64,000 nucleotides of DNA from Terriglobus saanensis SP1PR4. GTDB taxonomy: Bacteria; Acidobacteriota; Terriglobia; Terriglobales; Acidobacteriaceae. The notes under the pieces are model-generated. The model was not told where the DNA came from. It did not search any database and saw nothing but the letters and a program-made list of their open reading frames with translations. The stretch lies in assembly GCF_000179915.2 (NCBI RefSeq), contig NC_014963.1, forward strand, positions 1,922,001 through 1,986,000. Direction: 5' to 3'. Positions 1-64,000 of this stretch are shown here, piece after piece. Positions within the stretch are counted from its first letter, which is position 1; the number at the start of each line of letters is the position of its first letter. A program made the translations under genes and the position numbers.

Positions 1-961
1 CTACTCACCAAACTATAATGACCTGCTGACACCAGTCGTCGGGTCCATTGAAGTCGGTACAGTTCAGCAGCTTCCGCAGCGGCTGAGTCAGCCGCTAGAA
101 TATTCCAGTTTCTTCACCGTAGAGCATGAGCTTCCGCAACACTGGAATGTGAGGGTTAACTTATATCTCGGCAAGGTGTGGAATGTGCTTCGGAACAAAA
201 ACATCAATGCACCCATGGTAAAGAGCAGCATAGGCTCTGCTCCTGATCCCTCAGCCGCTCTGCTTGCGCCCCGGCCTACAGTCACAAATAAAAACATTTT
301 GGAATATCAGGATTCGGGTCACTTCGCAGGAAATGTACTCGCCTTCGTCATCAACCAGCATAGCTATAAGCGCTTCGGTTTATTTGCATACTACGCATAT
401 CGGAACTCCTGGACAAATGTCAGCAGTGGCGACGGGTTTCCTCAGTCGAGTTACAGTGATGTGGGCGACTCTTCCAGGGCTGACTGGGCGCACACTCACA
501 GCTTCTTCCTGACAGGAAATATCAATCTGCCCTATGGGTTGACCTTGTCCACGGAGTTCGATGCGCAGCAGGGAACTCCATATAACATCATTACTGGCAC
601 AGACAACAATGGCGATGGAAACTTTAATGATCGTCCCTCATACGCTTCTGCACCCGGTGCTGGAATATATAGCACGCGCTTTGGATTACTCACCGCCAAC
701 GCGGTGAACGGGGATGTTCCGCGTAACTTGGGAACTATGCCCGCAACGATCCACATGGATATGAACTTGAGTCGATCATTCAGCCTGAGTGCTGCGGACA
801 AGGCGCACTCGCGCACACTCACGTTGAATGTCCGTACGGCAAACCTGCTGAATCATACGAACGTCACCGCGGTTCGAACCGTTCTTTCCTCAACCCTTGG
901 GCAGCCGCTTTCGGCCGAGAACTCCCGCAGGGTAGAGTTGGGCGCCAGGTTTGCTTTTTAG
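1..961 (+). CDS. TonB-dependent receptor-like outer membrane protein, C-terminal part
   Basis: The reading frame is already open at the first bases of the window and closes with TAG at 959-961, so only the last ~320 residues are present. The sequence has the alternating polar/aromatic strands of an outer-membrane beta barrel. It shows the typical end of acidobacterial carboxypeptidase-regulatory TonB receptors: a 'GTPYNIITGTDNNGDGNFNDRP' type loop near the middle, 'NLLNHTNV' about 40 residues from the end, and a terminal aromatic residue (ARFAF). These proteins import or bind oligomeric substrates at the outer membrane. The substrate cannot be told from this part. The LytS/LytTR pair begins 60 bp downstream and could be regulatory, but that is inference. 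Confidence 0.8.
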   Translation, partial: YSPNYNDLLTPVVGSIEVGTVQQLPQRLSQPLEYSSFFTVEHELPQHWNVRVNLYLGKVWNVLRNKNINAPMVKSSIGSAPDPSAALLAPRPTVTNKNILEYQDSGHFAGNVLAFVINQHSYKRFGLFAYYAYRNSWTNVSSGDGFPQSSYSDVGDSSRADWAHTHSFFLTGNINLPYGLTLSTEFDAQQGTPYNIITGTDNNGDGNFNDRPSYASAPGAGIYSTRFGLLTANAVNGDVPRNLGTMPATIHMDMNLSRSFSLSAADKAHSRTLTLNVRTANLLNHTNVTAVRTVLSSTLGQPLSAENSRRVELGARFAF

Positions 962-1020
962 TCCTTGCAGCAGGAGTATGGAATCAGGCGATGAAGATAG
1001 GAAGAAAGTGTTGGTGATCT

Positions 1021-2178
1021 ATGAAAGGGATGCCGATGCGGTATTTAGCTTTGAGAGCCCCGGATAAAAAGGCTACAGTCTCTTCGCTGGAAGAGTCGTT
1101 GCCCAGGGCACACGGGCAGCGATCGATCAGGGCCCGGGATTGGCAGGTCTTCCTCGCCGTCAGTATCGTACTTACTCTTCTTATGGCGAGCGAGTGCAGA
1201 TCCATCACCGCACCTGCGTCTCTTCGGTACGGTGCGATCTTTTCGTGGTGGTGGGGCCTCGTTGCGCTCGGCCTATGGCGACTTAGACTATGGGCGCCTT
1301 CGGCTTTACGTTTCACTCCAACGACAGTGTTCCTTCACTTATTGGCTGCTGTCGCTCTTGGTCTCCTGCATCTTCTTGTCATTGGAATCGTCCACTCTCT
1401 GATTCCAGGATGGCCTGTTCATGGAAACGTCCAACATCTCTGGCTGCTGTACTTCGATCTCAATCGTTTTGGAATTGAGCTTCTGGTTTATGGCTTTGCT
1501 TTGGGTGTTACCGGACTATTGTTTTCACAGTCTCAGAGACAGCGGGATGCAATCCAGACACTCACTCTTGAGAGACAGTTATCGCGGGCCCAGCTAAAAG
1601 CCCTGCAAATGCAGATGGAGCCCCACTTTCTGTTTAATACGTTGAACGCCCTTGCAAGTCTGGTAGCACAAGGAAGAAATCCAGAGGCGACAAAGACACT
1701 CTCGCATCTTGACACGATTTTGCGCACAACTCTCCAGCGTCGCACACCGGAGAAAGTTCCTTTCCTGGAAGAACTCAGAACCATCGAGAGCTATCTGGCG
1801 ATTCAACAGGTTCGGTTTGCCGATCGTCTACGGGTGGAGTTTGATACGACCCCGGAAGCTCTGGAAGGTCTTGTACCGTGTTTCCTGCTCCAGCCGATCA
1901 TTGAAAACGCAATCCAGCATGGAATTGCTCCGATGGAGGCAGGCGGTCTGATCGAGACTCGCGTGGAGCGCGTGGGAGACAGCCTCTGCATACGAGTGAG
2001 AGATAACGGTTCCGGCTCAACCACTCTGCTTACAGCGGGGCATGGAATCGGTCTGCAGAATACACGAGAGCGCCTTGCCTTCTTCTATCCTCATACGCAC
2101 GACTTCGCGGCGGCTCCACTTGTAAGTGGCGGATATGAAGTCACGATTGAAATACCGTACGAGCGTATCGTTGTATGA
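1021..2178 (+). CDS. LytS/YehU-type sensor histidine kinase
   Basis: Membrane sensor kinase of 385 residues. Four or more hydrophobic segments lie between about residues 40 and 175. A short coiled linker follows, then the His_kinase block with 'EPHFLFNTLNAL', where His202 is the phospho-accepting residue. The ATP-binding module has its N box in 'QPIIENAIQHGI' and glycine boxes near residues 335-350. It should autophosphorylate and pass phosphate to the response regulator that overlaps it by 4 bp (ATGA). The start at 1021 lacks a strong ribosome binding site; ATG 1036 (MRYLALR) is an alternative. The N-terminal sensor region is not a recognised ligand domain, so the signal is unknown. Confidence 0.9.
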   Translation: MKGMPMRYLALRAPDKKATVSSLEESLPRAHGQRSIRARDWQVFLAVSIVLTLLMASECRSITAPASLRYGAIFSWWWGLVALGLWRLRLWAPSALRFTPTTVFLHLLAAVALGLLHLLVIGIVHSLIPGWPVHGNVQHLWLLYFDLNRFGIELLVYGFALGVTGLLFSQSQRQRDAIQTLTLERQLSRAQLKALQMQMEPHFLFNTLNALASLVAQGRNPEATKTLSHLDTILRTTLQRRTPEKVPFLEELRTIESYLAIQQVRFADRLRVEFDTTPEALEGLVPCFLLQPIIENAIQHGIAPMEAGGLIETRVERVGDSLCIRVRDNGSGSTTLLTAGHGIGLQNTRERLAFFYPHTHDFAAAPLVSGGYEVTIEIPYERIVV

Positions 2179-2954
2179 CTTTACGGGCTGTGCTCGTCGA
2201 CGATGAGTTGCTTGCGCGGCAGCTTCTCCGGCTGCTGCTCAGTCACCACACCCATATCCAGATCGTCGCAGAATGCAAGAATGGCCGAGAGGCCATTGAG
2301 TATCTGCAGTCAGCGCCGGTGGACCTGCTGTTTCTCGACGTGCAGATGCCGGGGATCACTGGTTTCGATGTAGTGGAGCAAGTGGGACTGCAACATCTTC
2401 CTCCCACCATCTTTGTCACGGCTTATCAAGAGCACGCCGTGCGGGCATTTGATATGAACGCAATCGATTACCTGACGAAGCCCGTGCAAGCAGAGCGACT
2501 TCAAATTGCGATTGGAAAGGTCCAGGAGAAGATCACCGCCAAAACTGCTCTGCTGACTCAGCTACAACTCGTAGAGGTGCTGAACGAGTTACGGAATGTG
2601 AGCGGGAAAGTCAAAACTTATCCCTCTCGCCTTTTAGTCAAAGATGGCGTCAAAGAGATTCTTCTTCCGGTGGAAGCCATCGAGTGGATTGAAGCGGCGG
2701 AGTACTACTCCTGCCTTCATTCAAAGGGACGCAGGTTCATGTTGCGCGAAACGATTACTGATCTCGCCAACAGATTGGATCCCGAACAGTTCGTTCGCAT
2801 CCACCGATCCTCGATCGTCAATCTCAACCTGATACGAGAGATTTATCGTGAAGGACAGGAAGATGGCTGCGTCGTGCTGGTCGATGGTCGAAAGCTCAAA
2901 ATGAGCAAGGCAGGTCGACAGAGGTTAACTGAGACTGGAAAGGCTTCGACCTAG
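2175..2954 (+). CDS. LytTR-family response regulator
   Basis: Response regulator of 259 residues translationally coupled to the kinase (ATGA overlap). Receiver domain is at residues 1-120, with acidic pocket DDE at 9-11, phosphoacceptor Asp55 in 'LFLDVQMPG' and Lys102 in 'YLTKP'. The C-terminal LytTR DNA-binding domain (about 150-255) contains the expected 'IEWIEAAEYYSCLHSKGR' and 'FVRIHRSSIVNL' segments. Such regulators bind direct repeats upstream of target promoters. No obvious pair of repeats was found next to this operon, so the targets are unknown. The flanking TonB-type receptor is a candidate target only by proximity. Confidence 0.93.
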   Translation: MTLRAVLVDDELLARQLLRLLLSHHTHIQIVAECKNGREAIEYLQSAPVDLLFLDVQMPGITGFDVVEQVGLQHLPPTIFVTAYQEHAVRAFDMNAIDYLTKPVQAERLQIAIGKVQEKITAKTALLTQLQLVEVLNELRNVSGKVKTYPSRLLVKDGVKEILLPVEAIEWIEAAEYYSCLHSKGRRFMLRETITDLANRLDPEQFVRIHRSSIVNLNLIREIYREGQEDGCVVLVDGRKLKMSKAGRQRLTETGKAST

Positions 2955-3112
2955 CGTTTCCTGGCCCGCTCCGAAGCATGCGAGATTCGCCGGACTCGTA
3001 GCGGCGGTGCGGCAATGCTACCGACGTCGGCACGGTATTCGAACTTTCCTTCAGCATGGCCTATTTGACCTCACTTCGTCAGATGCCCTCGACGCACCAT
3101 TTGTAAGACACT

Positions 3113-3622
3113 ATGACTATGAAGAACCAAATGGATCGATCGGAAATCCTTACAGAGATCCGCGAGAAGGCCGCCAGCGCTTCCTCGCTGACTGTCCTGC
3201 AAGAGCAAATCGTTGGAGTGCTGGCAAATAATCTTCCGCACTACTCCTGGACCGGGTTTTACATGCTCGACCCTGAGGATCCGGACACCTTGGTCGTGGG
3301 TTCTTATATCGGCGATCCGACGCCCCACGTTCGTATTCCGGTATCCCAAGGCATCTGCGGGGCTGCAGTTGCGACCGGCAAGACGGTGGTCGTCGACGAT
3401 GTTGGCTCCGATCCGCGCTATCTTTCCTGTTCCATCGAGACCAAGTCTGAAATCGTGGTTCCCATTTATGCTTCCGGAAGGATTATCGGAGAAATCGACA
3501 TAGATAGTCATGATCCTGCAGCATTCACGAGCGCTGACCGCGATCTTCTGGAAGAGGTAGGCAAAATCGTCGGCAGCTTTATAGAAAATTCTTTAACGGA
3601 TACGGATTTGAGGAAGTCTTAG
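3113..3622 (+). CDS. GAF-domain protein related to free methionine-R-sulfoxide reductase
   Basis: Single GAF domain of 169 residues. It shows 'WTGFYML' (46-52), 'VRIPVSQGICG' (73-83), 'YLSC' (103-106), 'SEIVVPI' and 'GEIDIDS', the layout of the YebR/fRMsr family that reduces free methionine-(R)-sulfoxide. Cys82 and Cys106 align with the family's second and catalytic cysteines. The first cysteine, normally just before 'VRIPV', is His72. Activity with a two-cysteine relay is possible, but a sensory GAF role is also possible. It follows the LytTR gene after 158 bp on the same strand. ATG 3119 is an alternative start; neither has a strong Shine-Dalgarno. Confidence 0.75.
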   Translation: MTMKNQMDRSEILTEIREKAASASSLTVLQEQIVGVLANNLPHYSWTGFYMLDPEDPDTLVVGSYIGDPTPHVRIPVSQGICGAAVATGKTVVVDDVGSDPRYLSCSIETKSEIVVPIYASGRIIGEIDIDSHDPAAFTSADRDLLEEVGKIVGSFIENSLTDTDLRKS

Positions 3623-3720
3623 TTTTGCCCATCCGCCCTGCACAGCTCCTACTTTTATGCAAGAAGCGATGGCCGAAATTATCTGTTGTACTGACTGAAC
3701 AGGCTGAGATTCTCACCTGA

Positions 3721-4128
3721 CTATTTGACTGGTGCAACGGGCATTGCGGCCCCCGCTTTGACCCAGTCTTCGACGATCTTGATGTCGGCATCCGAGAGTT
3801 TTTCGCCCTTAGGGGGCATGTTCTTGGGATCGTCTTTGGGCCCTTCGTGCCGGATGAGCTTGATGAGGAGAGAGCTTGTGGGATCGCCTGGCGCAACGGA
3901 TGCGCCGTCGCGTCCGCCTTTCAAAAGAGATTCGCGTGTATCCATGTTGAGACCGCCCCGATGGTTCGTTCCACCATGGCAGCGGGCGCAGTTTGCGTCG
4001 AGGATGGGTTTGACCCGAGTGGTGAAGAAGGCTGCCTTTGTATTGTCCTCGCGTGCTTGAACGGTGCTGGTTTTAAGGGCGAGCGAGAGCGGGACGGTGA
4101 AGAGGATGGTCGGGATAATGGATCTCAT
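3721..4128 (-). CDS. Secreted small c-type cytochrome (planctomycete-type cytochrome c domain)
   Basis: 135-residue exported protein. The start MRSII at 4128 is chosen because GGAGA lies just upstream and it gives a signal peptide ending near 'TVQA'. One haem-binding motif CARCH is followed by 'GGTNHRGGLNMDT'. Distal 'NMPPKG' supplies the likely methionine ligand. This is the arrangement of the single-domain cytochromes found fused to or near planctomycete/acidobacterial dehydrogenases. The final segment 'LSDADIKIVEDWVKAGA' is the usual last helix. Probably a periplasmic electron carrier; its partner is not evident. The metallo-beta-lactamase-fold gene lies 53 bp upstream on the same strand and may be co-transcribed. 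Confidence 0.85.
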   Translation of the reverse strand: MRSIIPTILFTVPLSLALKTSTVQAREDNTKAAFFTTRVKPILDANCARCHGGTNHRGGLNMDTRESLLKGGRDGASVAPGDPTSSLLIKLIRHEGPKDDPKNMPPKGEKLSDADIKIVEDWVKAGAAMPVAPVK

Positions 4129-4181
4129 GGCGTCTCCAGGGAGCTTCGAGGGGTCAGGACTGCGGTATCGTGGTGTGCCGA

Positions 4182-5225
4182 TCAGGGTTTTGTCTGGTCC
4201 CACATGTGTTCGAGTTGATACTTCTGAACCTTGTCGAAGACGGATTGTGTCTTGTCTGTGAGGCGGAAGGAAGCTCCCACAGGCCAGAGTGAGAAGTCGC
4301 GGTAGGCGATACGCTTCGGAGTACCGTGAAGCGAATCCAAAGCAGCCTGCATCTCAAGGAGAGTTCCGCGCGAGAGGGAGAGCTCGTGCTCATCAGGCTG
4401 ATAGATGGTCCCGACGGGGTAATCGAGGAACGGGGTGCGCGTCTCCTCGATATGGCAGCCCAGAATGTGAGCGACGGGCTTGTCCTTTGTGAAGTTGACG
4501 AGACGTGTTGTGCTGCGCACGAAGGCGTCGAAGTCGCGAATGTAGATACGACCCGGATAGACGCTGTCTCCGGTGAGGAGAATGGCGGTCTGCCTGTCAT
4601 AGAGTGCGACGCTCACGACATCGTGACCAGGGATGGGGACAGCATCGAGGACACGGCCTCCAAGGTCAATGGTGCCGATGGCTTCCGGCCAGTTCTTGAT
4701 GCCGTAAAGAGCCTTGGTCGGTTCTACGGCGGCAGCGACGAAAGTGACGGGCATCATGGGATCATGAAGGGCCTGTATGTTGGCGTCGCCGGCTACGTGA
4801 TCTCCATGCGAGTGAGAGTGGACCACGAAGAGTGGTATTGTTTTGCGTTGATTTCGTAGCAGCCACTGATGCACAACGTGTTGCAAGGTGGGAGCAAGGT
4901 TACCTTTGCGTGATCCTGTGTCATACAGAAGGGCACGAGCGTTACCGAAGAAAAGATAGACGAAGGGTTTTTCGTAGTCAGTGCATCCGCTTTGGCGAAG
5001 GATGAAGAGATCAGGGTTGTACTCATGCACCTGCCACTCGGGCATCTCCATGCACTTCGGCCCGCCCGTAGACCAGGTGAGAGGAAGAACGCCAGGACGA
5101 ACAGTGCCTCCATCGGGCTGAGCGAACTGAGCTTGCGTAACGGCTGGAAGAAGAACGCAGGCTAGAAGTGTGTATGCAGAAATTCTCAAGAAGCATTCCT
5201 CTTTCCACGCGTATGTCCCTCTCAT
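4182..5225 (-). CDS. Secreted metallo-beta-lactamase-fold hydrolase
   Basis: Exported hydrolase with the metal-binding motif HSHSHGDH (in 'VVHSHSHGDHVAG') and later ligands in 'PIPGHDVVSVALYD' and 'LLTGDSVYPG'. This is the MBL fold of quinoprotein-relay/alkylsulfatase-like enzymes; the substrate is unknown. ATG 5225 overlaps the stop of the upstream remnant by 4 bp (ATGA), which suggests coupling. A TTG at 5189, preceded by AGAGGA, gives a cleaner signal peptide (MRISAYTLLACVLLPAVTQA) and may be the true start. The N-terminal 'EYNPDLFILRQ...FVYLFFGN' segment is repeated in the upstream remnant. It lies 53 bp upstream of the cytochrome on the same strand. Confidence 0.85.
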   Translation of the reverse strand: MRGTYAWKEECFLRISAYTLLACVLLPAVTQAQFAQPDGGTVRPGVLPLTWSTGGPKCMEMPEWQVHEYNPDLFILRQSGCTDYEKPFVYLFFGNARALLYDTGSRKGNLAPTLQHVVHQWLLRNQRKTIPLFVVHSHSHGDHVAGDANIQALHDPMMPVTFVAAAVEPTKALYGIKNWPEAIGTIDLGGRVLDAVPIPGHDVVSVALYDRQTAILLTGDSVYPGRIYIRDFDAFVRSTTRLVNFTKDKPVAHILGCHIEETRTPFLDYPVGTIYQPDEHELSLSRGTLLEMQAALDSLHGTPKRIAYRDFSLWPVGASFRLTDKTQSVFDKVQKYQLEHMWDQTKP

Positions 5226-5644
5226 GCAAGCTGGAGATGACGTGAAAGTCTTTCTGATGATCGATCGATATCGATGAGGATTGCGACGTGATTCCCAAAG
5301 AGCAGATAGGTAAACGGGCCTTCCCAATGCACGCAGATGTTCTCGCGTAGAAGGTAGGTGTCCTCGTTGTACTGCATCACCTGCACGTGTGGATCTTTGT
5401 TCTTGGCCGCGATTACGGACCCGTAGATCCATCGGAAGCCGATCGTTCCGGGCGCGGGTCCTGCGCACTGGTAGTCATGAACGATCTCCTCCGCGGAATG
5501 CAATGGAACACATGAGTCCGTGTTCCGCGCCTGAGGAGGATTGAGTGGACTGGCAGGGTTGCCGTTCGGGTACACACGACCCGTCGCGGACTGTGGATTG
5601 CCACTCAGTGCCGGGTTGTAGGAGGGTGTCTGCATAGAATTCAA
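5222..5644 (-). pseudogene. 5' remnant of a second metallo-beta-lactamase-fold gene
   Basis: The 140-codon frame ends abruptly. Its last 50 residues, 'VQVMQYNEDTYLLRENICVH' followed by 'EGPFTYLLFGN', match the pre-catalytic segment of the neighbouring MBL protein ('WQVHEYNPDLFILRQSGCTD', then 'EKPFVYLFFGN'). The zinc motif HxHxDH and everything after it are missing. The first half (residues 1-80) is Pro/Asn-rich, without a signal peptide. It therefore looks like a tandem duplicate that lost its catalytic part; the following complete copy starts inside its stop codon. It could still be expressed as a short protein, but enzymatic activity is not expected. Confidence 0.6.
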
Positions 5645-5997
5645 ACCGTCTTTCGTTCATGAAAATCCAACGCATAAGGCATCCCGCTGAATGCAGAAGC
5701 TCTCTATGCTGTAAAACCTGGGAGGTTCTTACAGAATAGACAGCTTCTGCCATCGCTCTCATTGTTATGGCCTTTCTTTATCGCTGCGATAGCTAAGCAC
5801 GCGAAGAGACGTTCATGTGTTCATGGAATGCTGGGGGCACCGATTTCGGTGCGGCAGAAAAGGGCTAAGTGAACCAGGCGCGACGGGGAAGGAACTGAAG
5901 CAGGATAAGTATCTGATGCGATCTTGCCAAAATGCTTTCCCAGGGTGTGCCTCCATCGATACACTCGTCTCGCGCCATGTGAAGCGTCAGGAGTGTT
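5645..5997. other. Intergenic region between divergent genes, with hairpin
   Basis: Divergent spacer between the MBL remnant and the isomerase gene. It must hold both promoters, but no confident -35/-10 pair was picked. A self-complementary segment GCACCGATTTCGGTGC at 5837-5852 could be a small hairpin or an operator. No other structure seen. Confidence 0.4.
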
Positions 5998-6885
5998 ATG
6001 AACCGTCGCAAATTCGGTCAGTTGATTGTGGCAACCGCACTGGAAGGAACATTCCTTTGTGTGGCATCCCAGCTAGAAAAACCTTTAGCTTCGAGTCCCA
6101 GATTTTCCTGCGAGATTGCGACACTTAACCTCGCTTCCTTCGACCGGTGTATTGAGATCGTCGCCGAGGCGGGCTATCAAGGCGTAGAACTGACAGGATA
6201 TTTCCAGAAGTGGACGCCCGAAGAGCAACGTCGCCTTATGGGCAAGATGCGTTCACTCGGTGTGATGATCGACATGTTGAGTGGTCTTCAGGCAAGTTTT
6301 GCCATCCCTGACCAGGCGGAGGAGTTTGTGACGCGGGTTACCTCTCACTGCCGCGTTGCTAAAGGGCTTGAATGTCCGCAGATCAATATTAAGTCTGGCA
6401 AAAGGCTTGACGGTGTCGAGCCACAAGTTCAGTTTGCGGCGGCCGTAGACAATCTGAAGCGAGCCTCTGATGTGGCCGCCAGGAACGGAATCAATATCGT
6501 GATCGAACCGATCGATTTGATCGAAAATCCTACCATCTTCCTGACTTCGGTGAAGGAGGGATTTGAGATCGTACGCGCGGTCAATCGCCCCAACGTCAAG
6601 GTGCTCTACGACTTTTATCATGAGCAACGTGGAGCCGGGAATTTGATCGAGAAGCTCGAAGCAAACATCGACTGGGTGGGTTTGGTTCACATCGCGGATG
6701 TTCCAGGCCGACATGAGCCGGGTACGGGCGAGATTGACTACACAAATATCTATCGCAGTCTGGGGAGATTGCACTACAACGGCTTCATTGCGATGGAGTA
6801 CGGCTCCACGACTGACGCCGTCGCCTCGCTGCGAAAATCGAGAATAGAAGCGCAGAAGGGATTCGCTGAGGGGCTTCGGCTGTGA
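5998..6885 (+). CDS. Hydroxypyruvate isomerase-like sugar isomerase/epimerase (TIM barrel)
   Basis: 295-residue AP-endonuclease-2-like TIM-barrel protein. Barrel landmarks are 'EAGYQGVELTGYF' (beta2), 'INIVIEPID' with the metal-ligand Glu, 'VKVLYDFYHEQ' with Asp and His ligands, 'VGLVHIADVPGRHEPGTGEI' and 'GFIAMEYG'. The last two segments are diagnostic of the Hyi/hydroxypyruvate isomerase branch, which interconverts hydroxypyruvate and tartronate semialdehyde or acts on related keto-sugars. An N-terminal MNRRKF followed by a hydrophobic stretch resembles a Tat signal, so it may be exported like many acidobacterial and planctomycete homologues. ATG lies after AGGAGTGTT. It is convergent with the sulfatase gene downstream. 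Confidence 0.82.
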   Translation: MNRRKFGQLIVATALEGTFLCVASQLEKPLASSPRFSCEIATLNLASFDRCIEIVAEAGYQGVELTGYFQKWTPEEQRRLMGKMRSLGVMIDMLSGLQASFAIPDQAEEFVTRVTSHCRVAKGLECPQINIKSGKRLDGVEPQVQFAAAVDNLKRASDVAARNGINIVIEPIDLIENPTIFLTSVKEGFEIVRAVNRPNVKVLYDFYHEQRGAGNLIEKLEANIDWVGLVHIADVPGRHEPGTGEIDYTNIYRSLGRLHYNGFIAMEYGSTTDAVASLRKSRIEAQKGFAEGLRL

Positions 6886-7048
6886 CTTGCCCGCGTTCCG
6901 AGGGCATCGATCGAGCAATCCGGGAAGGAATTCGACTATTGAGCACAAGTCCGGCCAAGATCCCGTAAACTACCGCCCAGCTCTTTACTTTGTGACGTCA
7001 AGTTTTCACGTACGAACCCACCTAGATCGCAGATGAGATTGCGCCCAT

Positions 7049-8491
7049 CTAGACGTGCGGCTGAATCACAATAGCAGGCTTGCCTGCGAGCACGCGCTCC
7101 AGATTTTCGCATTGCGGGTCGTTGGAGCTTTTCATGTACTCGTGCAACGCCTGTGTCATTCGCTGAATGCGTTTACGGTGTTCAGTGCGATCCATCAGAT
7201 TCACGCGTTGGCCCGGATCTTCCTGAAGATCGAAAAATGCCATTGATGTGCCTGTGGTGAACTGCTCAACACGTGCTTTGATCTGTGGGTCCGTTTCTGC
7301 TGCTTTAACCATGGCGGGGTAGGTGAGTCCCTGCATCGATTCAATGCGAAACTTCAGCCTTCCGTCGCACCATGGCGTAAACATCAGCGAATAACGATCA
7401 TCTTGAATCGCGCGAGAGGGATACTCCGCTCCGGAGTTCACACCGTTCACATGGGTCACAACGAATTCGCGGCCCACGCCTTTAGCGCCATGCATCCGTG
7501 GAATCCATGAGCGTCCATCCATACCCTTGGGTGCTGTAACTTGCAATAGATCCAGCAGCGTTGGCATGTAATCGATATTGCAGGTGAGATCCTCAAAAGT
7601 CTTCGGCTTACTCATGCCCGGATAACGAATCAAGGTGGGTGTCCGCGTTCCATAGTCGTAGGTTGTGGCTTTTGAAAACGGAAACGGCATGCCGTGATCG
7701 GCTGAAAAGAACACGATTGTATCGGACTCAGCCCCTGAGTCTTTTAGTGCCTGTAAAGCCCGGCCGATGCTGATATCCATGCGCTGCGCGCTGTTGTAGT
7801 ACTGGCTCAATTCTTCGCGAATAGCTGGCAGGTCTTCGAGAATCGGTGGAATATCTACCTCCTCGGATCGGATAAGGCGAGGAACTGCATACTCTCCTTC
7901 ATCGTTGTGGTCCATGGTCGCCGCCGCCCGTGCTCCGTAAAAAGGCCTGTGAGGATCATTGATGTTGCAGACTACAAAGAACGGTTTGCTCTCCTTCTGT
8001 GCTGCGGCGATCGCATCCGAGACGCCCTGTCCATATTCCGAAGGCTTCCGGTTCTCGCCGGGGATCGCGTGGTCCCATGGAAAGCAAGAGGGTGGTTGCA
8101 TGTGTTCAGTCTTATGAATCGTTGCGTTGTAATACGCAGCGTCCTTCAATACCGTTACCATCGTAGGAATACCTGCATCGATCGGTGTGAATCCCAAGGC
8201 GCCGCTGCGGTGAGGCACACGCCCCGTCATCATCGCTTCACGCGAGGGTTGGCAGATCGGTGCTGTCGTGCGATTCCGCACGAACCGATGGGACTGTGAA
8301 GCTAATTTGTCCAGGTTTGGAGTCAAGCCGTGCCTGCCTCCCATGAAGTCTGGAAGTGACCAGTTCATATCATCGACAGTAATAAACAGGAGGTTGCTAG
8401 GTTTCCTGGCCGATGAGAGCAACGCGACGTCAGACACCGAAGACGCGACCAGCGCCGCAGCGGATCGCTTTAGAAAATCCCTTCGTCTCAT
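7049..8491 (-). CDS. Tat-exported formylglycine-dependent sulfatase
   Basis: 480-residue arylsulfatase-family enzyme hydrolysing sulfate esters (or N-sulfates) of glycans. MRRRDFLKRS at the N-terminus is a twin-arginine signal; GGAGAG upstream fixes the start at 8491. Metal ligands are Asp40-Asp41 in 'FITVDDMN'. The formylglycine site C-x-P-S-R begins at Cys80 ('ICQPSREAMMTGR'). A second metal site is in 'FFSADHGMPFP'. Cys-type sulfatases need a separate formylglycine-generating enzyme, not seen in this window. The exact substrate is not identifiable; the sequence is closer to bacterial heparan/N-sulfoglucosamine-type groups than to the GALNS type, by impression only. The GntR regulator starts 221 bp away in the divergent direction. 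Confidence 0.92.
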   Translation of the reverse strand: MRRRDFLKRSAAALVASSVSDVALLSSARKPSNLLFITVDDMNWSLPDFMGGRHGLTPNLDKLASQSHRFVRNRTTAPICQPSREAMMTGRVPHRSGALGFTPIDAGIPTMVTVLKDAAYYNATIHKTEHMQPPSCFPWDHAIPGENRKPSEYGQGVSDAIAAAQKESKPFFVVCNINDPHRPFYGARAAATMDHNDEGEYAVPRLIRSEEVDIPPILEDLPAIREELSQYYNSAQRMDISIGRALQALKDSGAESDTIVFFSADHGMPFPFSKATTYDYGTRTPTLIRYPGMSKPKTFEDLTCNIDYMPTLLDLLQVTAPKGMDGRSWIPRMHGAKGVGREFVVTHVNGVNSGAEYPSRAIQDDRYSLMFTPWCDGRLKFRIESMQGLTYPAMVKAAETDPQIKARVEQFTTGTSMAFFDLQEDPGQRVNLMDRTEHRKRIQRMTQALHEYMKSSNDPQCENLERVLAGKPAIVIQPHV

Positions 8492-8712
8492 ATCTTTTCT
8501 CTCCGCCGGACGAGACGGAAACACTGCCATTTCATCGATACCATGCGTGCCTCTTCTATGTATGAGCCCAATAGGCATTTACGCGGAACATGCGGAGAAC
8601 TGGACCAAACAGCAGCTTACGTCATTCCGCAAAACAGCAAGTAGTTAGCGTAGGAGTGGATGTTAGTTTTTTTGGATAGAATACTTAGAATACAACCCAT
8701 CCCCATTCACAC

Positions 8713-9396
8713 ATGGTCCAGAAGACGCGCGCGGAGAAGATGCAAAAACTACCTGTACAGCAAAATCTGACGGCGCTGGCTTACGAGAGCATTAAGAGGC
8801 ATATTCTTGAGGGCAAAGTCACCGCTGAGGTACGTCTGACGGAAGAATCTCTGTCACAGCAGCTCGGCATCAGCAAGTCGCCGATCCGAGAGGCTCTCAA
8901 TGGCCTTCAAAATGAAGGCCTGATTCGGATTGAGCCGCGGCGCGGGGCCTATCTCCGAGTCTTTTCCTTGCAGGAAGTTAAAGACCTATACGACCTTCGA
9001 GAGGTATTGGAAGTCTATGCGGTTTCCACGGCCAGAATTACGCCGCAGCTCCTCGATAAATTGGAAGCCAGCATTGAGCAGACCGGACAGTTCCTGCAAT
9101 CGGATGACAGGATTGGGCATATCGAAGAGGATGCACGTTTCCATGGACTCATCGCCAAAGCCGCAGGTAATGAAGAGCTCTGCCGCGTTCTGGGAACGAT
9201 TCAGAACCAGATCTGGCTGCTTCGGTGCCAGACATACGATCTCTCCTCGAGTTCTGCACCTGAGGCACATAGAGCAATTTTGAAAGCACTCCGGAATGAA
9301 GATAGTAAGCAGGCAAAATCGGCAATGCGGGAGCATATCAGTCTTGTGCGGAAACGCCTCTTGACTCATCTGGCGGTAGACGAGCTTCAGAAATAG
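8713..9396 (+). CDS. GntR-family regulator, FCD subfamily
   Basis: 227-residue repressor-type regulator. The N-terminal winged helix (about 20-85) contains 'LAYESIKRHILEGK', 'LTEESLSQQLGISKSPIREAL' and 'GLIRIEPRRGAYLRVF'. The C-terminal all-helical FCD ligand domain (about 90-220) has 'DLYDLREVLEVYA', 'DARFHGLIAKAAGN' and the metal/ligand His in 'EAHRAIL' and 'AMREHI'. FCD regulators typically respond to organic acids or sugar acids. It sits between the divergent sulfatase and the plus-strand receptor/peptidase run. A perfect palindrome overlaps the promoter downstream of it (9443-9457), so local control is likely. ATG 8740 is an alternative start. Confidence 0.9.
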   Translation: MVQKTRAEKMQKLPVQQNLTALAYESIKRHILEGKVTAEVRLTEESLSQQLGISKSPIREALNGLQNEGLIRIEPRRGAYLRVFSLQEVKDLYDLREVLEVYAVSTARITPQLLDKLEASIEQTGQFLQSDDRIGHIEEDARFHGLIAKAAGNEELCRVLGTIQNQIWLLRCQTYDLSSSSAPEAHRAILKALRNEDSKQAKSAMREHISLVRKRLLTHLAVDELQK

Positions 9397-9429
9397 CTGC
9401 AAGGCCACCAACTTTATGGCAAAAAACTG

Positions 9430-9458
9430 TTGACCCGATTCTGATATCTGATATATCT
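9430..9458 (+). promoter_or_regulatory. Promoter with overlapping palindromic operator upstream of the receptor/peptidase genes
   Basis: TTGACC (9430-9435) and TATATC/ATATCT (9452-9458) are spaced 16-17 bp, a good sigma-70 promoter. The inverted repeat GATAT-CTGAT-ATATC (9443-9457) covers the spacer end and the -10. It lies just after the GntR gene, so it is a natural candidate for its binding site. The ~290-bp leader that follows ends in a GC-rich hairpin GGCGTG-TCCG-CACGCC at 9696-9711. Assignment to the GntR protein is inference. Confidence 0.5.
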
Positions 9459-9745
9459 AACTCATGCACAAGAATGACCACATGATCGAAGTATTGTTCA
9501 TCGCTGCGTCGCTGTGCGTCCTTCCTTGTCGATGTCGCTAACGACATTCTTTTTTTCTCTCTCATAAAAAAATAGGTACCGTGCGCACAGAAGCGGTATG
9601 GCCGTAGCAACTTTTTTGTCTGCTATTCGCTGATTTCGGTAAAGTGTGCCTTCCCGCATATTTTGTTGCGCTGAAGCGGTACGAACCCTCAGAACGGCGT
9701 GTCCGCACGCCATTTCTGCGCGAATGATTGCGCAATAGGATCAAC

Positions 9746-12700
9746 ATGACTTCATCTAAATTTCGCAAGTTAGTGCTTGCTTTGCTTTTTCTGATCTCCT
9801 CGGCCTGCCAGATTCATTCGCAAACTCTCACCAGCGCTACGGTGGTTGGAACGGTGACGGACTCTTCGGGAGCTGTCGTGCCGAGCGCAGTCGTCCATAT
9901 CCGGCAGCCGGATACAGATTCGTCCAGTACAGCCACGGCCGACTCGAACGGAGAGTATAGATTTCCCTTCCTCAAGCCAGGCGAATATGAAATCACCGCC
10001 GAAGCCCCCAGCCTTGCGAAAGCTACCTCACGCATTCGTCTGCTGGTAGGGCAAGAGCAGTCAGTCAACCTTGTTCTCAATCTGCAGGTTACTCAGCAGA
10101 GTGTGGACGTCGATACCACAGCGGGTGTTCTACAAACGGAAAACGGAAATTCTGTCACTTCTTTCAATCAACAATACGTTGAGAACACACCGGTGAATGG
10201 CGGAGACATTACAAATATCGCCTTCAGTACACCAGGACTTCGTCTCAACGTAGGTGGTGGAAACGCTAACTTCAATGTGAATGGCCTTCCATTCAATTCG
10301 ACACTTTTTACGATGAACGGCGCCGACATTGTGGAGCCCTATAACCTGAACAACAAGTCTGGAGCCAGCAATAATACTCTTGGTGCAAATGACATCTCCG
10401 AAGCCGCTGTCATCACCAACGCTTATAGCGCCCAGTACGGGCGCGAGGCAGGAGCCCAGGTCAATTTCATCAGCAAATCGGGTACGAATCATTTCCACGG
10501 AAATCTAGTAGAGAACTACAACGGTAGTTTTCTCAACGCGAACGATTACTTCAACAACCTCACAAAGACGCCGCGCGGTCGCTCCGTTGCCAATCAATAT
10601 GCCGCGTCCGTTGGCGGACCTATCCTTCGCGACAGGGCTGCTTTTTTCGTCAATACAGAGGGGCTTCGCTACGCACTGCCAAGCACCGGCGTCGTTTCGC
10701 TTCCGTCCGCTCAGCTACAGCAGTACGCGCTGGCGCATGCACCTGCGTCCTCTACCGGGATCTATCAGAGTCTGTTCAATCTCTACAATGGCGCTCCTGG
10801 TGTTAGTCGCGCCGTCGCAGTGACCACCGGCACGTCCCCTCTGCAAGACAGCACCGGACATCTTGGTTGCGGCAAACAAACGTTCACGGGCACCTATGTC
10901 AATGGAACGAGTGGCCCACGGTTTGGCGTGGACACGCCATGCGCTGTCGCCTTCGGAACGACCGCTTCCAGCATCAACACGGAGACGTTTATTTCTGGCC
11001 GGATTGACTACAACATCAACGACAAGCAGAAGATTTACTTTCGCATCAGCCGGGATGCAGGCGTCCAGGCCAGCGCCACGAGCCCGATTAATCCTGCGTT
11101 CAATAGTCGAAGTGTCCAACCGTGGGTTATCCCGCAGGTCAATTACACCTATGCAATCACTCCTCGCCTGGTAAACAACTTCATTCTTAACGGGAATTGG
11201 TACTCGATACTCACAGGCGTCGATGATTTTCAGGGTACCCGCACGTTGCTACCGGCTTCCTTCAGCTTCTCGGATGGGGGTGCGAACGGCGGAGGATTTG
11301 CGGCGATCGGCCCTGCACTTCCCACTGGCCGTCGCGGTCAGCAGCTCGGCATCATCGACGATCTTTCCCTCAATCTAGGACGTCACACACTCCAGATTGG
11401 AGTAAATAACCGCAACAACCGTATTACTGATTCCAGTGTCGCGAGCGCCTCTGTCGTCGGAAAATACACCTTCCTCGACCTGACCGATTTCGCCGTCGGA
11501 CAGGTGAACAGCACAGGCAAAAATAGTCAATTTACACAGTCATTTCCTCTTTTGAATGCGGTTCACACGCGCCTCAACTCTCTCGGTTTCTATGGTCAGG
11601 ATGAATGGAAGGCGAAGAAAAACCTCAATCTCACGTTCGGTGTTCGCTTTGAGCTCCAGGGCAATCCCTCCTGCAAGGAAAACTGCTATTCGCGAGCGAA
11701 TACAGTTTTTCTCGCGAGCGGATATCAGGCGGGCATCAATGTTCCCTATAACGCAACCTTGCAGACGGGGCTGAACAAAAACTTTAAGGGACTCGAGGGC
11801 TTTGTAACGGAACCTCGCTTCGGTTTTGCCTATTCTCCACTCGGAGATGGAAAAACTGTGATCCGCGGCGGTGTGGGCCTGTTTGCGAACACCTTCCCAG
11901 GCAATATCACTCAAAATATTTTTGGTAATTCACCGAACAAATTCTCTCCAACGGTAAGCACCGGCACGGTGGGTATCGCGCCCACAGCGGGAAGTTCGCA
12001 GGCAATCGGTATCGCGTCCAACACAGCGTTTCAAAGCGGATTTTCGCAGGGATACACGCTTCCTCAGCTCACGGCCGCCATGGGCTCAGGTGTAAAGTTT
12101 GCTACCCCGACTCTCTATGTTAACCCAGACGAGTTTCACACGATCAAGGTTCTGGAGTGGAGTCTTGAGGTAGAGCAGCCACTGACACGCCATGATGTTC
12201 TATCGTTCTCCTACGCCGGAAATCATAGCTACGATCAACCGCTTTCAAATGCCGCGGCAAACGGTTATGTGAATAACACGTCTTTATATCCAACAGGCTT
12301 TGGCGGCCTTCCGACCTCAATTCCCGATCCTCGTTTTGCTGTAGTCACGCAGATACTTACCACCGGCTACTCGAACTACAACGGCGTCACGGTAACGGAA
12401 CGTCACGCGCCACAACACGGACTTCAGGGGCAGGTGAGCTACACCTGGAGCCACGCACTTCAACTGGGCACCGTCTACAACCCGACACTTTACACGGCTG
12501 CTAACTCGTCCACGCAGACAGATGCTGGGTACGGTCCGACTGCCTTTGATACGCGGCACAATCTCACCGCCGACCTCGTCTACACCACGCCAAAGCTGAA
12601 TAATCGTCTGCTCGATAGAACGCTCAGCAATTGGTCGCTGGGAGGAAAGCTCTATCTCTACAGTGGTCGTCCATTCTCGGTCACAAACAGTCTTATTCCA

Positions 12701-13150
12701 TCCAGCTTGTCTAGCAGCTTTAGTGGCACCGTGCTGGCGGACGTCACCGATCCGAAGGCCTTTGGTGCTCAGTGCGGAAAGTCTGCAGTCCATACGGGAT
12801 GCTTGTCCGCAAGTCAGTTTGCCAGTGTCGTGACCGCATCGAATCCGAATGGTCAGCGAGATTTCGGCAACGTGAAGCCTAACGGTTTCCGCGGGCCCGG
12901 TTTCTTTTCGATCGCTACGCAGTTGAGCAAGCGCATTCCGGTCACAGAGCATACGCGATTTGAGTTGGGCGCGGATGCCTATAACCTGCTAAACCATACC
13001 AATCTTGCCGTTCCAAATAGCAATCTGGGTGGAACCGGTTTTGGTCTCATCACGACAACTGTGAGTTCCCCCACCAGCATCTACGGGACCGGCCAGGGTG
13101 CCATTGTTTCGGGTCGCGTTCTGGTGGTTTTTGGCAAGTTCATCTTCTAA
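9746..13150 (+). CDS. TonB-dependent receptor with carboxypeptidase-regulatory N-domain
   Basis: 1134-residue outer-membrane transporter typical of Acidobacteriota. ATG 9746 follows AGGA at 6 bp. The signal peptide ends around 'ACQIHSQ'. A carboxypeptidase-regulatory-like (beta-sandwich) domain covers about 30-115 ('TVTDSSGAVVPSAVVHI'). A plug-like region covers about 130-250, with 'NFNVNGLPFNSTLFTMNG' and 'YSAQYGREAGAQVNFISKSG'. The beta barrel follows to the end, with 'DEWKAKKNLNLTFGVRFE', 'AYNLLNHTNLA' and terminal 'VFGKFIF'. Carried with two peptidase genes, it probably takes up peptides or glycopeptides. It is the first gene after the palindrome-covered promoter. The leader contains a hairpin 35 bp before the start. 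Confidence 0.93.
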   Translation: MTSSKFRKLVLALLFLISSACQIHSQTLTSATVVGTVTDSSGAVVPSAVVHIRQPDTDSSSTATADSNGEYRFPFLKPGEYEITAEAPSLAKATSRIRLLVGQEQSVNLVLNLQVTQQSVDVDTTAGVLQTENGNSVTSFNQQYVENTPVNGGDITNIAFSTPGLRLNVGGGNANFNVNGLPFNSTLFTMNGADIVEPYNLNNKSGASNNTLGANDISEAAVITNAYSAQYGREAGAQVNFISKSGTNHFHGNLVENYNGSFLNANDYFNNLTKTPRGRSVANQYAASVGGPILRDRAAFFVNTEGLRYALPSTGVVSLPSAQLQQYALAHAPASSTGIYQSLFNLYNGAPGVSRAVAVTTGTSPLQDSTGHLGCGKQTFTGTYVNGTSGPRFGVDTPCAVAFGTTASSINTETFISGRIDYNINDKQKIYFRISRDAGVQASATSPINPAFNSRSVQPWVIPQVNYTYAITPRLVNNFILNGNWYSILTGVDDFQGTRTLLPASFSFSDGGANGGGFAAIGPALPTGRRGQQLGIIDDLSLNLGRHTLQIGVNNRNNRITDSSVASASVVGKYTFLDLTDFAVGQVNSTGKNSQFTQSFPLLNAVHTRLNSLGFYGQDEWKAKKNLNLTFGVRFELQGNPSCKENCYSRANTVFLASGYQAGINVPYNATLQTGLNKNFKGLEGFVTEPRFGFAYSPLGDGKTVIRGGVGLFANTFPGNITQNIFGNSPNKFSPTVSTGTVGIAPTAGSSQAIGIASNTAFQSGFSQGYTLPQLTAAMGSGVKFATPTLYVNPDEFHTIKVLEWSLEVEQPLTRHDVLSFSYAGNHSYDQPLSNAAANGYVNNTSLYPTGFGGLPTSIPDPRFAVVTQILTTGYSNYNGVTVTERHAPQHGLQGQVSYTWSHALQLGTVYNPTLYTAANSSTQTDAGYGPTAFDTRHNLTADLVYTTPKLNNRLLDRTLSNWSLGGKLYLYSGRPFSVTNSLIPSSLSSSFSGTVLADVTDPKAFGAQCGKSAVHTGCLSASQFASVVTASNPNGQRDFGNVKPNGFRGPGFFSIATQLSKRIPVTEHTRFELGADAYNLLNHTNLAVPNSNLGGTGFGLITTTVSSPTSIYGTGQGAIVSGRVLVVFGKFIF

Positions 13151-13154
13151 GCAA

Positions 13155-13188
13155 TGGCGGATGCTGAACTGAGGTTGAGCATCCGCCA
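13155..13188 (+). terminator. Strong hairpin between receptor and S9 peptidase genes
   Basis: TGGCGGATGCT and AGCATCCGCCA form a perfect 11-bp stem around a 12-base loop, starting 5 bp after the receptor stop. No T-run follows. It may be a weak or factor-assisted terminator, or an mRNA stabiliser that separates levels of receptor and downstream peptidases. The next gene begins 22 bp after it with its own Shine-Dalgarno. Confidence 0.6.
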
Positions 13189-13209
13189 CACGCAGGTCCT
13201 GGAGAAAAG

Positions 13210-15162
13210 ATGCGAAATACGGCGTACAAGTACCTGGCACTTTTGCTCTCTCCCGCGCTTTTGTTTGGTCAGACAGAGCGACTCACCATAGATGATCTAC
13301 TCGGAGCTGGTGGGTTCGGACGAGGCGGAGAAGGTCTCCTCTCGCCGGACGGCAAGTATTTTGCTACACAGGAGCGTGGTCAGATTGCTCTGAAGCCTGT
13401 TGAGGGCGGACCCGCAAAGCTCATCACACATTCGCAGGAACCTAAATCGGAGTTGCAATGGTCCCACGATGGTGGACGCATCGCCTACATCAGCAAAGGA
13501 GATGTTTGGACTGTCGAGGTCAGTGGAGGGGACTTAAAACAACTGACACATGATCCCGCCGGACCCGGGGATCCCCGAGGCGCAACGGACCATCATCCCT
13601 TGTGGAATCCCAACGGCAAATGGATTCTCTACCAGTCCGGACGAAAAGGCTTCAACGAACTCTACGTGGTCGGCGACGATGGCAAGGAAGAGAAACTCCT
13701 TGCTGCGACGGAGATCTACGAAGGCGACGATGTGATCGCCAATACGGCACAGGATAAGGGCGATGCTGTCTCTTCCGATCGTTTCGATCCCAATCCATCA
13801 TGGTCACCCGATGGCACACGAATCTCCTACACAGAGCGGTCGCGGCAGTTCTTCTCAGGAAAGCTGAAGGTGCTGGTGTTTGACCAGGCCACAGGAACTG
13901 CCGGGGCCTCGATCGATCTCTACACTGCGAAGAACGATCCCGGTGGTGCATGGGCAGTGAATACAGCCTCCTGGTCGCCCAACAGCAGCAAGCTTGCAGT
14001 CATTCTTCAGGAATCGGCCTGGGACAAAATCTGGCTCATCTCGTCGAAAGGCGGCAAGCCCCAGCAATTGACCAAAGGAACCGGGGAAGATGAAAATCCT
14101 GTCTACTCTCCGGACGGGAAGTGGATCGTCTTCACGTCGAATCGTGATCTCGCAGAGGAGCGTCATCTCTGGCTTATTCCAAGCTCTGGTGGAGCGCCTC
14201 GTCGGCTCACGCATCTGAGCGGCAACGAATCCGCACCGCAGTGGTCGCCAGACGGCACGAAGATTTACTTCTCCCGCAGCACAGCATTGCATGGACCGTC
14301 CAGCTACGTCGCGGAAACAGCCGCTACGGGGGAAGCTCATCCGTTGGAGCCAGTGAAAGATTCAAAGTATGAACATCTGGGGATCAATCCAGAGGTTGTT
14401 CATTTCAAGAGTAAAGATGGTTTGGTTTTAGTTGGCATTCTGTACAAGCCTTCGAACTTCCAGGTGGGAACAAGGTATCCCACGGTGATCTGGGCTCACG
14501 GCGGACCTGAAGGACAGGTGGGTCTCAGCCTGAGTCCCTGGTCACTTTTCCTGGCGCAGCAAGGATATGTTGTTCTGGAACCAAACTTCCGCGGAAGCAC
14601 GGGATATGGCGAACGCTTCCGTAACAGCAACGTAGAAGATTCGGGCGGTGGAGAGATCGATGACATCGCTGCTTCGGTAAAGTATCTCGTAGACGCGGGG
14701 ATCGCCGATTCGAAGCGAGTTGCTATCGGGGGCGGTAGTCATGGAGGCACTGTTGTAGCAAACGCTGTGACGAAACTTCCCGATACCTTCGCAGCAGGCA
14801 TTGAGATGTTTGGCGTGGTCGACCGTGCTCTCTTCCTTCAGTACACCAATCGGAATTCGAAGATCCGCTGGGAGACAAAGATGGGCGGTCCTCCGGAAAA
14901 GAAGCCAGCCGTCTACCGTAAAGCAAATATTCTTCCTGATGTGACAAGGATCAAGACGCCTCTCCTCATTCTTCATGGCGAGCAGGATCCGCAGGTGCCT
15001 CCGCAGGAGTCGGCGGAGTTCGCGGCTGAGCTCAAGAAAGCGAATAAGGAATTTATCTACATCACATATCCGCACGAAGGCCACGGTTTCCAGCAACGTG
15101 AACACCGCCTGGACTCTTACGAGCGGCAGTTGGCCTTCCTCGATAAGTATCTAAAACCTTAG
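13210..15162 (+). CDS. Secreted S9-family prolyl oligopeptidase/dipeptidyl-peptidase
   Basis: 650-residue exported serine peptidase with signal peptide to about residue 20 and GGAGA Shine-Dalgarno. Residues 30-400 form a WD40/TolB-like beta propeller with repeated 'SPDGKYF/SPDGTRI/SPDGKWIVF' blades that gates substrate entry. The C-terminal alpha/beta hydrolase domain (about 410-648) has 'WAHGGPEGQ' for the oxyanion region, nucleophile Ser510 in GGSHGG, Asp593 in 'HGEQDPQVP' and His625 in 'HEGHGF'. The family cleaves short peptides, often after Pro or Ala. With the adjacent receptor and M28 peptidase it suggests stepwise peptide breakdown in the periplasm. Confidence 0.93.
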   Translation: MRNTAYKYLALLLSPALLFGQTERLTIDDLLGAGGFGRGGEGLLSPDGKYFATQERGQIALKPVEGGPAKLITHSQEPKSELQWSHDGGRIAYISKGDVWTVEVSGGDLKQLTHDPAGPGDPRGATDHHPLWNPNGKWILYQSGRKGFNELYVVGDDGKEEKLLAATEIYEGDDVIANTAQDKGDAVSSDRFDPNPSWSPDGTRISYTERSRQFFSGKLKVLVFDQATGTAGASIDLYTAKNDPGGAWAVNTASWSPNSSKLAVILQESAWDKIWLISSKGGKPQQLTKGTGEDENPVYSPDGKWIVFTSNRDLAEERHLWLIPSSGGAPRRLTHLSGNESAPQWSPDGTKIYFSRSTALHGPSSYVAETAATGEAHPLEPVKDSKYEHLGINPEVVHFKSKDGLVLVGILYKPSNFQVGTRYPTVIWAHGGPEGQVGLSLSPWSLFLAQQGYVVLEPNFRGSTGYGERFRNSNVEDSGGGEIDDIAASVKYLVDAGIADSKRVAIGGGSHGGTVVANAVTKLPDTFAAGIEMFGVVDRALFLQYTNRNSKIRWETKMGGPPEKKPAVYRKANILPDVTRIKTPLLILHGEQDPQVPPQESAEFAAELKKANKEFIYITYPHEGHGFQQREHRLDSYERQLAFLDKYLKP

Positions 15163-15202
15163 ACCGAAATAATCGAAGGCCGCATCTTCTCTGGGTGGGT
15201 GC

Positions 15203-15218
15203 GGCTCCAACTGGAGCC
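15203..15218 (+). promoter_or_regulatory. Hairpin masking the Shine-Dalgarno of the M28 peptidase gene
   Basis: GGCTCC-AACT-GGAGCC is a perfect 6-bp stem with a 4-base loop. The GGAG at 15213-15216 is the ribosome binding site of the ATG at 15222. Folding would hide the site, so translation of the M28 gene may depend on ribosomes or RNA binding from upstream. A second possible stem GCCGCA/TGCGGC flanks it at about 15179-15204. Confidence 0.4.
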
Positions 15219-15221
15219 ACA

Positions 15222-16877
15222 ATGAATCTCTTTCGTGGATACACCGCTACGATGCTGCTCGTAACGACATCCGCACTTTTTGCACAACAGCGGCCCGCGA
15301 GCGGAGGCTATGATCCTGGCATCCGTCCTACAACTCCTGCAACCCTTCGACAAGAAAAGGAGGCGGAGGATGCGTGGTTTGGTCATCTTAAAGTGCTTGC
15401 GGGAGACGAGCTCAAAGGCCGTCTCACAGGGACGCCTGATTTTATTCATGCTGTGGAGTACGTCGAGTCGCAGTTCAAGGCGATTGGTTTGAAACCAGCA
15501 GGGAAGGATGGATTTAGACAGGCCGTCGGTTTTCGAACAGTTACAACAGACGTCGACCATTCCAGTTTCCAACTGGCGCGCGGAGGAGATGTACAGGCTC
15601 TGAAGTTAGGCACGGAAGTTGTACTGAACCCACACGTCCAGGATTCAAATCCTGTTGAGGCGTCGACTGTCTTTGCGGGCTATGGATTTGCCGTACCAAG
15701 TCAGGGCTTCGATGATCTGCAGGGAGTTGATCTGCATGGCAAGATTGCCATTGTCTTCGCAGGATCGCCACCTTCCGTGCATGGGCCCCTGAAGGCTTAC
15801 TTTCGCACTCCAGCCGAGCGCTGGAAGGCGCTGAAGGGCGCAGGAGCGATCGGCCTTATTACTATTCCCGAGCCCCGACAGCTTCAAGGCGGTCCGCAAC
15901 GTGCCTTGACTGGCGTTCGTCCGTTCACACTTCTCACAGACCCGGAACTCGATGCTCTAAGTGGACTACGTCTCAGCGCCACTCTTCCTATCGCATCCGC
16001 TCAGGTACTGTTCGCAGGCTCGGCTCATTCTCTGGACGAATTGCTATCTCTTGCCAAAAATGGCCAGCCTCTGCCGAAGTTTCCCCTCGCGGTGAGCGTT
16101 CGCGCCACAACGGCAACGCATGAGCTATCCAGGTTTGAGGCACCCAATGTCGTCGCTTTACTTGAAGGAAGTGATCGAAAGCTCAAGCACGAATATGTCG
16201 TGCTCAGCGCACATCTCGACCATCTTGGCGTGGGGAGGGCGGTGGACGGCGATTCGATCTACAACGGGGCGATGGACAATGCTGCTGGCGTGGCCTCACT
16301 TCTCGAAACAGCAAAGGCGTTGGCAAAAGGCTCTCAACCAAAGCGATCGATCCTCTTTCTTGCTCTGACAGGAGAAGAAGAAGGCGAACTTGGTTCTCAA
16401 TTCTTCGCGCGCTACCCCACCGTGCCGCGTAAACAGATCGTCGCGGAACTCAACATGGATATGTATCTCCCAATTTTTCCTCTTCGCTTCCTTGAGGTGC
16501 AGGGACTAGGAGAATCAACCCTGGGGAATGATGCCCGCGCCGCGGCACAACTCAACGACATCGAGGTTCAATTTGATAAGCAGCCAGACGAAAACCGTTT
16601 CATCCGTTCAGACCAGGCAAGTTTCGTAAAGTATGGGATCCCTGCTTTAGCCTTTAAATTCGGCTGGCTTCCCGACACTCCGGAGCAGAAGGCCTTCAAT
16701 GATTGGATCAAAAATCGTTACCACCGCCCGAGCGACGACTTAGAGCAGCCGATTGATAAAGCCGCCGCAGTGCAATTCGACCACGTCCTGCTCACCTTGA
16801 TCACGCGGGTTGCAAACGCCACCGCGAAGCCTGGTTGGTATCCGGAGAGCTTCTTCAGCACCATACCCAGAAGCTGA
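15222..16877 (+). CDS. Secreted M28-family zinc aminopeptidase with PA domain
   Basis: 551-residue exported metallopeptidase. ATG 15222 is preferred over upstream GTG codons because of GGAG at 6 bp and the signal peptide 'YTATMLLVTTSALFAQ'. A protease-associated insert lies at about 110-290 ('VFAGYGFAVPSQGFDDLQGV'). The M28 catalytic domain follows, with zinc ligand His331 in 'SAHLDH', bridging Asp352 in 'MDNAAG', catalytic Glu385 and ligand Glu386 in 'GEEEGELGS', Asp in 'ELNMDM' and His in 'RYHRPSDD'. It removes N-terminal residues from peptides and should act after the S9 enzyme upstream (59 bp apart). Confidence 0.93.
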   Translation: MNLFRGYTATMLLVTTSALFAQQRPASGGYDPGIRPTTPATLRQEKEAEDAWFGHLKVLAGDELKGRLTGTPDFIHAVEYVESQFKAIGLKPAGKDGFRQAVGFRTVTTDVDHSSFQLARGGDVQALKLGTEVVLNPHVQDSNPVEASTVFAGYGFAVPSQGFDDLQGVDLHGKIAIVFAGSPPSVHGPLKAYFRTPAERWKALKGAGAIGLITIPEPRQLQGGPQRALTGVRPFTLLTDPELDALSGLRLSATLPIASAQVLFAGSAHSLDELLSLAKNGQPLPKFPLAVSVRATTATHELSRFEAPNVVALLEGSDRKLKHEYVVLSAHLDHLGVGRAVDGDSIYNGAMDNAAGVASLLETAKALAKGSQPKRSILFLALTGEEEGELGSQFFARYPTVPRKQIVAELNMDMYLPIFPLRFLEVQGLGESTLGNDARAAAQLNDIEVQFDKQPDENRFIRSDQASFVKYGIPALAFKFGWLPDTPEQKAFNDWIKNRYHRPSDDLEQPIDKAAAVQFDHVLLTLITRVANATAKPGWYPESFFSTIPRS

Positions 16878-16988
16878 TCTGGGTTTCAGAGAGGCCGATC
16901 CAGCACTCCCGAACTCTCCGGATTTTCTAGAAATGGGTGCTTGCGAGAGGCCGAAGCATCGAATAGAACACAGAGTGGAGGATGTATT

Positions 16989-17993
16989 GTGACAACCCAG
17001 TTGGAAGCTTCGATTTCGGAGAAAGCTCCTCGCAATTCAGGTGCGCCTCTCGCCTTTCTATATGAACATCCACAGTGGTTCAACCCTATCTTCTCCGAGT
17101 TGGAGCACCGAGGAGTTGCGTTCGACAGGATATTCATCCCAGATCACTTCTACGAAATTGGGAAAGAGCAGCCAACCTTCAAGGTGCTCTTCAATCGCAT
17201 GAGTCCATCTGCGAACAGCCGGGATCATGGATCCGGGATCTTTCACACTCTTGCTTATCTTGAGCACCTCGAACTCCACGGAGTCCGAGTTCTCAATGGA
17301 GTGAAGGCATTTCGTTATGAGATCTCGAAAGCGGCGCAGCATTCCTTGCTTCAATCCCTTGGAATTCGATTTCTTCCGTCTCGCGTGATTCATCGTGCAA
17401 GCCAGGCAGTTGCCGCAGCAGAGGGCCTGCGATATCCGGTTGTCGTTAAAGCAAATATCGGGGGTAGTGGTAAGGGCATTGTTCGTTTTGACACCAAGGA
17501 GCAGCTTAAAGCTGCTGTAGATGCTGGGGAGCTGGATCTTGGTTACGACAGTATCGCGTTGGTGCAGGAGTTTATACCGGCCAGGGGCGGGCTGATCACC
17601 CGGGTGGAGACGCTGGGAGGTAAATATCTTTACGGAATTCAGGTCTATCTCAGCGGACAGACGTTCGATCTCTGCCCCGCGGATATCTGCCAGACCTCCA
17701 AGGGGGAAAGCCTCAACAATGCATGCGTCATCGAGGCATCGAAGGCGGGTTTGAAAGTGGAAGGGTACACGCCACCTGCAGAGGTCATCCATACGATTGA
17801 GCGCATCGTTCAAGCGGCCGGTATCGATGTGGGCGGAATCGAGTACATCGTCGATGATCGAGACGGTGAGATCTATTACTACGACATCAACGCCTTATCG
17901 AACTTTGTTGCGGATGCCCAGCGCGTCATAGGCTTCAACCCGTTCGAGAGCCTTGCCGACTTCCTGGAAGAACAGGTGCGAAGTGTCCGCTAA
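16989..17993 (+). CDS. RimK-like ATP-grasp ligase
   Basis: 334-residue cytoplasmic protein. GTG 16989 is chosen because GTGGAGG precedes it at the right distance. The N-terminal preATP-grasp part (about 15-110) starts 'PLAFLYEHPQWF'. The ATP-grasp fold shows 'YPVVVKANIGGSGKGIVRF' (ATP-binding lysine and glycine-rich loop), 'LVQEFIPARGG', and the metal ligands near the end in 'VGGIEYIVDDRDGEIYYYDINALSNF'. This group joins an amine to a carboxylate using ATP (RimK, glutathione-synthetase-like). The substrates are unknown. It overlaps the next gene by 11 bp, so the two products probably act together, unlike the secreted peptidases before them. Confidence 0.82.
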   Translation: MTTQLEASISEKAPRNSGAPLAFLYEHPQWFNPIFSELEHRGVAFDRIFIPDHFYEIGKEQPTFKVLFNRMSPSANSRDHGSGIFHTLAYLEHLELHGVRVLNGVKAFRYEISKAAQHSLLQSLGIRFLPSRVIHRASQAVAAAEGLRYPVVVKANIGGSGKGIVRFDTKEQLKAAVDAGELDLGYDSIALVQEFIPARGGLITRVETLGGKYLYGIQVYLSGQTFDLCPADICQTSKGESLNNACVIEASKAGLKVEGYTPPAEVIHTIERIVQAAGIDVGGIEYIVDDRDGEIYYYDINALSNFVADAQRVIGFNPFESLADFLEEQVRSVR

Positions 17994-19032
17994 GAAGGGG
18001 ATCCGCTATGGCTACTGGATGCCTGTCTTTGGTGGCTGGCTGCGCAATGTCGAGGATGAGCAAATGGAGGCCAGTTGGGAGTACACCCGCAAGCTCGCCC
18101 AGCGTAGCGAGGATCTGGGTTTCGACCTGTCTTTGATTGCAGAACTCAATCTCAACGACATAAAAGGGACAGATGCTCCCAGTCTCGATGCCTGGTCTAC
18201 CGCAGCCGCATTGGCGGCCGTCACATCGACGTTGGAACTGATGGTGGCCGTCCGTCCGACCTTCCATTCGCCCGCGCTTTTTGCGAAGCAAGCAGCCAAC
18301 ATCGATCGCATCAGCAATGGCCGTCTGGCGCTCAATGTAGTTTCCTCCTGGTGGGAGCAGGAAGCGCTTATGTACGGCGTAGATTTTGAGCGGCATGACG
18401 ACCGGTATGGACGCACGGCAGAGTGGTTGGAGGTCGTCAATGGTGCATGGACTGAAAAGGTCTATAGCCACAGCGGACGATACTACAAGACCGAAAACAC
18501 CGTCCTGGAGCCCAAACCAATTCGGACGCCGAGGCCGCCCATCTATGCGGGAGGCGAATCCGAGGCTGCGAAAAACCTGATCGCGCAACGATGCGATGCG
18601 TATGTCATGCATGGCGACTCACCACAGCACGTTGCCACCAAGATCGCTGATATGCGCGACCGAAGGGACCGCTTTGGACTTCCCCCTATGCAATTTGGAT
18701 TGGCCGGCTATGCCTTCATTCGAAACACCGAGAATGAAGTGAAACGCGAGCTTGAGCGCATTACCGACGTCAAGCAGAATGCCAAAGGCTATGAGAACTA
18801 TCAGCAGTGGCTCCAGGGAACACAGTTAGAGCAGACGATGTCAATCCAGGAATACTCGGTCTCGAATCGCGGCTTGCGATCGGGGCTGATTGGAACTCCA
18901 GAGCAAGTTCAGGATCAAATCAGCAGATTTGAAGAGGCAGGAGTCAATCTTCTGCTGCTGCAATTCAGCCCTCAACTCGAAGAGATGGAACGGTTCAGTC
19001 AAAGCGTGATTCGCGCGGGGACAGGTCAGTGA
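17983..19032 (+). CDS. LLM-class flavin-dependent monooxygenase (SsuD/SfnG-like)
   Basis: 349-residue luciferase-like TIM barrel. GTG 17983 (SAKKGIRYGYW) overlaps the end of the ATP-grasp gene; the motif 'YGYWMPVFGGWLRN' matches the start of SfnG/alkanesulfonate monooxygenase relatives. Family landmarks include 'LELMVAVRPTFHSPALFAKQAANIDRIS' (written here only as its start, VRPTFHSP), 'GRLALNVVSSW' and 'RPPIYAGGESEAAK'. The C-terminus contains 'LIGTPEQVQDQISRFEEAG'. Such enzymes use FMNH2 and O2 to cleave C-S bonds or oxidise substrates, and need a separate flavin reductase; none is seen nearby. The substrate might be produced or consumed by the ATP-grasp partner. Confidence 0.88.
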   Translation: MSAKKGIRYGYWMPVFGGWLRNVEDEQMEASWEYTRKLAQRSEDLGFDLSLIAELNLNDIKGTDAPSLDAWSTAAALAAVTSTLELMVAVRPTFHSPALFAKQAANIDRISNGRLALNVVSSWWEQEALMYGVDFERHDDRYGRTAEWLEVVNGAWTEKVYSHSGRYYKTENTVLEPKPIRTPRPPIYAGGESEAAKNLIAQRCDAYVMHGDSPQHVATKIADMRDRRDRFGLPPMQFGLAGYAFIRNTENEVKRELERITDVKQNAKGYENYQQWLQGTQLEQTMSIQEYSVSNRGLRSGLIGTPEQVQDQISRFEEAGVNLLLLQFSPQLEEMERFSQSVIRAGTGQ

Positions 19033-19271
19033 GCTTGCGGTTTGCGTCGGGATTGGCTTCCACTTCAAAAGAAAATATCTTGGATTAGGCTTCCGTTCGC
19101 CGTGCCTCGGCCCACATCCGGCAGGCGCAACGTTTGTAGAAGCGGTCGGAAGCTTTGCTACAGTCCTTCAAATGCCGCCGATAGAACGTCAACATAATGC
19201 ATCTATCGAACGTGTACCGTACACGGCATTTCAAGGATTCCGTAAATGATTGAAAATAATAAATTTAAGTA

Positions 19272-19295
19272 TGGTGGAGGCGGTGGGAGTCGAAC
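19272..19295 (-). other. tmRNA/tRNA 3'-end-like attachment sequence
   Basis: On the minus strand this reads as the T-loop, 3' T-stem, acceptor strand and CCA of a tmRNA-like gene (TTCGACTCCC then CGCCTCCACCA). The bases before the T loop (GAGCAG) do not pair with the 3' T-stem, so it is not a functional gene end. Identity starting inside the T loop is the usual pattern for the core of an attachment site made by a tyrosine integrase. An excisionase-like HTH gene lies 245 bp to the right. No second copy was found in the window. Confidence 0.5.
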
Positions 19296-19464
19296 TGCTC
19301 TAAGCGGCTGATAACACGTAAGTTGCTGATGGTAGGTCTGACTGGAAGCCTAGAAATGCCACGATTTACAGGTCTGCTGTACAAACGTTGTACAAAGAAT
19401 GGAGATTGCCACGAAAGCCAGCCAGCGGTAGCGCGTTCCATCCCCGGTGCTTCGACGCATGCAA

Positions 19465-19491
19465 AAAGGTGCGTTTGGTCGACGCACCTTT
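19465..19491. terminator. Terminator-type hairpin
   Basis: AAAGGTGCGT and ACGCACCTTT form a perfect 10-bp stem with a 7-base loop, with A/T flanks on both sides. It can work in both directions: after the monooxygenase gene (plus strand) and after the HTH gene (minus strand, ending 48 bp away). Confidence 0.6.
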
Positions 19492-19539
19492 GAATGAGTA
19501 AATTTATGCTTTTCTCGGCTGGGCTTAGGACTGATTTTT

Positions 19540-19881
19540 TTAGGCTAGGCCTTGGAGCCGTCTATGAACCCGTTGCGCAACGCGTTCGGGAATCCGCATC
19601 GTTGTGTATCTCCGCTTTTGACGCGTTTCTTCGTGGGCGATTTTGAGGACACCAGGCTCTTTTCTGAACAACCTCCGAATTGTGTTCTCGCTGAAGCCCC
19701 ACAGCTTCGATAACTCTCCCACGGAACAATGGCGTTCCAAGGACACCGCGCCAGATTTAGGGGTAGCAGGCGTATGAAGAGGTGGCTGGGGAACTGCTTC
19801 GAGTGTCCCTTGGGGCCAAGCTGCAGTCTCGCCGCGTGTCGACGTAACCTCTCTGGTACGAATTGGTTCAACGCTTGCCAC
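19540..19881 (-). CDS. Excisionase/MerR-like helix-turn-helix protein
   Basis: Small DNA-binding protein. The recognisable part is the last 65 residues: 'CSVGELSKLWGFSENTIRRLF' forms a helix-turn-helix, followed by 'EPGVLKI' (wing) and the basic tail 'YTTMRIPERVAQRVHRRL'. This type of ~100-residue protein is common next to integrases and islands in Acidobacteriota. GTG 19881 is one plausible start. The frame stays open to 20076, but the extra residues look non-coding. With the adjacent attachment-like sequence it suggests an integrated element whose integrase is lost or lies elsewhere. Confidence 0.6.
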   Translation of the reverse strand: MASVEPIRTREVTSTRGETAAWPQGTLEAVPQPPLHTPATPKSGAVSLERHCSVGELSKLWGFSENTIRRLFRKEPGVLKIAHEETRQKRRYTTMRIPERVAQRVHRRLQGLA

Positions 19882-20167
19882 AGTTATAGAACATCTCCAG
19901 ATGGTGGAATGACGACATCGATAGACGTCGTGAAGTGTTCCTAGCCTCTCCGGAGAGGAGGTTGGTGTCCAATACTTTTCATCTATCGGGTGATAACTGC
20001 GAGTTATCGGGGTGCTGGAAATGGCACCACGACAGAACGACGGAAAAGTAAATTTGGCCAAACCCATGATTTTCATTGCGACCGATAACTCCGACTGCCA
20101 AGATTTCCTCAGGGGACGATCGAGCGTCCCGAATCGAGTGAGGTGTTGCTTCTACGGGACTTGAGCA

Positions 20168-20751
20168 GTGCATGATTGGGCCGAATTTCGTCACTTCCGC
20201 TATCTGCTTGCCATCCTGGAGAAGCAGGGTTTTCGCAGTGCAGCCGAGCATCTTCACACTTCGCAGCCCAACCTCACCGTGCAGGCACGGCAATTCCGGG
20301 AAAACTCTTCGGTAAAGCTCTATCGCAAACTTAAAGACGGCCGGATCCGGCCGACTGAGACAGGCACCGCATTTATCGAATTGGCACGCTCTCTTCTCCA
20401 GATGCGCGACGAAGTGATCGACGTACTCATTGCGATCGAACGAGGAGAGGTCTCACAGGTTCGTCTCGGATCCAGCCCCCTCGTCGATCAAGAGCTGTTT
20501 CGCTCTTTTTGCTCCATGCACAAGACCATCCTGCCCACGGCTTTAGTTCGGCCTACCCATGGCGATACGCTGCAACTTGCCGAAGAAATTTTGGTAGGAA
20601 CAGTCGATGCGGCTGTGGTCACGCTCCCGCTCAAGGAACCGGATCTGCACATCGAAGAACTCCGCCGTGATCGGCTTGTGGTTTGTCTGCGCAAAGACAA
20701 TCCACTCGCGTCTAAGGTTGCATTGAAGCCCTCGGATCATCGCGCCGTCGC
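20168..20751 (+). pseudogene. LysR-type regulator, truncated at the 3' end
   Basis: The N-terminal winged helix is intact ('FRHFRYLLAILEKQGFRSAA', 'LHTSQPNLTVQARQFREN', 'GRIRPTETG'). About 100 residues of the effector-binding domain follow ('QVRLGSSPLVDQELFRSF', 'VDAAVVTLPL', 'LVVCLRKDNPLASK'). Homology stops near 20750, where a dnaE2 segment begins; the frame then runs on meaninglessly to 20827. A full LysR protein needs another ~100 residues, so the gene was cut by rearrangement. The DNA-binding part could still be made, but a regulated function is unlikely. Confidence 0.8.
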
Positions 20752-21441
20752 TTGCGGAAGCAGAGCGCGGAGGCGCTCGTCAAATCCCGTCAAGAGTCAG
20801 GTGCCTTCCTCTCGGCTGAGGATCTAGTTTCACGTGTTCCTGTTCTCAACCGGAAGGAGCTCACGATTCTCGCTCGGGTGGGTGCCCTGAACAGGCTTGA
20901 TGGAATCGAGCATCGTCGCGATGCGCTTTGGCAGATCGAGCGGGCGGGGAAAATGGAAGGACCTCTGCTCAGAGAGAAGAGTCACATCCTACAAGAGGAG
21001 ACCTTGAGCCTACCCCTTCAGCAAATGACCACCGAAGAGCGGCTCATCTCTGACTATGCTGGAACAGGCCTAACAATTGGAAAGCATCCCATGGCGTATC
21101 GAAGAGATGCACTCCGGAGGCTGCGTGTCTCTTCTGCCGAAGAGCTTAAGACCCTGAGGGATGGAGACTATGTGAAGACCGCAGGTATGGTCATCGCGCG
21201 GCAGCGCCCTGGAACAGCAATGGGCTTCATCTTCCTTTCGATGGAAGATGAAACCGGTATTGCTAATGTGATCGTCACGACCGATCTCTACGAGCGTGAG
21301 CGTCTGGTCGTCACGCGGGCGAAGTTCATTCAGGCTGAAGGTTTGTTGCAAAATCAGGACGGTGTCATTCATGTGAAAGCCGTGAGTTTGAAACTGGTGT
21401 CCGATCAGGCTCTTGAGGTGCGTTCCCATGACTTCCACTAA
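20752..21441 (+). pseudogene. dnaE2: 3' fragment of dnaE2 (error-prone DNA polymerase)
   Basis: About 229 residues corresponding to the C-terminus of DnaE2/ImuC: the helix-hairpin-helix region ('SAEALVKSRQESGAFLSAED', 'ELTILARVGALN'), 'HRRDALWQIERA', the linker with 'LISDYAGTGLTIGKHPM', and the OB-fold tail ('GMVIARQRPGTAMGFIFLSM', 'GVIHVKA'). The catalytic palm and all upstream parts are missing. The first codons (TTG CGG AAG CAG) fit exactly behind the end of the fragment at 34564-34950, so the two are halves of one gene. It cannot work as a polymerase. Confidence 0.88.
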
Positions 21442-21721
21442 TCAAGATCCGCACATCGGCGGCTACCGTAACGAAGTGGACCATCAGAAACTCGGTCCAG
21501 CTCTAGTGATCGCCTCCAGCCTTGTCCTTGCAATCCGTACAGCGCGATGGAGCCCTACGCACAGCGATGGTCTCTCGAATGTCGAATGGGACAAAGAGGT
21601 TGAGCACAGCATTCGAATCGCAAAGGTTGTCTTATCCCAATTGACGGGACGCAGTCCCGAGCTCTTCCAAACCACCAAGGTTCCTTGGTATGTTGCGTCG
21701 GACGAAGATGTGCCGAAATGA
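21428..21721 (+). CDS. Small hypothetical protein downstream of dnaE2
   Basis: 97-residue protein whose ATG (MTSTNQDPHIGG) overlaps the dnaE2 stop by 14 bp, with GAGG upstream. It contains 'PALVIASSLVLAIRTARW' and 'EWDKEVEHSIRIAKVVLSQL', probably two helices, and ends 'WYVASDEDVPK'. No known domain was recognised. The overlap indicates that it was co-transcribed with the intact dnaE2. Its promoter may now be lost, although it is intact itself. Confidence 0.55.
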   Translation: MTSTNQDPHIGGYRNEVDHQKLGPALVIASSLVLAIRTARWSPTHSDGLSNVEWDKEVEHSIRIAKVVLSQLTGRSPELFQTTKVPWYVASDEDVPK

Positions 21722-21967
21722 AATAGCGTCGCAGCATCGAGCAATGCCGACCGGCGGGTTGCGAGCCAGCTCGAGATGTTGATGAATGCACGGTCTCATT
21801 GAAGTGGAGCCGGCCGGGCGCAGCAACAGTGGGATTCTACAGGTAAAGGAAGAACGACAGTCTCTCAGCGGTCAGCTTTTGGAGGGCTCGGTGTGCCAAA
21901 TACTGCGATCAAATGTTTGCCATATTTTTTGAAAACTACACGCGACATCAGAGCTAGTCGTGATCCC

Positions 21968-22546
21968 TCAGCTCTCAGGCAGAGCTGGGGGTTCAACGTA
22001 TGGACGTAGGTTTGCACCGCGCAATGCCTCACGCGCGGAGAAACGCTTTACAAGCATCTCTATAGCTGCCGGTTCAAGCTGTTTCTGCAGCTCGTTGACG
22101 AGCGAGAGATTGAATTCCAAAAGGTTCGTCACGTATTCTCGCGTCTCAGCATCCCCATCTTGGCGACTACCGATGTCCGCCAGGTCATCAAGTCGACCTA
22201 TGAAGCGCCAGAGAGTCAGCGCAGACTCGTCTCTTGCAGCTTCGACCGAAGAACCTATCTCTTGATCGAGTTTGGCGACGAAATTCTTAAGATTAGAGGC
22301 AATGGTTTCTAGCCGCAGTCCACGGGATTCTGAAAGGATGATCTCACCAGGAGATGGAATCTTCCTGTCCAGTGTTCGCAGCCTGGCGAAGGCTTCACCA
22401 CCAAGGAACTCCTTCAAAGACGCTACTTCGTACTGTGCCTTCAGGCGGAAGACGTCAAGGCCAAGCCCATCCCCAGGTGGCAAGGGACTCGACTTCGTAC
22501 TGCCAAACAACTTCTTCAGTCTGCTTATCACACGTGATTTATACAC
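21968..22546 (-). CDS. Hypothetical helical protein
   Basis: 192 residues from GTG 22546 (GGGGAAA upstream). Basic N-terminus (YKSRVISRLKKLFG), then mostly predicted helices with charged heptad-like stretches such as 'IASNLKNFVAKLDQEIGSSV' and 'LLEFNLSLVNELQKQLEPAA'. No signal peptide, membrane segment or known motif recognised. It stands alone between the dnaE2 fragment and an ISL3 remnant. Probably cytoplasmic; function unknown. Confidence 0.5.
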   Translation of the reverse strand: MYKSRVISRLKKLFGSTKSSPLPPGDGLGLDVFRLKAQYEVASLKEFLGGEAFARLRTLDRKIPSPGEIILSESRGLRLETIASNLKNFVAKLDQEIGSSVEAARDESALTLWRFIGRLDDLADIGSRQDGDAETREYVTNLLEFNLSLVNELQKQLEPAAIEMLVKRFSAREALRGANLRPYVEPPALPES

Positions 22547-22644
22547 TTTCCCCTTGGTGTAGCGATCATTTTGCTGTCACTGTTGGCAGTTCATCCCATC
22601 TAGTAGTCCGCCGAGGCGAGCGGAAGTCTGTTGCTTTGAGAACT

Positions 22645-23280
22645 ATTTGGGTTCTTCCGTACATTTGGTGAAGGACGTTCCTGCTGGGTCGATGTTCGCA
22701 TAGAGCTCTGTTTTCAAGCCTTCTGGAGGACGCGCAGTCTTAGCAGATCGAAGCTGGCGCGTCCGTACATCTGCCGTTTGAGCAGCTTGAGCCGATGGAC
22801 CTGTCCCTCTACCGGGCGTGTTGCTCCACGGCAGATGCAAGGCGGCTTCGACGGCGTCCCGATCGCGTGTGATCCCGGAGACGAAGCGGCTTAGGGCGGT
22901 GTGTTGGGCATCTTCAAGCCACTTGGGCCACACGGCAAGATCGCGACAGCGAACGATACGGAAGAATTCCTTTCCGAGATGCGCGAGCTGGGCGATTTCG
23001 GGAGAGGCGCGATAGAGCTCGTCGAGATAGGGCTTTGCGGAAGCTGTTTCCTTTAGGATCAGCCATGCCGTATGACGTGGTGATGCATGCACGATGGGCT
23101 TTACGCGCTTGTTCAACGAATTCTGCTTGGCATGCCCTTGATGTTTCCGAAGCCAGTGCCAGACACTGCTGAGCTGGCCGCGATAGCCGTGCTGTCTTAG
23201 TTCTCGCCAGAGCTGGCTGACGTTACGGCAGCCCTGGAGCAGGCGTTGGTCGAGATAGCTGCCATAGGCGTCTACCGAGT
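22645..23280 (-). pseudogene. Remnant of an ISL3-family transposase with one terminal repeat
   Basis: The minus-strand frame carries the C-terminal part of an ISL3 transposase: 'DAYGSYLDQRLLQGC', 'SQLWRELRQHGYRG', 'RFVSGITRDRDAVEAALHLPWSN'. After 'LPWSN' the frame shifts; the continuation 'EGQVHRLKLLKRQMYGRASF' lies in another frame. The 5' two thirds are absent. At 22645-22675 is a degenerate copy of the terminal repeat of the complete element at 26754. The protein differs enough from that element to be another family member. It truncates the fibre-like gene beside it. Confidence 0.8.
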
Positions 23281-24300
23281 GTGGGTACCCTTCATGGCAT
23301 AGCCTGGTTTTGACGAGGTGACGAGCAGGTCGCCGGGCTTGATCGGACCGTTTTCGGTGCTGACCTTGGTTGGGACGATGCCAGTCATAGCCATCGGCAC
23401 TTCTTCCTTCATGTGCGCTCTAGCAGTGAATTGACGTCTGCCTACGATTCCCGGCTTGGTGGAATAGATACCGGTGACGGTGGTGGAATACGGCACAGAT
23501 GACCTGAGGAAGTTGCCTTCGATGGCGGGATCAGTCACCAGCACATCACCGGGTTCGTAGTTTTCATGGTCGCCAGAGACGTTGACCGATTCGGCGTAGT
23601 CACCCCCCGAGAGGACGCCATTCCATGCGGTGCTCTGGATCGTACCGTCCGGATAAGTCATCGATGCTCCGCTGCCAGCGGTCAACTTTACGCTCCCGTT
23701 GACTTCAAATGCCGCAGTAGGCGTCGTCGTGCGGATGCCGATATTGCCGGAAGCGCTCAGCCAGAGTGCCGCATTACCGGCCCTTGTTGTTGCGTCGACA
23801 TCCATACCCAACCCGAGGGAAGTAGTTGTCCAGTCGGAACCTGTAGAGCTACGATAACCATAGATCCCAAGATGCTCTTCGTTAGTTGCTCCAAAACCGA
23901 AACTCGCTAATTTGAGTTCGCTTCCTGCTGCCGATCCAAGGAGCCCAGCATGTGTAGATAGTATTGGCGAATTGGCGGAGTTATTAAAAAATCCTCCTAT
24001 AGAAAGTAGACTCGTTGACGTGAACGTGCCTATTCCGACCTTGCCGCCTGCGTTCAAGAGCAGTTGCTGTGATGTACCGCTTGACGTGACCGCTACTATC
24101 CGAGCGTCGGACGAAGGAGTCTGAAAGAATATCTGACTCCCACCGCTTCGCTGGGTATGTATGTCACCAACAATATCCAGTGCGGTTGCGGGGTTCGTCG
24201 TGCCAATCCCGACGTTACCGCTGGCGGGGAACGTGTTCTGCGCTAAGGCAACTGTCGTAAAGAGCAGAGACCAAAACAAGTGGTGCAGTCTAACGCGCAT
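23272..24300 (-). CDS. Secreted fibre-like protein, C-terminus truncated by IS remnant
   Basis: 342 residues with a signal peptide (MRVRLHHLFW...ALAQ). The body has the repeats 'GNVGIGTTNPATALDI', 'GKVGIGTF' and 'GNIGIRTTTPTAAFEV', typical of tail-fibre and acidobacterial surface proteins that fold as trimeric beta structures. The C-terminal region 'GGDYAESV' to 'GIYSTKPGIVGRR' resembles peptidase-G2/intramolecular-chaperone type ends. The protein stops at 'GYAMKGTHTR', whereas its paralogue remnant at 24592 continues about 35 residues beyond 'GYAMKGT'. Hence the last part was replaced by the ISL3 fragment. Function of an intact form: surface or adhesion; no enzymatic evidence. Confidence 0.65.
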   Translation of the reverse strand: MRVRLHHLFWSLLFTTVALAQNTFPASGNVGIGTTNPATALDIVGDIHTQRSGGSQIFFQTPSSDARIVAVTSSGTSQQLLLNAGGKVGIGTFTSTSLLSIGGFFNNSANSPILSTHAGLLGSAAGSELKLASFGFGATNEEHLGIYGYRSSTGSDWTTTSLGLGMDVDATTRAGNAALWLSASGNIGIRTTTPTAAFEVNGSVKLTAGSGASMTYPDGTIQSTAWNGVLSGGDYAESVNVSGDHENYEPGDVLVTDPAIEGNFLRSSVPYSTTVTGIYSTKPGIVGRRQFTARAHMKEEVPMAMTGIVPTKVSTENGPIKPGDLLVTSSKPGYAMKGTHTR

Positions 24301-24591
24301 TGGAGATCCTCAAAGAGATTCTTGTGATTCAGCTGTCGAGCTTATGACGGGACATACAAACTGACGCATTAAATAAGCGGACGAATTCTGTAATGGTTCC
24401 CAAATGGGGAATCCTTATGGTGCTGCTGCGCCAAAGTTTAAAAAACGGAACGAAAAATTTCCTTTGGCTCTTTGCGAAAACCCATCGCGCACTTCGCTTC
24501 CCGAAGTCGGCGCTGACCACGGGAACCAAACGCTTGATCAGTAGACACGCCCTCGCGCGTAAACACGTTCTTGAAGCTCACAGTCATGTTG

Positions 24592-24948
24592 CTATTGCAA
24601 CGTGACTCCGATCTCGATAACGCCAGTGCCCACATCGAGATGGCCGAGTGCCTTACCGATCACGGCGCCGAGCATCTGACTGCGATCAGTGCCTTTCATG
24701 GCGTATCCGGGCCGCGAAGATGTAACCAACAAGTCCCCTGGATGGATCGGCCCGTTCTCTGCACTTACCTTGGTCGGCACTATGCCGATCATTGCCATCG
24801 GGACTTCGTCTTTCATGTAAGACAGGTCCGTCTTCTGCCTGCGACCACGAGCTCCAGGTTTCGTTGAATAGATCCCCATCACAGCGGTGGAATAGACTTG
24901 CGAGGATAAAACAAAGCCGCCCTCGACCTTTGGATTGATCAAACCACA
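24592..24948 (-). pseudogene. 3' fragment of a paralogous fibre-like gene
   Basis: The frame encodes only the conserved C-terminal region ('VYSTAVMGIYSTKPGARGRR', 'VPMAMIGIVPTKVSAENGPI', 'GYAMKGTDRSQMLG', ending 'GVIEIGVTLQ'), closely matching residues 260-340 of the 23272-24300 protein. Upstream of about 24948 the frame runs antisense into relaxase-like sequence. The signal peptide and the GIGTT repeats are missing. The 291 bp between the two copies (24301-24591) show no gene. Confidence 0.7.
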
Positions 24949-24951
24949 CGC

Positions 24952-25098
24952 ATGGAGACCAGGCTTCAGCAGGAACAGGCGCAGGCGCTTGCCCGTCAGC
25001 AGCAGGAGCAGGCATTGAAGCAGCAGCAGGAACAGACGAAGACCAAAGAGCCGGAGATTGAGCGCGAGCGCTCCCGTGGGTTTGGCATAGGAAGGTAG
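24952..25098 (+). pseudogene. 3' end of a plasmid-type relaxase/mobilization gene
   Basis: 48 in-frame codons encode a Gln/Glu-rich tail ('METRLQQEQAQALARQQQEQ', 'KTKEPEIERERSRGFGIGR'). Its ending is of the kind seen at the C-terminus of MobA/MobL-like relaxases of mobilizable plasmids. The catalytic N-terminal domain is absent, cut off at about 24950 where the fibre fragment begins. The mobilization accessory gene follows after 4 bp, as in mobilization operons. Confidence 0.5.
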
Positions 25099-25102
25099 CA
25101 CC

Positions 25103-25615
25103 ATGAGAGACGATGAGCTGTTAGCGATCTACGGAGCCACCCGCCAGCTGGCAGAGGGCATGACGGCGCGGGACGCGGAGCTGAAGCAAAGCACGGCTGC
25201 GCTTGAAGCCACGATCGCTCAGGTGCGGCAGTTGCCGGCCATGCTGGGCCAGCAGACCAGCAAGTACATCGCCGCCGGCATCCGGGAGGTCGTGCAGGAG
25301 GACTTCAAGCAGCCCATCGAGAAGGCTGTCGAGGGGCCGATCCGGTCGATTGAGGTGGCGGCTTACCATGCGCGGGAGGCGGTCGAGCAGATTAAGCGGG
25401 AGGCCCGTTTCCAGACCTGGACCGTGTTCGCCTTCATTCTTGCTCTTGGCATGGCTCTGGGCGGCGGCGGGGCTTACTTTTTCTTTGCCCGGCAGGTAGC
25501 GGCGTTGAACGACCGCTTCGACTACTTGCAGCATCTTCTCCTTGCGCTCACACCTGCTACAGCGGACACCCATGCGCCGCCGAAGCCGACCGGGAAGAAG
25601 CCTAGGCAGCACTAA
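25103..25615 (+). CDS. Mobilization accessory protein with membrane anchor
   Basis: 170-residue protein with GGAAGG upstream of ATG 25103. The N-terminal ~105 residues are helical ('AIYGATRQLAEGMTARDAEL', 'GQQTSKYIAAGIREVVQEDF'). One transmembrane helix follows at about 113-135 ('FAFILALGMALGGGGAYFFF'), then a short Pro/Lys-rich tail. This layout matches small membrane proteins encoded behind relaxases (MobB/TraX-like naming is uncertain). It directly follows the relaxase remnant, so it marks the position of a former mobilizable plasmid or element. Probably no longer functional without the relaxase. Confidence 0.6.
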   Translation: MRDDELLAIYGATRQLAEGMTARDAELKQSTAALEATIAQVRQLPAMLGQQTSKYIAAGIREVVQEDFKQPIEKAVEGPIRSIEVAAYHAREAVEQIKREARFQTWTVFAFILALGMALGGGGAYFFFARQVAALNDRFDYLQHLLLALTPATADTHAPPKPTGKKPRQH

Positions 25616-25705
25616 AGGCAGGCTATGGATTTGACGCGCAAGCGCTTGGAACGAGCATAGAGCGCTCGTCCCACAAACCCACAGCCTCGACGACGGAGTT
25701 TTACG

Positions 25706-26104
25706 ATGAGCCAGGAAGAGATCAGTAATCAAAGGATGATGCTTGAGGTAGTACATCTACAGCGGCTTCGGGCGGCTCTGCTGGTCGATCTAAACCGTGC
25801 TTACCCCAAACGGTTAGACAGCCCATCGCTGGCCGCGTTGAATTCGGAGCATGGTCAGCGGCGCATTGTTCGAGAGCTTTGCTACTTGAAAGAGCTGCGG
25901 TTCGTGAGTGTCAAGCAGGGTAAACGGTGGCGCATTGCCGCTCTAGGTAGAGACTTCCTGCTCGGTTTGGTTGAAGCAAATGGCATCATGCAGCCGTCGA
26001 TGCTCCCCTCTATAGTGGCTTATTATGCCTATTCAAATGGCTTTTTCAGTTTAGAGCTGCTGGACTTTGTATCGAGGTATCTTTTGGATTCCATCGATAG
26101 GTGA
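25706..26104 (+). CDS. Small protein with a winged-helix-like region
   Basis: 132 residues from ATG 25706, GGAG upstream. Residues 12-90 resemble a winged helix: 'LQRLRAALLVDLNRAYP', 'LAALNSEHGQRRIVRELCYL' and 'LRFVSVKQGKRWRIAALGRD'. No C-terminal effector domain. It follows the mobilization gene by 90 bp on the same strand and may be a regulator of the same element. Homology to a named family was not recognised. Confidence 0.5.
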   Translation: MSQEEISNQRMMLEVVHLQRLRAALLVDLNRAYPKRLDSPSLAALNSEHGQRRIVRELCYLKELRFVSVKQGKRWRIAALGRDFLLGLVEANGIMQPSMLPSIVAYYAYSNGFFSLELLDFVSRYLLDSIDR

Positions 26105-26115
26105 AAGACAACACA

Positions 26116-26583
26116 TTAGCTGGGGAGAGGCGGTCCTACAATGTAGCAGCCGTAGCTTGCTGCAACTTCCAGAATTTTACTTGCCGGGCTATTGCGAATG
26201 GTTTCGATGCATCTCTCGAAACCGCCGGGCGTGAGGGTAACAAGCAGGCGGCTGGGCTGATCAGAGATATTCTTCCAGGCATGCGGCGTTTCACGAGGGG
26301 CTGTAAAGCTAGCGCCAGCTTCAGCCTCAAAGGTCTTTTCTCCGATCAGAAACCGGTACCTGCCGGCGAGAACAATAAAGTGCTCTTCCTCATTCTGATG
26401 GAGGTGTGCAGGTACACCGCAGCCAGGATCTGCAATGGACTCCACGACAGCATATGCGCCATTTGTCTGCGCGCTGGAAAGGCGTACTGCAATGCGTTCT
26501 CCGGTAGTTCCTTCATGCCATGGTCCCTCATCGTTCATCTTCAGAGAAGCGCTGTTTGGTGGAGGCGGTATTTTCTCGGGCAT
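26116..26583 (-). CDS. Cupin-domain protein
   Basis: 155-residue single-domain cupin. Motif 1 is 'PAHLHQNEEEHFIVLAGRY' with the metal ligands His, His, Glu and a further His. Motif 2 is 'FTAPRETPHAWKN' with the last His. This matches small quercetinase/auxin-binding-like cupins, whose functions vary from dioxygenase to sugar isomerase or sensor. The start MPEKIPPPP has GGAAC upstream (weak). It is a solitary gene between the mobilization remnants and the ISL3 element; it ends 12 bp after the convergent winged-helix gene. Confidence 0.8.
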   Translation of the reverse strand: MPEKIPPPPNSASLKMNDEGPWHEGTTGERIAVRLSSAQTNGAYAVVESIADPGCGVPAHLHQNEEEHFIVLAGRYRFLIGEKTFEAEAGASFTAPRETPHAWKNISDQPSRLLVTLTPGGFERCIETIRNSPASKILEVAASYGCYIVGPPLPS

Positions 26584-26753
26584 TCATTGTTCCTTTTCTT
26601 GTTTTCCGGTGCCGCAGCTATTCTATGGAATGCGGCTATGAGGTTACGTCACTCTTGAATCAAAGAGGCTTTCCGCAAATAAAGATCCGTTTTGTTGAAG
26701 CTCTATTTTAGGTCAAAGTAAATCCTTGGTTCATCTAGTCTGTGGTTTGAGGA

Positions 26754-28474
26754 ATTATTTGGGCTCTGGCTCACTTTTGGTGAAGCAGATACGTGAGCTT
26801 GCGAACGCGTATCCAAGCGTCGAAGTTAGGTGGAGTGGAGGACGCGCAGCCTGAGTAGATCGAAGCTGGCGCGTCCGTACATCTGCCGCTTAATCAGCTT
26901 CAGCCGGTGGATCTGTCCTTCCACAATGCCGTTGCTCCATGGAAGCTGGAGTGCAGCGTCGACGGCGTTGCGATCTCGTTCGAGACGGCGCGCGAACGAT
27001 GCTAGGGGCGAGTGTGCAGCGGCCTCAAGCCATTGTGGCCACGCCACAGCATCGCGGTTGCGGATCATTTCGAAGAAGCCTCTCGCTGTACGGCCGAGCG
27101 ATTCCAGCTCGGAAGAATCTCTATAGAGTGCCTTCAGGAAGCGATGTCTTCGAGGATCGGCTTTCAGCATCAGCCAGGCGACATGCTCAAGGCAGAGAGG
27201 CGGTCTTCTCTTTATGGGTGGTGTCATTCCGGATGTTCGCAAGGATACGAAGCGACGCTGTAGCCAGCGCAATACGCCGGAGATATTTCCTCGGAAGCCC
27301 TGCTGCCTGATCTCGCGCCAGAGTTGTGAGGCGTTGGTGCAGCCTTCCGCAAAACGCCTCTCGAGATAAGGTCCGAACGCATCGACGTGGCTTGGGAAGA
27401 CCCGGTGCTTGCGCTCTGGAAAGACTCCGGTTGCGGTCCATCGCTGTACGGTTCGCAAGCTGACACCGACGGCTGCTGCGGCTTCAGACTGGCTTTTGCC
27501 ACGAGCGATTAGCTCGGTCATCTGCTGGTAGAGCTCAAGGCGGCCCTTCCTCTTCTGCTGTGTCCTCTGCGATGCGAGCGTTTGCGGATCTTCTGGACCA
27601 GAACTACGGACGAGCTGGGTTTCTGGAGGAGCTTCGAGGCGACCGCGGACTTCTCTCACCGTTCCACGATGACGCTCAAGCGACCGGAGCAGCGTATCTA
27701 CAAGGTTGTTCAGCAGGTGCCATCGGTCCGCAACTTGTACGGCGTTCGGAGCACCCTTACGGATAGCGTCCGCGAAGGGACCTGCCCGATCCCGGCTCAC
27801 AACTTGCACGCTCGGATGCTGACGGAGCCATGCTGCTACGGTCTCTGAGTCGCGGGTTGGAAGCAGATCGATGACGCGGCCCTGCTCTAGATCGCACAGC
27901 ATCGTTCCATAGCGATGGCCCTTCTCCGGGCCCACTCATCGATCCCGAGAACCCTTGGTGCCGACGGTGCAGATGAAGGCGCCCGTCTGCGAAGCTCATG
28001 AAGAAGTGTCGTTCTGCTCGCGAGCAAGCCCAGCTTGCGGGCGAGTCTTGCACCGGCCCGGCCACCGAGCGCGAGGGTGACCCAGCTAAGAGCTTCGCTG
28101 GCGCGGTCGCTCCGCCGTGCATAACGGCTTACGGTCCCAGGGAGTGGTTCGGTGAAGATGCGGCGCGTGCAGCGCCCGTCCACACAGAAAAACTTGCGGG
28201 CTCGAAGAGAAATCTGCACCGGGATACCTTCCCACGGCAGGTCTGCGAGCGTACGCCAGTAGCGACTGTGCACCCGGGATGAGCGGCTGCCGCAGCCTGG
28301 ACAGAAAGAGACGGCTTGGCAAGCACGGAGTTCCACATGGATCAAGCCGGCCTTCGGGCGAAGGCAGATCAGATCAACCTCTGCACTGCTAGGGATCAGC
28401 GTTCCTCGGTTCATGCCTCTACATCTACACCCGCAACCGCCTCGTCACCAAAAGCGTGCCAGAACCCAAATAAT
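26754..28474 (-). mobile_element. ISL3-family insertion sequence
   Basis: Terminal inverted repeats were aligned directly. The left end ATTATTTGGGCTCTGGCTC (26754 onward) and the inverted right end ATTATTTGGGTTCTGGCAC (28474 inward) agree at 24 of 27 positions through 'CTTTTGG'. Between them lies one ISL3-type transposase gene on the minus strand, interrupted by a frameshift. The true ends may extend a few bases outward, and no clear 8-bp target repeat was identified. Length is about 1.7 kb. A degenerate relative lies at 22645-23280. Confidence 0.85.
26826..28414 (-). pseudogene. ISL3-family transposase, frameshifted
   Basis: Two frames together give a full ISL3 transposase. The upstream frame (28414-27887) has the zinc finger 'CPGCGSRSSRVHSRYWRTL' with the second pair in 'FFCVDGRC', the HTH-like 'RKLGLLASRTTLL' and first catalytic Asp in 'GIDEWA'. 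The downstream frame (27935-26826) begins at the homologous 'KGHRYGTMLCDLE', with Asp in 'VADRWHLLNN' and Glu in 'SNGIVEGQIHRLK'. The shift falls in TGGGCCCGGAGAAGGGCC near 27925, consistent with a one-base loss. ISL3 enzymes are normally one reading frame, so this copy is probably inactive. Confidence 0.85.
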
Positions 28475-28523
28475 CTGATCAGAATGCGACACGGATTGTG
28501 AAAAACAACAGCGGACAGCGACG

Positions 28524-28592
28524 CTGCAATACCTGCCCGTAAAGACGCTGAGGCATCGTGCGGTGGTGATGACGTTCTATGCGACCGGCATG
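28524..28592 (+). pseudogene. Tiny fragment of a tyrosine recombinase
   Basis: 23 in-frame codons read LQYLPVKTLRHRAVVMTFYA then TGM, which resembles the segment around helix B of IS91-linked or XerC-like integrases (usual form 'KHRALLMTLYGAGLR'). The frame loses similarity at once after TGM. Nothing else was seen in the rest of the 28475-28766 spacer. It suggests another recombinase gene once stood here. Confidence 0.35.
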
Positions 28593-28766
28593 GGCCAGGC
28601 CCACCGTGCCGACTGTCCGACACGGTGGGCTCCTACGTGATCGAAGGTTGGTCTGCTATCCGGCCATACACGCTAATAAAGGTAAGGGGCGGAATGTAAC
28701 AGAACAGGTGGAACTATGATCGGCAATCGAGCCCGACTGAAGGTCGGGAACTTTTCGGTCGTGGTG

Positions 28767-29096
28767 CTAAAATTCGACGGCTTTCGCCACGATCTGGGAA
28801 CCGATGTCTACAGCCTTCGTGATCGCATCGATCACCTTGGCGACATCTCCTAGATGATCGATGGTGGTCTTAAGACTCGTCTCTTCTGTATTGAGCTGGA
28901 TGACGAGCTCCATGATCTCAGGGTTGTCGTCATGAAGATTCTTCTTCACGGCGGTCCAGTAGTTTGTCCGGCTCTGAGCTATTTGTGTACGCAGCAGATC
29001 CAACTGATTTGTCGTCGCTCCCTGCTCTGTCAACGCGCTGAGGCTACCTCTCAGTAAGAAAAATTGATTTTCAAGTGCCTCTATGGACTGACTCAT
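28767..29096 (-). CDS. Small helical protein paired with the upstream lipoprotein gene
   Basis: 109 residues, ATG 29096 (MSQSIEALENQ) after AGGAG. It is almost entirely helical: 'IEALENQFFLLRGSLSALTEQ', 'LDLLRTQIAQSRTNYW', then an amphipathic Ala/Val-rich C-terminus 'AKVIDAITKAVDIGSQIVAKAVEF'. No signal peptide. It follows the lipoprotein gene by 11 bp, so they are co-transcribed. The glycine-poor amphipathic end could associate with a membrane or a partner protein. Family not recognised. Confidence 0.6.
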   Translation of the reverse strand: MSQSIEALENQFFLLRGSLSALTEQGATTNQLDLLRTQIAQSRTNYWTAVKKNLHDDNPEIMELVIQLNTEETSLKTTIDHLGDVAKVIDAITKAVDIGSQIVAKAVEF

Positions 29097-29107
29097 TACG
29101 TTCTCCT

Positions 29108-30028
29108 TTAGATGAGGGATGCAGACCATGACTGAGCCCAATCTTCGACGAGCTTCAGCGAGAAGGGAGCTCCGCGAAGAGACATTGGCTTTTCGGTAGC
29201 TACTAGGTGTACACGTGAACTCATTTCGCGAAGTGATGCAAGCATCGCAGCTGAGGCAGACTCGTCCTTTTTCATAGCCTCGTCCGTTGCGTGCTGGAGC
29301 CGGGAGAGTGCCAATGTCTTCAATGAAGATTGCATTGACAGACTTGGAGGTAGGGCTCTGAGATCGAACGGTTTCAGCGCAGGAGCGAGCATTGGACTTG
29401 GATCGACGGCATTCGATTTAAGGAGATCCTGAGCGATTTGGCTAGCTTCGCGATCATGGGTTCGTGCGATGGAATCATAAGTTGGCTTTTCCTTCTCGAA
29501 CAGGTCTGCGACAGCTTTTAGTGTTTCGTCGATGGCACGAGCCGCTTTTTTCTCTTCATGCTGCTGTACGATTTGCAGCAGAAAGTTTCCTGCTTTTCCG
29601 ACCGCGTCAGGAACCGATGAGCCGCCTGGGAGAGCTTGAACTGCGATCAACTCATTACCTAGCTGCGTTGCCGAAGCTTGCACGTCAGACGCCGCCTTAG
29701 AATTTGAAAGCGTGGACATCGCGGACGCTAGTCTCGCAAGCGCGTCCGCCAGCTCTTTTCGCTTTTGAAGTTCTTCCCGCGTCGACTCAGAGAGCTTTCG
29801 ATCATCATCTCCAAATGGGATTCCGGAGATTGCCCCGTCCAGCTCATAAAGAGAGATCGTGCCAGCGAGCCTCGCATCCAGCGCTGAATAATAGTCGTTC
29901 AACGCGTTTGCGGTGGATGTCATTTGTTGCGAGGCAGCAATTGCGTCATCTGACACCTTGCAGGCCACAAGCGAACTGATTAGCCCGCTGCAAATGAGGG
30001 TTATGCAAAACTTCCTTGCTCGGGTCAT
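29108..30028 (-). CDS. Helical lipoprotein of unknown function
   Basis: 306 residues. ATG 30028 follows GGAGA. The lipoprotein signal is 'ICSGLISSLVAC', with Cys at the start of the mature protein. The mature part is helical with many Ala/Ser/Glu and two long predicted coiled or bundle stretches (about 85-135 and 150-200). No catalytic motif was seen. The small helical gene downstream is 11 bp away. Upstream, an open frame without a start codon overlaps its 5' end and may be the remnant of a third member of this unit. Anchored probably to the outer membrane or facing the periplasm. Confidence 0.65.
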   Translation of the reverse strand: MTRARKFCITLICSGLISSLVACKVSDDAIAASQQMTSTANALNDYYSALDARLAGTISLYELDGAISGIPFGDDDRKLSESTREELQKRKELADALARLASAMSTLSNSKAASDVQASATQLGNELIAVQALPGGSSVPDAVGKAGNFLLQIVQQHEEKKAARAIDETLKAVADLFEKEKPTYDSIARTHDREASQIAQDLLKSNAVDPSPMLAPALKPFDLRALPPSLSMQSSLKTLALSRLQHATDEAMKKDESASAAMLASLREMSSRVHLVATEKPMSLRGAPFSLKLVEDWAQSWSASLI

Positions 30029-30554
30029 CGTCGATTCTCCGTTCTTTGGGCAACTCACTCAATACCGGGTCTGACATGGGAACTAGTTTTGTCGCACACG
30101 CGACAAGCTTTGCTTTGGCCTGAAGCAAGTTCATACTCAGGATCCAAGCAGGGCAGTCATTGTCCTCAACGGTCGTCCACCGCATGATGGAGACATCAAA
30201 GGGACTTGTCAATTCTTTTGTAAGCAGATTGGGGAAGACGTCACCGAAGCCGTGTTCCAAGAGATCACAATACAGATCGATGTAGGTCCCTATCCTGACA
30301 CAAGGGAACCCATCGATGACCTGCTGGTCGTGCTCATGGAAAGTGGGCTGAACGTTGCTAATGGGAAATGCAGTTTGCTTCCAACTGCATGTTGAACCCG
30401 GATGAAACTGAGCACAGTCTTTCTCCTCGGCAAATTGACCCTTTGTCGCTGCAGTGCGGACAGCCGGGATGATCGCAAGGTCCTCGATGTCGGCATAGTG
30501 CTGTGGAGCGTCGTCGGATAATAGGCGAGACGTTAGAAGCTGGTGAACAATGCA
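29946..30554 (-). pseudogene. Start-less coding remnant, cysteine-containing protein
   Basis: The minus frame is open for 202 codons between TAG at 30555-30557 and the stop at 29946-29948. Its first possible initiator is TTG 30260. The translation reads like a real protein with balanced composition ('DAPQHYADIEDLAIIPAVRT', 'IGTYIDLYCDLLEHGFGDVF', 'SIMRWTTVEDNDCPAWILSM') and eight or more cysteines. No family recognised. The 5' part is probably lost. Its 3' end overlaps the lipoprotein gene by 83 bp; the original stop may have been earlier. Confidence 0.4.
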
Positions 30555-30687
30555 CTAACTACAAGGCCACCCACTTTGGCCTTTTGGCGACGGCGCTAAT
30601 TTCCTCTAGCGCCATCCCATATCTCGCGCTATGATTCGTTGCCGGCCCCCGTGACTCCATCTCCTCCGCAGAAGTTGAGCCCCCGTC

Positions 30688-31689
30688 ATGCCAATAACTA
30701 TTACTCTCCTAGCAAAAACCTTAGACGGTTTCGCTGCCGTCGATACCTCCATGACACTCGACATTGTTCAGACCGTCCCTCTCCAGCAGACGATTTTGCA
30801 CCAGGTCGTCCCCAACTTCACGGGCGAGTACATCGTCGAACTCGAAGATCCCGACACCTTCCCCATGTGGACGGTCACCCTCTCCCTCTCCCGCTATGAC
30901 GCCGGCCCCGGCTTCACCTTCATGCCGCGCGGCAACCCCAATCCCAGCCACACCTTCCACGTCGCACGCCTGCCCTCAAGGTGGGAGTCTGTCTTCTCTT
31001 CTTTGGGCGAACTTCCCGCTGACCGCTTCGATCCTTTCAAGAAGGTCCTCTCCGTCAGCAAGACCGTCGATGTGAAGAACGGTCCCATCATAGGCGACCT
31101 CCAGGCCGCCTATGATACCCTCGCCGGCACTCAGCAAATCCTCGCCAAGGCCGCCCTACTCAACCTCTTCGCCGTCCTGACCGATGAGGTCGACCCTATA
31201 GCCATGATCCCCTGGTATAGCTACGTGCGCAAGGTTGTCCGCATCGACCAGGAGCGCTTCCTCGCCGAGGTCGACCCCGCCCTCTTTGAAAACGTCCAAA
31301 CCATCCTCAACGAACTCACCAGCACCTACGCCGCCCAGGGCTTCTTTACCGAGCCCGCCGCCGATCTGCCCCTCCATATCCCCAACATCCCCACCGCTTA
31401 CCACAGCGACCAGAATCTCAGGCAGATCATCACCGTGAAGAAGGACTACGAACAGGGAAACCTACAGCTCACCCTCTCCTTCCTCGTCGTCGACGGCGTC
31501 GCCGTCCACCTGCTCGACTGTGACATGGATGAGCATCGCAACATCATCCTGCACAGCTTCGACATCCTCGCCCACCTCGTCAACGGCGGCACCAACCCCA
31601 TCGCCATGCATGAATACATCGTGGAAGACTCCGCCCAGCAATCCCCCACCCGCCTCTCCACCATCAACCTCGGTTACACCCTCGTATGA
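30688..31689 (+). CDS. Hypothetical protein, C-rich codon use, coupled to SGNH hydrolase
   Basis: 333 residues with no signal peptide. Predicted mixed alpha/beta; N-terminal beta-rich part ('TLDGFAAVDTSMTLDIVQTV', 'GEYIVELEDPDTFPMWTVTL'). The middle is helical ('GDLQAAYDTLAGTQQILAKA', 'ALLNLFAVLTDEVDP'). No known motif recognised. The stop overlaps the next start by 4 bp (ATGA). Codons end almost always in C on this strand, a bias not shared with neighbours. Together with the next gene this points to recent transfer from another genome or an unusual transcriptional context. Start: ATG 30688 after CCCCCGTC, no clear Shine-Dalgarno. Confidence 0.65.
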   Translation: MPITITLLAKTLDGFAAVDTSMTLDIVQTVPLQQTILHQVVPNFTGEYIVELEDPDTFPMWTVTLSLSRYDAGPGFTFMPRGNPNPSHTFHVARLPSRWESVFSSLGELPADRFDPFKKVLSVSKTVDVKNGPIIGDLQAAYDTLAGTQQILAKAALLNLFAVLTDEVDPIAMIPWYSYVRKVVRIDQERFLAEVDPALFENVQTILNELTSTYAAQGFFTEPAADLPLHIPNIPTAYHSDQNLRQIITVKKDYEQGNLQLTLSFLVVDGVAVHLLDCDMDEHRNIILHSFDILAHLVNGGTNPIAMHEYIVEDSAQQSPTRLSTINLGYTLV

Positions 31690-32861
31690 CCCGCATTCTC
31701 ACCCTACTCCTGTCCATCGCACTCCTCACCATGACACTGCCCGCCATTGGCCAGCAGTGCATTCACCCTCCAGACGATCTCATTCCTGCTGTCGGCTCCT
31801 CCCCTACGGCATCTCCAATGGTCGTCGTCGCCTTTGGCACTTCGCTCATGTGGGGCGACGGCCTGCTGGAACAGAACACCTTTCGTTATCGCACCGCCCA
31901 GTGGCTCGCCACGTACTCCCTCCGTCCCGTCCGTCTCGCCACCTACGCTCACTCCGCCGCGGTCCTGGCAGCGCAACTCGGTGCCTCGTATCCAGTCAAC
32001 CCCGTTCCAGACATCGGAGACCTCAATTACTCCCTCCCCTCCGTCGACGACCAGATCGCCTGCGCCGCTAGGGCCCCGGGTCTCGCGCACCCTGACCTCA
32101 TCCTCGTCGAAGGCTGCATCAACGACGTTGGCGCTGAATCCATAGCACTTCCCTGGACCCAGCCCGGCCTGCTCAAGAGCGAGACCGAGGCTGCCTGCGG
32201 CCCCGCCATGTTGAAAGAGCTCCAGAAGATAGACGCCAGCTTCCCCAACACCGCAGTCGTCGTCGCCGGCTACTATCCACTCGTCTCAAAGAAGTCCACC
32301 GTCTTCGGCTTCTTCGGTCTCTCCGGCACCCGCCGCGCCGTCAACCGTGCCAAGCGTATTCGCGATCAAAAAGCACTCACCCGACAGAAGACTATTACCC
32401 CACCTCAACCGAAAACCTCCATGAGCCATCTCCAGGAGCATGACAGCATGGCCGACAACTCGGAGCTCTTCTACCAGACCTCAAAGAAAGCTCTGAAAGA
32501 AGACATCCAACAAGTCAACGCTTCCGCTTCCTCACCGCGCTTCTTCTATGCTCAGCTGCCCGAAGGTAACTACGGCTACCCCGATCCCACCGTCAACCCC
32601 AACTTAGCCTACGGGGCACCCAACCGCCATCTGTGGATGATCTCCTTCCGCTTCTTCCACCTCTTTGCCTTCTACAAGGACCAGAAGTACTGGTATCGCG
32701 TCCCCCTCTGCGATGACCCACGCAACGTTCCCGATCTTCTCGAACGGCCTATTTGCGAGACCAGCCCCGCCTTCCATCCCAATGGCTCGGGCTCCCAGGT
32801 CTACACCGACAGCATCATTCAGTCCATTCCGAGTGCCATTAAGGACACCTGGAAGCATTGA
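31686..32861 (+). CDS. Secreted SGNH/GDSL-type hydrolase
   Basis: 391 residues with signal peptide (MTRILTLLLSIALLTMTLPAIG). Block I appears as 'VVVAFGTSLMWGDGLL', a GTS variant of the GDS motif with the nucleophile Ser. Block III is 'ILVEGCINDVG' with Asn-Asp. The C-terminal His lies in 'SPAFHPNGSGSQ', although the usual D-x-x-H is not exact. These enzymes hydrolyse esters of lipids or of acetylated glycans. It is translationally coupled to the unknown protein before it and shares its C-ending codon bias. A basic insert (about 220-245) separates the blocks. The partner may be a chaperone or substrate protein, but this is inference. Confidence 0.7.
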   Translation: MTRILTLLLSIALLTMTLPAIGQQCIHPPDDLIPAVGSSPTASPMVVVAFGTSLMWGDGLLEQNTFRYRTAQWLATYSLRPVRLATYAHSAAVLAAQLGASYPVNPVPDIGDLNYSLPSVDDQIACAARAPGLAHPDLILVEGCINDVGAESIALPWTQPGLLKSETEAACGPAMLKELQKIDASFPNTAVVVAGYYPLVSKKSTVFGFFGLSGTRRAVNRAKRIRDQKALTRQKTITPPQPKTSMSHLQEHDSMADNSELFYQTSKKALKEDIQQVNASASSPRFFYAQLPEGNYGYPDPTVNPNLAYGAPNRHLWMISFRFFHLFAFYKDQKYWYRVPLCDDPRNVPDLLERPICETSPAFHPNGSGSQVYTDSIIQSIPSAIKDTWKH

Positions 32862-33389
32862 CCTGATTCACCTCGGCCCTGAAGCGGCCGAAATGGTTCA
32901 CGAAGCACGACGGCGCGCCCACAACTCTATCTTCTGAACCGCTGGCCACAACACGCTTTCCTACCGTTCGGATCTCCGGCGTCCTCGCCCCAGCAAGGCT
33001 CCTGTGCGCAGCTCTGAGCAGGCTTCCTTCGCTGTATCCTCGGACAACTCCTAGATCATCACCCCACTAAGATTGTGCTCAACGACGAACGCTCCCTTGG
33101 CCTCCCCGCTGATCGGGTCATAGAACGTCCAGAAGGCGTCGCCATCAAGAGCCAAGGTGTCTATAGCGCAGAGACGTGGAGATCTTGGGGACTAGCCTCC
33201 GACTGGTCGGCTGAGCAATCCAGCCTTTGGGGAGGTCGCAAGGTCGGCTCTGGTGAAGCCGCTTTTAAGTGTCCGCTTGGCGACGATTTTGGCGCGGGCG
33301 TTCATGAGCGGATTCCACGCTTTTTCTAGAACAGCCGAGGTAAGATTCTTAGCGGAATCCTCTTCAAATTCTGCCGCAGGTCAGACGAG
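32862..33389. other. Intergenic region with possible coding tail
   Basis: 528 bp between the hydrolase and the membrane protein genes. On the minus strand, roughly 33145 down to 33053, the frame 'TLALDGDAFWTFYDPISGEA' then 'KGAFVVEHNLSGVMI' and a stop reads like the C-terminal tail of a protein. Its upstream part is not recognisable, so it is at best a gene remnant. The rest has no structure that I could support. Confidence 0.3.
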
Positions 33390-34451
33390 ATGCAAGATGC
33401 ATTTAAGGCCGCATGGAATAATCGGGCGCTTGGATATGTGTTGCTCGGCGTAACAGCGCTGTCTGCGATGTACATGCTTTGGAAGGTACCGAGCCCAGGG
33501 GTCGCGGTTGCTGTGCTTGGTGTCGCTTCAGGAATTATCGCAATCAGAGAGTTATCGGCGATTGAGCGTGTCGTATGGGTATTTGTCTTATCGTGCTTAC
33601 TCTATGCGGAACTGCATGCCATCCGTACTGATCGAAATACGCAGGACCAGAAGCATGCTGCAGAAGTCAAAGTGCAGACTTCGGAATTCGAAGAACAACA
33701 GAAGCAATTCAAAACAATACTCGACACCGAAAACGCGGAATTCAAGGACACCAAAGATCGCATCAGCAGAGCCCTCGACGCCGCAGAAGAGACGTTAATC
33801 CAGACTGCTCCACGAGCAGATTTGCAAATTGGGCCAATACTTATTTATCCAAAGGACCCAACGCCAGAACAAACTGCATCCGACCCTAAATCGCTCAGCT
33901 TGAGGCGGACGTTTACAATCACTATCGATTGGGCTAACAGGGGGACTGATGAAGCACGTCGATTGAAAATTCTTTCGAACGCGTATCTTGTGCCGGAATT
34001 GGAAGGGCTGTCGCCAGTCTCGGCGAAGGATAGCTTTAATCGAGATTGGCAGAACTTTTTCAGAGCAGAAAAGAAGCCGGACCGCGCGAGTCAGATTGCG
34101 ACTACAGGGGTCTACTATGACAGGATGGTTTCAGGCGATCCTCATACAGAGCAGTACACAAGACCTTGGGGACCAAACGATATATACAACGACCTAATCG
34201 ATGCGCGTAGTAAAGCAGTGATTCACCGTCGGATGTTCATCCTCGTTCGCTTCGATTATTACGACAAAACTGGACACTGGCGTGAGGATATCTGTAGACG
34301 CATTAAAGGTGAGATGACCTCGCAATCAAGTCATTGGGATTCCTGCGACATTATGCAAAATGCTCGCTACCGGATTGGGGCGCCTCTTGGTGTAAGAGAA
34401 GCGAAAAAGCTAGGAAAGCATGAAGTAGGGCAACAGCCAGGTTTCCCGTAA
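33390..34451 (+). CDS. Membrane-anchored hypothetical protein with coiled coil
   Basis: 353 residues. Two adjacent transmembrane helices lie at about 15-70 ('LGYVLLGVTALSAMYMLW', 'VVWVFVLSCLLYAELHAI'). A charged coiled coil follows (about 85-135, 'FEEQQKQFKTILDTENAEFK'). A soluble domain then runs from 140 to the end with beta character ('SLRRTFTITIDWANRGTDEA', 'MFILVRFDYYDKTGHWREDI'). No known domain recognised. The soluble part is predicted to be cytoplasmic or periplasmic depending on topology, which was not resolved. Weak Shine-Dalgarno. It stands alone just left of the dnaE2 fragment. Confidence 0.65.
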   Translation: MQDAFKAAWNNRALGYVLLGVTALSAMYMLWKVPSPGVAVAVLGVASGIIAIRELSAIERVVWVFVLSCLLYAELHAIRTDRNTQDQKHAAEVKVQTSEFEEQQKQFKTILDTENAEFKDTKDRISRALDAAEETLIQTAPRADLQIGPILIYPKDPTPEQTASDPKSLSLRRTFTITIDWANRGTDEARRLKILSNAYLVPELEGLSPVSAKDSFNRDWQNFFRAEKKPDRASQIATTGVYYDRMVSGDPHTEQYTRPWGPNDIYNDLIDARSKAVIHRRMFILVRFDYYDKTGHWREDICRRIKGEMTSQSSHWDSCDIMQNARYRIGAPLGVREAKKLGKHEVGQQPGFP

Positions 34452-34563
34452 AGCAATCCCATTGCATGTAAGCAAACAGTCTTGAATGTGCCCATTAAAG
34501 TTTGGGCCCCGGAGAAGTCCATCGTTCCCTGGGCGTGCGCAACGCTTGCTAACGATAGTGCGA

Positions 34564-34962
34564 CAATCCGCGCGCATATCCAAGACCAAGGCGCAAGGAG
34601 AGACTTTGGTCTTTTTCATGCTCGATTGTGCACGGCCAATCGGAGACCTGCACATCGATGGGTTTGATACGAAGGCCGTGTCGTTGCGCGTCTTTGACGA
34701 GGACGGCGGGCATGTAAAAACCCATGGGCTGGTTGTTGAGGATGGCGCAGGTGAAAGCAGCGAGGTACTTCACTTTGAAGTATGCGGAGGCATACGCAAT
34801 CAGAGCGAAGCTCGCAGCATGCGATTCGGGAAAGCCATACAACGCAAAGGAACTGATGTTCTTCTGCGTCGCAGTGTCGAGTCCGTTCGCTGTCATGCCA
34901 GCCTTCAGTTTTCCTTCGAGATTCTTCATCCGCTCCCAGGAGCGCCGCATATCCTGATCAAG
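34564..34962 (-). pseudogene. dnaE2: Internal fragment of dnaE2 (error-prone DNA polymerase)
   Basis: About 130 residues on the minus strand: 'RRSWERMKNLEGKLKAGMTA', 'SSFALYGFPESHAASFALIA', 'VKYLAAFTCAILNNQPMGFY', 'DAQRHGLRIKPIDVQVSDW', ending 'LRLGLGYARGL'. This is the DnaE2 segment that immediately precedes the helix-hairpin-helix tail. Past 'RGL' the frame continues only four codons (SHYR) to a stop at 34549. The missing continuation begins 'RKQSAEAL' and lies at 20752 in opposite orientation. The upstream end is cut at about 34960, against a different truncated gene. Non-functional. Confidence 0.85.
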
Positions 34963-35063
34963 TGAAACGCTCCATCGACGGGGTGCGCTAACAACCTGCG
35001 TGAAGTCGGATCGACCAGAATCAGTCGGTACTCCACCTCTTCGAGATGCGTTGACGTTGTCAT
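34961..35063 (-). pseudogene. 5' fragment of a gene following the PqqD-like gene
   Basis: ATG 35063 with GGAAG upstream begins 'MTTSTHLEEVEYRLILVDPT' and continues 'SRRLLAHPVDGAFHL' before the sequence changes into dnaE2. It starts 16 bp after the PqqD-like stop, so it was the third gene of that operon. The remaining ~34 residues are too few for a confident family. They recall the N-terminal domain of phosphotransferase-like proteins found beside acidobacterial lasso-peptide genes, from memory only. Confidence 0.5.
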
Positions 35064-35079
35064 GATGCTTCCAGTCTGT

Positions 35080-35334
35080 TCAACGAGACAACAGTTTGTG
35101 TTCTTTGAGAGAAGCAAGGAAATCACTCACATCGTGTGCAACGACTTCTCGCGGTGCGCCAGTCTCTTCGACAAGGCTCGCCACGATGGCCTCTTCGCTC
35201 TCGCCTTGTTCCAGTGCCTGCCAGACATATCCGCCGGTAGTGTTCAAGGTCGAGATGGTTCCTTGCTGCGTATCGAGGATTGCGGCACCGTCCTCATTCG
35301 CGACAGTCCGAAGATGAGCCTTGTCGTTTGCCAT
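35080..35334 (-). CDS. PqqD-family (RiPP recognition element) protein
   Basis: 84 residues, ATG 35334 after GGAG. The pattern 'NEDGAAILDTQQGTISTLNT' then 'TGGYVWQALEQGESEEAIVA' and 'VVAHDVSDFLASLKEHKLL' is the PqqD/lasso B1 winged-helix fold. In peptide-modification pathways this fold binds the leader peptide. Here it is preceded on the same strand by a large protein with an S24-like segment and followed by a truncated gene. No precursor peptide or cyclase could be identified in the window, so involvement in a RiPP pathway is inferred from the family only. Confidence 0.78.
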   Translation of the reverse strand: MANDKAHLRTVANEDGAAILDTQQGTISTLNTTGGYVWQALEQGESEEAIVASLVEETGAPREVVAHDVSDFLASLKEHKLLSR

Positions 35335-35550
35335 AAACACTCCGCAGCCTTGGACGATCAATGCGCAACCGGCTGTGAAGGTGAGCTTCGTCTTCCTTCT
35401 TGCATCGTGCAAGCGAAAACGGGCAATTGGCCAAACTTACTTCGCCGTCGCAGCAGAAGGATTTGCGAGCGCAATGTGGGGAATTTCTAGTGCGTTTTTT
35501 TCACACACTTTCGGCCAAAGGTACTTTCAGGCTTAAGACTTCGCCACAAC

Positions 35551-37110
35551 CTAAACGGGTACCACCACGCCGCAGACCCGTCGCAGTTGGGAAAGTTCGC
35601 TTATGCCGAACACGACCTTTTCACACTCGCCGCCTGTCCCGCTCAGCAAGGCTAAGCTGCTTCCGTCCCGATCCAGATATCCGAACATATGCTCCAATCC
35701 ACGGCGCATGGCGTAGAGAGGTCGTGACCAGCCTCGCTTGTTCCAGTCGCTCCGTACGTCGGGTAGACCAGAAAGCTCTTCCAGGAGCACCCACGAGCCA
35801 GGTCGGAGATTCGGTTGAAAGCCAGTTACTGTCTTCTCCTCACCCATGCGCACTACTCGTTCTTCGAGAAGGCTCGGTTGCGGAAACTTCAAAGCGAACA
35901 ACGCCGCATACTCTCCAATTTCTTTGCGCCTTGCGTCCCATACCTCAGAGGGCATTGGAGCGAGAGCCTTGGCGCGCAACGACGCCAGATCGGAAAAGTT
36001 TCGTGCGCGTAACATCGCGTCCAGGGAAAAATGACCCGCATCGTGGAGCGCGTAGCCTCCGGTTCTCAACGTATCGCTATAGGTTGCAAAGTGCTCGATA
36101 CTCATCTGAATCAGAGCATCGGCGTGCGGTTCGGAGCTCGTATTGCTGCGGTAGCGACGCCTCGTTCTCTCGCTGACCTTTGAGTGGAGTCTCGCCTGAA
36201 GTAACTCCTGGACATAGCGTTTCTGTTCACTCGACCGCACGAACCTCCTATGCTTCGTTGCAAACAACTTCCCACGAGAACGGTGTTCCCACGGAAGGAT
36301 GAGCTCTGCGCTGCCGTCATACGCCCAGATCCCGCGTAAGCAGCGATACTCCTGCATCGGCAACCCCACCGCGAAGGCGCGCACACGTCCCGCGATTCGC
36401 ACCGACCCGGGATACAGAAACTCCTCCGTTCCGAAGTAGGAATGGTCTGCAGTGAGCAATTGCAATTTGCCCCGCGTGGCCACACAGCGGCTACAGCGAT
36501 ATCCGTTGCGAAACTGGAGCAGGTAGATCGAGCGTGGGTTGGGTCGGATCCGCTCCTCATCCGCAACTGGATCTACAAGTGCCATGGAACCCGGAGGAAG
36601 ACTGGACCCCAGACTGTCTTCGGTTCCTACGTGGAGATAGAAGGTGCCGGGATGATGCCATCTTGGACGGTTTAGCGCACGGATCGGGACCGCACTCTGC
36701 CAGCTTCGCACCAGCGTGTGCAGTGTAGCGTTTTGTGAAAACGCCTCGGCGGGGGCTAACTCCAACGGCAGTTGTACCGGATAATCCCGATTGAAGATGT
36801 ACGATTCCACGATGTGGGTACGCCCACCGTTGAGGTAGAGGTCATACTCTCGGATGGCATCAAGCGAATAGCCAAACAGACGATAGCCCCCCTCTTTCGT
36901 GAGCAGACACAGTGTCTCCAAATCTTCCAGCATCTGCACCATAGCGCGGTCGCGCGTGTGCCGTAGATTCGTGATGAGGTCTTTGATCCATTGCTCGCGC
37001 CGCTCGCGGACGCGTTGTTCGCGCTCATTGGCCGGTGGAATCTGCCTTAGAAGGCCGCGAATGTGTTCCACGCGCTCGATGATTTCATCGTAGTCGGCAG
37101 GTCGATACAT
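35551..37110 (-). CDS. Large protein with S24/LexA-like segment, upstream of PqqD gene
   Basis: 519 residues, ATG 37110 (GGAGAAGG upstream). The helical N-terminus (1-70) is highly charged ('NEREQRVRERREQWIKDLIT'). Residues about 155-250 resemble the S24 peptidase fold of LexA/CI: 'GTEDSLGSSLPPGSMALVDP' aligns with the usual '(G)DSMxPTxxxGxxVLVDP', followed by 'SIYLLQFRNGYRCSRCVATR' and 'YPGSVRIAGRVRAFAVGLP'. The C-terminal half (280-519) carries His/Ser-rich helices ('MSIEHFATYSDTLRTGGYAL') of unknown fold. No N-terminal HTH is evident. It may be a regulator whose self-cleavage residues are degenerate. It is 216 bp upstream of the PqqD gene. Confidence 0.6.
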   Translation of the reverse strand: MYRPADYDEIIERVEHIRGLLRQIPPANEREQRVRERREQWIKDLITNLRHTRDRAMVQMLEDLETLCLLTKEGGYRLFGYSLDAIREYDLYLNGGRTHIVESYIFNRDYPVQLPLELAPAEAFSQNATLHTLVRSWQSAVPIRALNRPRWHHPGTFYLHVGTEDSLGSSLPPGSMALVDPVADEERIRPNPRSIYLLQFRNGYRCSRCVATRGKLQLLTADHSYFGTEEFLYPGSVRIAGRVRAFAVGLPMQEYRCLRGIWAYDGSAELILPWEHRSRGKLFATKHRRFVRSSEQKRYVQELLQARLHSKVSERTRRRYRSNTSSEPHADALIQMSIEHFATYSDTLRTGGYALHDAGHFSLDAMLRARNFSDLASLRAKALAPMPSEVWDARRKEIGEYAALFALKFPQPSLLEERVVRMGEEKTVTGFQPNLRPGSWVLLEELSGLPDVRSDWNKRGWSRPLYAMRRGLEHMFGYLDRDGSSLALLSGTGGECEKVVFGISELSQLRRVCGVVVPV

Positions 37111-37756
37111 GGCGAAGCCTTCTCCTCTTGGTACTCAGCGTCGGAGTTGCGAATTCGCACAAAGCGGAGCCAGACCCTACCAACGTTCGACAACGGGCTT
37201 TCCGGAAAAACTCTGGCCCAGAACCGTGCAAATCGTATGCTTGCGTGCAAGTGCAGACGCATAACGATTCCTTAAAGACGCTTTCTTTTACTTGGATTTC
37301 GTATAGCTATTCCGGTGTTTTCCCAATCTGGAACGACTTGATGATTGAAATAAGTCGAGTCTCCAAAGCTGGACGTCACCATCTTGCTTTATGAGGACTT
37401 TCTTCGGAGGGAGATGGAATGTTAGGGGCCGCGCTAATACACGTCACGGTCAGCGACGCTTTTGGGAAGGATTGCAGCAGCACGGTGCAAACTAAAGAGT
37501 TGGTAATTCTAAGTTAGCAAATGTAATCCCTGACCCATTGACAGACAAGGAATCGGAGGTTCATTAATATTCCGACGAGGTGATAAGTCAAAGACTTCGC
37601 AGCTATGTATCGATCTCTGTTCTTGTTACTCCTGCACCTCTTCCCCCCAGAAGTTTAGTTACGTATGACTCGTCTCTTGGCACCGGCTCGCTTACAGTCC
37701 CAGAGCCAGGGTGCCGAACCTATTTCGTTCGCTTAAACCCGAAAAGGAAACCGGCC
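37111..37756. other. Divergent intergenic region
   Basis: 646 bp between the S24-like gene (minus) and the secreted propeller gene (plus). Moderately A/T-rich around 37260-37350 and 37500-37580, so promoters for both sides probably lie here. A sequence TTTTCCCAATCTGGAAC near 37318-37334 resembles the TTCCCA/TGGGAA palindromes seen before other secreted-protein genes in this window. No RNA gene recognised. Confidence 0.35.
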
Positions 37757-38812
37757 ATGAAAAACCTACTCAATCGATCCTCCAACTCCTCATTGATCAG
37801 CCAACGCGCTTCAACTAACTTCTGGCTTCTTTCTTCGCTCTTGATCGCGCTCCTCACTGTATTCACGGTCAGCGCCTCGGCGCAAAGCTTGTCATGGTCC
37901 GCTTCAAGCAGCTTAGGGGTAACAATCAGCGGTGTACCCGGACGCGAAACTCCCGCCGCCGCAGTCTACAACGGACAGATGTATGTCGCGTATACCTCCA
38001 CTTCCGTGGCGGACCAATTTGGCAACAAGTACGTCTATGTGGGCAGCGGCACCGGCGCAGCTTACTCCGGATTCGGCTATATCAATCCTTCGGGCGGTGT
38101 CGCGTCATCGAACACGAATCCCTCGCTTGTGGCCTTCAAGGGCAGGCTATACCTGGCGTTCAACAACGCAGCACCGACAGGAACAGAGTTTACTGACATC
38201 GTTAGCTTTGACGGTACTAGCTGGGGAGTCGTAACGGGTCTTCCCGTATCGGGCAATGTGCTCTACTCTCCATCTCTCGCTACAGACGGTACCTATCTCT
38301 ATGTAGCGCTTCTGGACGCTGCTACGCGGACGATGACGCTATGCAAATCGGCGGATGGGTCCACTTTCAGCTGCACAAACTTTGCCGGAAGTCTCCCTGA
38401 CTCGTTGGGCTATAACCCAGGTCTAGCTGTCTACAATGGGGTCTTGTACGCGGGTTGGGTGACGAATGCCAATAGCCATGACATGTATTACTACACTTCA
38501 TCCGACCAAGGAGTGACATGGACCAAGAGCAACGCTCTGGACGGCAGCCAATCTTCGTGCGCACCGCATCTCGGTGCACATAACGGGATTCTCTGGTACG
38601 ACGTCCGGACCAATGATGATGCTCACAAGTTCTCCCAGCGATACACAACGAATGGGGTTAGTTGGGCGAATGGTGCGGATGCGCATCTTGCGATGGAAGG
38701 AGAACCCGCAATTCAGGATGGATCGGGTCTTTCGATCTTTTCTCAATATTTTTACCTCTTCTACGCTTCGAATGACGGAACCAACACGCTTAATGTGACG
38801 CTCGGAAGTTAG
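37757..38812 (+). CDS. Secreted BNR/sialidase-like beta-propeller protein
   Basis: 351 residues from ATG 37757 (AAGGAAA upstream), with signal peptide reaching about residue 42 ('LLIALLTVFTVSASAQ'). The mature protein has six or so repeats around 'PAAAVYNGQMYVAYTSTS', 'PSLVAFKGRLYLAFNN', 'PGLAVYNGVLYAGWVTN' and 'PHLGAHNGILWYDVRT', one per blade, as in BNR/sialidase-like propellers. No catalytic triad of sialidases was identified, so a binding role is likely. Stands alone; a strong hairpin follows the stop. Confidence 0.75.
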   Translation: MKNLLNRSSNSSLISQRASTNFWLLSSLLIALLTVFTVSASAQSLSWSASSSLGVTISGVPGRETPAAAVYNGQMYVAYTSTSVADQFGNKYVYVGSGTGAAYSGFGYINPSGGVASSNTNPSLVAFKGRLYLAFNNAAPTGTEFTDIVSFDGTSWGVVTGLPVSGNVLYSPSLATDGTYLYVALLDAATRTMTLCKSADGSTFSCTNFAGSLPDSLGYNPGLAVYNGVLYAGWVTNANSHDMYYYTSSDQGVTWTKSNALDGSQSSCAPHLGAHNGILWYDVRTNDDAHKFSQRYTTNGVSWANGADAHLAMEGEPAIQDGSGLSIFSQYFYLFYASNDGTNTLNVTLGS

Positions 38813-38873
38813 CGCGTTCTGTGTAATCTGCGACCTCACAAGAACGATCATCCCGAAACTCTTGTGTCGGGCG

Positions 38874-38906
38874 GGACTATGGCAGTCGAAGTTGCTGCCA
38901 TAGTCC
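38874..38906 (+). terminator. Terminator-type hairpin after the propeller gene
   Basis: GGACTATGGCAG and CTGCCATAGTCC form a perfect 12-bp stem around a 9-base loop, 61 bp after the stop. No T-tract follows, so termination strength is uncertain. Confidence 0.6.
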
Positions 38907-39045
38907 TACCGCCTCGATCTTGATGAGCGCCATGCCTCATCGAATGCAAAACTGGAGAAAGTTGATGGAGAACCAGCAGCTCGGCGATGATTCAGCCACT
39001 TACTTCATTAACCAAAAATCCAGTTCTTCTGGTCCGGAGCGATCC

Positions 39046-40350
39046 ATGGCCTATCGCTTGATTGAGCGAAGCCTCTTGTTGGCTCTCTTGTTTGTCTGTG
39101 GGATGTATCGCGTGTGGCCCCAGGATAAGAATTGCTATTGTTCTATTTCTGGCTCAATCGTTGAGCAAGAGAATGTCCCCCTCTCTGCGGATGTGCTGAT
39201 ATACAAACTGGAAATTCAAGATGGGCGCGCGACCCCTGCACCGGCATGTACGACGAAGACGGATGGAGAAGGCCGCTATGTTTGTAATCTGCGTTCTAGA
39301 GGACAGTACATCGTCCAGGCACATGCACGGCAGCAGCCAGCGCGAGAGAAAGTTAATCTTCCGGCCCCGACAACCATCTATCCCGTGACCTTCTATCCAA
39401 ATACCACAAACGTAGATACAGCGATTCGACTTGTCATTACCGATGGCGAACGTGGCTCAGCAAACATCATGTTTGCCGCAGTGGAGCCATCCACAATTCA
39501 TGTGGCGCTTCCGACCAATCCCCCGAGGTCGTCGCTGACTGTGAGCATGCACGGGCATGACTATGATCTTGCTACGGAAATCATTGCAGCGTACAATGCG
39601 GCGGCAGGCACCTTCGACATCCATTCCATTTCCCCTGGAATCTATCGCATAGATGCTGGGTGGTATGCCGATGCCGCAGACCATCGGGCCACTGTGACTA
39701 CAACCACTCAGTCAAATTTGGTCGCAACGATCAACCTCCAGGAAACGACCAACGCACGCATCGAAGGAAAATTGCAAGAAGGCACATGGCCTCAGCTAAA
39801 GTGGCCCTCCGCATTGGTTTTGCGATCGACAGGAAACGGGATCCAGAAAGAACTCGCTTCATCGGTCAGCTCTGATGGACGTATTGTATTTCCATCCGTT
39901 CCTGCTGGGGAGTATCGATTGGCGGTTCAGGGTGCAGGCGATACGTTTGTGCAGTTGGTAGCGCTCAATGGAAAATCATTGCCCGACGGGCGCATTCCGG
40001 TCGCAGTTGGTGAACGCTATGGTCTTCTGGATATTCAATTGAGCAACCTTGCCGCGAGTGTCGAAGGGAAGGTGGACACCGGCTCGGAGACCGGCGCTGT
40101 GAGCGTTGTCATTCAATCCGAGTTCGACGGAGAGGTTCGCACACTAACGACGGATCAGCAGAAACACTTCCAGATTATGGGGTTGTCGCCTGGACAGTAC
40201 CGTCTTTATGCCTGGTCTAGTCTCCAGAATGTGGAGTACCGTAATGCCGATTACCTGGCCCGATTTGTTAGGGACTCTACCGAGGTGAATCTCGATGAGG
40301 CGGAGCATGCGACGCAAGTAGAACTTCATCTGTCGCAGCAAGTCGACTAA
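39046..40350 (+). CDS. Secreted protein with carboxypeptidase-regulatory-like repeats
   Basis: 434 residues, ATG 39046 chosen from GGAG at 6 bp and the signal peptide 'RSLLLALLFVCGMYRVWPQ'; MENQQ at 38965 is an alternative with its own GGAGA. The N-terminal domain (about 30-120) is carboxypeptidase-regulatory-like ('GSIVEQENVPLSADVLIYKL', 'TDGEGRYVCNLRSRGQYIVQ'). Similar beta-sandwich segments recur later ('FDIHSISPGIYRIDAGWY', 'IVFPSVPAGEYRLAVQG', 'FQIMGLSPGQYRLYAW'), so it is a chain of Ig-like modules. Such proteins are abundant in Acidobacteriota and probably act in surface binding. No enzymatic motif. Confidence 0.75.
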   Translation: MAYRLIERSLLLALLFVCGMYRVWPQDKNCYCSISGSIVEQENVPLSADVLIYKLEIQDGRATPAPACTTKTDGEGRYVCNLRSRGQYIVQAHARQQPAREKVNLPAPTTIYPVTFYPNTTNVDTAIRLVITDGERGSANIMFAAVEPSTIHVALPTNPPRSSLTVSMHGHDYDLATEIIAAYNAAAGTFDIHSISPGIYRIDAGWYADAADHRATVTTTTQSNLVATINLQETTNARIEGKLQEGTWPQLKWPSALVLRSTGNGIQKELASSVSSDGRIVFPSVPAGEYRLAVQGAGDTFVQLVALNGKSLPDGRIPVAVGERYGLLDIQLSNLAASVEGKVDTGSETGAVSVVIQSEFDGEVRTLTTDQQKHFQIMGLSPGQYRLYAWSSLQNVEYRNADYLARFVRDSTEVNLDEAEHATQVELHLSQQVD

Positions 40351-40963
40351 GCTGTCAAGGAACGATTGAGATAAACCCAGGAATGGACGAGCCATACTGA
40401 CAGGTCTACACACTGACGTTATTTCTTTCTAAGGTGCTGTCCGCATGGATTCTTCGAAGCCAAAGCTAGCACTCCTGCGTACTTTGATATTGTCAACTAG
40501 GCCATTCAAGCTTAGATCAGACGCGGTTGGGGGGGAGATGCCGTACTCGTGACACAAGTCCGTCAGCGACATCTCTTCCTTCTGGTAGCTCGATAAGAAC
40601 TGTAAGCGTTGGTCGTTCCGCGTTCAAAGACGCACGCTGCCACCGAAACACATGGCGCACACCGCACTCGTACCACTTGGGACGGAAACTGGAACCGTCT
40701 CCGTCTGTCTCACCGACGGAAAGCGTGTCGATCCCCCAGCAAAGCACCGTTGAACCCAACGGCGCCATCTGCAGAGCCGACACGTTGCAAATGATGACCA
40801 CAGATCTCAAGGGACAACCCACTCCCGACCCATCACACGTCGCCAACGTGTGATGTGCGGATTCATTCACACGACGAGCTGCACAAGTTGGAGACGATCG
40901 CCGCCGCAGGCGTCTCCGTGCCCCACCCTTTCCTAAACGGGCGACACGTGTTCGGGATACTAG
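40351..40963. other. Convergent intergenic region
   Basis: 613 bp between genes that converge. Open frames exist on both strands around 40517-40870, but neither reads like a protein and neither has a good start. The only clear structure is the perfect hairpin at 40831-40855. Confidence 0.45.
40831..40855. terminator. Bidirectional terminator-type hairpin
   Basis: CATCACACGT-CGCCA-ACGTGTGATG is a perfect 10-bp stem with a 5-base loop, in the spacer between convergent transcription units. It lies about 110 bp past the stop of the lipoprotein gene on the minus strand. Confidence 0.5.
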
Positions 40964-41926
40964 TTAGACAGCGCAACCCAAATAGTCGTAGTGTCCCTTA
41001 TCGGTCGCCGCGACCCTCCGAAGACCCCTAGTGTCTATATCGAAGCACCAAATATCAGAGGTTTTGTTCTTTCCGTCGTACAACGGCAGAAAAACGCTAT
41101 TTGTTCTAGCGCACCAAGCGCCTCTGTTTCCTCGAAACGACAAGCCTCTCATCTCAGCTCGATCCAGCAGCAGGATTGGCTGAGAACCTTTGTGAGGCAT
41201 AAGCTGAAGACCTTTGGTTCCTAAGATAAGAATATCCTTCGTTACCGGCGAGAATAACGCCGTTGCCGTGCCGGAAGGAGCGCCAGTCACACTGTCGAGT
41301 CGCCCCGACGAAAGGTTCAAGATCTGTAAGTCTGTATTTGCTTTCAAGTCCTCTCGACTGTAGCGGATCAGTAGCACTTCCTTTGCATCCCCGGAGACAT
41401 CTAGCAACTTGTACCAAAGCAGATTAGACGAAGAATCGCCAATCTTTTTTGTGAGTTCGAAGCTGTGGACGACAGTACCAGACCCAACATCGTAGAGATC
41501 CAGTGCAATCGACTTCCTGTCGGTGCCTATGGTCTGTGAAAGCAACCGAGTTCCTGACGAGAAGAGTAAGGGGGAGCCAAACCATCCGGAAGGATGTGGA
41601 AGTTCTTTATATTCCCATTTACCCCCGATGTTTTGCCATAGTCCTAAAAAGGATCGATAGGTCTTGTTCTTATACTCTTTGCAGTTGATGAGGAGCCGAT
41701 TGCCACTTAGCGAAAGACCGGAAAGTGTCGACAACGTGCGGTCCAAAAAAACGCGATCGTAGTCGCTACCATCGGATCGCATTATATAAAGTGCATCGCT
41801 TAGTGGCTTGTCGCCTATCCTAAGAAACGCAATGTCATCACTGTGGACCACTCTACTCGCGCAGCCCACAGTAGATAACAACAAACTTGCAAGCAGACCC
41901 CTCATATTTACAGAAGACAATGCCAT
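40964..41926 (-). CDS. Lipoprotein with TolB-like beta-propeller
   Basis: 320 residues; lipobox 'LLLSTVGC' with Cys22 (start 41926; MRGLL at 41905 is equally possible). The mature part has TolB/DPP-like blade patterns: 'ALYIMRSDGSDYDRVF', 'LSGLSLSGNRLLI', 'LLDVSGDAKEVLLIRYS' and 'SDIWCFDIDTRGLRRVAAT'. No peptidase domain follows, so it is a stand-alone propeller, probably for binding in the periplasm or on the outer membrane. Its start overlaps the end of the preceding gene by 19 bp, which indicates one operon with the two genes upstream. Confidence 0.7.
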   Translation of the reverse strand: MALSSVNMRGLLASLLLSTVGCASRVVHSDDIAFLRIGDKPLSDALYIMRSDGSDYDRVFLDRTLSTLSGLSLSGNRLLINCKEYKNKTYRSFLGLWQNIGGKWEYKELPHPSGWFGSPLLFSSGTRLLSQTIGTDRKSIALDLYDVGSGTVVHSFELTKKIGDSSSNLLWYKLLDVSGDAKEVLLIRYSREDLKANTDLQILNLSSGRLDSVTGAPSGTATALFSPVTKDILILGTKGLQLMPHKGSQPILLLDRAEMRGLSFRGNRGAWCARTNSVFLPLYDGKNKTSDIWCFDIDTRGLRRVAATDKGHYDYLGCAV

Positions 41927-42321
41927 CTAAAAATAGCCCCCGAGCCTCCTACCTGCGCATCCAACTGTGCCTGCAAATTAGGATCAGTGCAAGCTGGTTC
42001 AGCCTGGCTCCAATCCATTTGGATGTACCAGGACGAATTCGTGATGGCGTCGGGATGATCGCTGATACCGTCTGCCGTTTCTGTCGTTCCAGAAAACGTG
42101 CTAGCGCTACCTGCCGAGCCTCCTGTTGGATTCACATAGTTCAGGGAGCCTCTGTCGTTTACACCCCCAAGATAGGTTTCATCGAGGGGATTTGCTTCAA
42201 GTGCAACCGTGGTGACGTCGCGAATGCCACCGTTGAATGCCTTCTCGCCACAAGAAAAGGTGAAGAACATCAAGGCAAAGGGTGAAGCTCCGATAAGCAC
42301 GGCTTTTGCTAGAAGTATCAT
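41908..42321 (-). CDS. Small secreted protein of unknown function
   Basis: 137 residues, ATG 42321 after GGAGAGG. The hydrophobic N-terminus 'AVLIGASPFALMFFTFSCG' is a signal peptide, possibly with a lipobox-like Cys24. The mature part is Gly/Ser/Thr/Asn-rich ('YVNPTGGSAGSASTFSGTTE') with one C-terminal Trp-containing segment 'SSWYIQMDWSQAEPAC' and a second Cys near the end. No known domain. It lies between the NHL-repeat gene (27 bp upstream) and the lipoprotein gene (19-bp overlap). Confidence 0.6.
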   Translation of the reverse strand: MILLAKAVLIGASPFALMFFTFSCGEKAFNGGIRDVTTVALEANPLDETYLGGVNDRGSLNYVNPTGGSAGSASTFSGTTETADGISDHPDAITNSSWYIQMDWSQAEPACTDPNLQAQLDAQVGGSGAIFRWHCLL

Positions 42322-42348
42322 GGGGTCGCCTCTCCAGATCGAAATCAG

Positions 42349-43533
42349 TTAGTTGATATAGGTCGAAACGATATTGGCATTCATATCCACGCGTCGGATC
42401 GCATTATTACCTGAATCGGCTACATATAGGTAGCCGTTCGCGATTGCAATCCCTGTTGGCTTGTCGAACTTGGCAGATGTAGATGCTCCGTCCACGAGGC
42501 CACTTTGACCGCCAATCCCAGCATACGTGGTCACATTTCCCGCGGAATCCATTCTTCGTATGCAGTTGTTGAAGGTGTCGGCGATGTAGTACGCGCCGTC
42601 GCCTGAGTTGTAGACTACCTGTGTCGGTTTATTGAACCGGGCGCTGTTGCCCTGGCCGTCAGCATATCCGGCAGTGCCATTTCCCGCTAGAGTGGTGACT
42701 TGATTCGCACCGTTCAGTAAGCGGATCGCATGGTTTCCGGAGTCGACAATCAATGTGCCAATAGGGGTAGCCAATGCAACTGTGGGATAGCTAAAGCGCG
42801 CTACGCTGAGGTTGCCATCTATGAAACCTGGTACTTGAGATGCGATCAAAGTGCCAGCGTTATTGTTGGCGTCCATTGTGCGAATAGAGTTGTTGCCGGT
42901 ATCTCCAATGAGGAGGCCGTCCGTCGCGAAGCCCGTAGGTGAATTGAATCTAGACGCGGAACCGTTGCCGTCGGCATCTCCTAGACTTCCGCCACCCATG
43001 GTTACAACCTGCCCATTTGGCAGTCCATTTACCGACTGACAAGTGACCTGGTCGCCCGGTGCCTGTATGCACATACGTCGGATTGCGTTATTACCAGTGT
43101 CATTGATTCGAATCTCGATAAGACGAAGCCGCGTGGGAGGAAAGCCCGGACCGCTTTGGATATCTTGCGCAGTGTAGACGGCGGACAACCCCGTTGGGGT
43201 ATTGAATTGGGCGCTGGCAGGGCTACCGTCGTTGTACCCCGCTGTTCCCGATCCCGCCAACACACTCAGCGTTCCAAGACTCGGATTGAACATCTTAATA
43301 ACGTTGTTTCCCGTGTCCGCAATGTATAGGTTCCCATTAGCCACGGCGAGACCAGTTGGGTTGTGAAGGTTGTTAAAAGTGTAGTGAGCGTAACCAGTGA
43401 AATCGACGACGTTTGGCCCGTCGGCAAATACGGATGAGATTGGGATCCGGTTGAATGAGATCAAACTGACCGCTGCAATAAGAATCATCAGCGGCAATAT
43501 AGAAATCCTCATACGCTTCGTGCTTGCATGCAT
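42349..43533 (-). CDS. Secreted NHL-repeat beta-propeller protein
   Basis: 394 residues with a long signal peptide ('RISILPLMILIAAVSLISF'). At least six NHL-type repeats are visible: 'NPTGLAVANGNLYIADTGNN', 'FNTPTGLSAVYT', 'FNSPTGFATDGLLIGDTGNN', 'FNKPTQVVYNSGDGAYYIAD', 'FDKPTGIAIANGYLYVADSG', each ending in an IRR/IRRMD type strand. NHL propellers bind proteins or glycans. It is the first gene of a three-gene minus-strand operon. Its upstream region carries two palindromes (43618-43632 and 43747-43759). Confidence 0.82.
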   Translation of the reverse strand: MHASTKRMRISILPLMILIAAVSLISFNRIPISSVFADGPNVVDFTGYAHYTFNNLHNPTGLAVANGNLYIADTGNNVIKMFNPSLGTLSVLAGSGTAGYNDGSPASAQFNTPTGLSAVYTAQDIQSGPGFPPTRLRLIEIRINDTGNNAIRRMCIQAPGDQVTCQSVNGLPNGQVVTMGGGSLGDADGNGSASRFNSPTGFATDGLLIGDTGNNSIRTMDANNNAGTLIASQVPGFIDGNLSVARFSYPTVALATPIGTLIVDSGNHAIRLLNGANQVTTLAGNGTAGYADGQGNSARFNKPTQVVYNSGDGAYYIADTFNNCIRRMDSAGNVTTYAGIGGQSGLVDGASTSAKFDKPTGIAIANGYLYVADSGNNAIRRVDMNANIVSTYIN

Positions 43534-43617
43534 CCTCCTCAGAGCGCGTTGCTAGAGTGCGGCTGGAGTGATCGTCGGATCATGTTCACCTGGAGAAGAA
43601 TCGGTTAACTGTTTCAA

Positions 43618-43759
43618 CCCATTTTCAATGGGGAATACCCGTTCCAGTTACGATGCGGCGCGTCTATCGGCGCCTCTGAGATCAGAAAAATAGTAACGCC
43701 TCTTGCGAGGAATGGATCAACCGGCTTCAAAAAGGGCTGACCGACCTCCCAATTTGGGA
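43618..43759 (-). promoter_or_regulatory. Two palindromes upstream of the NHL operon
   Basis: CCCATT-TTC-AATGGG at 43618-43632, about 85 bp before the start, and TCCCAA-T-TTGGGA at 43747-43759, both perfect inverted repeats. A related site TTCCCAAATGGGGAAT lies at 24397-24412, 97 bp upstream of the fibre-like gene. They may be operators of a common regulator, but the arms vary. Confidence 0.3.
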
Positions 43760-44083
43760 ATCATTTGATCTGTGCATGCCAATAAGTTCTGACAGCTCAT
43801 CAAGACTAAGAAAGGGTTCATCATTCTTCACTCCATCTATGCTGCTTCTTACCGCCGCAACGGGAACGTTAGGAGCAAACACCAGCGCTCCGCGCTAAAC
43901 AAGGACACCAAACCTCCTAAGAGGTGAGTATACCGGGACACGCGTTACACATTGGACCGGGGACATCCATTACAAGTCCTTTGCGGTGGTACTGGCTTAA
44001 GTTAACCTTATGGCTATCGCTTCTAAATACTTAATCTCGTCGTCGGGGCCGTGGGAATGTGGTAATCCCGAAGGGATTTCCAA

Positions 44084-44130
44084 AGAGTGTGGAAAGGGTG
44101 GAAAGCCGGCTTTATGGCTTTCCATACTCT
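44084..44130. repeat. Palindromic (REP-like) hairpin element
   Basis: AGAGTGTGGAAAG and CTTTCCATACTCT pair at 12 of 13 positions around an inner GGAAAGCC/GGCTTTCC pair, giving alternative hairpins. An AATCCC-GAAG-GGATT stem precedes it at about 44064-44078. The arrangement resembles dispersed structured repeats rather than a terminator. No second copy was seen in the window. Confidence 0.35.
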
Positions 44131-44202
44131 GTCATTTCCATGGCCGCAGGGATCAGATAGACGGGTTCAGCTCTGCGCTGGAACTTCGATCACGACTGCC
44201 AA

Positions 44203-44736
44203 GCCACCGAATCGAAAGACCGCAAGACGCGCCTCGATCTCGCGATGCTGCTAGCGCGCGTAGGCGAGACCGAGAAGGCAAACGAGCTTGCCGACGTGCT
44301 CAGCCGCGAATACCCGTTGGACACGCTTACACAGAACTATTCACTGCCTATTGTTAGTGCCGCTGTCCGGTTACAGGAGAACGACCCGGCGGGCGCGATA
44401 GAAAGCCTCCGTCCAACCGTGAAGTATGAGTTCTCCATCCCGGACACCCTGAACAGCGTCTATCCGGCGTACCTACGTGGCCTCGCTTATCTGCAGATGG
44501 GCAACGGGGCACTCGCTGTTCCCGAATTTGAAAAAGTAATCGACCATCCTGGGATCGTAGGCCGATTCGTGATCGGAGCTTTGGCACGACTGCAGCTGGC
44601 GCGTGCCAGGGCAATGTCCGGCGACAAAACGTTGGCAAAGAAAAGCTATGAGGAATTCCTCGATCTTTGGAGAGGTGCCGACCTGGACCTTCCAATTTAC
44701 CGCAAAGCCAAAATCGAATATACGAAATTGGAATAA
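44203..44736 (+). pseudogene. C-terminal TPR fragment, Ser/Thr-kinase type
   Basis: The frame encodes about 175 residues of tetratricopeptide-like helices: 'RLDLAMLLARVGETEKANEL', 'IPDTLNSVYPAYLRGLAYLQ', 'GALAVPEFEKVIDHPGIVG'. It ends with 'LQLARARAMSGDKTLAKKSY', 'EFLDLWRGADLDLPIYRKAK', the standard tail of acidobacterial serine/threonine kinases and CadC-like regulators with TPRs. No kinase domain or start lies upstream; similarity begins abruptly after the hairpin repeat. It is a decayed gene end. Confidence 0.65.
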
Positions 44737-44889
44737 TCGGACACTTCGATTTTATTGAGTGCCATGAGCCAGCTTCCTTAATCGATGGGATTCCTGATCG
44801 GCCGCTTGAATGAGGAGAACAGGTCAAAGCACGTTTTGAGCCCGGAGCTAGCTCGCTGCAGGGGGAACACCGGCGCTTTAGCAACCTTC

Positions 44890-45690
44890 CTATATCGAGG
44901 AATTTGTCAGCTTAAACTCCATCGTCTCGACTCCGCGAACCACTCGAACTTTCTTTGTCTTTGGCTCGGAGTGATTCAGGATCTTGCGAAGGTCCACTAG
45001 GGATATAACTGCTTGTCTCTCAACGGAAATGACGAGATCGCCCTTCCGGAAGCCGAGTTCTTCAGCCCGGCTGCCCGCTGCAATCTGCTTGACAAGCAGA
45101 CCTGGGATATCGGGAAGGCCAACAGCTCGCCGCATTTTCGCCGAGGCGCGAGAATCGAGCAGAGTCATGCCGAGGTAAAGCTGACGACCGTGGGCGACCT
45201 CTTCTTCGAGGCTGACCAGCCACTTGCGCAGCAAGCCAATGAGCTGCGTCCGTTCCGTTCGACTAAGCCCCGCGACCAGGCTGCTTTCATTTTCAAGATG
45301 CGCAGGAATCACGGTTTCTAAAAGGTCCACGCCTTTGGTAGTCAGAGTGACGAAGACAGAGCGACGGTCTTCACTATCCGGCGACCGGTTCACCAGGCCT
45401 TGCTTCTGGAGGGCGTCGATCCTCAGACTCATGCTCCCGGAAGTGCGGAAAAGACTGCGCATCAGATCGCGCTGCGTCAGCTTATAGGGTTTGCCGCTCC
45501 GACGAAGTGCGGCCAACACATCGAACGATGCCCTTGAGATCTGAAACTCTTCGAACTTCGCTTCCAGAGCGCGATCGATATGTTCCATGATGCGGCCCGC
45601 CCGCCCGATGATCTCAACCGGAGCCAGATCGTAGTCGGGCCTTTCCGCTTTCCACTGTTGAACTACTCGATCGACGTGGTCTATAGGCAT
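44890..45690 (-). CDS. MarR-family regulator fused to a PDZ domain
   Basis: 266 residues. The N-terminal MarR winged helix spans about 25-170: 'LEAKFEEFQISRASFDVLAA', 'LTQRDLMRSLFRTSGSMSLR', 'GLVNRSPDSEDRRSVFVTLT'. The C-terminal domain (about 172-262) is PDZ-like as in DegP/HtrA proteins: 'MTLLDSRASAKMRRAVGLPD', 'LLVKQIAAGSRAEELGFRKG', 'DLVISVERQAVISLVDLRKI'. A cytoplasmic PDZ on a MarR protein suggests that it reads a peptide C-terminus or a protein partner instead of a small ligand. It is divergent from the epoxide-hydrolase operon, whose promoter region holds a MarR-like inverted repeat. Confidence 0.88.
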   Translation of the reverse strand: MPIDHVDRVVQQWKAERPDYDLAPVEIIGRAGRIMEHIDRALEAKFEEFQISRASFDVLAALRRSGKPYKLTQRDLMRSLFRTSGSMSLRIDALQKQGLVNRSPDSEDRRSVFVTLTTKGVDLLETVIPAHLENESSLVAGLSRTERTQLIGLLRKWLVSLEEEVAHGRQLYLGMTLLDSRASAKMRRAVGLPDIPGLLVKQIAAGSRAEELGFRKGDLVISVERQAVISLVDLRKILNHSEPKTKKVRVVRGVETMEFKLTNSSI

Positions 45691-45743
45691 AGCTCATGTC
45701 ACCCTATCCGGGTTGGCTCTGTCAAAAGCAGATTGGGTATTAG

Positions 45744-45761
45744 TTGCTTTAGGTCAAGCGA
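45744..45761. promoter_or_regulatory. Candidate operator of the MarR-PDZ regulator
   Basis: TTGCTT-TAGGTC-AAGCGA, an imperfect inverted repeat (5 of 6 positions in each arm), lies in the 104-bp spacer between the divergent MarR-PDZ gene and the first hydrolase gene, where a repressor would control both. Not verified. Confidence 0.35.
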
Positions 45762-45794
45762 ATATTTAGGATGAGTTCAGGAAGTGGAGGGCAG

Positions 45795-46742
45795 ATGGAG
45801 TTCAAGGACTATCAGATCGTCTCGAATGGCATCTCCTTCCACGTCACCGAGATTGGGGATGGGCTGGCCGTGCTCTTCTGTCACGGGTTTCCGGACACCT
45901 CTTATACGTGGCGACGGCAGATGAAGGCAGTTGCATCTGTAGGCTATCGAGCCATCGCTCCGGATATGCGCGGATATGGGCGCAGTTCAGCACCATCAGA
46001 TCCAGCTTTGTACACGCCGCTGCACACCGCCGGTGATCTAGTCGGACTCCTTGACACACTGAATCTTCCCAACGCGGTAATTGTCGGTCACGACTGGGGC
46101 GCAACCCATGCCTGGAATGCCGCCATGATGCGTCCCGACCGATTCAAGGCGGTGTTTTGCCTGGCGGTACCCTATTTTCCGCGTGGTGATGTCAGCGTCT
46201 TCGAGCGGATGCGAGCCACTGGACATGAGGACGACTTCTACATGTTCGAACAGATAAAACCGGAGGCCGATCAGGTTTGGGCGGACGCTGCCGTCACGAT
46301 TCCGGGCATTTTGTATTGGGCATCGGGTTCAGCCCCTGCAGACCAGCGATGGAACCCGTTGGATCCTGCACGGAGCCTGCATCGCGCTGCTTCCGGGCCA
46401 TTGCCTTCATGGGTGGAACCGGAGTACTTGGCTCACAACATCGCGGAATTCCAACGCACCGGCTTTCACGGGGCATTGAACTACTATCGCGCCGCTGAAC
46501 TCTATTTCGATCTCTCCGCTGCCTGGAAAGGAGCGAAGATCACCCAACCGTCGTTTTACATTTCGGGAAAGGCAGACGGCCTGGCTGCGCTTTATCCCCC
46601 TGCGGAAAAGCTTCGCGCTGGCCTTCCAGGCCTCGTCGGGAATCTGGAACTCGACAACGTAGGTCACTGGATACAACACGAGGCCTCCGCTGAAGTCAGC
46701 GAACAGCTCGTGAAGTTCTTGCGCAGCGTAAACCCCGTGTAA
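45795..46742 (+). CDS. Epoxide-hydrolase-like alpha/beta hydrolase
   Basis: 315 residues (ATG 45795 with GGAGGG; ATG 45771 also possible). Alpha/beta hydrolase of the soluble epoxide hydrolase group: 'LFCHGFPDTSYTWRRQ' supplies the HGFP oxyanion motif. 'MRGYGRSSAP' is the sxNxGxGxS-like element. The nucleophile Asp lies in 'VIVGHDWGATHAWN', and the catalytic His in 'LDNVGHWIQHE'. Cap-domain Tyr residues that polarise the epoxide probably lie in 'FYMFEQ' and 'ALNYYRA'. First gene of an operon of two hydrolases and a VOC protein, likely controlled by the MarR-PDZ protein. Haloalkane dehalogenase is a less likely alternative. Confidence 0.85.
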   Translation: MEFKDYQIVSNGISFHVTEIGDGLAVLFCHGFPDTSYTWRRQMKAVASVGYRAIAPDMRGYGRSSAPSDPALYTPLHTAGDLVGLLDTLNLPNAVIVGHDWGATHAWNAAMMRPDRFKAVFCLAVPYFPRGDVSVFERMRATGHEDDFYMFEQIKPEADQVWADAAVTIPGILYWASGSAPADQRWNPLDPARSLHRAASGPLPSWVEPEYLAHNIAEFQRTGFHGALNYYRAAELYFDLSAAWKGAKITQPSFYISGKADGLAALYPPAEKLRAGLPGLVGNLELDNVGHWIQHEASAEVSEQLVKFLRSVNPV

Positions 46743-46753
46743 AGGAACACAAG

Positions 46754-47773
46754 ATGACAACATCCGTCCCACTGACCGAGGCCGCATTCAGCTCGCCACG
46801 TCACACGACGCACTATTGGGAGGTCGGCCCTGCCGATGGCCCATTGATGATCTTCCTCCACGGGTGGCCCGAGATCGGATTGGTATGGCGTTCACAGATC
46901 GAGGCCTTCGCCTCTGACGGCTGGCATTGCATTGCGCCGAATATGCGCGGCTACGGCAACTCTTCTGTACCGACCGCATCGGTAGCCTACGCTCTGGAAG
47001 AGATCGTCGAAGACATGGTCGAACTGCATGATCATCTTGGCGCAAGCCCTGCGATCTGGATCGGGCACGACCTCGGAAGCCCCGTTGTTGGGGCACTGGC
47101 CGCGCATCACCCGAAGCTAAGCCGGGGCATCGTTTTTGTTTCCGTCCCCTATATACCGGATGGCTTCGCGCTTCCCAATCTTCTGCCGCCCATCGACCGC
47201 AAGCTTTATCCCATCGATCAGTACCCGGACGGACAATGGGACTACTACCGCTTTTACCTGACCCACTTCGAACAGACGGTCGCCGATTTCGATGCAGATA
47301 TCCGCGCAAGCCTCGCGGCGATCTTCCGAAGTGGAAGTCCCGAATTGGCAGGTAAGATGTACCGCTCGGCCATCACCACGCGCAACGGCGGTTGGTTTGG
47401 TTCGGAGCACCACGCTCCGGCGCTGGAGCCTGATCCTGCACTTTGGCCTCCGTCTGACTTTGAGATTCTCGTCGATTCATTCCGCGTGAACGGATTCCGG
47501 CCCGGCAACTCCTGGTATTTGAACGATGCCGCCAACGTAGCGTACGCTCACGCAGCGCCGGACGGCGGGAAACTGCGCCAGCCCGTGCTGTTTATCAACG
47601 GTGAGTTCGACGGCCTCTGCGATATCACCCACAATCGCTCCGGCGAAGCCATGAGCAACGCGTGCCAAAACCTGACTGTAACAAGCCTACTTTCCGGTCA
47701 CTGGCTGCCGCTCGAACGCAAGGCGGAAGTCACTAAGTCTGTGCGGTCCTGGCTCACTACGAAGGCACTCTAA
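46754..47773 (+). CDS. Epoxide-hydrolase-like alpha/beta hydrolase
   Basis: 339 residues, 11 bp after the previous stop, AAGGA upstream. Motifs 'IFLHGWPEIGLVWRSQ' (oxyanion), 'MRGYGNSSVP' and 'IWIGHDLGSPVVGALA' with nucleophile Asp in GHDLGS. Catalytic His in 'SLLSGHWLPLE'; 'LFINGEFDGLCDI' provides the charge-relay acid. A cap insertion at about 150-240 has 'QYPDGQWDYYRFYLTHFEQT', rich in Tyr, consistent with epoxide binding. It differs clearly from the upstream hydrolase, so it is not a recent duplicate. Likely acts on another intermediate of the same pathway. Confidence 0.85.
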   Translation: MTTSVPLTEAAFSSPRHTTHYWEVGPADGPLMIFLHGWPEIGLVWRSQIEAFASDGWHCIAPNMRGYGNSSVPTASVAYALEEIVEDMVELHDHLGASPAIWIGHDLGSPVVGALAAHHPKLSRGIVFVSVPYIPDGFALPNLLPPIDRKLYPIDQYPDGQWDYYRFYLTHFEQTVADFDADIRASLAAIFRSGSPELAGKMYRSAITTRNGGWFGSEHHAPALEPDPALWPPSDFEILVDSFRVNGFRPGNSWYLNDAANVAYAHAAPDGGKLRQPVLFINGEFDGLCDITHNRSGEAMSNACQNLTVTSLLSGHWLPLERKAEVTKSVRSWLTTKAL

Positions 47774-47804
47774 TTCGCATCGCAAAGCAACACTCAAGGA
47801 AAAC

Positions 47805-48257
47805 ATGGCCAGTCCCACCACACCTCCCGTCCTGAATCCGCTTTCGTCGCTTAAGATCAACCACACCGCCATCCGCGTGCCGGACTTTGACACAGCGGTG
47901 GCTTGGTACGCAGACAAACTAGACTTTCGCTTGAAGCAATCCGCGTTTGTAGCCGGGCTCAGTTTTGGTTTTCTTTACCCGGCCGGGGACGAGAGCTTTC
48001 ATTTCGAATTGCTGGCCGGCCAAGGCGCTGCAGAACGACCAGCTTATAAGGATCTCCATGACAGCTACCGTATGTCTGGCTGGCATCACCTGGGGTTCCG
48101 TGTCGATAGCGTCGACGCTGTCATCGACGAACTGAAGTGCCGTGACGTGACGATCGCCAGCGAGCCGCACGATGTACCTGCCATGGGCCTCCGTGTAGCC
48201 TTCTTCGCGGATCCTTGGGACAATCTCTTCGAGGTTATCCAGCCCATACCCCAATGA
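47805..48257 (+). CDS. VOC/glyoxalase-superfamily protein
   Basis: 150 residues; ATG 47805 after AAGGAAA. Two betaalphabetabetabeta modules: 'KINHTAIRVPDFDTAVAWYA' and 'WHHLGFRVDSVDAVIDELKC', ending 'VAFFADPWDNLFEVIQPI'. Metal ligands of VOC dioxygenases would be His20 and the Glu in 'NLFEV', with another His in 'WHHLGF'. Could be a ring-cleavage dioxygenase, a glyoxalase or a resistance protein. Third gene of the hydrolase operon, so it probably handles an intermediate there. No separate promoter seen. Confidence 0.82.
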   Translation: MASPTTPPVLNPLSSLKINHTAIRVPDFDTAVAWYADKLDFRLKQSAFVAGLSFGFLYPAGDESFHFELLAGQGAAERPAYKDLHDSYRMSGWHHLGFRVDSVDAVIDELKCRDVTIASEPHDVPAMGLRVAFFADPWDNLFEVIQPIPQ

Positions 48258-48476
48258 GAGACGGACAGGCGATTACCTCAGGTGTCGATCCACACCATGG
48301 CTTGGTGATTCTCAAGCAAACATTGGTCCTCGTAAGTTGGCTTCTGTTTATCAACTCCGGCCCCAATTGGCGATATCAGGTCGACGCACTCATTGAGGAG
48401 TTCTTCCGCGGAGAATCCGGGAGTGGTCCCGGCACACGCATATGTCATGTATTGGGTGGCCTCGATGGTTCGTTAA

Positions 48477-48566
48477 GGGGCCAATAACCAGAAAAATCTG
48501 TTGCGTGTAGTGGTGTATAGAGCGGTTGGTATCGTGCATTTTCAGTTAGTTGTGTGCCGCTGCCAA
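48477..48566 (+). repeat. Dispersed repeat, copy A
   Basis: Runs from GGGGCCAATAACCAG through AGCGGTTGGTATCG and TTTTCAGTTA to GCCGCTGCC. A diverged copy with the same order of blocks stands at 55484-55585. The block GGGTCCATTAGG-GTCCAATAA at 48646-48670 is a second, shorter piece of it. Non-coding; origin unknown. Confidence 0.5.
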
Positions 48567-48951
48567 ATGCGCAGGAAGAAAGCACTATTCGAACGTGCCT
48601 GTATCCCATTCTGAATGTGTTTCTTACAGCAACACCGCTCAGTAACGAGGGTCCATTAGGGTCCAATAAAGTCCGGCCTCTATCATTCCTCTGCGGGTAG
48701 ACCAGTTCGGTTGGTTTATCGCCGGGTCTGTAGTGCTCGCCTGTTACAGGCTCTTCCTGAACTCTTCGAAAATCGACTCGGCAAGCTGTTGGACATCTAT
48801 GTTGTGCTCTTCTTTCTCGTTTCTCAAATTGTGGCGAAGGTGCGTTTCACCAATCAGCTGGCAACCCCATCTCTCTGGGCGGGGCCTTCGTCGTAGTGGG
48901 CGGCTTGATCATGACCCTTTGGAAGGGCTGACCGCCTGTGTACGCGACGTC

Positions 48952-48991
48952 GACCGAGGCGATCAGAATGCGAACTCTGATCGCCTCGGTC
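48952..48991. repeat. Perfect 16-bp inverted repeat
   Basis: GACCGAGGCGATCAGA, an 8-base spacer ATGCGAAC, then TCTGATCGCCTCGGTC. No T-tract on either side. Long enough for a stable hairpin or a dimeric recognition site; 86 bp from the end of the membrane protein gene on the minus strand, so it could terminate that transcript. Confidence 0.6.
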
Positions 48992-49076
48992 AATTGCATG
49001 GGCAAAACGCGATCCCAAGGCAATTCTCGCTTGCGTCCGGAACACCGGTCGCTCCCCGATGGATTCAGCCGATTCT

Positions 49077-49508
49077 TCAGCGATCCATCCACTCAAGAAC
49101 CGGTCCGAGTAAGTACGCGACGAAGAAGCCGCCGTACCAGATGAGTGCAGAGACCCAGAGGAGAATGCGGCTCAACTTGCTGACTTCACCGCAAGTTGTT
49201 GGATCATCGGACGCACAAGCCTCACCGTTTCTCAGCCGAGGTGCAGTCACATAGGTGACGACGAAACTTGCAGCGATCAGCGTTCCTGCGATGCTGAACG
49301 TCCACACCTTATGGCGGGAGAGACTAACCAGCCACGGAGCTGCGGAAAGCAGTGACGCGACCGTAGTTCCCAGTCCCAGAAGTACGAGGATGGAAGGCAA
49401 TGCACAACAGACCAGGGTGCTGAATGAACTGAATAATGAAAAGTAGTTGAGCCGGGCTGCTCGCTTTGCCCTGCGCTCAGGGGTGAGAGGAATGCTGGTT
49501 GAGGTCAC
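49077..49508 (-). CDS. Small polytopic membrane protein (MerT-like)
   Basis: 143 residues from GTG 49508 (GGAGG upstream). Three or four transmembrane helices: 'FSSFSTLVCCALPSILVLLG', 'VASLLSAAPWLVSL', 'VWTFSIAGTLIAASFVVTYV', 'ILLWVSALIWYGGFFVAYLL'. A Cys-Cys pair in the first helix and Cys residues in the loop 'NGEACASDDPTTCGEV' recall MerT/mercury or copper transporters. The start overlaps the upstream frame by 4 bp (GTGA), whose product may also be metal-related. Function as a metal transporter is inference. Confidence 0.7.
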   Translation of the reverse strand: MTSTSIPLTPERRAKRAARLNYFSLFSSFSTLVCCALPSILVLLGLGTTVASLLSAAPWLVSLSRHKVWTFSIAGTLIAASFVVTYVTAPRLRNGEACASDDPTTCGEVSKLSRILLWVSALIWYGGFFVAYLLGPVLEWMDR

Positions 49509-49861
49509 TGCGCCTCCGAGATGGTGTTGTAGCGCAAGATGTCGGGCACTCTGCCTTTTGCGGCCTGCGGCAGCGTTCCGGCGACAATTACAGTCTTGCC
49601 GAGAAGGGCTGTGAAGTCTTTCGAAGTTGCTACCGGTTTCAGCGCGAAGCGGTCTTGGGTTCCAATCACCGCAGACCTCCGTTCCACACACAACCAGCCG
49701 GAATGGTTCCTGCCTTTAAGTACCTCGGTGGGTGGCCTCACTCCCGAACAAGCCAAGTGGATTCCCACCAACTCCGCAGGCAGGTTAATCCTAATGCAAA
49801 CCACTCTGTAGGAATGATCGCGAACCATATCCTGTTTTGGGACCGTCATGCTCTTGCGCAA
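49505..49861 (-). CDS. Hypothetical protein upstream of the MerT-like gene, 5' part uncertain
   Basis: The reliable part is the last ~60 residues ('GTQDRFALKPVATSKDFTAL', 'LGKTVIVAGTLPQAAKG'), which look like the OB-type fold of small periplasmic proteins with a 'LGKxVxVxGT' strand, often near copper or mercury genes. The first half runs antisense to a DinB remnant and lacks a signal peptide. Probably a gene whose 5' end was replaced. GTGA overlap with the membrane protein gene supports co-translation. Confidence 0.4.
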   Translation of the reverse strand: MRKSMTVPKQDMVRDHSYRVVCIRINLPAELVGIHLACSGVRPPTEVLKGRNHSGWLCVERRSAVIGTQDRFALKPVATSKDFTALLGKTVIVAGTLPQAAKGRVPDILRYNTISEAQ

Positions 49862-50128
49862 CTAAAGGGTGAGCCCCCCACAAATCCGAACACCAATGAC
49901 GAGACTTTCAACGACTTCAATCCTGTGAACTGGGCGAACACCGTACGCGATCTGGATACGGTGATGAACTCGCTCGAACAACTCGATCAGCAAGCCGATT
50001 CGGCTACGCTCCTCAGGATCGCTCCTACGATTGGGCGGATCAGCACACACAACGCCTACCATACCGGTCAGATCTTCTATGTCCGTAAGCTCCAGGGCAC
50101 CCGGAAGCTCGATAACGATGTCAGCTGA
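49690..50128 (+). pseudogene. DinB-family protein, truncated and frameshifted
   Basis: One frame gives 'EWFLPLSTSVGGLTPEQAKW' and 'IPTNSAG'; after a shift near 49785-49800 the other gives 'NHSVGMIANHILFWDRHALA' and 'THNAYHTGQIFYVRKLQGT'. Together they form the second helix onwards of a DinB/YfiT metal-binding four-helix bundle, with His in 'ANHILFW' and 'NAYHTGQI'. The first helix is missing. The gene is broken at the 5' end where a fragment of another gene abuts it. Confidence 0.7.
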
Positions 50129-50208
50129 AGCCTTTGATGCTTGGGGACTACGGAAATACCGGGTTGCCGGGCTCACTTGACTACCGCATCGCTGGAGTCA
50201 ATACTCAG

Positions 50209-50224
50209 TGATGTATATGCATCA
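50209..50224. promoter_or_regulatory. Palindromic operator, site 1
   Basis: TGATGTATATGCATCA, symmetric in 7 of 8 pairs, 31 bp before the start of the YciI gene. Two similar sites lie at 51035 and 51090 around the promoter of the MarR gene. Likely the binding site of that regulator. Confidence 0.6.
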
Positions 50225-50254
50225 TCGAAATGAATAAAATTCGGAGGGTTGTCC

Positions 50255-50548
50255 ATGAAGTACATCAACTTGTGCCACTACATAGATGATTTGAATCGGG
50301 TCGCAGAGCTCAGGCCCGCGCACAGGCAATACATGGCGCAATTGGATTCAGAGAACAAGTTATGGGCGGCGGGTCCGTTTTCGGATGGCACGGGAGCACT
50401 CTTTATCTACGAGGCTGCGGATGCCCATGCGGCCGAAGAGATACTTCATGCCGACCCCTATTTCACGGGCGGCGCTTTAGGGAAGTTTGAACTGACTGCG
50501 TGGAATCCAGCCCTATATAACGCCGACTTACAGGGAGCTTCCTCGTAG
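50255..50548 (+). CDS. YciI-family protein
   Basis: 97 residues; ATG 50255 (GGAGGG at 6 bp). YciI/YCII fold with 'RPAHRQYMAQLDSENKLWAA' containing the conserved His, then 'GPFSDGTGALFIYEA' and 'ADPYFTGGALGKFELTAWN' with the Asp-Pro-Tyr motif. These small ferredoxin-like proteins dimerise and are thought to be enzymes of muconolactone-isomerase type. An operator-like palindrome just upstream puts it under the MarR regulator of the same region, which is transcribed toward it from the right. Confidence 0.87.
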   Translation: MKYINLCHYIDDLNRVAELRPAHRQYMAQLDSENKLWAAGPFSDGTGALFIYEAADAHAAEEILHADPYFTGGALGKFELTAWNPALYNADLQGASS

Positions 50549-50605
50549 TGCGTCCATCGGACTGACGTCGTGCGATCTTGGAATGGGCTCGACCTTAGGT
50601 CTGGC

Positions 50606-51046
50606 CTACTCTTCCACGGCGCACTCTGCTAGACGATCCAGTTCGGCGAGCAGTTTCCCGTATTCTCTCTGCCCAAATTTCCCGATGATATTCCGCTGTA
50701 CTCTTTCCCAGCGTTTGTTGGCAACGGTTAGGAGTTTTCGTCCCTTCGCGGTTATCTCCGCCGTGCGAAACCGAGAGGTGCTCGCGTCTTCCGAGGTGAG
50801 CCACCCGTCTCGAATCATCGGCGCGATGGCGCGATACAGCGAGGTTCGATCCATCTCCATTTCCTCGGCGACGCGAACCAGAGGTTCTCCGACGCGTCGC
50901 GCAATACAGCGAAGCACAGCTAGTTGGGTAATGTTCACACCGGCCGGCGAGATGGTCGAGTCATAGTGTCGGCCCAATACTCGTGACACCTTCTTCACAG
51001 TGGTGCAGGCACAGGGGTCTATTCTCGATGGAAGTGATGTATACAC
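50606..51046 (-). CDS. MarR-family transcriptional regulator
   Basis: About 147 residues. MarR fold: 'YDSTISPAGVNITQLAVLRC' (dimer and first helices), 'EPLVRVAEEMEMDRTSLYRA' (helix-turn-helix), 'DGWLTSEDASTSRFRTAEIT' (wing). N-terminal 'PCACTT' cysteines are a frequent feature of this subgroup and might be redox-sensitive. GTG 51046 is a possible, nearly leaderless start lying in operator site 3. ATG 51103 is an alternative. The gene probably represses itself and both neighbours through the three palindromes. Confidence 0.82.
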   Translation of the reverse strand: MYTSLPSRIDPCACTTVKKVSRVLGRHYDSTISPAGVNITQLAVLRCIARRVGEPLVRVAEEMEMDRTSLYRAIAPMIRDGWLTSEDASTSRFRTAEITAKGRKLLTVANKRWERVQRNIIGKFGQREYGKLLAELDRLAECAVEE

Positions 51047-51105
51047 ATCGTCAATGTACCATAAACTGCCGCTCCAAGAGAAACAAGTATGATGTATATG
51101 CATCT
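51035..51105. promoter_or_regulatory. MarR gene promoter flanked by two operator palindromes
   Basis: On the minus strand, TTGTTT (51086-51081) and TATGGT (51063-51058) are spaced by 17 bp. Site 2, TGATGTATATGCATCT (51090-51105), lies just upstream of the -35. Site 3, TGATGTATACACATCG (51035-51050), covers the start region. Sites 1 and 2 share 15 of 16 bases. The layout fits autoregulation and control of the plus-strand DUF302 genes, 90 bp to the right. Confidence 0.6.
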
Positions 51106-51194
51106 TGACCGCGTCTTCGTCCATCCAAAGTTTGAATAGGAAAGGATACCGTCGTGGGGAACGCCCCAGACGTGCCACCTATCAGGAGCGTTCC

Positions 51195-51692
51195 GTGATT
51201 GATGAATATGTAGTGAAGCACTGTGAGCATGTGTGTACGAAGTCGTTTGAGGAAGTCGTCGAGGCATTTGAAGCTGCCGTCGGTGACGGCGATGATGGCA
51301 AATTCTTGAACGGCATGAAAGCTCTCTCCAGGGCAGACGATTGGGAGAGATTGTGTAAAGCAAGCTTTGGTCCGAGTGGTTTCCTCCACGTATTGACGTT
51401 CGATCACGGCCACTGGCTAAAGCTGTACGGAATTGAAGCTAAGGCGAAACAGTACACCTATGGCAATCCGCTTCTGGCGCACACGATGATCAAACACGAC
51501 ATCGGTGTCTGTTTTCAGGTGCCGTTCCACGTCCTGATCTACGAGACAGGGGAGGGCGAGGTACGGATTGCATACGATTTGCCATCCACCCTCATGGCTC
51601 GTCTTCATAACGATGAAGTGGATGAAGCCGCGCGCCAGATCGACCCTAAGGTCATTGCGTTTGTAGCGGGTCTTGCTGGCGCAGCCGCTTAA
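51195..51692 (+). CDS. DUF302-family protein
   Basis: 165 residues, GTG 51195 after AGGAG. DUF302 pattern: 'SFEEVVEAFEAAVGDGDDGK' near the start, a core 'FLHVLTFDHGHWLKLYGIEA', then 'YGNPLLAHTMIKHDIGVCFQ' and 'VPFHVLIYETGEGEVRIAYD', 'LPSTLM'. The family is small and its biochemical role is unresolved; members often sit near redox or sulfur genes. Translated just before a second copy of the same family (17 bp apart), and under operator site 2. Confidence 0.85.
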   Translation: MIDEYVVKHCEHVCTKSFEEVVEAFEAAVGDGDDGKFLNGMKALSRADDWERLCKASFGPSGFLHVLTFDHGHWLKLYGIEAKAKQYTYGNPLLAHTMIKHDIGVCFQVPFHVLIYETGEGEVRIAYDLPSTLMARLHNDEVDEAARQIDPKVIAFVAGLAGAAA

Positions 51693-51709
51693 GTACCGAA
51701 GGAGATCGT

Positions 51710-52219
51710 ATGAACATCGCCACTCAGACCGCTCATCAATTCACGGGAGTAAGGCTCCAAATCGATAGCCCCTTGGCATTTGACGAAGTGCTGCGCCGGC
51801 TCCACGAGCAAACGGGCGAATCGACCGTACCGCTCATCAACGAAATAGCGGCCAATAGCGTCTCTTCACAGGAGTTCGATGCCGAGGTGACAAGGCGCTT
51901 TGTGGGCCGGAGCGGCTTCATGATATTCGCAAAGATCGAGCACAGCACCTGGATCTCCCGGTATGGAATCAATCGGCGGGTGCTTCGCATTATCCTGGGC
52001 AACCCCCTCTTCGCCATCACCATGATGCGGGAGGACATTTCGGCAGGGCTTTTCGCTCCTGTGGAGACGCTGCTCGTCGAAAACGAACCGGGCTCTACGC
52101 TGTATTTCGTTCGGCCTTCCACATTGATGGTCACTGTTGACAATCCTCCCCTCCAAGTCGCTGCCCTCGAACTTGATCGCAAACTCGAACTCTTGGTTTC
52201 CAGCATTACCGGCCTCTGA
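51710..52219 (+). CDS. DUF302-family protein, second copy
   Basis: 169 residues, ATG 51710 after GGAG. Same family as its neighbour: 'LAFDEVLRRLHEQTGEST', 'FMIFAKIEHSTWISRYGINR', 'ILGNPLFAITMMREDISAGL', 'YFVRPSTLMV'. The 'F.P.E.LL.E' segment in both copies aligns ('LFAPVETLLVENEPG' here). Sequences are well diverged, so the duplication is old; they may form a hetero-oligomer. Co-transcribed with the upstream copy and probably with the oxidoreductase 51 bp downstream. Confidence 0.85.
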   Translation: MNIATQTAHQFTGVRLQIDSPLAFDEVLRRLHEQTGESTVPLINEIAANSVSSQEFDAEVTRRFVGRSGFMIFAKIEHSTWISRYGINRRVLRIILGNPLFAITMMREDISAGLFAPVETLLVENEPGSTLYFVRPSTLMVTVDNPPLQVAALELDRKLELLVSSITGL

Positions 52220-52270
52220 GGAGAGACGGCTTCCCAACCTGGAATAAGCGAAGATCTGAAGGAGAATTGC

Positions 52271-53275
52271 ATGAAAGCGATATATTTTGAGAAGTTTGGT
52301 ACGCGCGACGTCTTGCAGTTTGGCGACAGGCCAGAACCTATACCCCAGAACAATGAATTACTCATCGACGTGGAGCGATCGAGCGTCAACTTCGTCGACA
52401 TTCGGGAACGGCAAGGAACATACAATCGCCCGGAGACACACGTCGGAGGCATTCAGTTGCCACACGTCTCAGGCCTGCAGGCGGTGGGTAAAGTCGTTGC
52501 AGCCGCATCTGAAGGCGACAAGGTCTGGATTGGGAAGAAAGTAGTAGCCTATACACCGAATGGCGGGGGCTATGCCGAAAAGGTGGTCGCCAACCCGCGC
52601 TTCTGCGTTGAGATTCCTGAGTCAGCGAATGCTGATCTCTTTGCCGCTTTGCCCAACCAGGGGCTCACGGCATATCTGCTCTTGACCGCATCCACGCAGA
52701 TTCAGTCCGGCGAGTCGGTGCTAGTTCAAGGTGCGTCAGGAGGCGTAGGGAGCCTCGCTGTTCAGATCGCGAAGATCCTTGGCGCTGGCGAAGTCATCGG
52801 GACCGCGAGCACAAGCGAAAAACTGGATTTTATCCGCAGTCTGGGTGCTGATGATGCAGTCGACTACACTCATGACGATTGGCCTCAACGTGTCCTTGAA
52901 AGCACCGGAGGGCTGGGCGTCGACGTGCTTCTCGAATCGATCGGCGGAGACATCTTCGAGCAGAACTTTGAGTGCCTTGCACCATTTGGCCGCTACATCA
53001 TCTTTGGATCAACACGCGGTCCCGGTCAGCCCTTTGCGCCCCGCCGGCTCATGCAGAAGTCTCAAACCATGACAGGGTTCTACCTTCCCGTCTTCCTCGC
53101 GAAGCCGGAGCTTATTCACGCGGGAATGGAATTTCTGGTCAAAGCCACGTTGGAAGAGAAGCTTCGCCCTTCAATCGCCAAAGTGCTTCCGTTGAGCCAG
53201 ACAGCTGAAGCGCATCGCCTTCTGGAAGACCGGGAAGTTCAGGGAACGATTCTTTTGGACACGACAAACGTCTGA
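52271..53275 (+). CDS. NADPH:quinone oxidoreductase-like medium-chain dehydrogenase
   Basis: 334 residues with AGGAG upstream. GroES-like N-terminal domain (about 1-125, 'VNFVDIRERQGTY', 'LPHVSGLQAVGKVV'). Rossmann domain with 'VLVQGASGGVGSLAVQIAKI', the NADP-binding loop. 'TASTSEKLDFIRSLGADDAV' is typical of the zeta-crystallin/quinone-reductase branch. No catalytic or structural zinc cysteines, hence zinc-independent. Likely reduces quinones or enones, a detoxification step compatible with the neighbouring MarR control. Ends 'GTILLDTTN', a usual C-terminus. Confidence 0.9.
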   Translation: MKAIYFEKFGTRDVLQFGDRPEPIPQNNELLIDVERSSVNFVDIRERQGTYNRPETHVGGIQLPHVSGLQAVGKVVAAASEGDKVWIGKKVVAYTPNGGGYAEKVVANPRFCVEIPESANADLFAALPNQGLTAYLLLTASTQIQSGESVLVQGASGGVGSLAVQIAKILGAGEVIGTASTSEKLDFIRSLGADDAVDYTHDDWPQRVLESTGGLGVDVLLESIGGDIFEQNFECLAPFGRYIIFGSTRGPGQPFAPRRLMQKSQTMTGFYLPVFLAKPELIHAGMEFLVKATLEEKLRPSIAKVLPLSQTAEAHRLLEDREVQGTILLDTTNV

Positions 53276-53323
53276 GCCAAAGAAAGCCAATCGCCGCTTA
53301 ACCCTGGCAACTCAAGGAGTGTG

Positions 53324-54439
53324 ATGAGAAGAGAATGCAAATTTATCCTGCCTGTGTTGATAGGGATTGCCCTTAGCATCCTGCTTTCGGGCAGTGGCGT
53401 TTCCCAAACCGCAGCGCCAATGACGGAACTGGCGGGACCGCATGAGTCGGACGCATCCTTTGCCAACTATAAATTTCGCGATGGCGAAACGATCCCGCAG
53501 CTACGCATCCACTACGTCACTCTCGGAACTGCGCACCGAAACAGCCAGGGCGAGATCGATAATGCCGTCCTGGTTCTTCATTGGACGGGGGCGGATGGTC
53601 GGGATCTACTCGTTCCGATGTATCGAAAGGCGCTTTTCGACGAGGGGCGCCCTCTTGATTCACGCCGCTACTACCTCATCATTCCCGATAACGTGGGCCA
53701 TGGGCAGTCCAGCAAACCGAGCGATGGATTGAAGGCACGCTTCCCTAACTACGGGTACAACGACATCGTAGACCTTCAACACAAGCTGGTCACAGAGATC
53801 CTCGGCATCAAACATCTTCATGCGATTTTAGGTATGTCGATGGGCGGTATGAACGCCTGGCAATGGGCCGAAGCTTATCCCACTGAGATCGATGGGATCA
53901 TGCCAGTTGTCTGCCTGCCGGTCAAAGTCTCGGGACGAAATCTTCTATGGCGCCGCATGGTGATTGAAGACATCCGTTCCGATCCCATGTGGAACAACGG
54001 GAACTATACAAAGACACCGCAAGGCCTTGTTCATGGCTACGAACTGGTCCGGCTGATGATCGATGGCGTGCCACATTTCCAAGCCACGCTTGCCGATCCT
54101 ACCGCAGTCAATCAGTTTCTCGATCAGGTTCACCAGCAAGCTGACAAAATTGATGCCAACGATTTGCTCTATTCGCTCAAGTCTTCGACCGATTACGATC
54201 CCGAACCTCACTTGAGCTCAATCCAAACCAAGGTGTTCGCACTGAACTTTAGCGATGATGAGTTCAATCCTGAAGGGCTTCACATCCTGGAGCACCAGAT
54301 AGCCAAAGTGCCGCGTGCTCACTTCGTTGTGCAAGATGGCTCCGCAACGTCCTATGGGCATTTCACGATGGCTCATCCCGAGTTGTGGGCAGATCGCGTA
54401 GCGGACTTCATGCGCTCGATTGCAACACCCATCAGATAG
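53324..54439 (+). CDS. Exported alpha/beta hydrolase of the MetX type
   Basis: 371 residues (ATG 53324 after AGGAG). Signal peptide to about residue 30 ('LPVLIGIALSILLSGSGVSQ'). The fold follows homoserine O-acetyltransferase-like proteins: 'LRIHYVTLGTAHRNSQGEID', 'PDNVGHGQSSKPSDG', nucleophile Ser in 'ILGMSMGGMNAWQWA', Asp in 'FALNFSDDEFNPEGL' and His in 'GSATSYGHFTMAH'. The export signal and the lack of a methionine pathway nearby argue against a biosynthetic MetX. More likely a periplasmic esterase or acyltransferase. Confidence 0.82.
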   Translation: MRRECKFILPVLIGIALSILLSGSGVSQTAAPMTELAGPHESDASFANYKFRDGETIPQLRIHYVTLGTAHRNSQGEIDNAVLVLHWTGADGRDLLVPMYRKALFDEGRPLDSRRYYLIIPDNVGHGQSSKPSDGLKARFPNYGYNDIVDLQHKLVTEILGIKHLHAILGMSMGGMNAWQWAEAYPTEIDGIMPVVCLPVKVSGRNLLWRRMVIEDIRSDPMWNNGNYTKTPQGLVHGYELVRLMIDGVPHFQATLADPTAVNQFLDQVHQQADKIDANDLLYSLKSSTDYDPEPHLSSIQTKVFALNFSDDEFNPEGLHILEHQIAKVPRAHFVVQDGSATSYGHFTMAHPELWADRVADFMRSIATPIR

Positions 54440-54448
54440 GAGCAGAAC

Positions 54449-55331
54449 ATGTATCAAGATCAATCGGTGACGCTTCAGGTAACCCACGGCATGGCTCAAC
54501 TCGAACCTGGGCTACGCATCCACTACGTGACCGCGGGAGGTGGCGATCGCACAGTCGTTCTTCTACACGGCTTTCCGCAGACCTGGTGGACGTGGCGTCG
54601 TCTCATTCCACTCCTTGTGCAGGCTGGTTATCGCGTCATTGCGCCCGACTATCGTGGTGCTGGCCACTCGTCGCGCCCCGCCGCAGGATACGCAAACGAA
54701 CGATGGCAGGAGACATTCATTGTCTGCTGAAGGAGCATTTTAAGATTGAACGTCCGGTCGCACTGATAGGTCACGACATCGGGCTGATGGTTGCCTATGC
54801 CTATGCGGAGATGTTCCGCGATGACGTCACTCACCTCGTAGTGATGGATGCCCCTCTGCCCGGAACCGCAGTCTTTGACCGGCTGCGCGTTGACCCTCGC
54901 ACCTGGCACTTCGCCTTCCACGGGACACGAGACGTCCCCGAAATGCTCGTCGCTGGCCGAGAGCGTCAGTACCTTCAGCTCTTCTACAGCGCGCGCATCT
55001 TCGATCCTTCTGCAATTACCGAGGCCGATCTTGACCTGTATACGACCGCCTATAGCGCCGCAGGAGCGATGCGGGCCGGGTTTGAGCTTTATCGAGCTTT
55101 CGACCAGGACGGTCAGGAGATCGGTCGGCGCTTGAACGGAATGGAAAGCTAAAGATCCCCGTTCTGGCTGTCTTCGGATCAATCAGCAATACCAGTGCGG
55201 GCGTGGTTGAGATGATGCGTGAAGTTGCTGAGAACGTCACTAGCCTTGAGGTCTCACATTCAGGACACTGGATCGCGGAAGAGAATCCTGAGGAACTCAT
55301 GGCATCATTGCATAAATTTTTGGCGACATAG
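54449..55331 (+). pseudogene. Alpha/beta hydrolase with two frameshifts
   Basis: ATG 54449 with AGGAG begins an epoxide-hydrolase-like protein ('GLRIHYVTAGGGDRTVVLLH', 'GFPQTWWTWRRL'). The first shift is near 54690, after which another frame continues 'MAGDIHCLLKEHF', 'IGHDIGLMVAYAYAEMF' (nucleophile Asp) and 'GMES' then stop. The second shift near 55115 leads to the third frame, with 'KIPVLAVFGSISNTSAGVVE' and the catalytic His in 'HSGHWIAEENPEELMASLHK'. All motifs of a full-length protein of about 290 residues are present, so the decay is recent or the two shifts are sequence errors. Confidence 0.8.
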
Positions 55332-55483
55332 CTATGCCGAAGGACAGCGGAGATTTGGTCGGATTTGGTGAATGAAGAGCGATTCTGGTGAACGCGGCGG
55401 TTCAATCACATCTCCGGCTTCGAGCCGCCGCTCATCGTCGTCTCGGAAAACATCTAATTTGTACGACCACACGTCTGTGGTTT

Positions 55484-55585
55484 GAGGGTCCATTAGGGGT
55501 CCAATAACGAGGAAAATGTGTGCATTCTGCTCTCTCATTGCGCGGTTGATGTCGAGCTTTTTCAGTTATTTACATGACGTTGCCG
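55484..55585 (+). repeat. Dispersed repeat, copy B
   Basis: GAGGGTCCATTAGGGGTCCAATAACGAGG, followed by GCGCGGTTGATGTCGAG and TTTTTCAGTTATTT to GACGTTGCCG. Matches 48477-48566 block by block in the same orientation and joins the two blocks that are separate there. The two copies bracket the 49-55 kb gene group. Confidence 0.5.
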
Positions 55586-56041
55586 AGATGGCATGGAAGA
55601 GGTCATCGGTCTGACCCGTTTCACCTCTATAAAAAACCCGTACCGGCTAAGAGCAGAGTTAAGCTTCCGACGCTCGCACCGATGGAGGAGTTCAGGTCCG
55701 TTCTGTCCACGACCAGGTTTCCAGAAACGGTTGAGCGACGAACATTCGGGTAGTTTCCGAATGGTCATCTCGGTAAAGAACTTCATCAAAAAGTCCGTCA
55801 AATTTGGGTGCCGAAAATGCTCCAAAAACGTCGTCCTGCTCCGACTCATCCTATAGGAAAAAAGGGTCCAGAACTTACACGTGCCCTGTTAACCGAAGGG
55901 TTGTAAGGGTCAAATTCGATACAAGGCCATGAATCCAAGGATCAAGAGCAAATGCATTCGAACGAGTGACTGATGGCGTCCGGTTACTAGGAAGGTATAG
56001 CTGGCAGCGCGGTCGTCCTAAACCTTGCGGAAGAACTTCTC

Positions 56042-56072
56042 AAAAAAACAGGCGCCGGATCACTCCGGCGCC
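56042..56072 (-). terminator. Rho-independent terminator of the protease gene
   Basis: GGCGCCGGA-TCAC-TCCGGCGCC, a 9-bp GC-rich stem with a 4-base loop, followed on the minus strand by TG and seven T (A-tract 56042-56048). It is 21 bp past the stop of the sedolisin gene. Confidence 0.88.
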
Positions 56073-56092
56073 ATAAGTAATAATTGAACGGA

Positions 56093-59000
56093 TTAGAACT
56101 TTAGGCTTTCAAGCGCGCCCGCGAGAGGCGACTCGCACAGCAACTCTTCCACCCTGTAATAGGCCGGGTTGTTATCTAACGTCAACGCAAGAATTACAAC
56201 GTTGCGGTTGTCTGGCATGGTTACGCTTGTCACCCTCTTGAGGGGGTTGATCGCGAAGGAGTAACGGTAGACGTTGAAATTTTGCGTATTTTTGCTGCCA
56301 TCGTTATAGTCGCGGTAGGAAGTTTTCGTCACCAGCGATTCATTGGTGTAGCCCGTGAATGAGGACCAGTCGCTGAAGCTTTGGGTAAAGGTTGACTTCG
56401 TCCCATCGCTATAGGTCACCACCGCGGTCTGGTCTGTCTGGTCGCCCTGTACGCCGGTGCCCACCATGGTCAGTTCGCTATAGTTACCCGGTGGCAAGGC
56501 TAACTTCGCGCCCGTACCGTAGTATGCGTTCGGAGCGTTGGCACCGCCCAGGATGAAGCGAATGCCGTCAACCATGATGTGCTCCCCGCTCAGGCCATCG
56601 TCCAGCAGGTTTGCCGAGTAGGCCGCGCCGCCACCATCGAGACCTCCATTCCCGTCGAAGATTGTTCCATCGGTGTAGATGCCCGTGGTATTGAACGGCA
56701 GGTTGACCGCAGTTCCATCGGGAAAGGGTGAGAGCGTTGCGGCCAGAATCACCACGTTGCGGTTATTTGGGAGCGTGATGCTCTTGACTGTCCTCGAGAA
56801 ATCAAGGAGCAGCGAGTAGTTATATACGTTGAACTGCGCCGTGCTTCGGGCACCCGCGGCAGTGTTGCGATAGGGCATCGCAACCGCTTCCATCTCGTTG
56901 AGCGCCACGGAGGGAGTGTGCCAGTCACTGAAGGTCTGAGAAAACTGGATCGTGCTGCCATCCGTGTAAGTCACGGTAAGTTGTTGCCTGGTTTGAGTGC
57001 CATTCAGCCCCAGACCCATGAGTTGCAGGGTTTGATATTTGCCGGAAGGTAATGCCAGGGTTTGGCCCGCTGCGTACACCGCGTCGGGTCCGTTAGCCGG
57101 ACCAAACTTGAAGCGCAATCCATTGAGGACGCGCGCGGACTTCAGCAGTGTGGACGAGAGCGTATAACCGTCACCATCGATGCCCGATCCACTTACGGTG
57201 GTGCCGTCCGCGGTCAGGCCGGAAAGGTTATAGGCATTGTCCAGTTTCACCTCCGTACCCACACCGCAATCGCCCGTTGCCGCGCTCACCGCAAGTGTCA
57301 GCGCAGGCACAGAACGGTCGATGGAGCCAGCGTTTCCTACAATCGACACCGGCGTGCCCGATGTTGGAATGGCAGCGAAGCCAGCTTTAAGCGTCAGCGT
57401 GCTCGTCATACTCGTGTTCTTTGCGGAGAGATTGCCGATGACGCCGGGCGGCAAATTAGTAAGACTCAGCGCCACCGGACTGGAGAAGCCGTTGAGCCCA
57501 TCCACGGTGATGTCGTCCGTTGCGGAGCCTGACTGGTTTACATAGAGCATTGGGCTGGAAACGGTGAGGCTGAAGTCGGGGATGGCCAGACGCACATAGG
57601 CTATCTGCGTGATGCCATTTGCCGTTCCTGTCACAGCTACCATCTGATTGCCGGGCGGTGCGTCGGCGGTTGTGCTGATGGTAACGATCGCCTCGCCGCC
57701 GGATGACACCGCGGTTGTACTAACCGACGCGGAGATGCCCGCAGGCGAACCTACAGGGATTGCCGAAAGTGCGATCTGCCCTGCAAATCCATTGACCGGG
57801 GTCACAGTGACCGTTGCTGTGGTCGAACCGCCGGGCGTGATCGATGCGGTGGCCGGGGTTGCTGTCAACGTGAAGTTGGCTCCGGTGCTTACCTCCGCCG
57901 GGGGTGCCAGAAGGTTGAGGAGCGCCTGTCCGTTTGGAGATCCCCATCCTGTCACGAGGTCGTAGCCGGACACGGCGGTGAACAGGTTAGGACTTCCGGT
58001 GTTGAAGTCGTTGCCTTCTGTGATGTCATGAAGCACGGCGCCGTAATTGCTGCTCGCGCCGATCTGGTATGGTGTTGCCGAGGTGAATGTGACACCGTGT
58101 CCGTTGGCCTGTTGGTTGACCAGAGCCATATAGCCAGCCCAGCGAGGAGCGGCGAGGCTTGTACCGCCGATTCCCGTGTAGCACCCCCCGTTTGCGCAGA
58201 AGTAGCTGTCGAAGTCTGCTTCTGCCGCAACGTCAGGCACGTTGCGAAACTGCGTTGAGCCCTGATTCTGTGAGTTGATGAACGGAGTCTGGAAGGCCGG
58301 GATGGGAGACTGGGTGCTCCATCCGCCGGTTGAATCGACCCAGGTTACTTCGTTCTGCCATGCTCCACCAGAACCGTTCGTTGTCAGATCCGTACCGCCC
58401 ACATCGATCACGTTCGGGCTGTTGCCTGGGTAGCCGATGTCGCCGACGTTCGCACCTGAATCACCTGAGGCGATAAACAGACTCTGCCCCTGTGCCTCCA
58501 TCTGTAGGAAAACCTGCTCGTAACCTGGCTGCGTAGCAGGTGTTCCTCCAAACCCAAAGGACAGACTCAGCTGCTTGGCGATATTATCGTCGGCAGCCTG
58601 GACGAATGCTGCCAGCCAGTTTGACGCATCGTTGTAACCCTCGTACACCAGCAGGCCGGATGCTTTCGGGGCCATCGAGATGATTTGCTCAATGTCGATC
58701 ACCTCTTCACCGTCATCGCAGGAACCCGTGCATTGGCCATCCACGTTGAGGAGCACGTTATAAATTGGGACATCGAGAGACTGTCCTATGCTGCCGAAGT
58801 AGCTCTGCACATCGCTCAGGTTGTAAGGCCCAAGTTCAATGAGGCCAAGCGTCTGTCCTTCACCTTGATAACTCACATCGCCTGCATACGCTGCGCGGAT
58901 ATCACTGCCCAGAAAGTTATTGCTGGGCCCGGAACCTGTAAGAAAATATGCGTGCGGCGTTCCACGCTTGGAGAATGGCTTGGGACGGTCTCGGTCGCTC

Positions 59001-59539
59001 AGCCCCTCAACGCTCAGAATCGGAAGCGAGGCGTCGATGGTTGGAGCAACGCTCGGAGCATGGTAATTCCGTTTTTCCGTAGGATGCTTATAAACACGCA
59101 TGGTAGTCGCGAACATGCGGTTCACCGAGCCCACGGAACCACTGATCTGGACCAGGGTATGGTTCCTGGAGGTCTTGCTCACCGTGAAGCCCTGTGCCTG
59201 GGCATAGGACATCACCTTGTTGTAGTCGGCCTCTGTGGGACCATACTGTTCGGCGAATTGCCCAGCGGTCAGATATCTCTTGTACAGCGGGCTTTCGGGA
59301 TCGGCCTGGTTCTTAATCAATTGCTTCAGCGCATCGACATTACGCAGCGGAAGCGTGATCCCAAGATGGATCGGCTGGTTTGCAGGAAGTGCGCTCACAG
59401 CAGGATCGGTCGTTGAGGCATTGCTCCGCATTGGCAGCTGACGTCGCTGGGCGAAGGTGGGTTGTATAGAAATAGCAATTGCGGACAGAAACATTACGGA
59501 CAGCATCGGGAAGCGGGGGAAACCTAGTCTCTTATGCAT
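56093..59539 (-). CDS. Secreted kumamolisin/sedolisin-type peptidase (S53) with repeated C-terminal module
   Basis: 1148 residues, about twice the usual length. Signal peptide to about 30. Pro-kumamolisin activation domain about 55-185. Catalytic domain about 205-545: Glu278 and Asp282 in 'DGEEVIDIE', oxyanion Asp360 in 'ASGDSGAN', Ser461 in 'GGTSLAAP', and the calcium site in 'HDITEGND' to 'YDLVTGWGSPNG'. After two Ig-like stretches (550-750) come two copies of a ~160-residue beta module (about 770-935 and 945-1120), each ending 'PNNRNVVILAATL' or 'PDNRNVVILALTL'. It digests proteins at acidic pH outside the cell. A terminator follows. Confidence 0.93.
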   Translation of the reverse strand: MHKRLGFPRFPMLSVMFLSAIAISIQPTFAQRRQLPMRSNASTTDPAVSALPANQPIHLGITLPLRNVDALKQLIKNQADPESPLYKRYLTAGQFAEQYGPTEADYNKVMSYAQAQGFTVSKTSRNHTLVQISGSVGSVNRMFATTMRVYKHPTEKRNYHAPSVAPTIDASLPILSVEGLSDRDRPKPFSKRGTPHAYFLTGSGPSNNFLGSDIRAAYAGDVSYQGEGQTLGLIELGPYNLSDVQSYFGSIGQSLDVPIYNVLLNVDGQCTGSCDDGEEVIDIEQIISMAPKASGLLVYEGYNDASNWLAAFVQAADDNIAKQLSLSFGFGGTPATQPGYEQVFLQMEAQGQSLFIASGDSGANVGDIGYPGNSPNVIDVGGTDLTTNGSGGAWQNEVTWVDSTGGWSTQSPIPAFQTPFINSQNQGSTQFRNVPDVAAEADFDSYFCANGGCYTGIGGTSLAAPRWAGYMALVNQQANGHGVTFTSATPYQIGASSNYGAVLHDITEGNDFNTGSPNLFTAVSGYDLVTGWGSPNGQALLNLLAPPAEVSTGANFTLTATPATASITPGGSTTATVTVTPVNGFAGQIALSAIPVGSPAGISASVSTTAVSSGGEAIVTISTTADAPPGNQMVAVTGTANGITQIAYVRLAIPDFSLTVSSPMLYVNQSGSATDDITVDGLNGFSSPVALSLTNLPPGVIGNLSAKNTSMTSTLTLKAGFAAIPTSGTPVSIVGNAGSIDRSVPALTLAVSAATGDCGVGTEVKLDNAYNLSGLTADGTTVSGSGIDGDGYTLSSTLLKSARVLNGLRFKFGPANGPDAVYAAGQTLALPSGKYQTLQLMGLGLNGTQTRQQLTVTYTDGSTIQFSQTFSDWHTPSVALNEMEAVAMPYRNTAAGARSTAQFNVYNYSLLLDFSRTVKSITLPNNRNVVILAATLSPFPDGTAVNLPFNTTGIYTDGTIFDGNGGLDGGGAAYSANLLDDGLSGEHIMVDGIRFILGGANAPNAYYGTGAKLALPPGNYSELTMVGTGVQGDQTDQTAVVTYSDGTKSTFTQSFSDWSSFTGYTNESLVTKTSYRDYNDGSKNTQNFNVYRYSFAINPLKRVTSVTMPDNRNVVILALTLDNNPAYYRVEELLCESPLAGALESLKF

Positions 59540-59804
59540 AAGGCTCCTTCACATGGTTCGAGCAGCGTTAAGTTTCGAATTGAGAAAATGTACAAGGATC
59601 TCCAGAACGTCGGATCAGCCTCCAACAGGCGTCGTCATCGAGATAGAGTCACTCCATCTGGTGGAGACTTCAGTGCTGCTATGTAACGTATTTACCCGGG
59701 GATAGAGGTCTTTGAATCCGTAGTTACAAGTTCAGATCATCTTTGGTTACTGTGAACTCCGACGCTTCTACAAATCACTTATGGCGGCCAGAAATGAAGA
59801 GAGC

Positions 59805-62800
59805 TTATTTAGGTTCTGGCGAGTTACTTTTAGGAAAGACATCGTAAAGGGGTTGTACAGGTTGGACCTGGTCCTCTTGCCTTGCCACACTCAGCGCAAG
59901 AATCTTGACTTCTTTGTTCTGTGGGAGCTTAAGCATTGTGGCGCCGGCGGGAATGTGAATGCGATACGCAAAGAGATATGAGTAGGCATAAGGCTCGTTG
60001 TTTCCAGCGGAATCGTGTCGATGAGAGGCAAACCATGCCACAGGAGCTGGCTTGATGAAGCCTGGGGTCAGCCCGACAAACTCATCCTTCGTGATTGGGC
60101 CATTTTCCTTCACGTAAGCGCGGATGCGGCGCGCACGCTCGGCGGCACGACTCTTGTCGTCCGGCTTTGGTTCTTCGGGAGTGGCGACCTCTACGGTCTT
60201 CCATTGCCGGTTGTCCCACTGTCCGATGAAGCCTCCCCAATCCTGCACGTTGACCTCAGCATCCTGGTTGCCTGCATGGAACACGGCAGAGTGATCTCCG
60301 TCGGCCGCAGCAGCCAGCAGATAAATTGTGTTGAAGTCGCCTGCAGGCAATGCGATGGTCTGCCCCTGAGCGCGAACAGCGTCCGGAAATCCTGTGCCAG
60401 CCGGTGCAAGCCTGAAGTGGACTCCGTTGTAGGCGATTTCGGATGAGAGCATCTCCGCGGGGTAGGCCTTACCTCCATTATCGAAACTTCCGCTGGTCGG
60501 ATGTCCGTCGTTGGTGGCCACCGATTGGTCGTAAGGCAGCTCGACGGTTTCGGACTCAACAACGGCGAGTTGTACAGGGGCCGCTGCAAGCTTCAAAGCA
60601 AAGGATCTTGGCTGATACCCTGTGAAGTCCGTGACGAGATCGCCGTTCGCAAGTTGTGTCGGGCCGACAGGTTCCTCAGCGCCATTGATCTCTCGCGCGC
60701 TGACGATCTGTGAAGGGAAGTGGATGTGAACTCCCTGCTGCCGCGCACCATCCAACTCGACGAGACGCACGACTACTTCATCCGATGCCTCTGCTTTCTT
60801 CAGTGCCAACACGCGTACGCGGCTGTTGCTCACCTTGAGGAGAGAGAAATCTTTCCCCAGGCCACCCGGATGCTTGTTGCTGGCAAACCCGATCAGCGGT
60901 TGATTCAGGCGTTCAGCCTCCCAATCGGTCTGTCCCTTGCGCCAGTCATCGCCATGACCGGCGATGCCATAGACAAACTCATGATGTCCCCAGTCCTGCG
61001 TGGCCTGATCTTCATAGCCGCCCCTGGTTCCCGGGCTGCGCAGCAGGGTAAGACGGAGCGTATGGTCATCGGGTTTGTCGGATCCGTTCTTGCAGTCCGT
61101 CAAAATTGTGAGACCGAACTTTCCCGACTTATCCGTCAGATCGACCCACTGATGCGATGCCACCTCGTACTGCTTTGGCTCGTCGTTTCCGCGCTGGATC
61201 GTACCGATGTCCCAGTTGTAGGTGGCGAGAGGATTCGCGGCGTTGAGGGGAAAGGTTGCCTTGAGGTTGGCTTCCTTGGTCTTCCAGTCGATCAAGTTAG
61301 CGAACTCCAGGTGGTTTCCGGCCTCGCCTGCCGACAGTCGAACCGTCTGGACGAACTTGGATCCCTCCGATTCACGCGTGATCTCAAGCGCAACGCGGAC
61401 AGGCCCGTTCTCAATCACCTTGATGCTAGGGGTTCCCTGCACGTACGCTCGAGGAGCGCGCGTCTGGTCGCTATAGTCCATGTTCCAGGCGGGCCACTGC
61501 GAAGGATTGTCAGTGCTGATCGCCATACGGATCGGCGCAGAGAGCATCTCCTTCGCGACCTGTTTGTCGTAGAAGCTGGAGACATCGCCGTTCTTGTCCA
61601 GTTGCACGCGGTACCTGCTGTTCTCCAGCGAAGTCTCGGTGACCTTCAACGGGGAGGCCTGAACGCCCGTGGCATCGACCGATTGCACGTCATAGACGGC
61701 ATAACCAACCGATGGCATCCTCGCGAGGAACAGCACCTTCGTTTTGCCGTCGATGTTCGAGACGATCTGCCCGGGAATAGTCTTACCATTCGGACCGACA
61801 ACGTGAACGGCTTTCGGGGCCTCGCCGGGAAATTGCAGACTCGCTTCCACAACATCTTCACGAGCCACATTCAACGGGTTATAGATGACGACAGGAATCC
61901 CCTTCGTCTGCGTATCCAGACCAGACGCGATCGAGTCTGTTGCGCTCGTCAGTACATCCGAGAACTGATTCATCGCGAGCACTTCGTCATTCCACGAATA
62001 CGTGTACGCCTTCGGGGTGGCCGTTCCGGGAACCACATCGTGGAACTGCCCACCCATCACGAGGGTCCACGCCTTGCTCAGGCGCTCCAGCGGATAAGGA
62101 CGTCCACCCATCCAATCGGCTCCAACAGAGGCGCGTTCCGCAGCGTCTGCGAGCAACTCGTTTTTGCGGTTCCATCGCTTCATGTAAGCTTCCGACGTCA
62201 AAGAGCCGGCGGAGTGCTCCACAAGCTCCAGATCTCCGGTGTAGCGCGGAAGCAGCGCTGCTTGCTCAGGCGTGATCTTATTGAACATTGTCTCGGCCGT
62301 CGCCTGCACGATATGTAAAGGACCATCCCCAACCTGCACGGCAGGAGCCGGATCGGCATATACCCCGTTCACGATGTCACCGCTCCTCTTCTTCACCTCC
62401 GGCAACACAGCCGTGCCCTTGGTGACCATCGCCTCCATCAGGCGAACGGATTCCTCCTGCGGAGCACCGCCGGTGTCGCCCGTTCCGTAATAGCGAAAGT
62501 CCAGAGCCAATCCGCTCGAAGCTGCAACGTTTTCATTCCGCTTGATCCAGTAAGGACTCTTAGTAAGATCTTCGATCACATCGCTGTCGTACGCCGTCCC
62601 GTTGAGTGCCGCAATGACATACTTGCCATCTGGTCCTTGCCAAACGCCGACGTTGAAGGGAATACCGACTGGCGTTTTCTGCGGGGACTCCGGGCCGCCA
62701 ACCTGTGCTCCTGAGTGCCAGGACAGCTTTTGCGTTGAGAAACCTTTTATGCCGGTGTGTGCCAGGATGCTGGGAATAGAAGCTGGAAAGCCAAAACAAT

Positions 62801-63308
62801 CCGGCAGCATGTACTCGGAACTCGTCTTGCCGAAATCCTTACGGAAGTATTCTTTGCCATAGAGGATTTGGCGGATGATGGCTTCGGCTGATGGGTTGTT
62901 GACGTCGTTCTCTTCCATCGACGAGCCTGCCGGGAACCAACGTCCTGCAGCCACATATTGCTTTACCTTTTCGTAGTCGGCTGGGTAGTACTCCTTCATC
63001 ATGCGGTATCGGTTCGCACCGCTGAAATTGAAAAGGTAGTGCGGATACTTCTCAAACAGCGCGAAGTTATCACGCATCGTCTTCGGCAGAAACTCACCGA
63101 TGGTCTGCGGGTATTCCCAGCGCCACTGCGTATCGAGGTGGGCGTAGGGTGTGACATAGAGCGTAGGGACGTCATTCCCGTTTACGGCCGCAAACGGATT
63201 CTTGGTCCCGGGTGCCGGGGCTGCACCTGCCTGCATCTGCGCATTTCCTGCGGGGGAAAAACCTGCAAACAGAAGCGCCAAGAGAATGCGCCCTGTACGG
63301 TCGGCCAT
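59805..63308 (-). CDS. Secreted GH38 alpha-mannosidase with C-terminal accessory module
   Basis: About 1167 residues (start at MADRT, 63308; signal peptide 'RILLALLFAGFSPAGNAQ'). The GH38 catalytic domain begins 'YVTPYAHLDTQWRWEYPQ' with zinc ligands His57 and Asp59. Nucleophile Asp170 is in 'YMLPDCFGFPASIP'. The middle and C-terminal beta domains of GH38 follow to about 930. The end (about 950-1160) is an extra module like that of the S53 protease ('SFDNGGKAYPAEML', 'DAVRAQGQTIALPAGDF', 'LKLPQNKEVKILALSVA'). It removes mannose from glycans or glycoproteins. It lies downstream of a TonB receptor gene, as in polysaccharide utilisation clusters. The start lacks a Shine-Dalgarno. Confidence 0.9.
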   Translation of the reverse strand: MADRTGRILLALLFAGFSPAGNAQMQAGAAPAPGTKNPFAAVNGNDVPTLYVTPYAHLDTQWRWEYPQTIGEFLPKTMRDNFALFEKYPHYLFNFSGANRYRMMKEYYPADYEKVKQYVAAGRWFPAGSSMEENDVNNPSAEAIIRQILYGKEYFRKDFGKTSSEYMLPDCFGFPASIPSILAHTGIKGFSTQKLSWHSGAQVGGPESPQKTPVGIPFNVGVWQGPDGKYVIAALNGTAYDSDVIEDLTKSPYWIKRNENVAASSGLALDFRYYGTGDTGGAPQEESVRLMEAMVTKGTAVLPEVKKRSGDIVNGVYADPAPAVQVGDGPLHIVQATAETMFNKITPEQAALLPRYTGDLELVEHSAGSLTSEAYMKRWNRKNELLADAAERASVGADWMGGRPYPLERLSKAWTLVMGGQFHDVVPGTATPKAYTYSWNDEVLAMNQFSDVLTSATDSIASGLDTQTKGIPVVIYNPLNVAREDVVEASLQFPGEAPKAVHVVGPNGKTIPGQIVSNIDGKTKVLFLARMPSVGYAVYDVQSVDATGVQASPLKVTETSLENSRYRVQLDKNGDVSSFYDKQVAKEMLSAPIRMAISTDNPSQWPAWNMDYSDQTRAPRAYVQGTPSIKVIENGPVRVALEITRESEGSKFVQTVRLSAGEAGNHLEFANLIDWKTKEANLKATFPLNAANPLATYNWDIGTIQRGNDEPKQYEVASHQWVDLTDKSGKFGLTILTDCKNGSDKPDDHTLRLTLLRSPGTRGGYEDQATQDWGHHEFVYGIAGHGDDWRKGQTDWEAERLNQPLIGFASNKHPGGLGKDFSLLKVSNSRVRVLALKKAEASDEVVVRLVELDGARQQGVHIHFPSQIVSAREINGAEEPVGPTQLANGDLVTDFTGYQPRSFALKLAAAPVQLAVVESETVELPYDQSVATNDGHPTSGSFDNGGKAYPAEMLSSEIAYNGVHFRLAPAGTGFPDAVRAQGQTIALPAGDFNTIYLLAAAADGDHSAVFHAGNQDAEVNVQDWGGFIGQWDNRQWKTVEVATPEEPKPDDKSRAAERARRIRAYVKENGPITKDEFVGLTPGFIKPAPVAWFASHRHDSAGNNEPYAYSYLFAYRIHIPAGATMLKLPQNKEVKILALSVARQEDQVQPVQPLYDVFPKSNSPEPK

Positions 63309-63427
63309 TGCTGCCGAAGTTTCATCAGCTTCATGCTTCGTTCTCCTGGTGCCTGTGTTACACCGGGGAACGCTCAAAGCGTTCCCCGGCCCGTTGATAC
63401 TTTTGTCTGGATGTTGAGTAACGTTCT

Positions 63428-64000
63428 CTAGAAAAGGATTTTTCCGGAGAACTGTGTCTGCCGTGGGAAGTTTAGCTGGGTTGAGCCGATGGTGCCGTAT
63501 CCGGACCAGGCACCAGGTTGATTTGGATCGGCAACACTGTCAACGCGTGTAACGCGACCGGTCGTACCGCTCGTGGTTGGCCCAGGAAACTGCGGTGTGT
63601 TTGTGGCGTTGAACATCTCCGCTTTGAATTGGAACTTCACCCGTTCGGTAATGGTGAATGCTTTCTGAACACCAAGCGCTGTCTGCTGAGCCCACGGAGC
63701 GCGCACTGCGGCGGTAATGGGAAGCTGCGTGATGGTCGTATATTGCGGGAAGCTTTGGAAGCAGGAGCCTCCGCCCGCAGTGCTCGTTTGCGCGGCATTG
63801 TTGAGATAGCTCTTGTAGGTGTGGGGGGAGTTGGCGATGTCAAAGGTTCCGCAGTTGTAAAGCGCATTATTGGGGTAAGTGACCGGGGTGCCGGATTGAT
63901 TCGTGAAAATGAAGCTCAGTTGCCAGCCTCCAACAGCCCCTTGCACTAGTCGATTCGCATTCGGCAAGAGCAACGATCCCCTGCCAATCGGCAAGCCGTA
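63428..64000 (-). CDS. TonB-dependent receptor-like protein, C-terminal part
   Basis: The minus-strand frame is open to the window edge and ends at 63428, giving the last ~190 residues of a TonB-dependent receptor-like barrel: 'LVQGAVGGWQLSFIFTNQSG', 'TPVTYPNNALYNCGTFDIAN', 'VQKAFTITERVKFQFKAEMF', 'NATNTPQFPGP' and terminal 'FSGKILF' with aromatic end. The 'NATNTPQF' element is the standard acidobacterial C-terminal motif. It precedes the GH38 gene on the same strand, so mannose-containing oligosaccharides or glycopeptides are the likely substrate. Confidence 0.85.
   Translation of the reverse strand, partial: YGLPIGRGSLLLPNANRLVQGAVGGWQLSFIFTNQSGTPVTYPNNALYNCGTFDIANSPHTYKSYLNNAAQTSTAGGGSCFQSFPQYTTITQLPITAAVRAPWAQQTALGVQKAFTITERVKFQFKAEMFNATNTPQFPGPTTSGTTGRVTRVDSVADPNQPGAWSGYGTIGSTQLNFPRQTQFSGKILF

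Follow-up and report, generated by a model that had tools for sequence, protein, structure and literature searches.

Terriglobus saanensis SP1PR4, a tundra soil bacterium, most probably carries on its chromosome the remnant of a degraded conjugative element, in which a 13.8-kb inversion has split what was left of a dnaE2 gene; this is the best explanation of the locus, at a probability of about 0.89. The window considered here is a stretch of 64,000 nucleotides, positions 1922001-1986000 of a genome contained in a single contig of 5,095,226 bases. The claim rests on what is observed, namely the identity and adjacency of the two gene pieces, a VirB2-like fragment, the layout of the region in relatives, and breaks devoid of long inverted repeats; beyond this, the sequence of the events and the way in which the breaks were repaired are what we infer. 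The features of the region are collected in Table 1.

Table 1. Features at and around the two breaks, in coordinates of the window.
Feature	Position	Strand	Remarks
ORF upstream of LysR	19540..20076	-	HTH-like by eye; no Pfam match
LysR regulator, N-terminal ~194 codons only	20168..20749	+	Pfam HTH_1 and LysR_substrate; 72% to the intact G008 homologue
Left junction	20748..20754	+	TCGC-TTG
dnaE2 piece 2	20755..21441	+	residues 845-1072 of the intact DnaE2 L033; C-terminal end, OB domain
97-aa small ORF	21428..21721	+	overlaps the dnaE2 stop; next to dnaE2 in part of the relatives; original 3' neighbour
ISL3-family transposase relic	22643..23116	-	
ISL3-family insertion sequence	26754..28474	-	terminal inverted repeats
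VirB2-like pilin gene fragment, 92 bp	34472..34563	-	usual downstream neighbour of this LysR
Right junction	34560..34566	-	TTG-TCGC, read on the minus strand
dnaE2 piece 1	34564..34950	-	residues 712-844 of the intact DnaE2 L033; 4-residue deletion
Sequence at far end of piece 1	34951..35412	-	ORF start and PqqD-like ORF (35080-35412)

The original prediction had read the two pieces as one dnaE2 gene, cut in two and turned in opposite directions, and alignment to intact acidobacterial DnaE2 proteins, the check proposed for it, bears this out: the pieces are successive parts of a single DnaE2, lying 13.8 kb apart. Their translations are as had been described, the minus-strand piece running from MRRSW to GLGYARGL between 34950 and 34564, and the plus-strand piece, from 20752 to 21441, beginning with TTG-RKQSAEAL. 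In the NCBIfam model NF004225 (error-prone polymerase, 1047 positions), piece 1 is placed at 694-827 and piece 2 at 827-1047, each alone falling far under the whole-protein cut-off, as fragments should; against the DnaE2 of genome G008, they align at 712-844 (83%) and 845-1071 (68%), respectively. Among the ORFs of 91 loci, 81 were matched by both pieces (the set counts T. albidus and T. roseus twice each), and in 76 of these 81 the pieces abut with neither gap nor overlap; a one-residue difference was observed in two ORFs, while in the other three the pieces are 57, 76 or 115 residues apart.

A full DnaE2 query, run against the T. saanensis genome, returned just these pieces and one frame of 1176 aa at 30%, presumably DnaE1, which is also the only match in that genome for the residues before 711. 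A second intact dnaE2, better suited as parent of either piece, had been named among the findings that would overturn the prediction; none was found in the genome. The nearest relative of each piece, both in the homologue comparison and in separate trees, is L033, the next clade holding L034; tree support for the pairing with L033 is low (0.62 and 0.0 for the two pieces). Strong decay of the pieces was considered and set aside: of 126 positions that are highly conserved, the pieces depart at 5 (the median being 1), the junction residue and one deletion among them. This places the pieces at rank 5 of 82, tied with two others; L132, a gene that is already broken, was ranked in this comparison and dropped from the piece trees. 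The small number of changes at conserved positions suggests that the disruption is recent or weakly marked.

At the left break a LysR gene is cut, as had been noticed at the outset: its similarity to the homologues stops between 20737 and 20749, and after the Val aligned with 20747-20749 a Leu codon is present in all ten relatives, GCT in the window. Upstream of it, the DNA at 19813-20010 resembles that upstream of LysR in related elements. A C-terminal part of LysR placed elsewhere was searched for and rejected, the full-length G008 LysR matching only with residues 2-191 here and other LysR genes at no more than 33%. In nine of ten LysR loci of relatives (six genomes), which are not independent, four being from G155 and two from G013, a VirB2-like gene lies downstream of LysR on the same strand; the VirB2 genes of L125 and L126 are 98% alike. 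The exception, L124, is without VirB2 and its transfer region is decayed too; weak LysR matches were left out of the ten loci (L119, 36%; L179, 34%; L173, L174 and L176, 28-33%).

A fragment of this usual neighbour is found at the right break. The 92-bp sequence matches the nine VirB2-bearing loci at E<=1e-6; of 296 random pieces of the window, drawn so as to exclude those falling in 20100-20752 or 34300-35000, one matched one locus, and this piece begins at 19882, within the region upstream of LysR. The name VirB2 is based on Pfam TrbC, which at 27.6 bits is just under the curated cut-off of 27.9, and on the place of the gene before VirB4. A recent copy from the three other transfer regions of T. 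saanensis was rejected as the source of the fragment, the likeness to these being 78-89% over 47-78 bp and no better than to foreign copies. The equivalents of the two break points are separated by 658-688 bases in eight of the nine loci and by 955 in L123, which indicates that about 660-690 bp (about 955 by L123), comprising the LysR C-terminal part and the start of VirB2, are missing here; thus, either the inversion fell short of clean reciprocity, or a deletion had already taken place at that point. The doubt raised initially about a reciprocal inversion is resolved in part: at 34564 it is not LysR that continues but the VirB2-like gene usually found downstream of it, and in the right orientation.

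In the relatives, the gene order (with > and < for orientation) is LysR > VirB2, VirB4, TrbI/VirB10, TrbL/VirB6, VirB11 > VirD4-type coupling protein > MobF relaxase, and a cargo block faces MobF, namely small ORF < dnaE2 < imuB < imuA. The full set is contained in one stretch in two Terriglobus relatives, G013:C3 (L126+L127) and G017:C3 (L122+L128+L129); in the latter, MobF and the small ORF are separated by other genes over about 10 kb. The copy in G003 (L125) is decayed and keeps this order; its VirB4 is cut, and its stretch is without MobF. A contig of 42,058 bases from Acidobacterium sp. S8, which holds L034, among the nearest DnaE2 relatives, comprises imuA, imuB, dnaE2 and the small ORF facing MobF, VirD4, VirB11, VirB4 (as two pieces that overlap) and VirB2; its first 40 kb yielded no LysR of this type.

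Reversing 20752-34564 yields LysR > VirB2 fragment ... small ORF < dnaE2, which is the order and orientation of the relatives, and restores the remaining dnaE2 frame exactly at the break, as the original prediction had proposed. After this one inversion the remnant genes follow the order of the intact elements; comparison with relatives, suggested beforehand for close ones, gives agreement of the un-inverted order with both Terriglobus stretches, with the decayed L125 and, apart from LysR, with the S8 contig. A single inversion thus accounts for the strands on which the genes lie, for the cut in dnaE2 and for LysR and VirB2 being apart. The polarity proposed for the inversion rests on these more distant elements. 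An origin of the pieces from two different dnaE2 copies, which landed nearby independently, appears improbable: some relatives do have up to three dnaE2 matches, T. saanensis itself has three other transfer regions of the same family, and tree support for a common nearest relative is low, but the pieces abut at one residue and share L033 as nearest relative, and two copies would leave the VirB2-like piece at the right break unexplained.

More than one event took place, as had been supposed: the locus has also lost the transfer genes, imuA/imuB and the 5' part of dnaE2. Within 19-37.5 kb, the ORFs of 18 loci match only LysR, its upstream region, VirB2, the small ORF and dnaE2; apart from the VirB2 fragment, no relaxase, coupling protein or VirB transfer gene of a MOBF/VirB element was found with these ORFs. 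At about 34951, next to the PqqD-like ORF, piece 1 gives way at its 5' end to other sequence. A Pfam scan of ten of the other ORFs in the inverted stretch gave a single score above a family cut-off, that of a cupin at 26116-26583. In the T. saanensis genome, ImuB gave 0 matches, in a search run without a positive control with a query that matches many relatives, and ImuA gave one, at 33% over 76 residues, in a frame of 389 aa at 833497 (presumably RecA). None of the three further transfer regions of this family in the genome has dnaE2.

The TTG described as common to both breaks was found again, and four further bases, TCGC, are present at each. Between the 300-bp stretches around the breaks, the longest exact inverted match is 9 bp and lies off the junctions. 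In a separate set of 72 inverted-repeat pairs, none of the longest 25 is at the junctions. The 7-base word GCGCGGA directly precedes TTG in piece 1 and recurs in piece 2, 11 bases from its start. A 24-nt inverted pair (20038-20061 and 35427-35450) was considered as an element end and discarded, its motif being also located upstream of LysR in four of the ten loci of relatives. With no long inverted repeats at the breaks, neither a recombinase switch nor homologous recombination is supported.

An assembly error that joined unrelated sequence is very unlikely: it would need two sites to be hit consistently, long repeats of the kind that cause misjoins are not seen at the breaks, and the available text of the genome report describes a finished genome of one replicon, for which 454 paired ends (about 10.8 kb) were used and gaps were closed by PCR (PMC3570800). 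Still less credible is a programmed, reversible inversion that turns dnaE2 on and off, which would rejoin the remaining reading frame but for which the first 711 codons are not found in the genome, the junctions are without long inverted repeats, piece 1 has a 4-residue deletion, and several hundred bp are gone at the other end. Given the absence of the first 711 codons, the remaining dnaE2 should make no polymerase, and it appears to be a dead pseudogene rather than a switch.

In the preferred reading, that of a degraded element rearranged by inversion, the region would be the remnant of a conjugative element from a family of Terriglobus and other Acidobacteriaceae. The stretch from the LysR/VirB2 region to dnaE2 codon 844/845 would have been inverted, splitting the rest of dnaE2 and parting LysR from VirB2; the transfer genes from VirB2 to the small ORF would have been lost and replaced by ISL3 sequences and unrelated ORFs, and so would the 5' two thirds of dnaE2 and imuA/imuB, so that dnaE2 now joins the neighbourhood of the PqqD-like gene. 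The join would have drawn on no more than a few bases (both TTG and TCGC occur at either junction), by filling in and rejoining of staggered breaks or by short-homology end joining. The junction words are such as filled-in staggered breaks would produce, the alternative being a 3-base homology plus coincidence.

Inversions with staggered or short-homology breaks are reportedly known elsewhere; the window resembles them in the few bases repeated at both junctions and in the lack of long repeats, whereas here one end is also about 0.7 kb short. The inversion is clear but ordinary genome decay, unusually well recorded.

A broader idea, put forward tentatively and at somewhat less than even odds, is that MOBF/VirB elements proper to the Acidobacteriaceae repeatedly carry ImuA-ImuB-DnaE2 together with the 97-aa ORF, and that the only copy of this kit in T. 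saanensis has been disarmed. The cargo and transfer layout of the S8 contig, being that of a near DnaE2 relative, makes both the inversion of a degraded element and the cargo idea slightly likelier. Against the latter, MobF is found in 4 of 92 dnaE2-bearing loci (L026, L034, L127 and L128) out of 99 stretches, many of which are short contigs; the closest VirB4 genes in the genome of L033 (78-79%) are on contigs other than that of L033, and its LysR matches reach only 28-33%; the three kit-free transfer regions of T. saanensis count against it as well.

Conjugative plasmids that carry imuABC are known, and their cassette was tested by experimental evolution of rhizobia; according to the available text of that study, the self-transferring pRalta of Cupriavidus taiwanensis bears ImuA, ImuB and DnaE2, an arrangement also seen in the acidobacterial relatives, whereas the window keeps only the split C-terminal third of dnaE2, in an acidobacterial host and with the transfer genes gone (PMC4151985). 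Granulicella tundricola pACIX903 (NC_015058.1) is a conjugative plasmid with a typed MOBF relaxase and MPF_T, whose VirB4 is 72% alike to that of a Terriglobus element and whose dnaE2 lies beside a Y-family polymerase and a gene annotated as recombinase A; unlike the chromosomal remnant in the window, it exists as a free plasmid, on which about 50 kb separate dnaE2 from VirB4. In the literature searched, judged by titles and abstract openings, no description of acidobacterial conjugative elements carrying imuA-imuB-dnaE2 was found.

With one gene and one pair of neighbours severed at the same two breaks, the locus records the history of an inversion to within a few bases, and no close relative is needed to read it. 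The locus also points to acidobacterial conjugative elements equipped with error-prone repair, and would extend the idea of imuABC on rhizobial plasmids to another phylum. If the cargo idea is true, each transfer would bring a mutation-raising kit to a new host, and T. saanensis would have kept three transfer regions without the kit, while its one kit copy would have been disarmed by deletion and inversion.

The genome of T. saanensis contains three more transfer regions of the same family as the conjugative-element remnant of the window, and their neighbouring stretches (L149-L151) are counted in with them. A search of this genome for dnaE2 returned, besides the two pieces in the window, a presumed DnaE1 as the sole match. 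In the relative G017, a second dnaE2, broken separately and spread over two frames, is located in the stretch L132 (G017:C3:1075000-1094999), with a weak LysR match nearby.

The 97-aa ORF had no match in a Pfam scan; when it was compared with 92 loci that carry dnaE2, 14 of them gave a match, a count in which L058 and L024 represent one organism and the L101 match spans 42 aa. Identical 8-base flanks were sought by eye around the ISL3-family element and none were seen, thus a rearrangement may have occurred beside it.

Coordinates of the features (window positions, except for the transfer regions)
Feature	Position	Strand	Remarks
97-aa ORF	21428-21721	+	overlaps dnaE2 stop
ISL3-family element	26754-28474		30-nt ends
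GTAAATTTGGCCAA-like motif	20042-20061	+	upstream of LysR
GTAAATTTGGCCAA-like motif	35427-35446	-	between 519-aa gene and PqqD-like ORF
519-aa protein gene	35551-37110	-	
Transfer region L147	G000:C1:2905000-2924999		matches: LysR, VirB2, VirB4, VirB11, VirD4, MobF
Transfer region L146	G000:C1:3652000-3671999		matches: as L147
Transfer region L148	G000:C1:4533000-4552999		matches: as L147

Scans of the 519-aa protein against Pfam and NCBIfam (E<=0.001) gave no match, and one homologue was found, in G080 (49%). A second copy of its gene lies in pieces (78-84%) at 1446286-1447232 of the T. saanensis genome, which also carries starts of 23-24 residues at 1430287 and 2841312.

Upstream of the truncated LysR gene, about 42 bp (window 19966-20010) are found again, inverted, in a relative's locus (L122:10050-10091), between LysR and VirB2.

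The GTAAATTTGGCCAA-like motif is located about 105-130 bp upstream of LysR, both in the window and in four of ten relatives' LysR loci (L121, L122, L124 and L177; at most 5 mismatches in 20), and in L153 it adjoins the homologous 519-aa gene. It is possibly the site of a common regulator.
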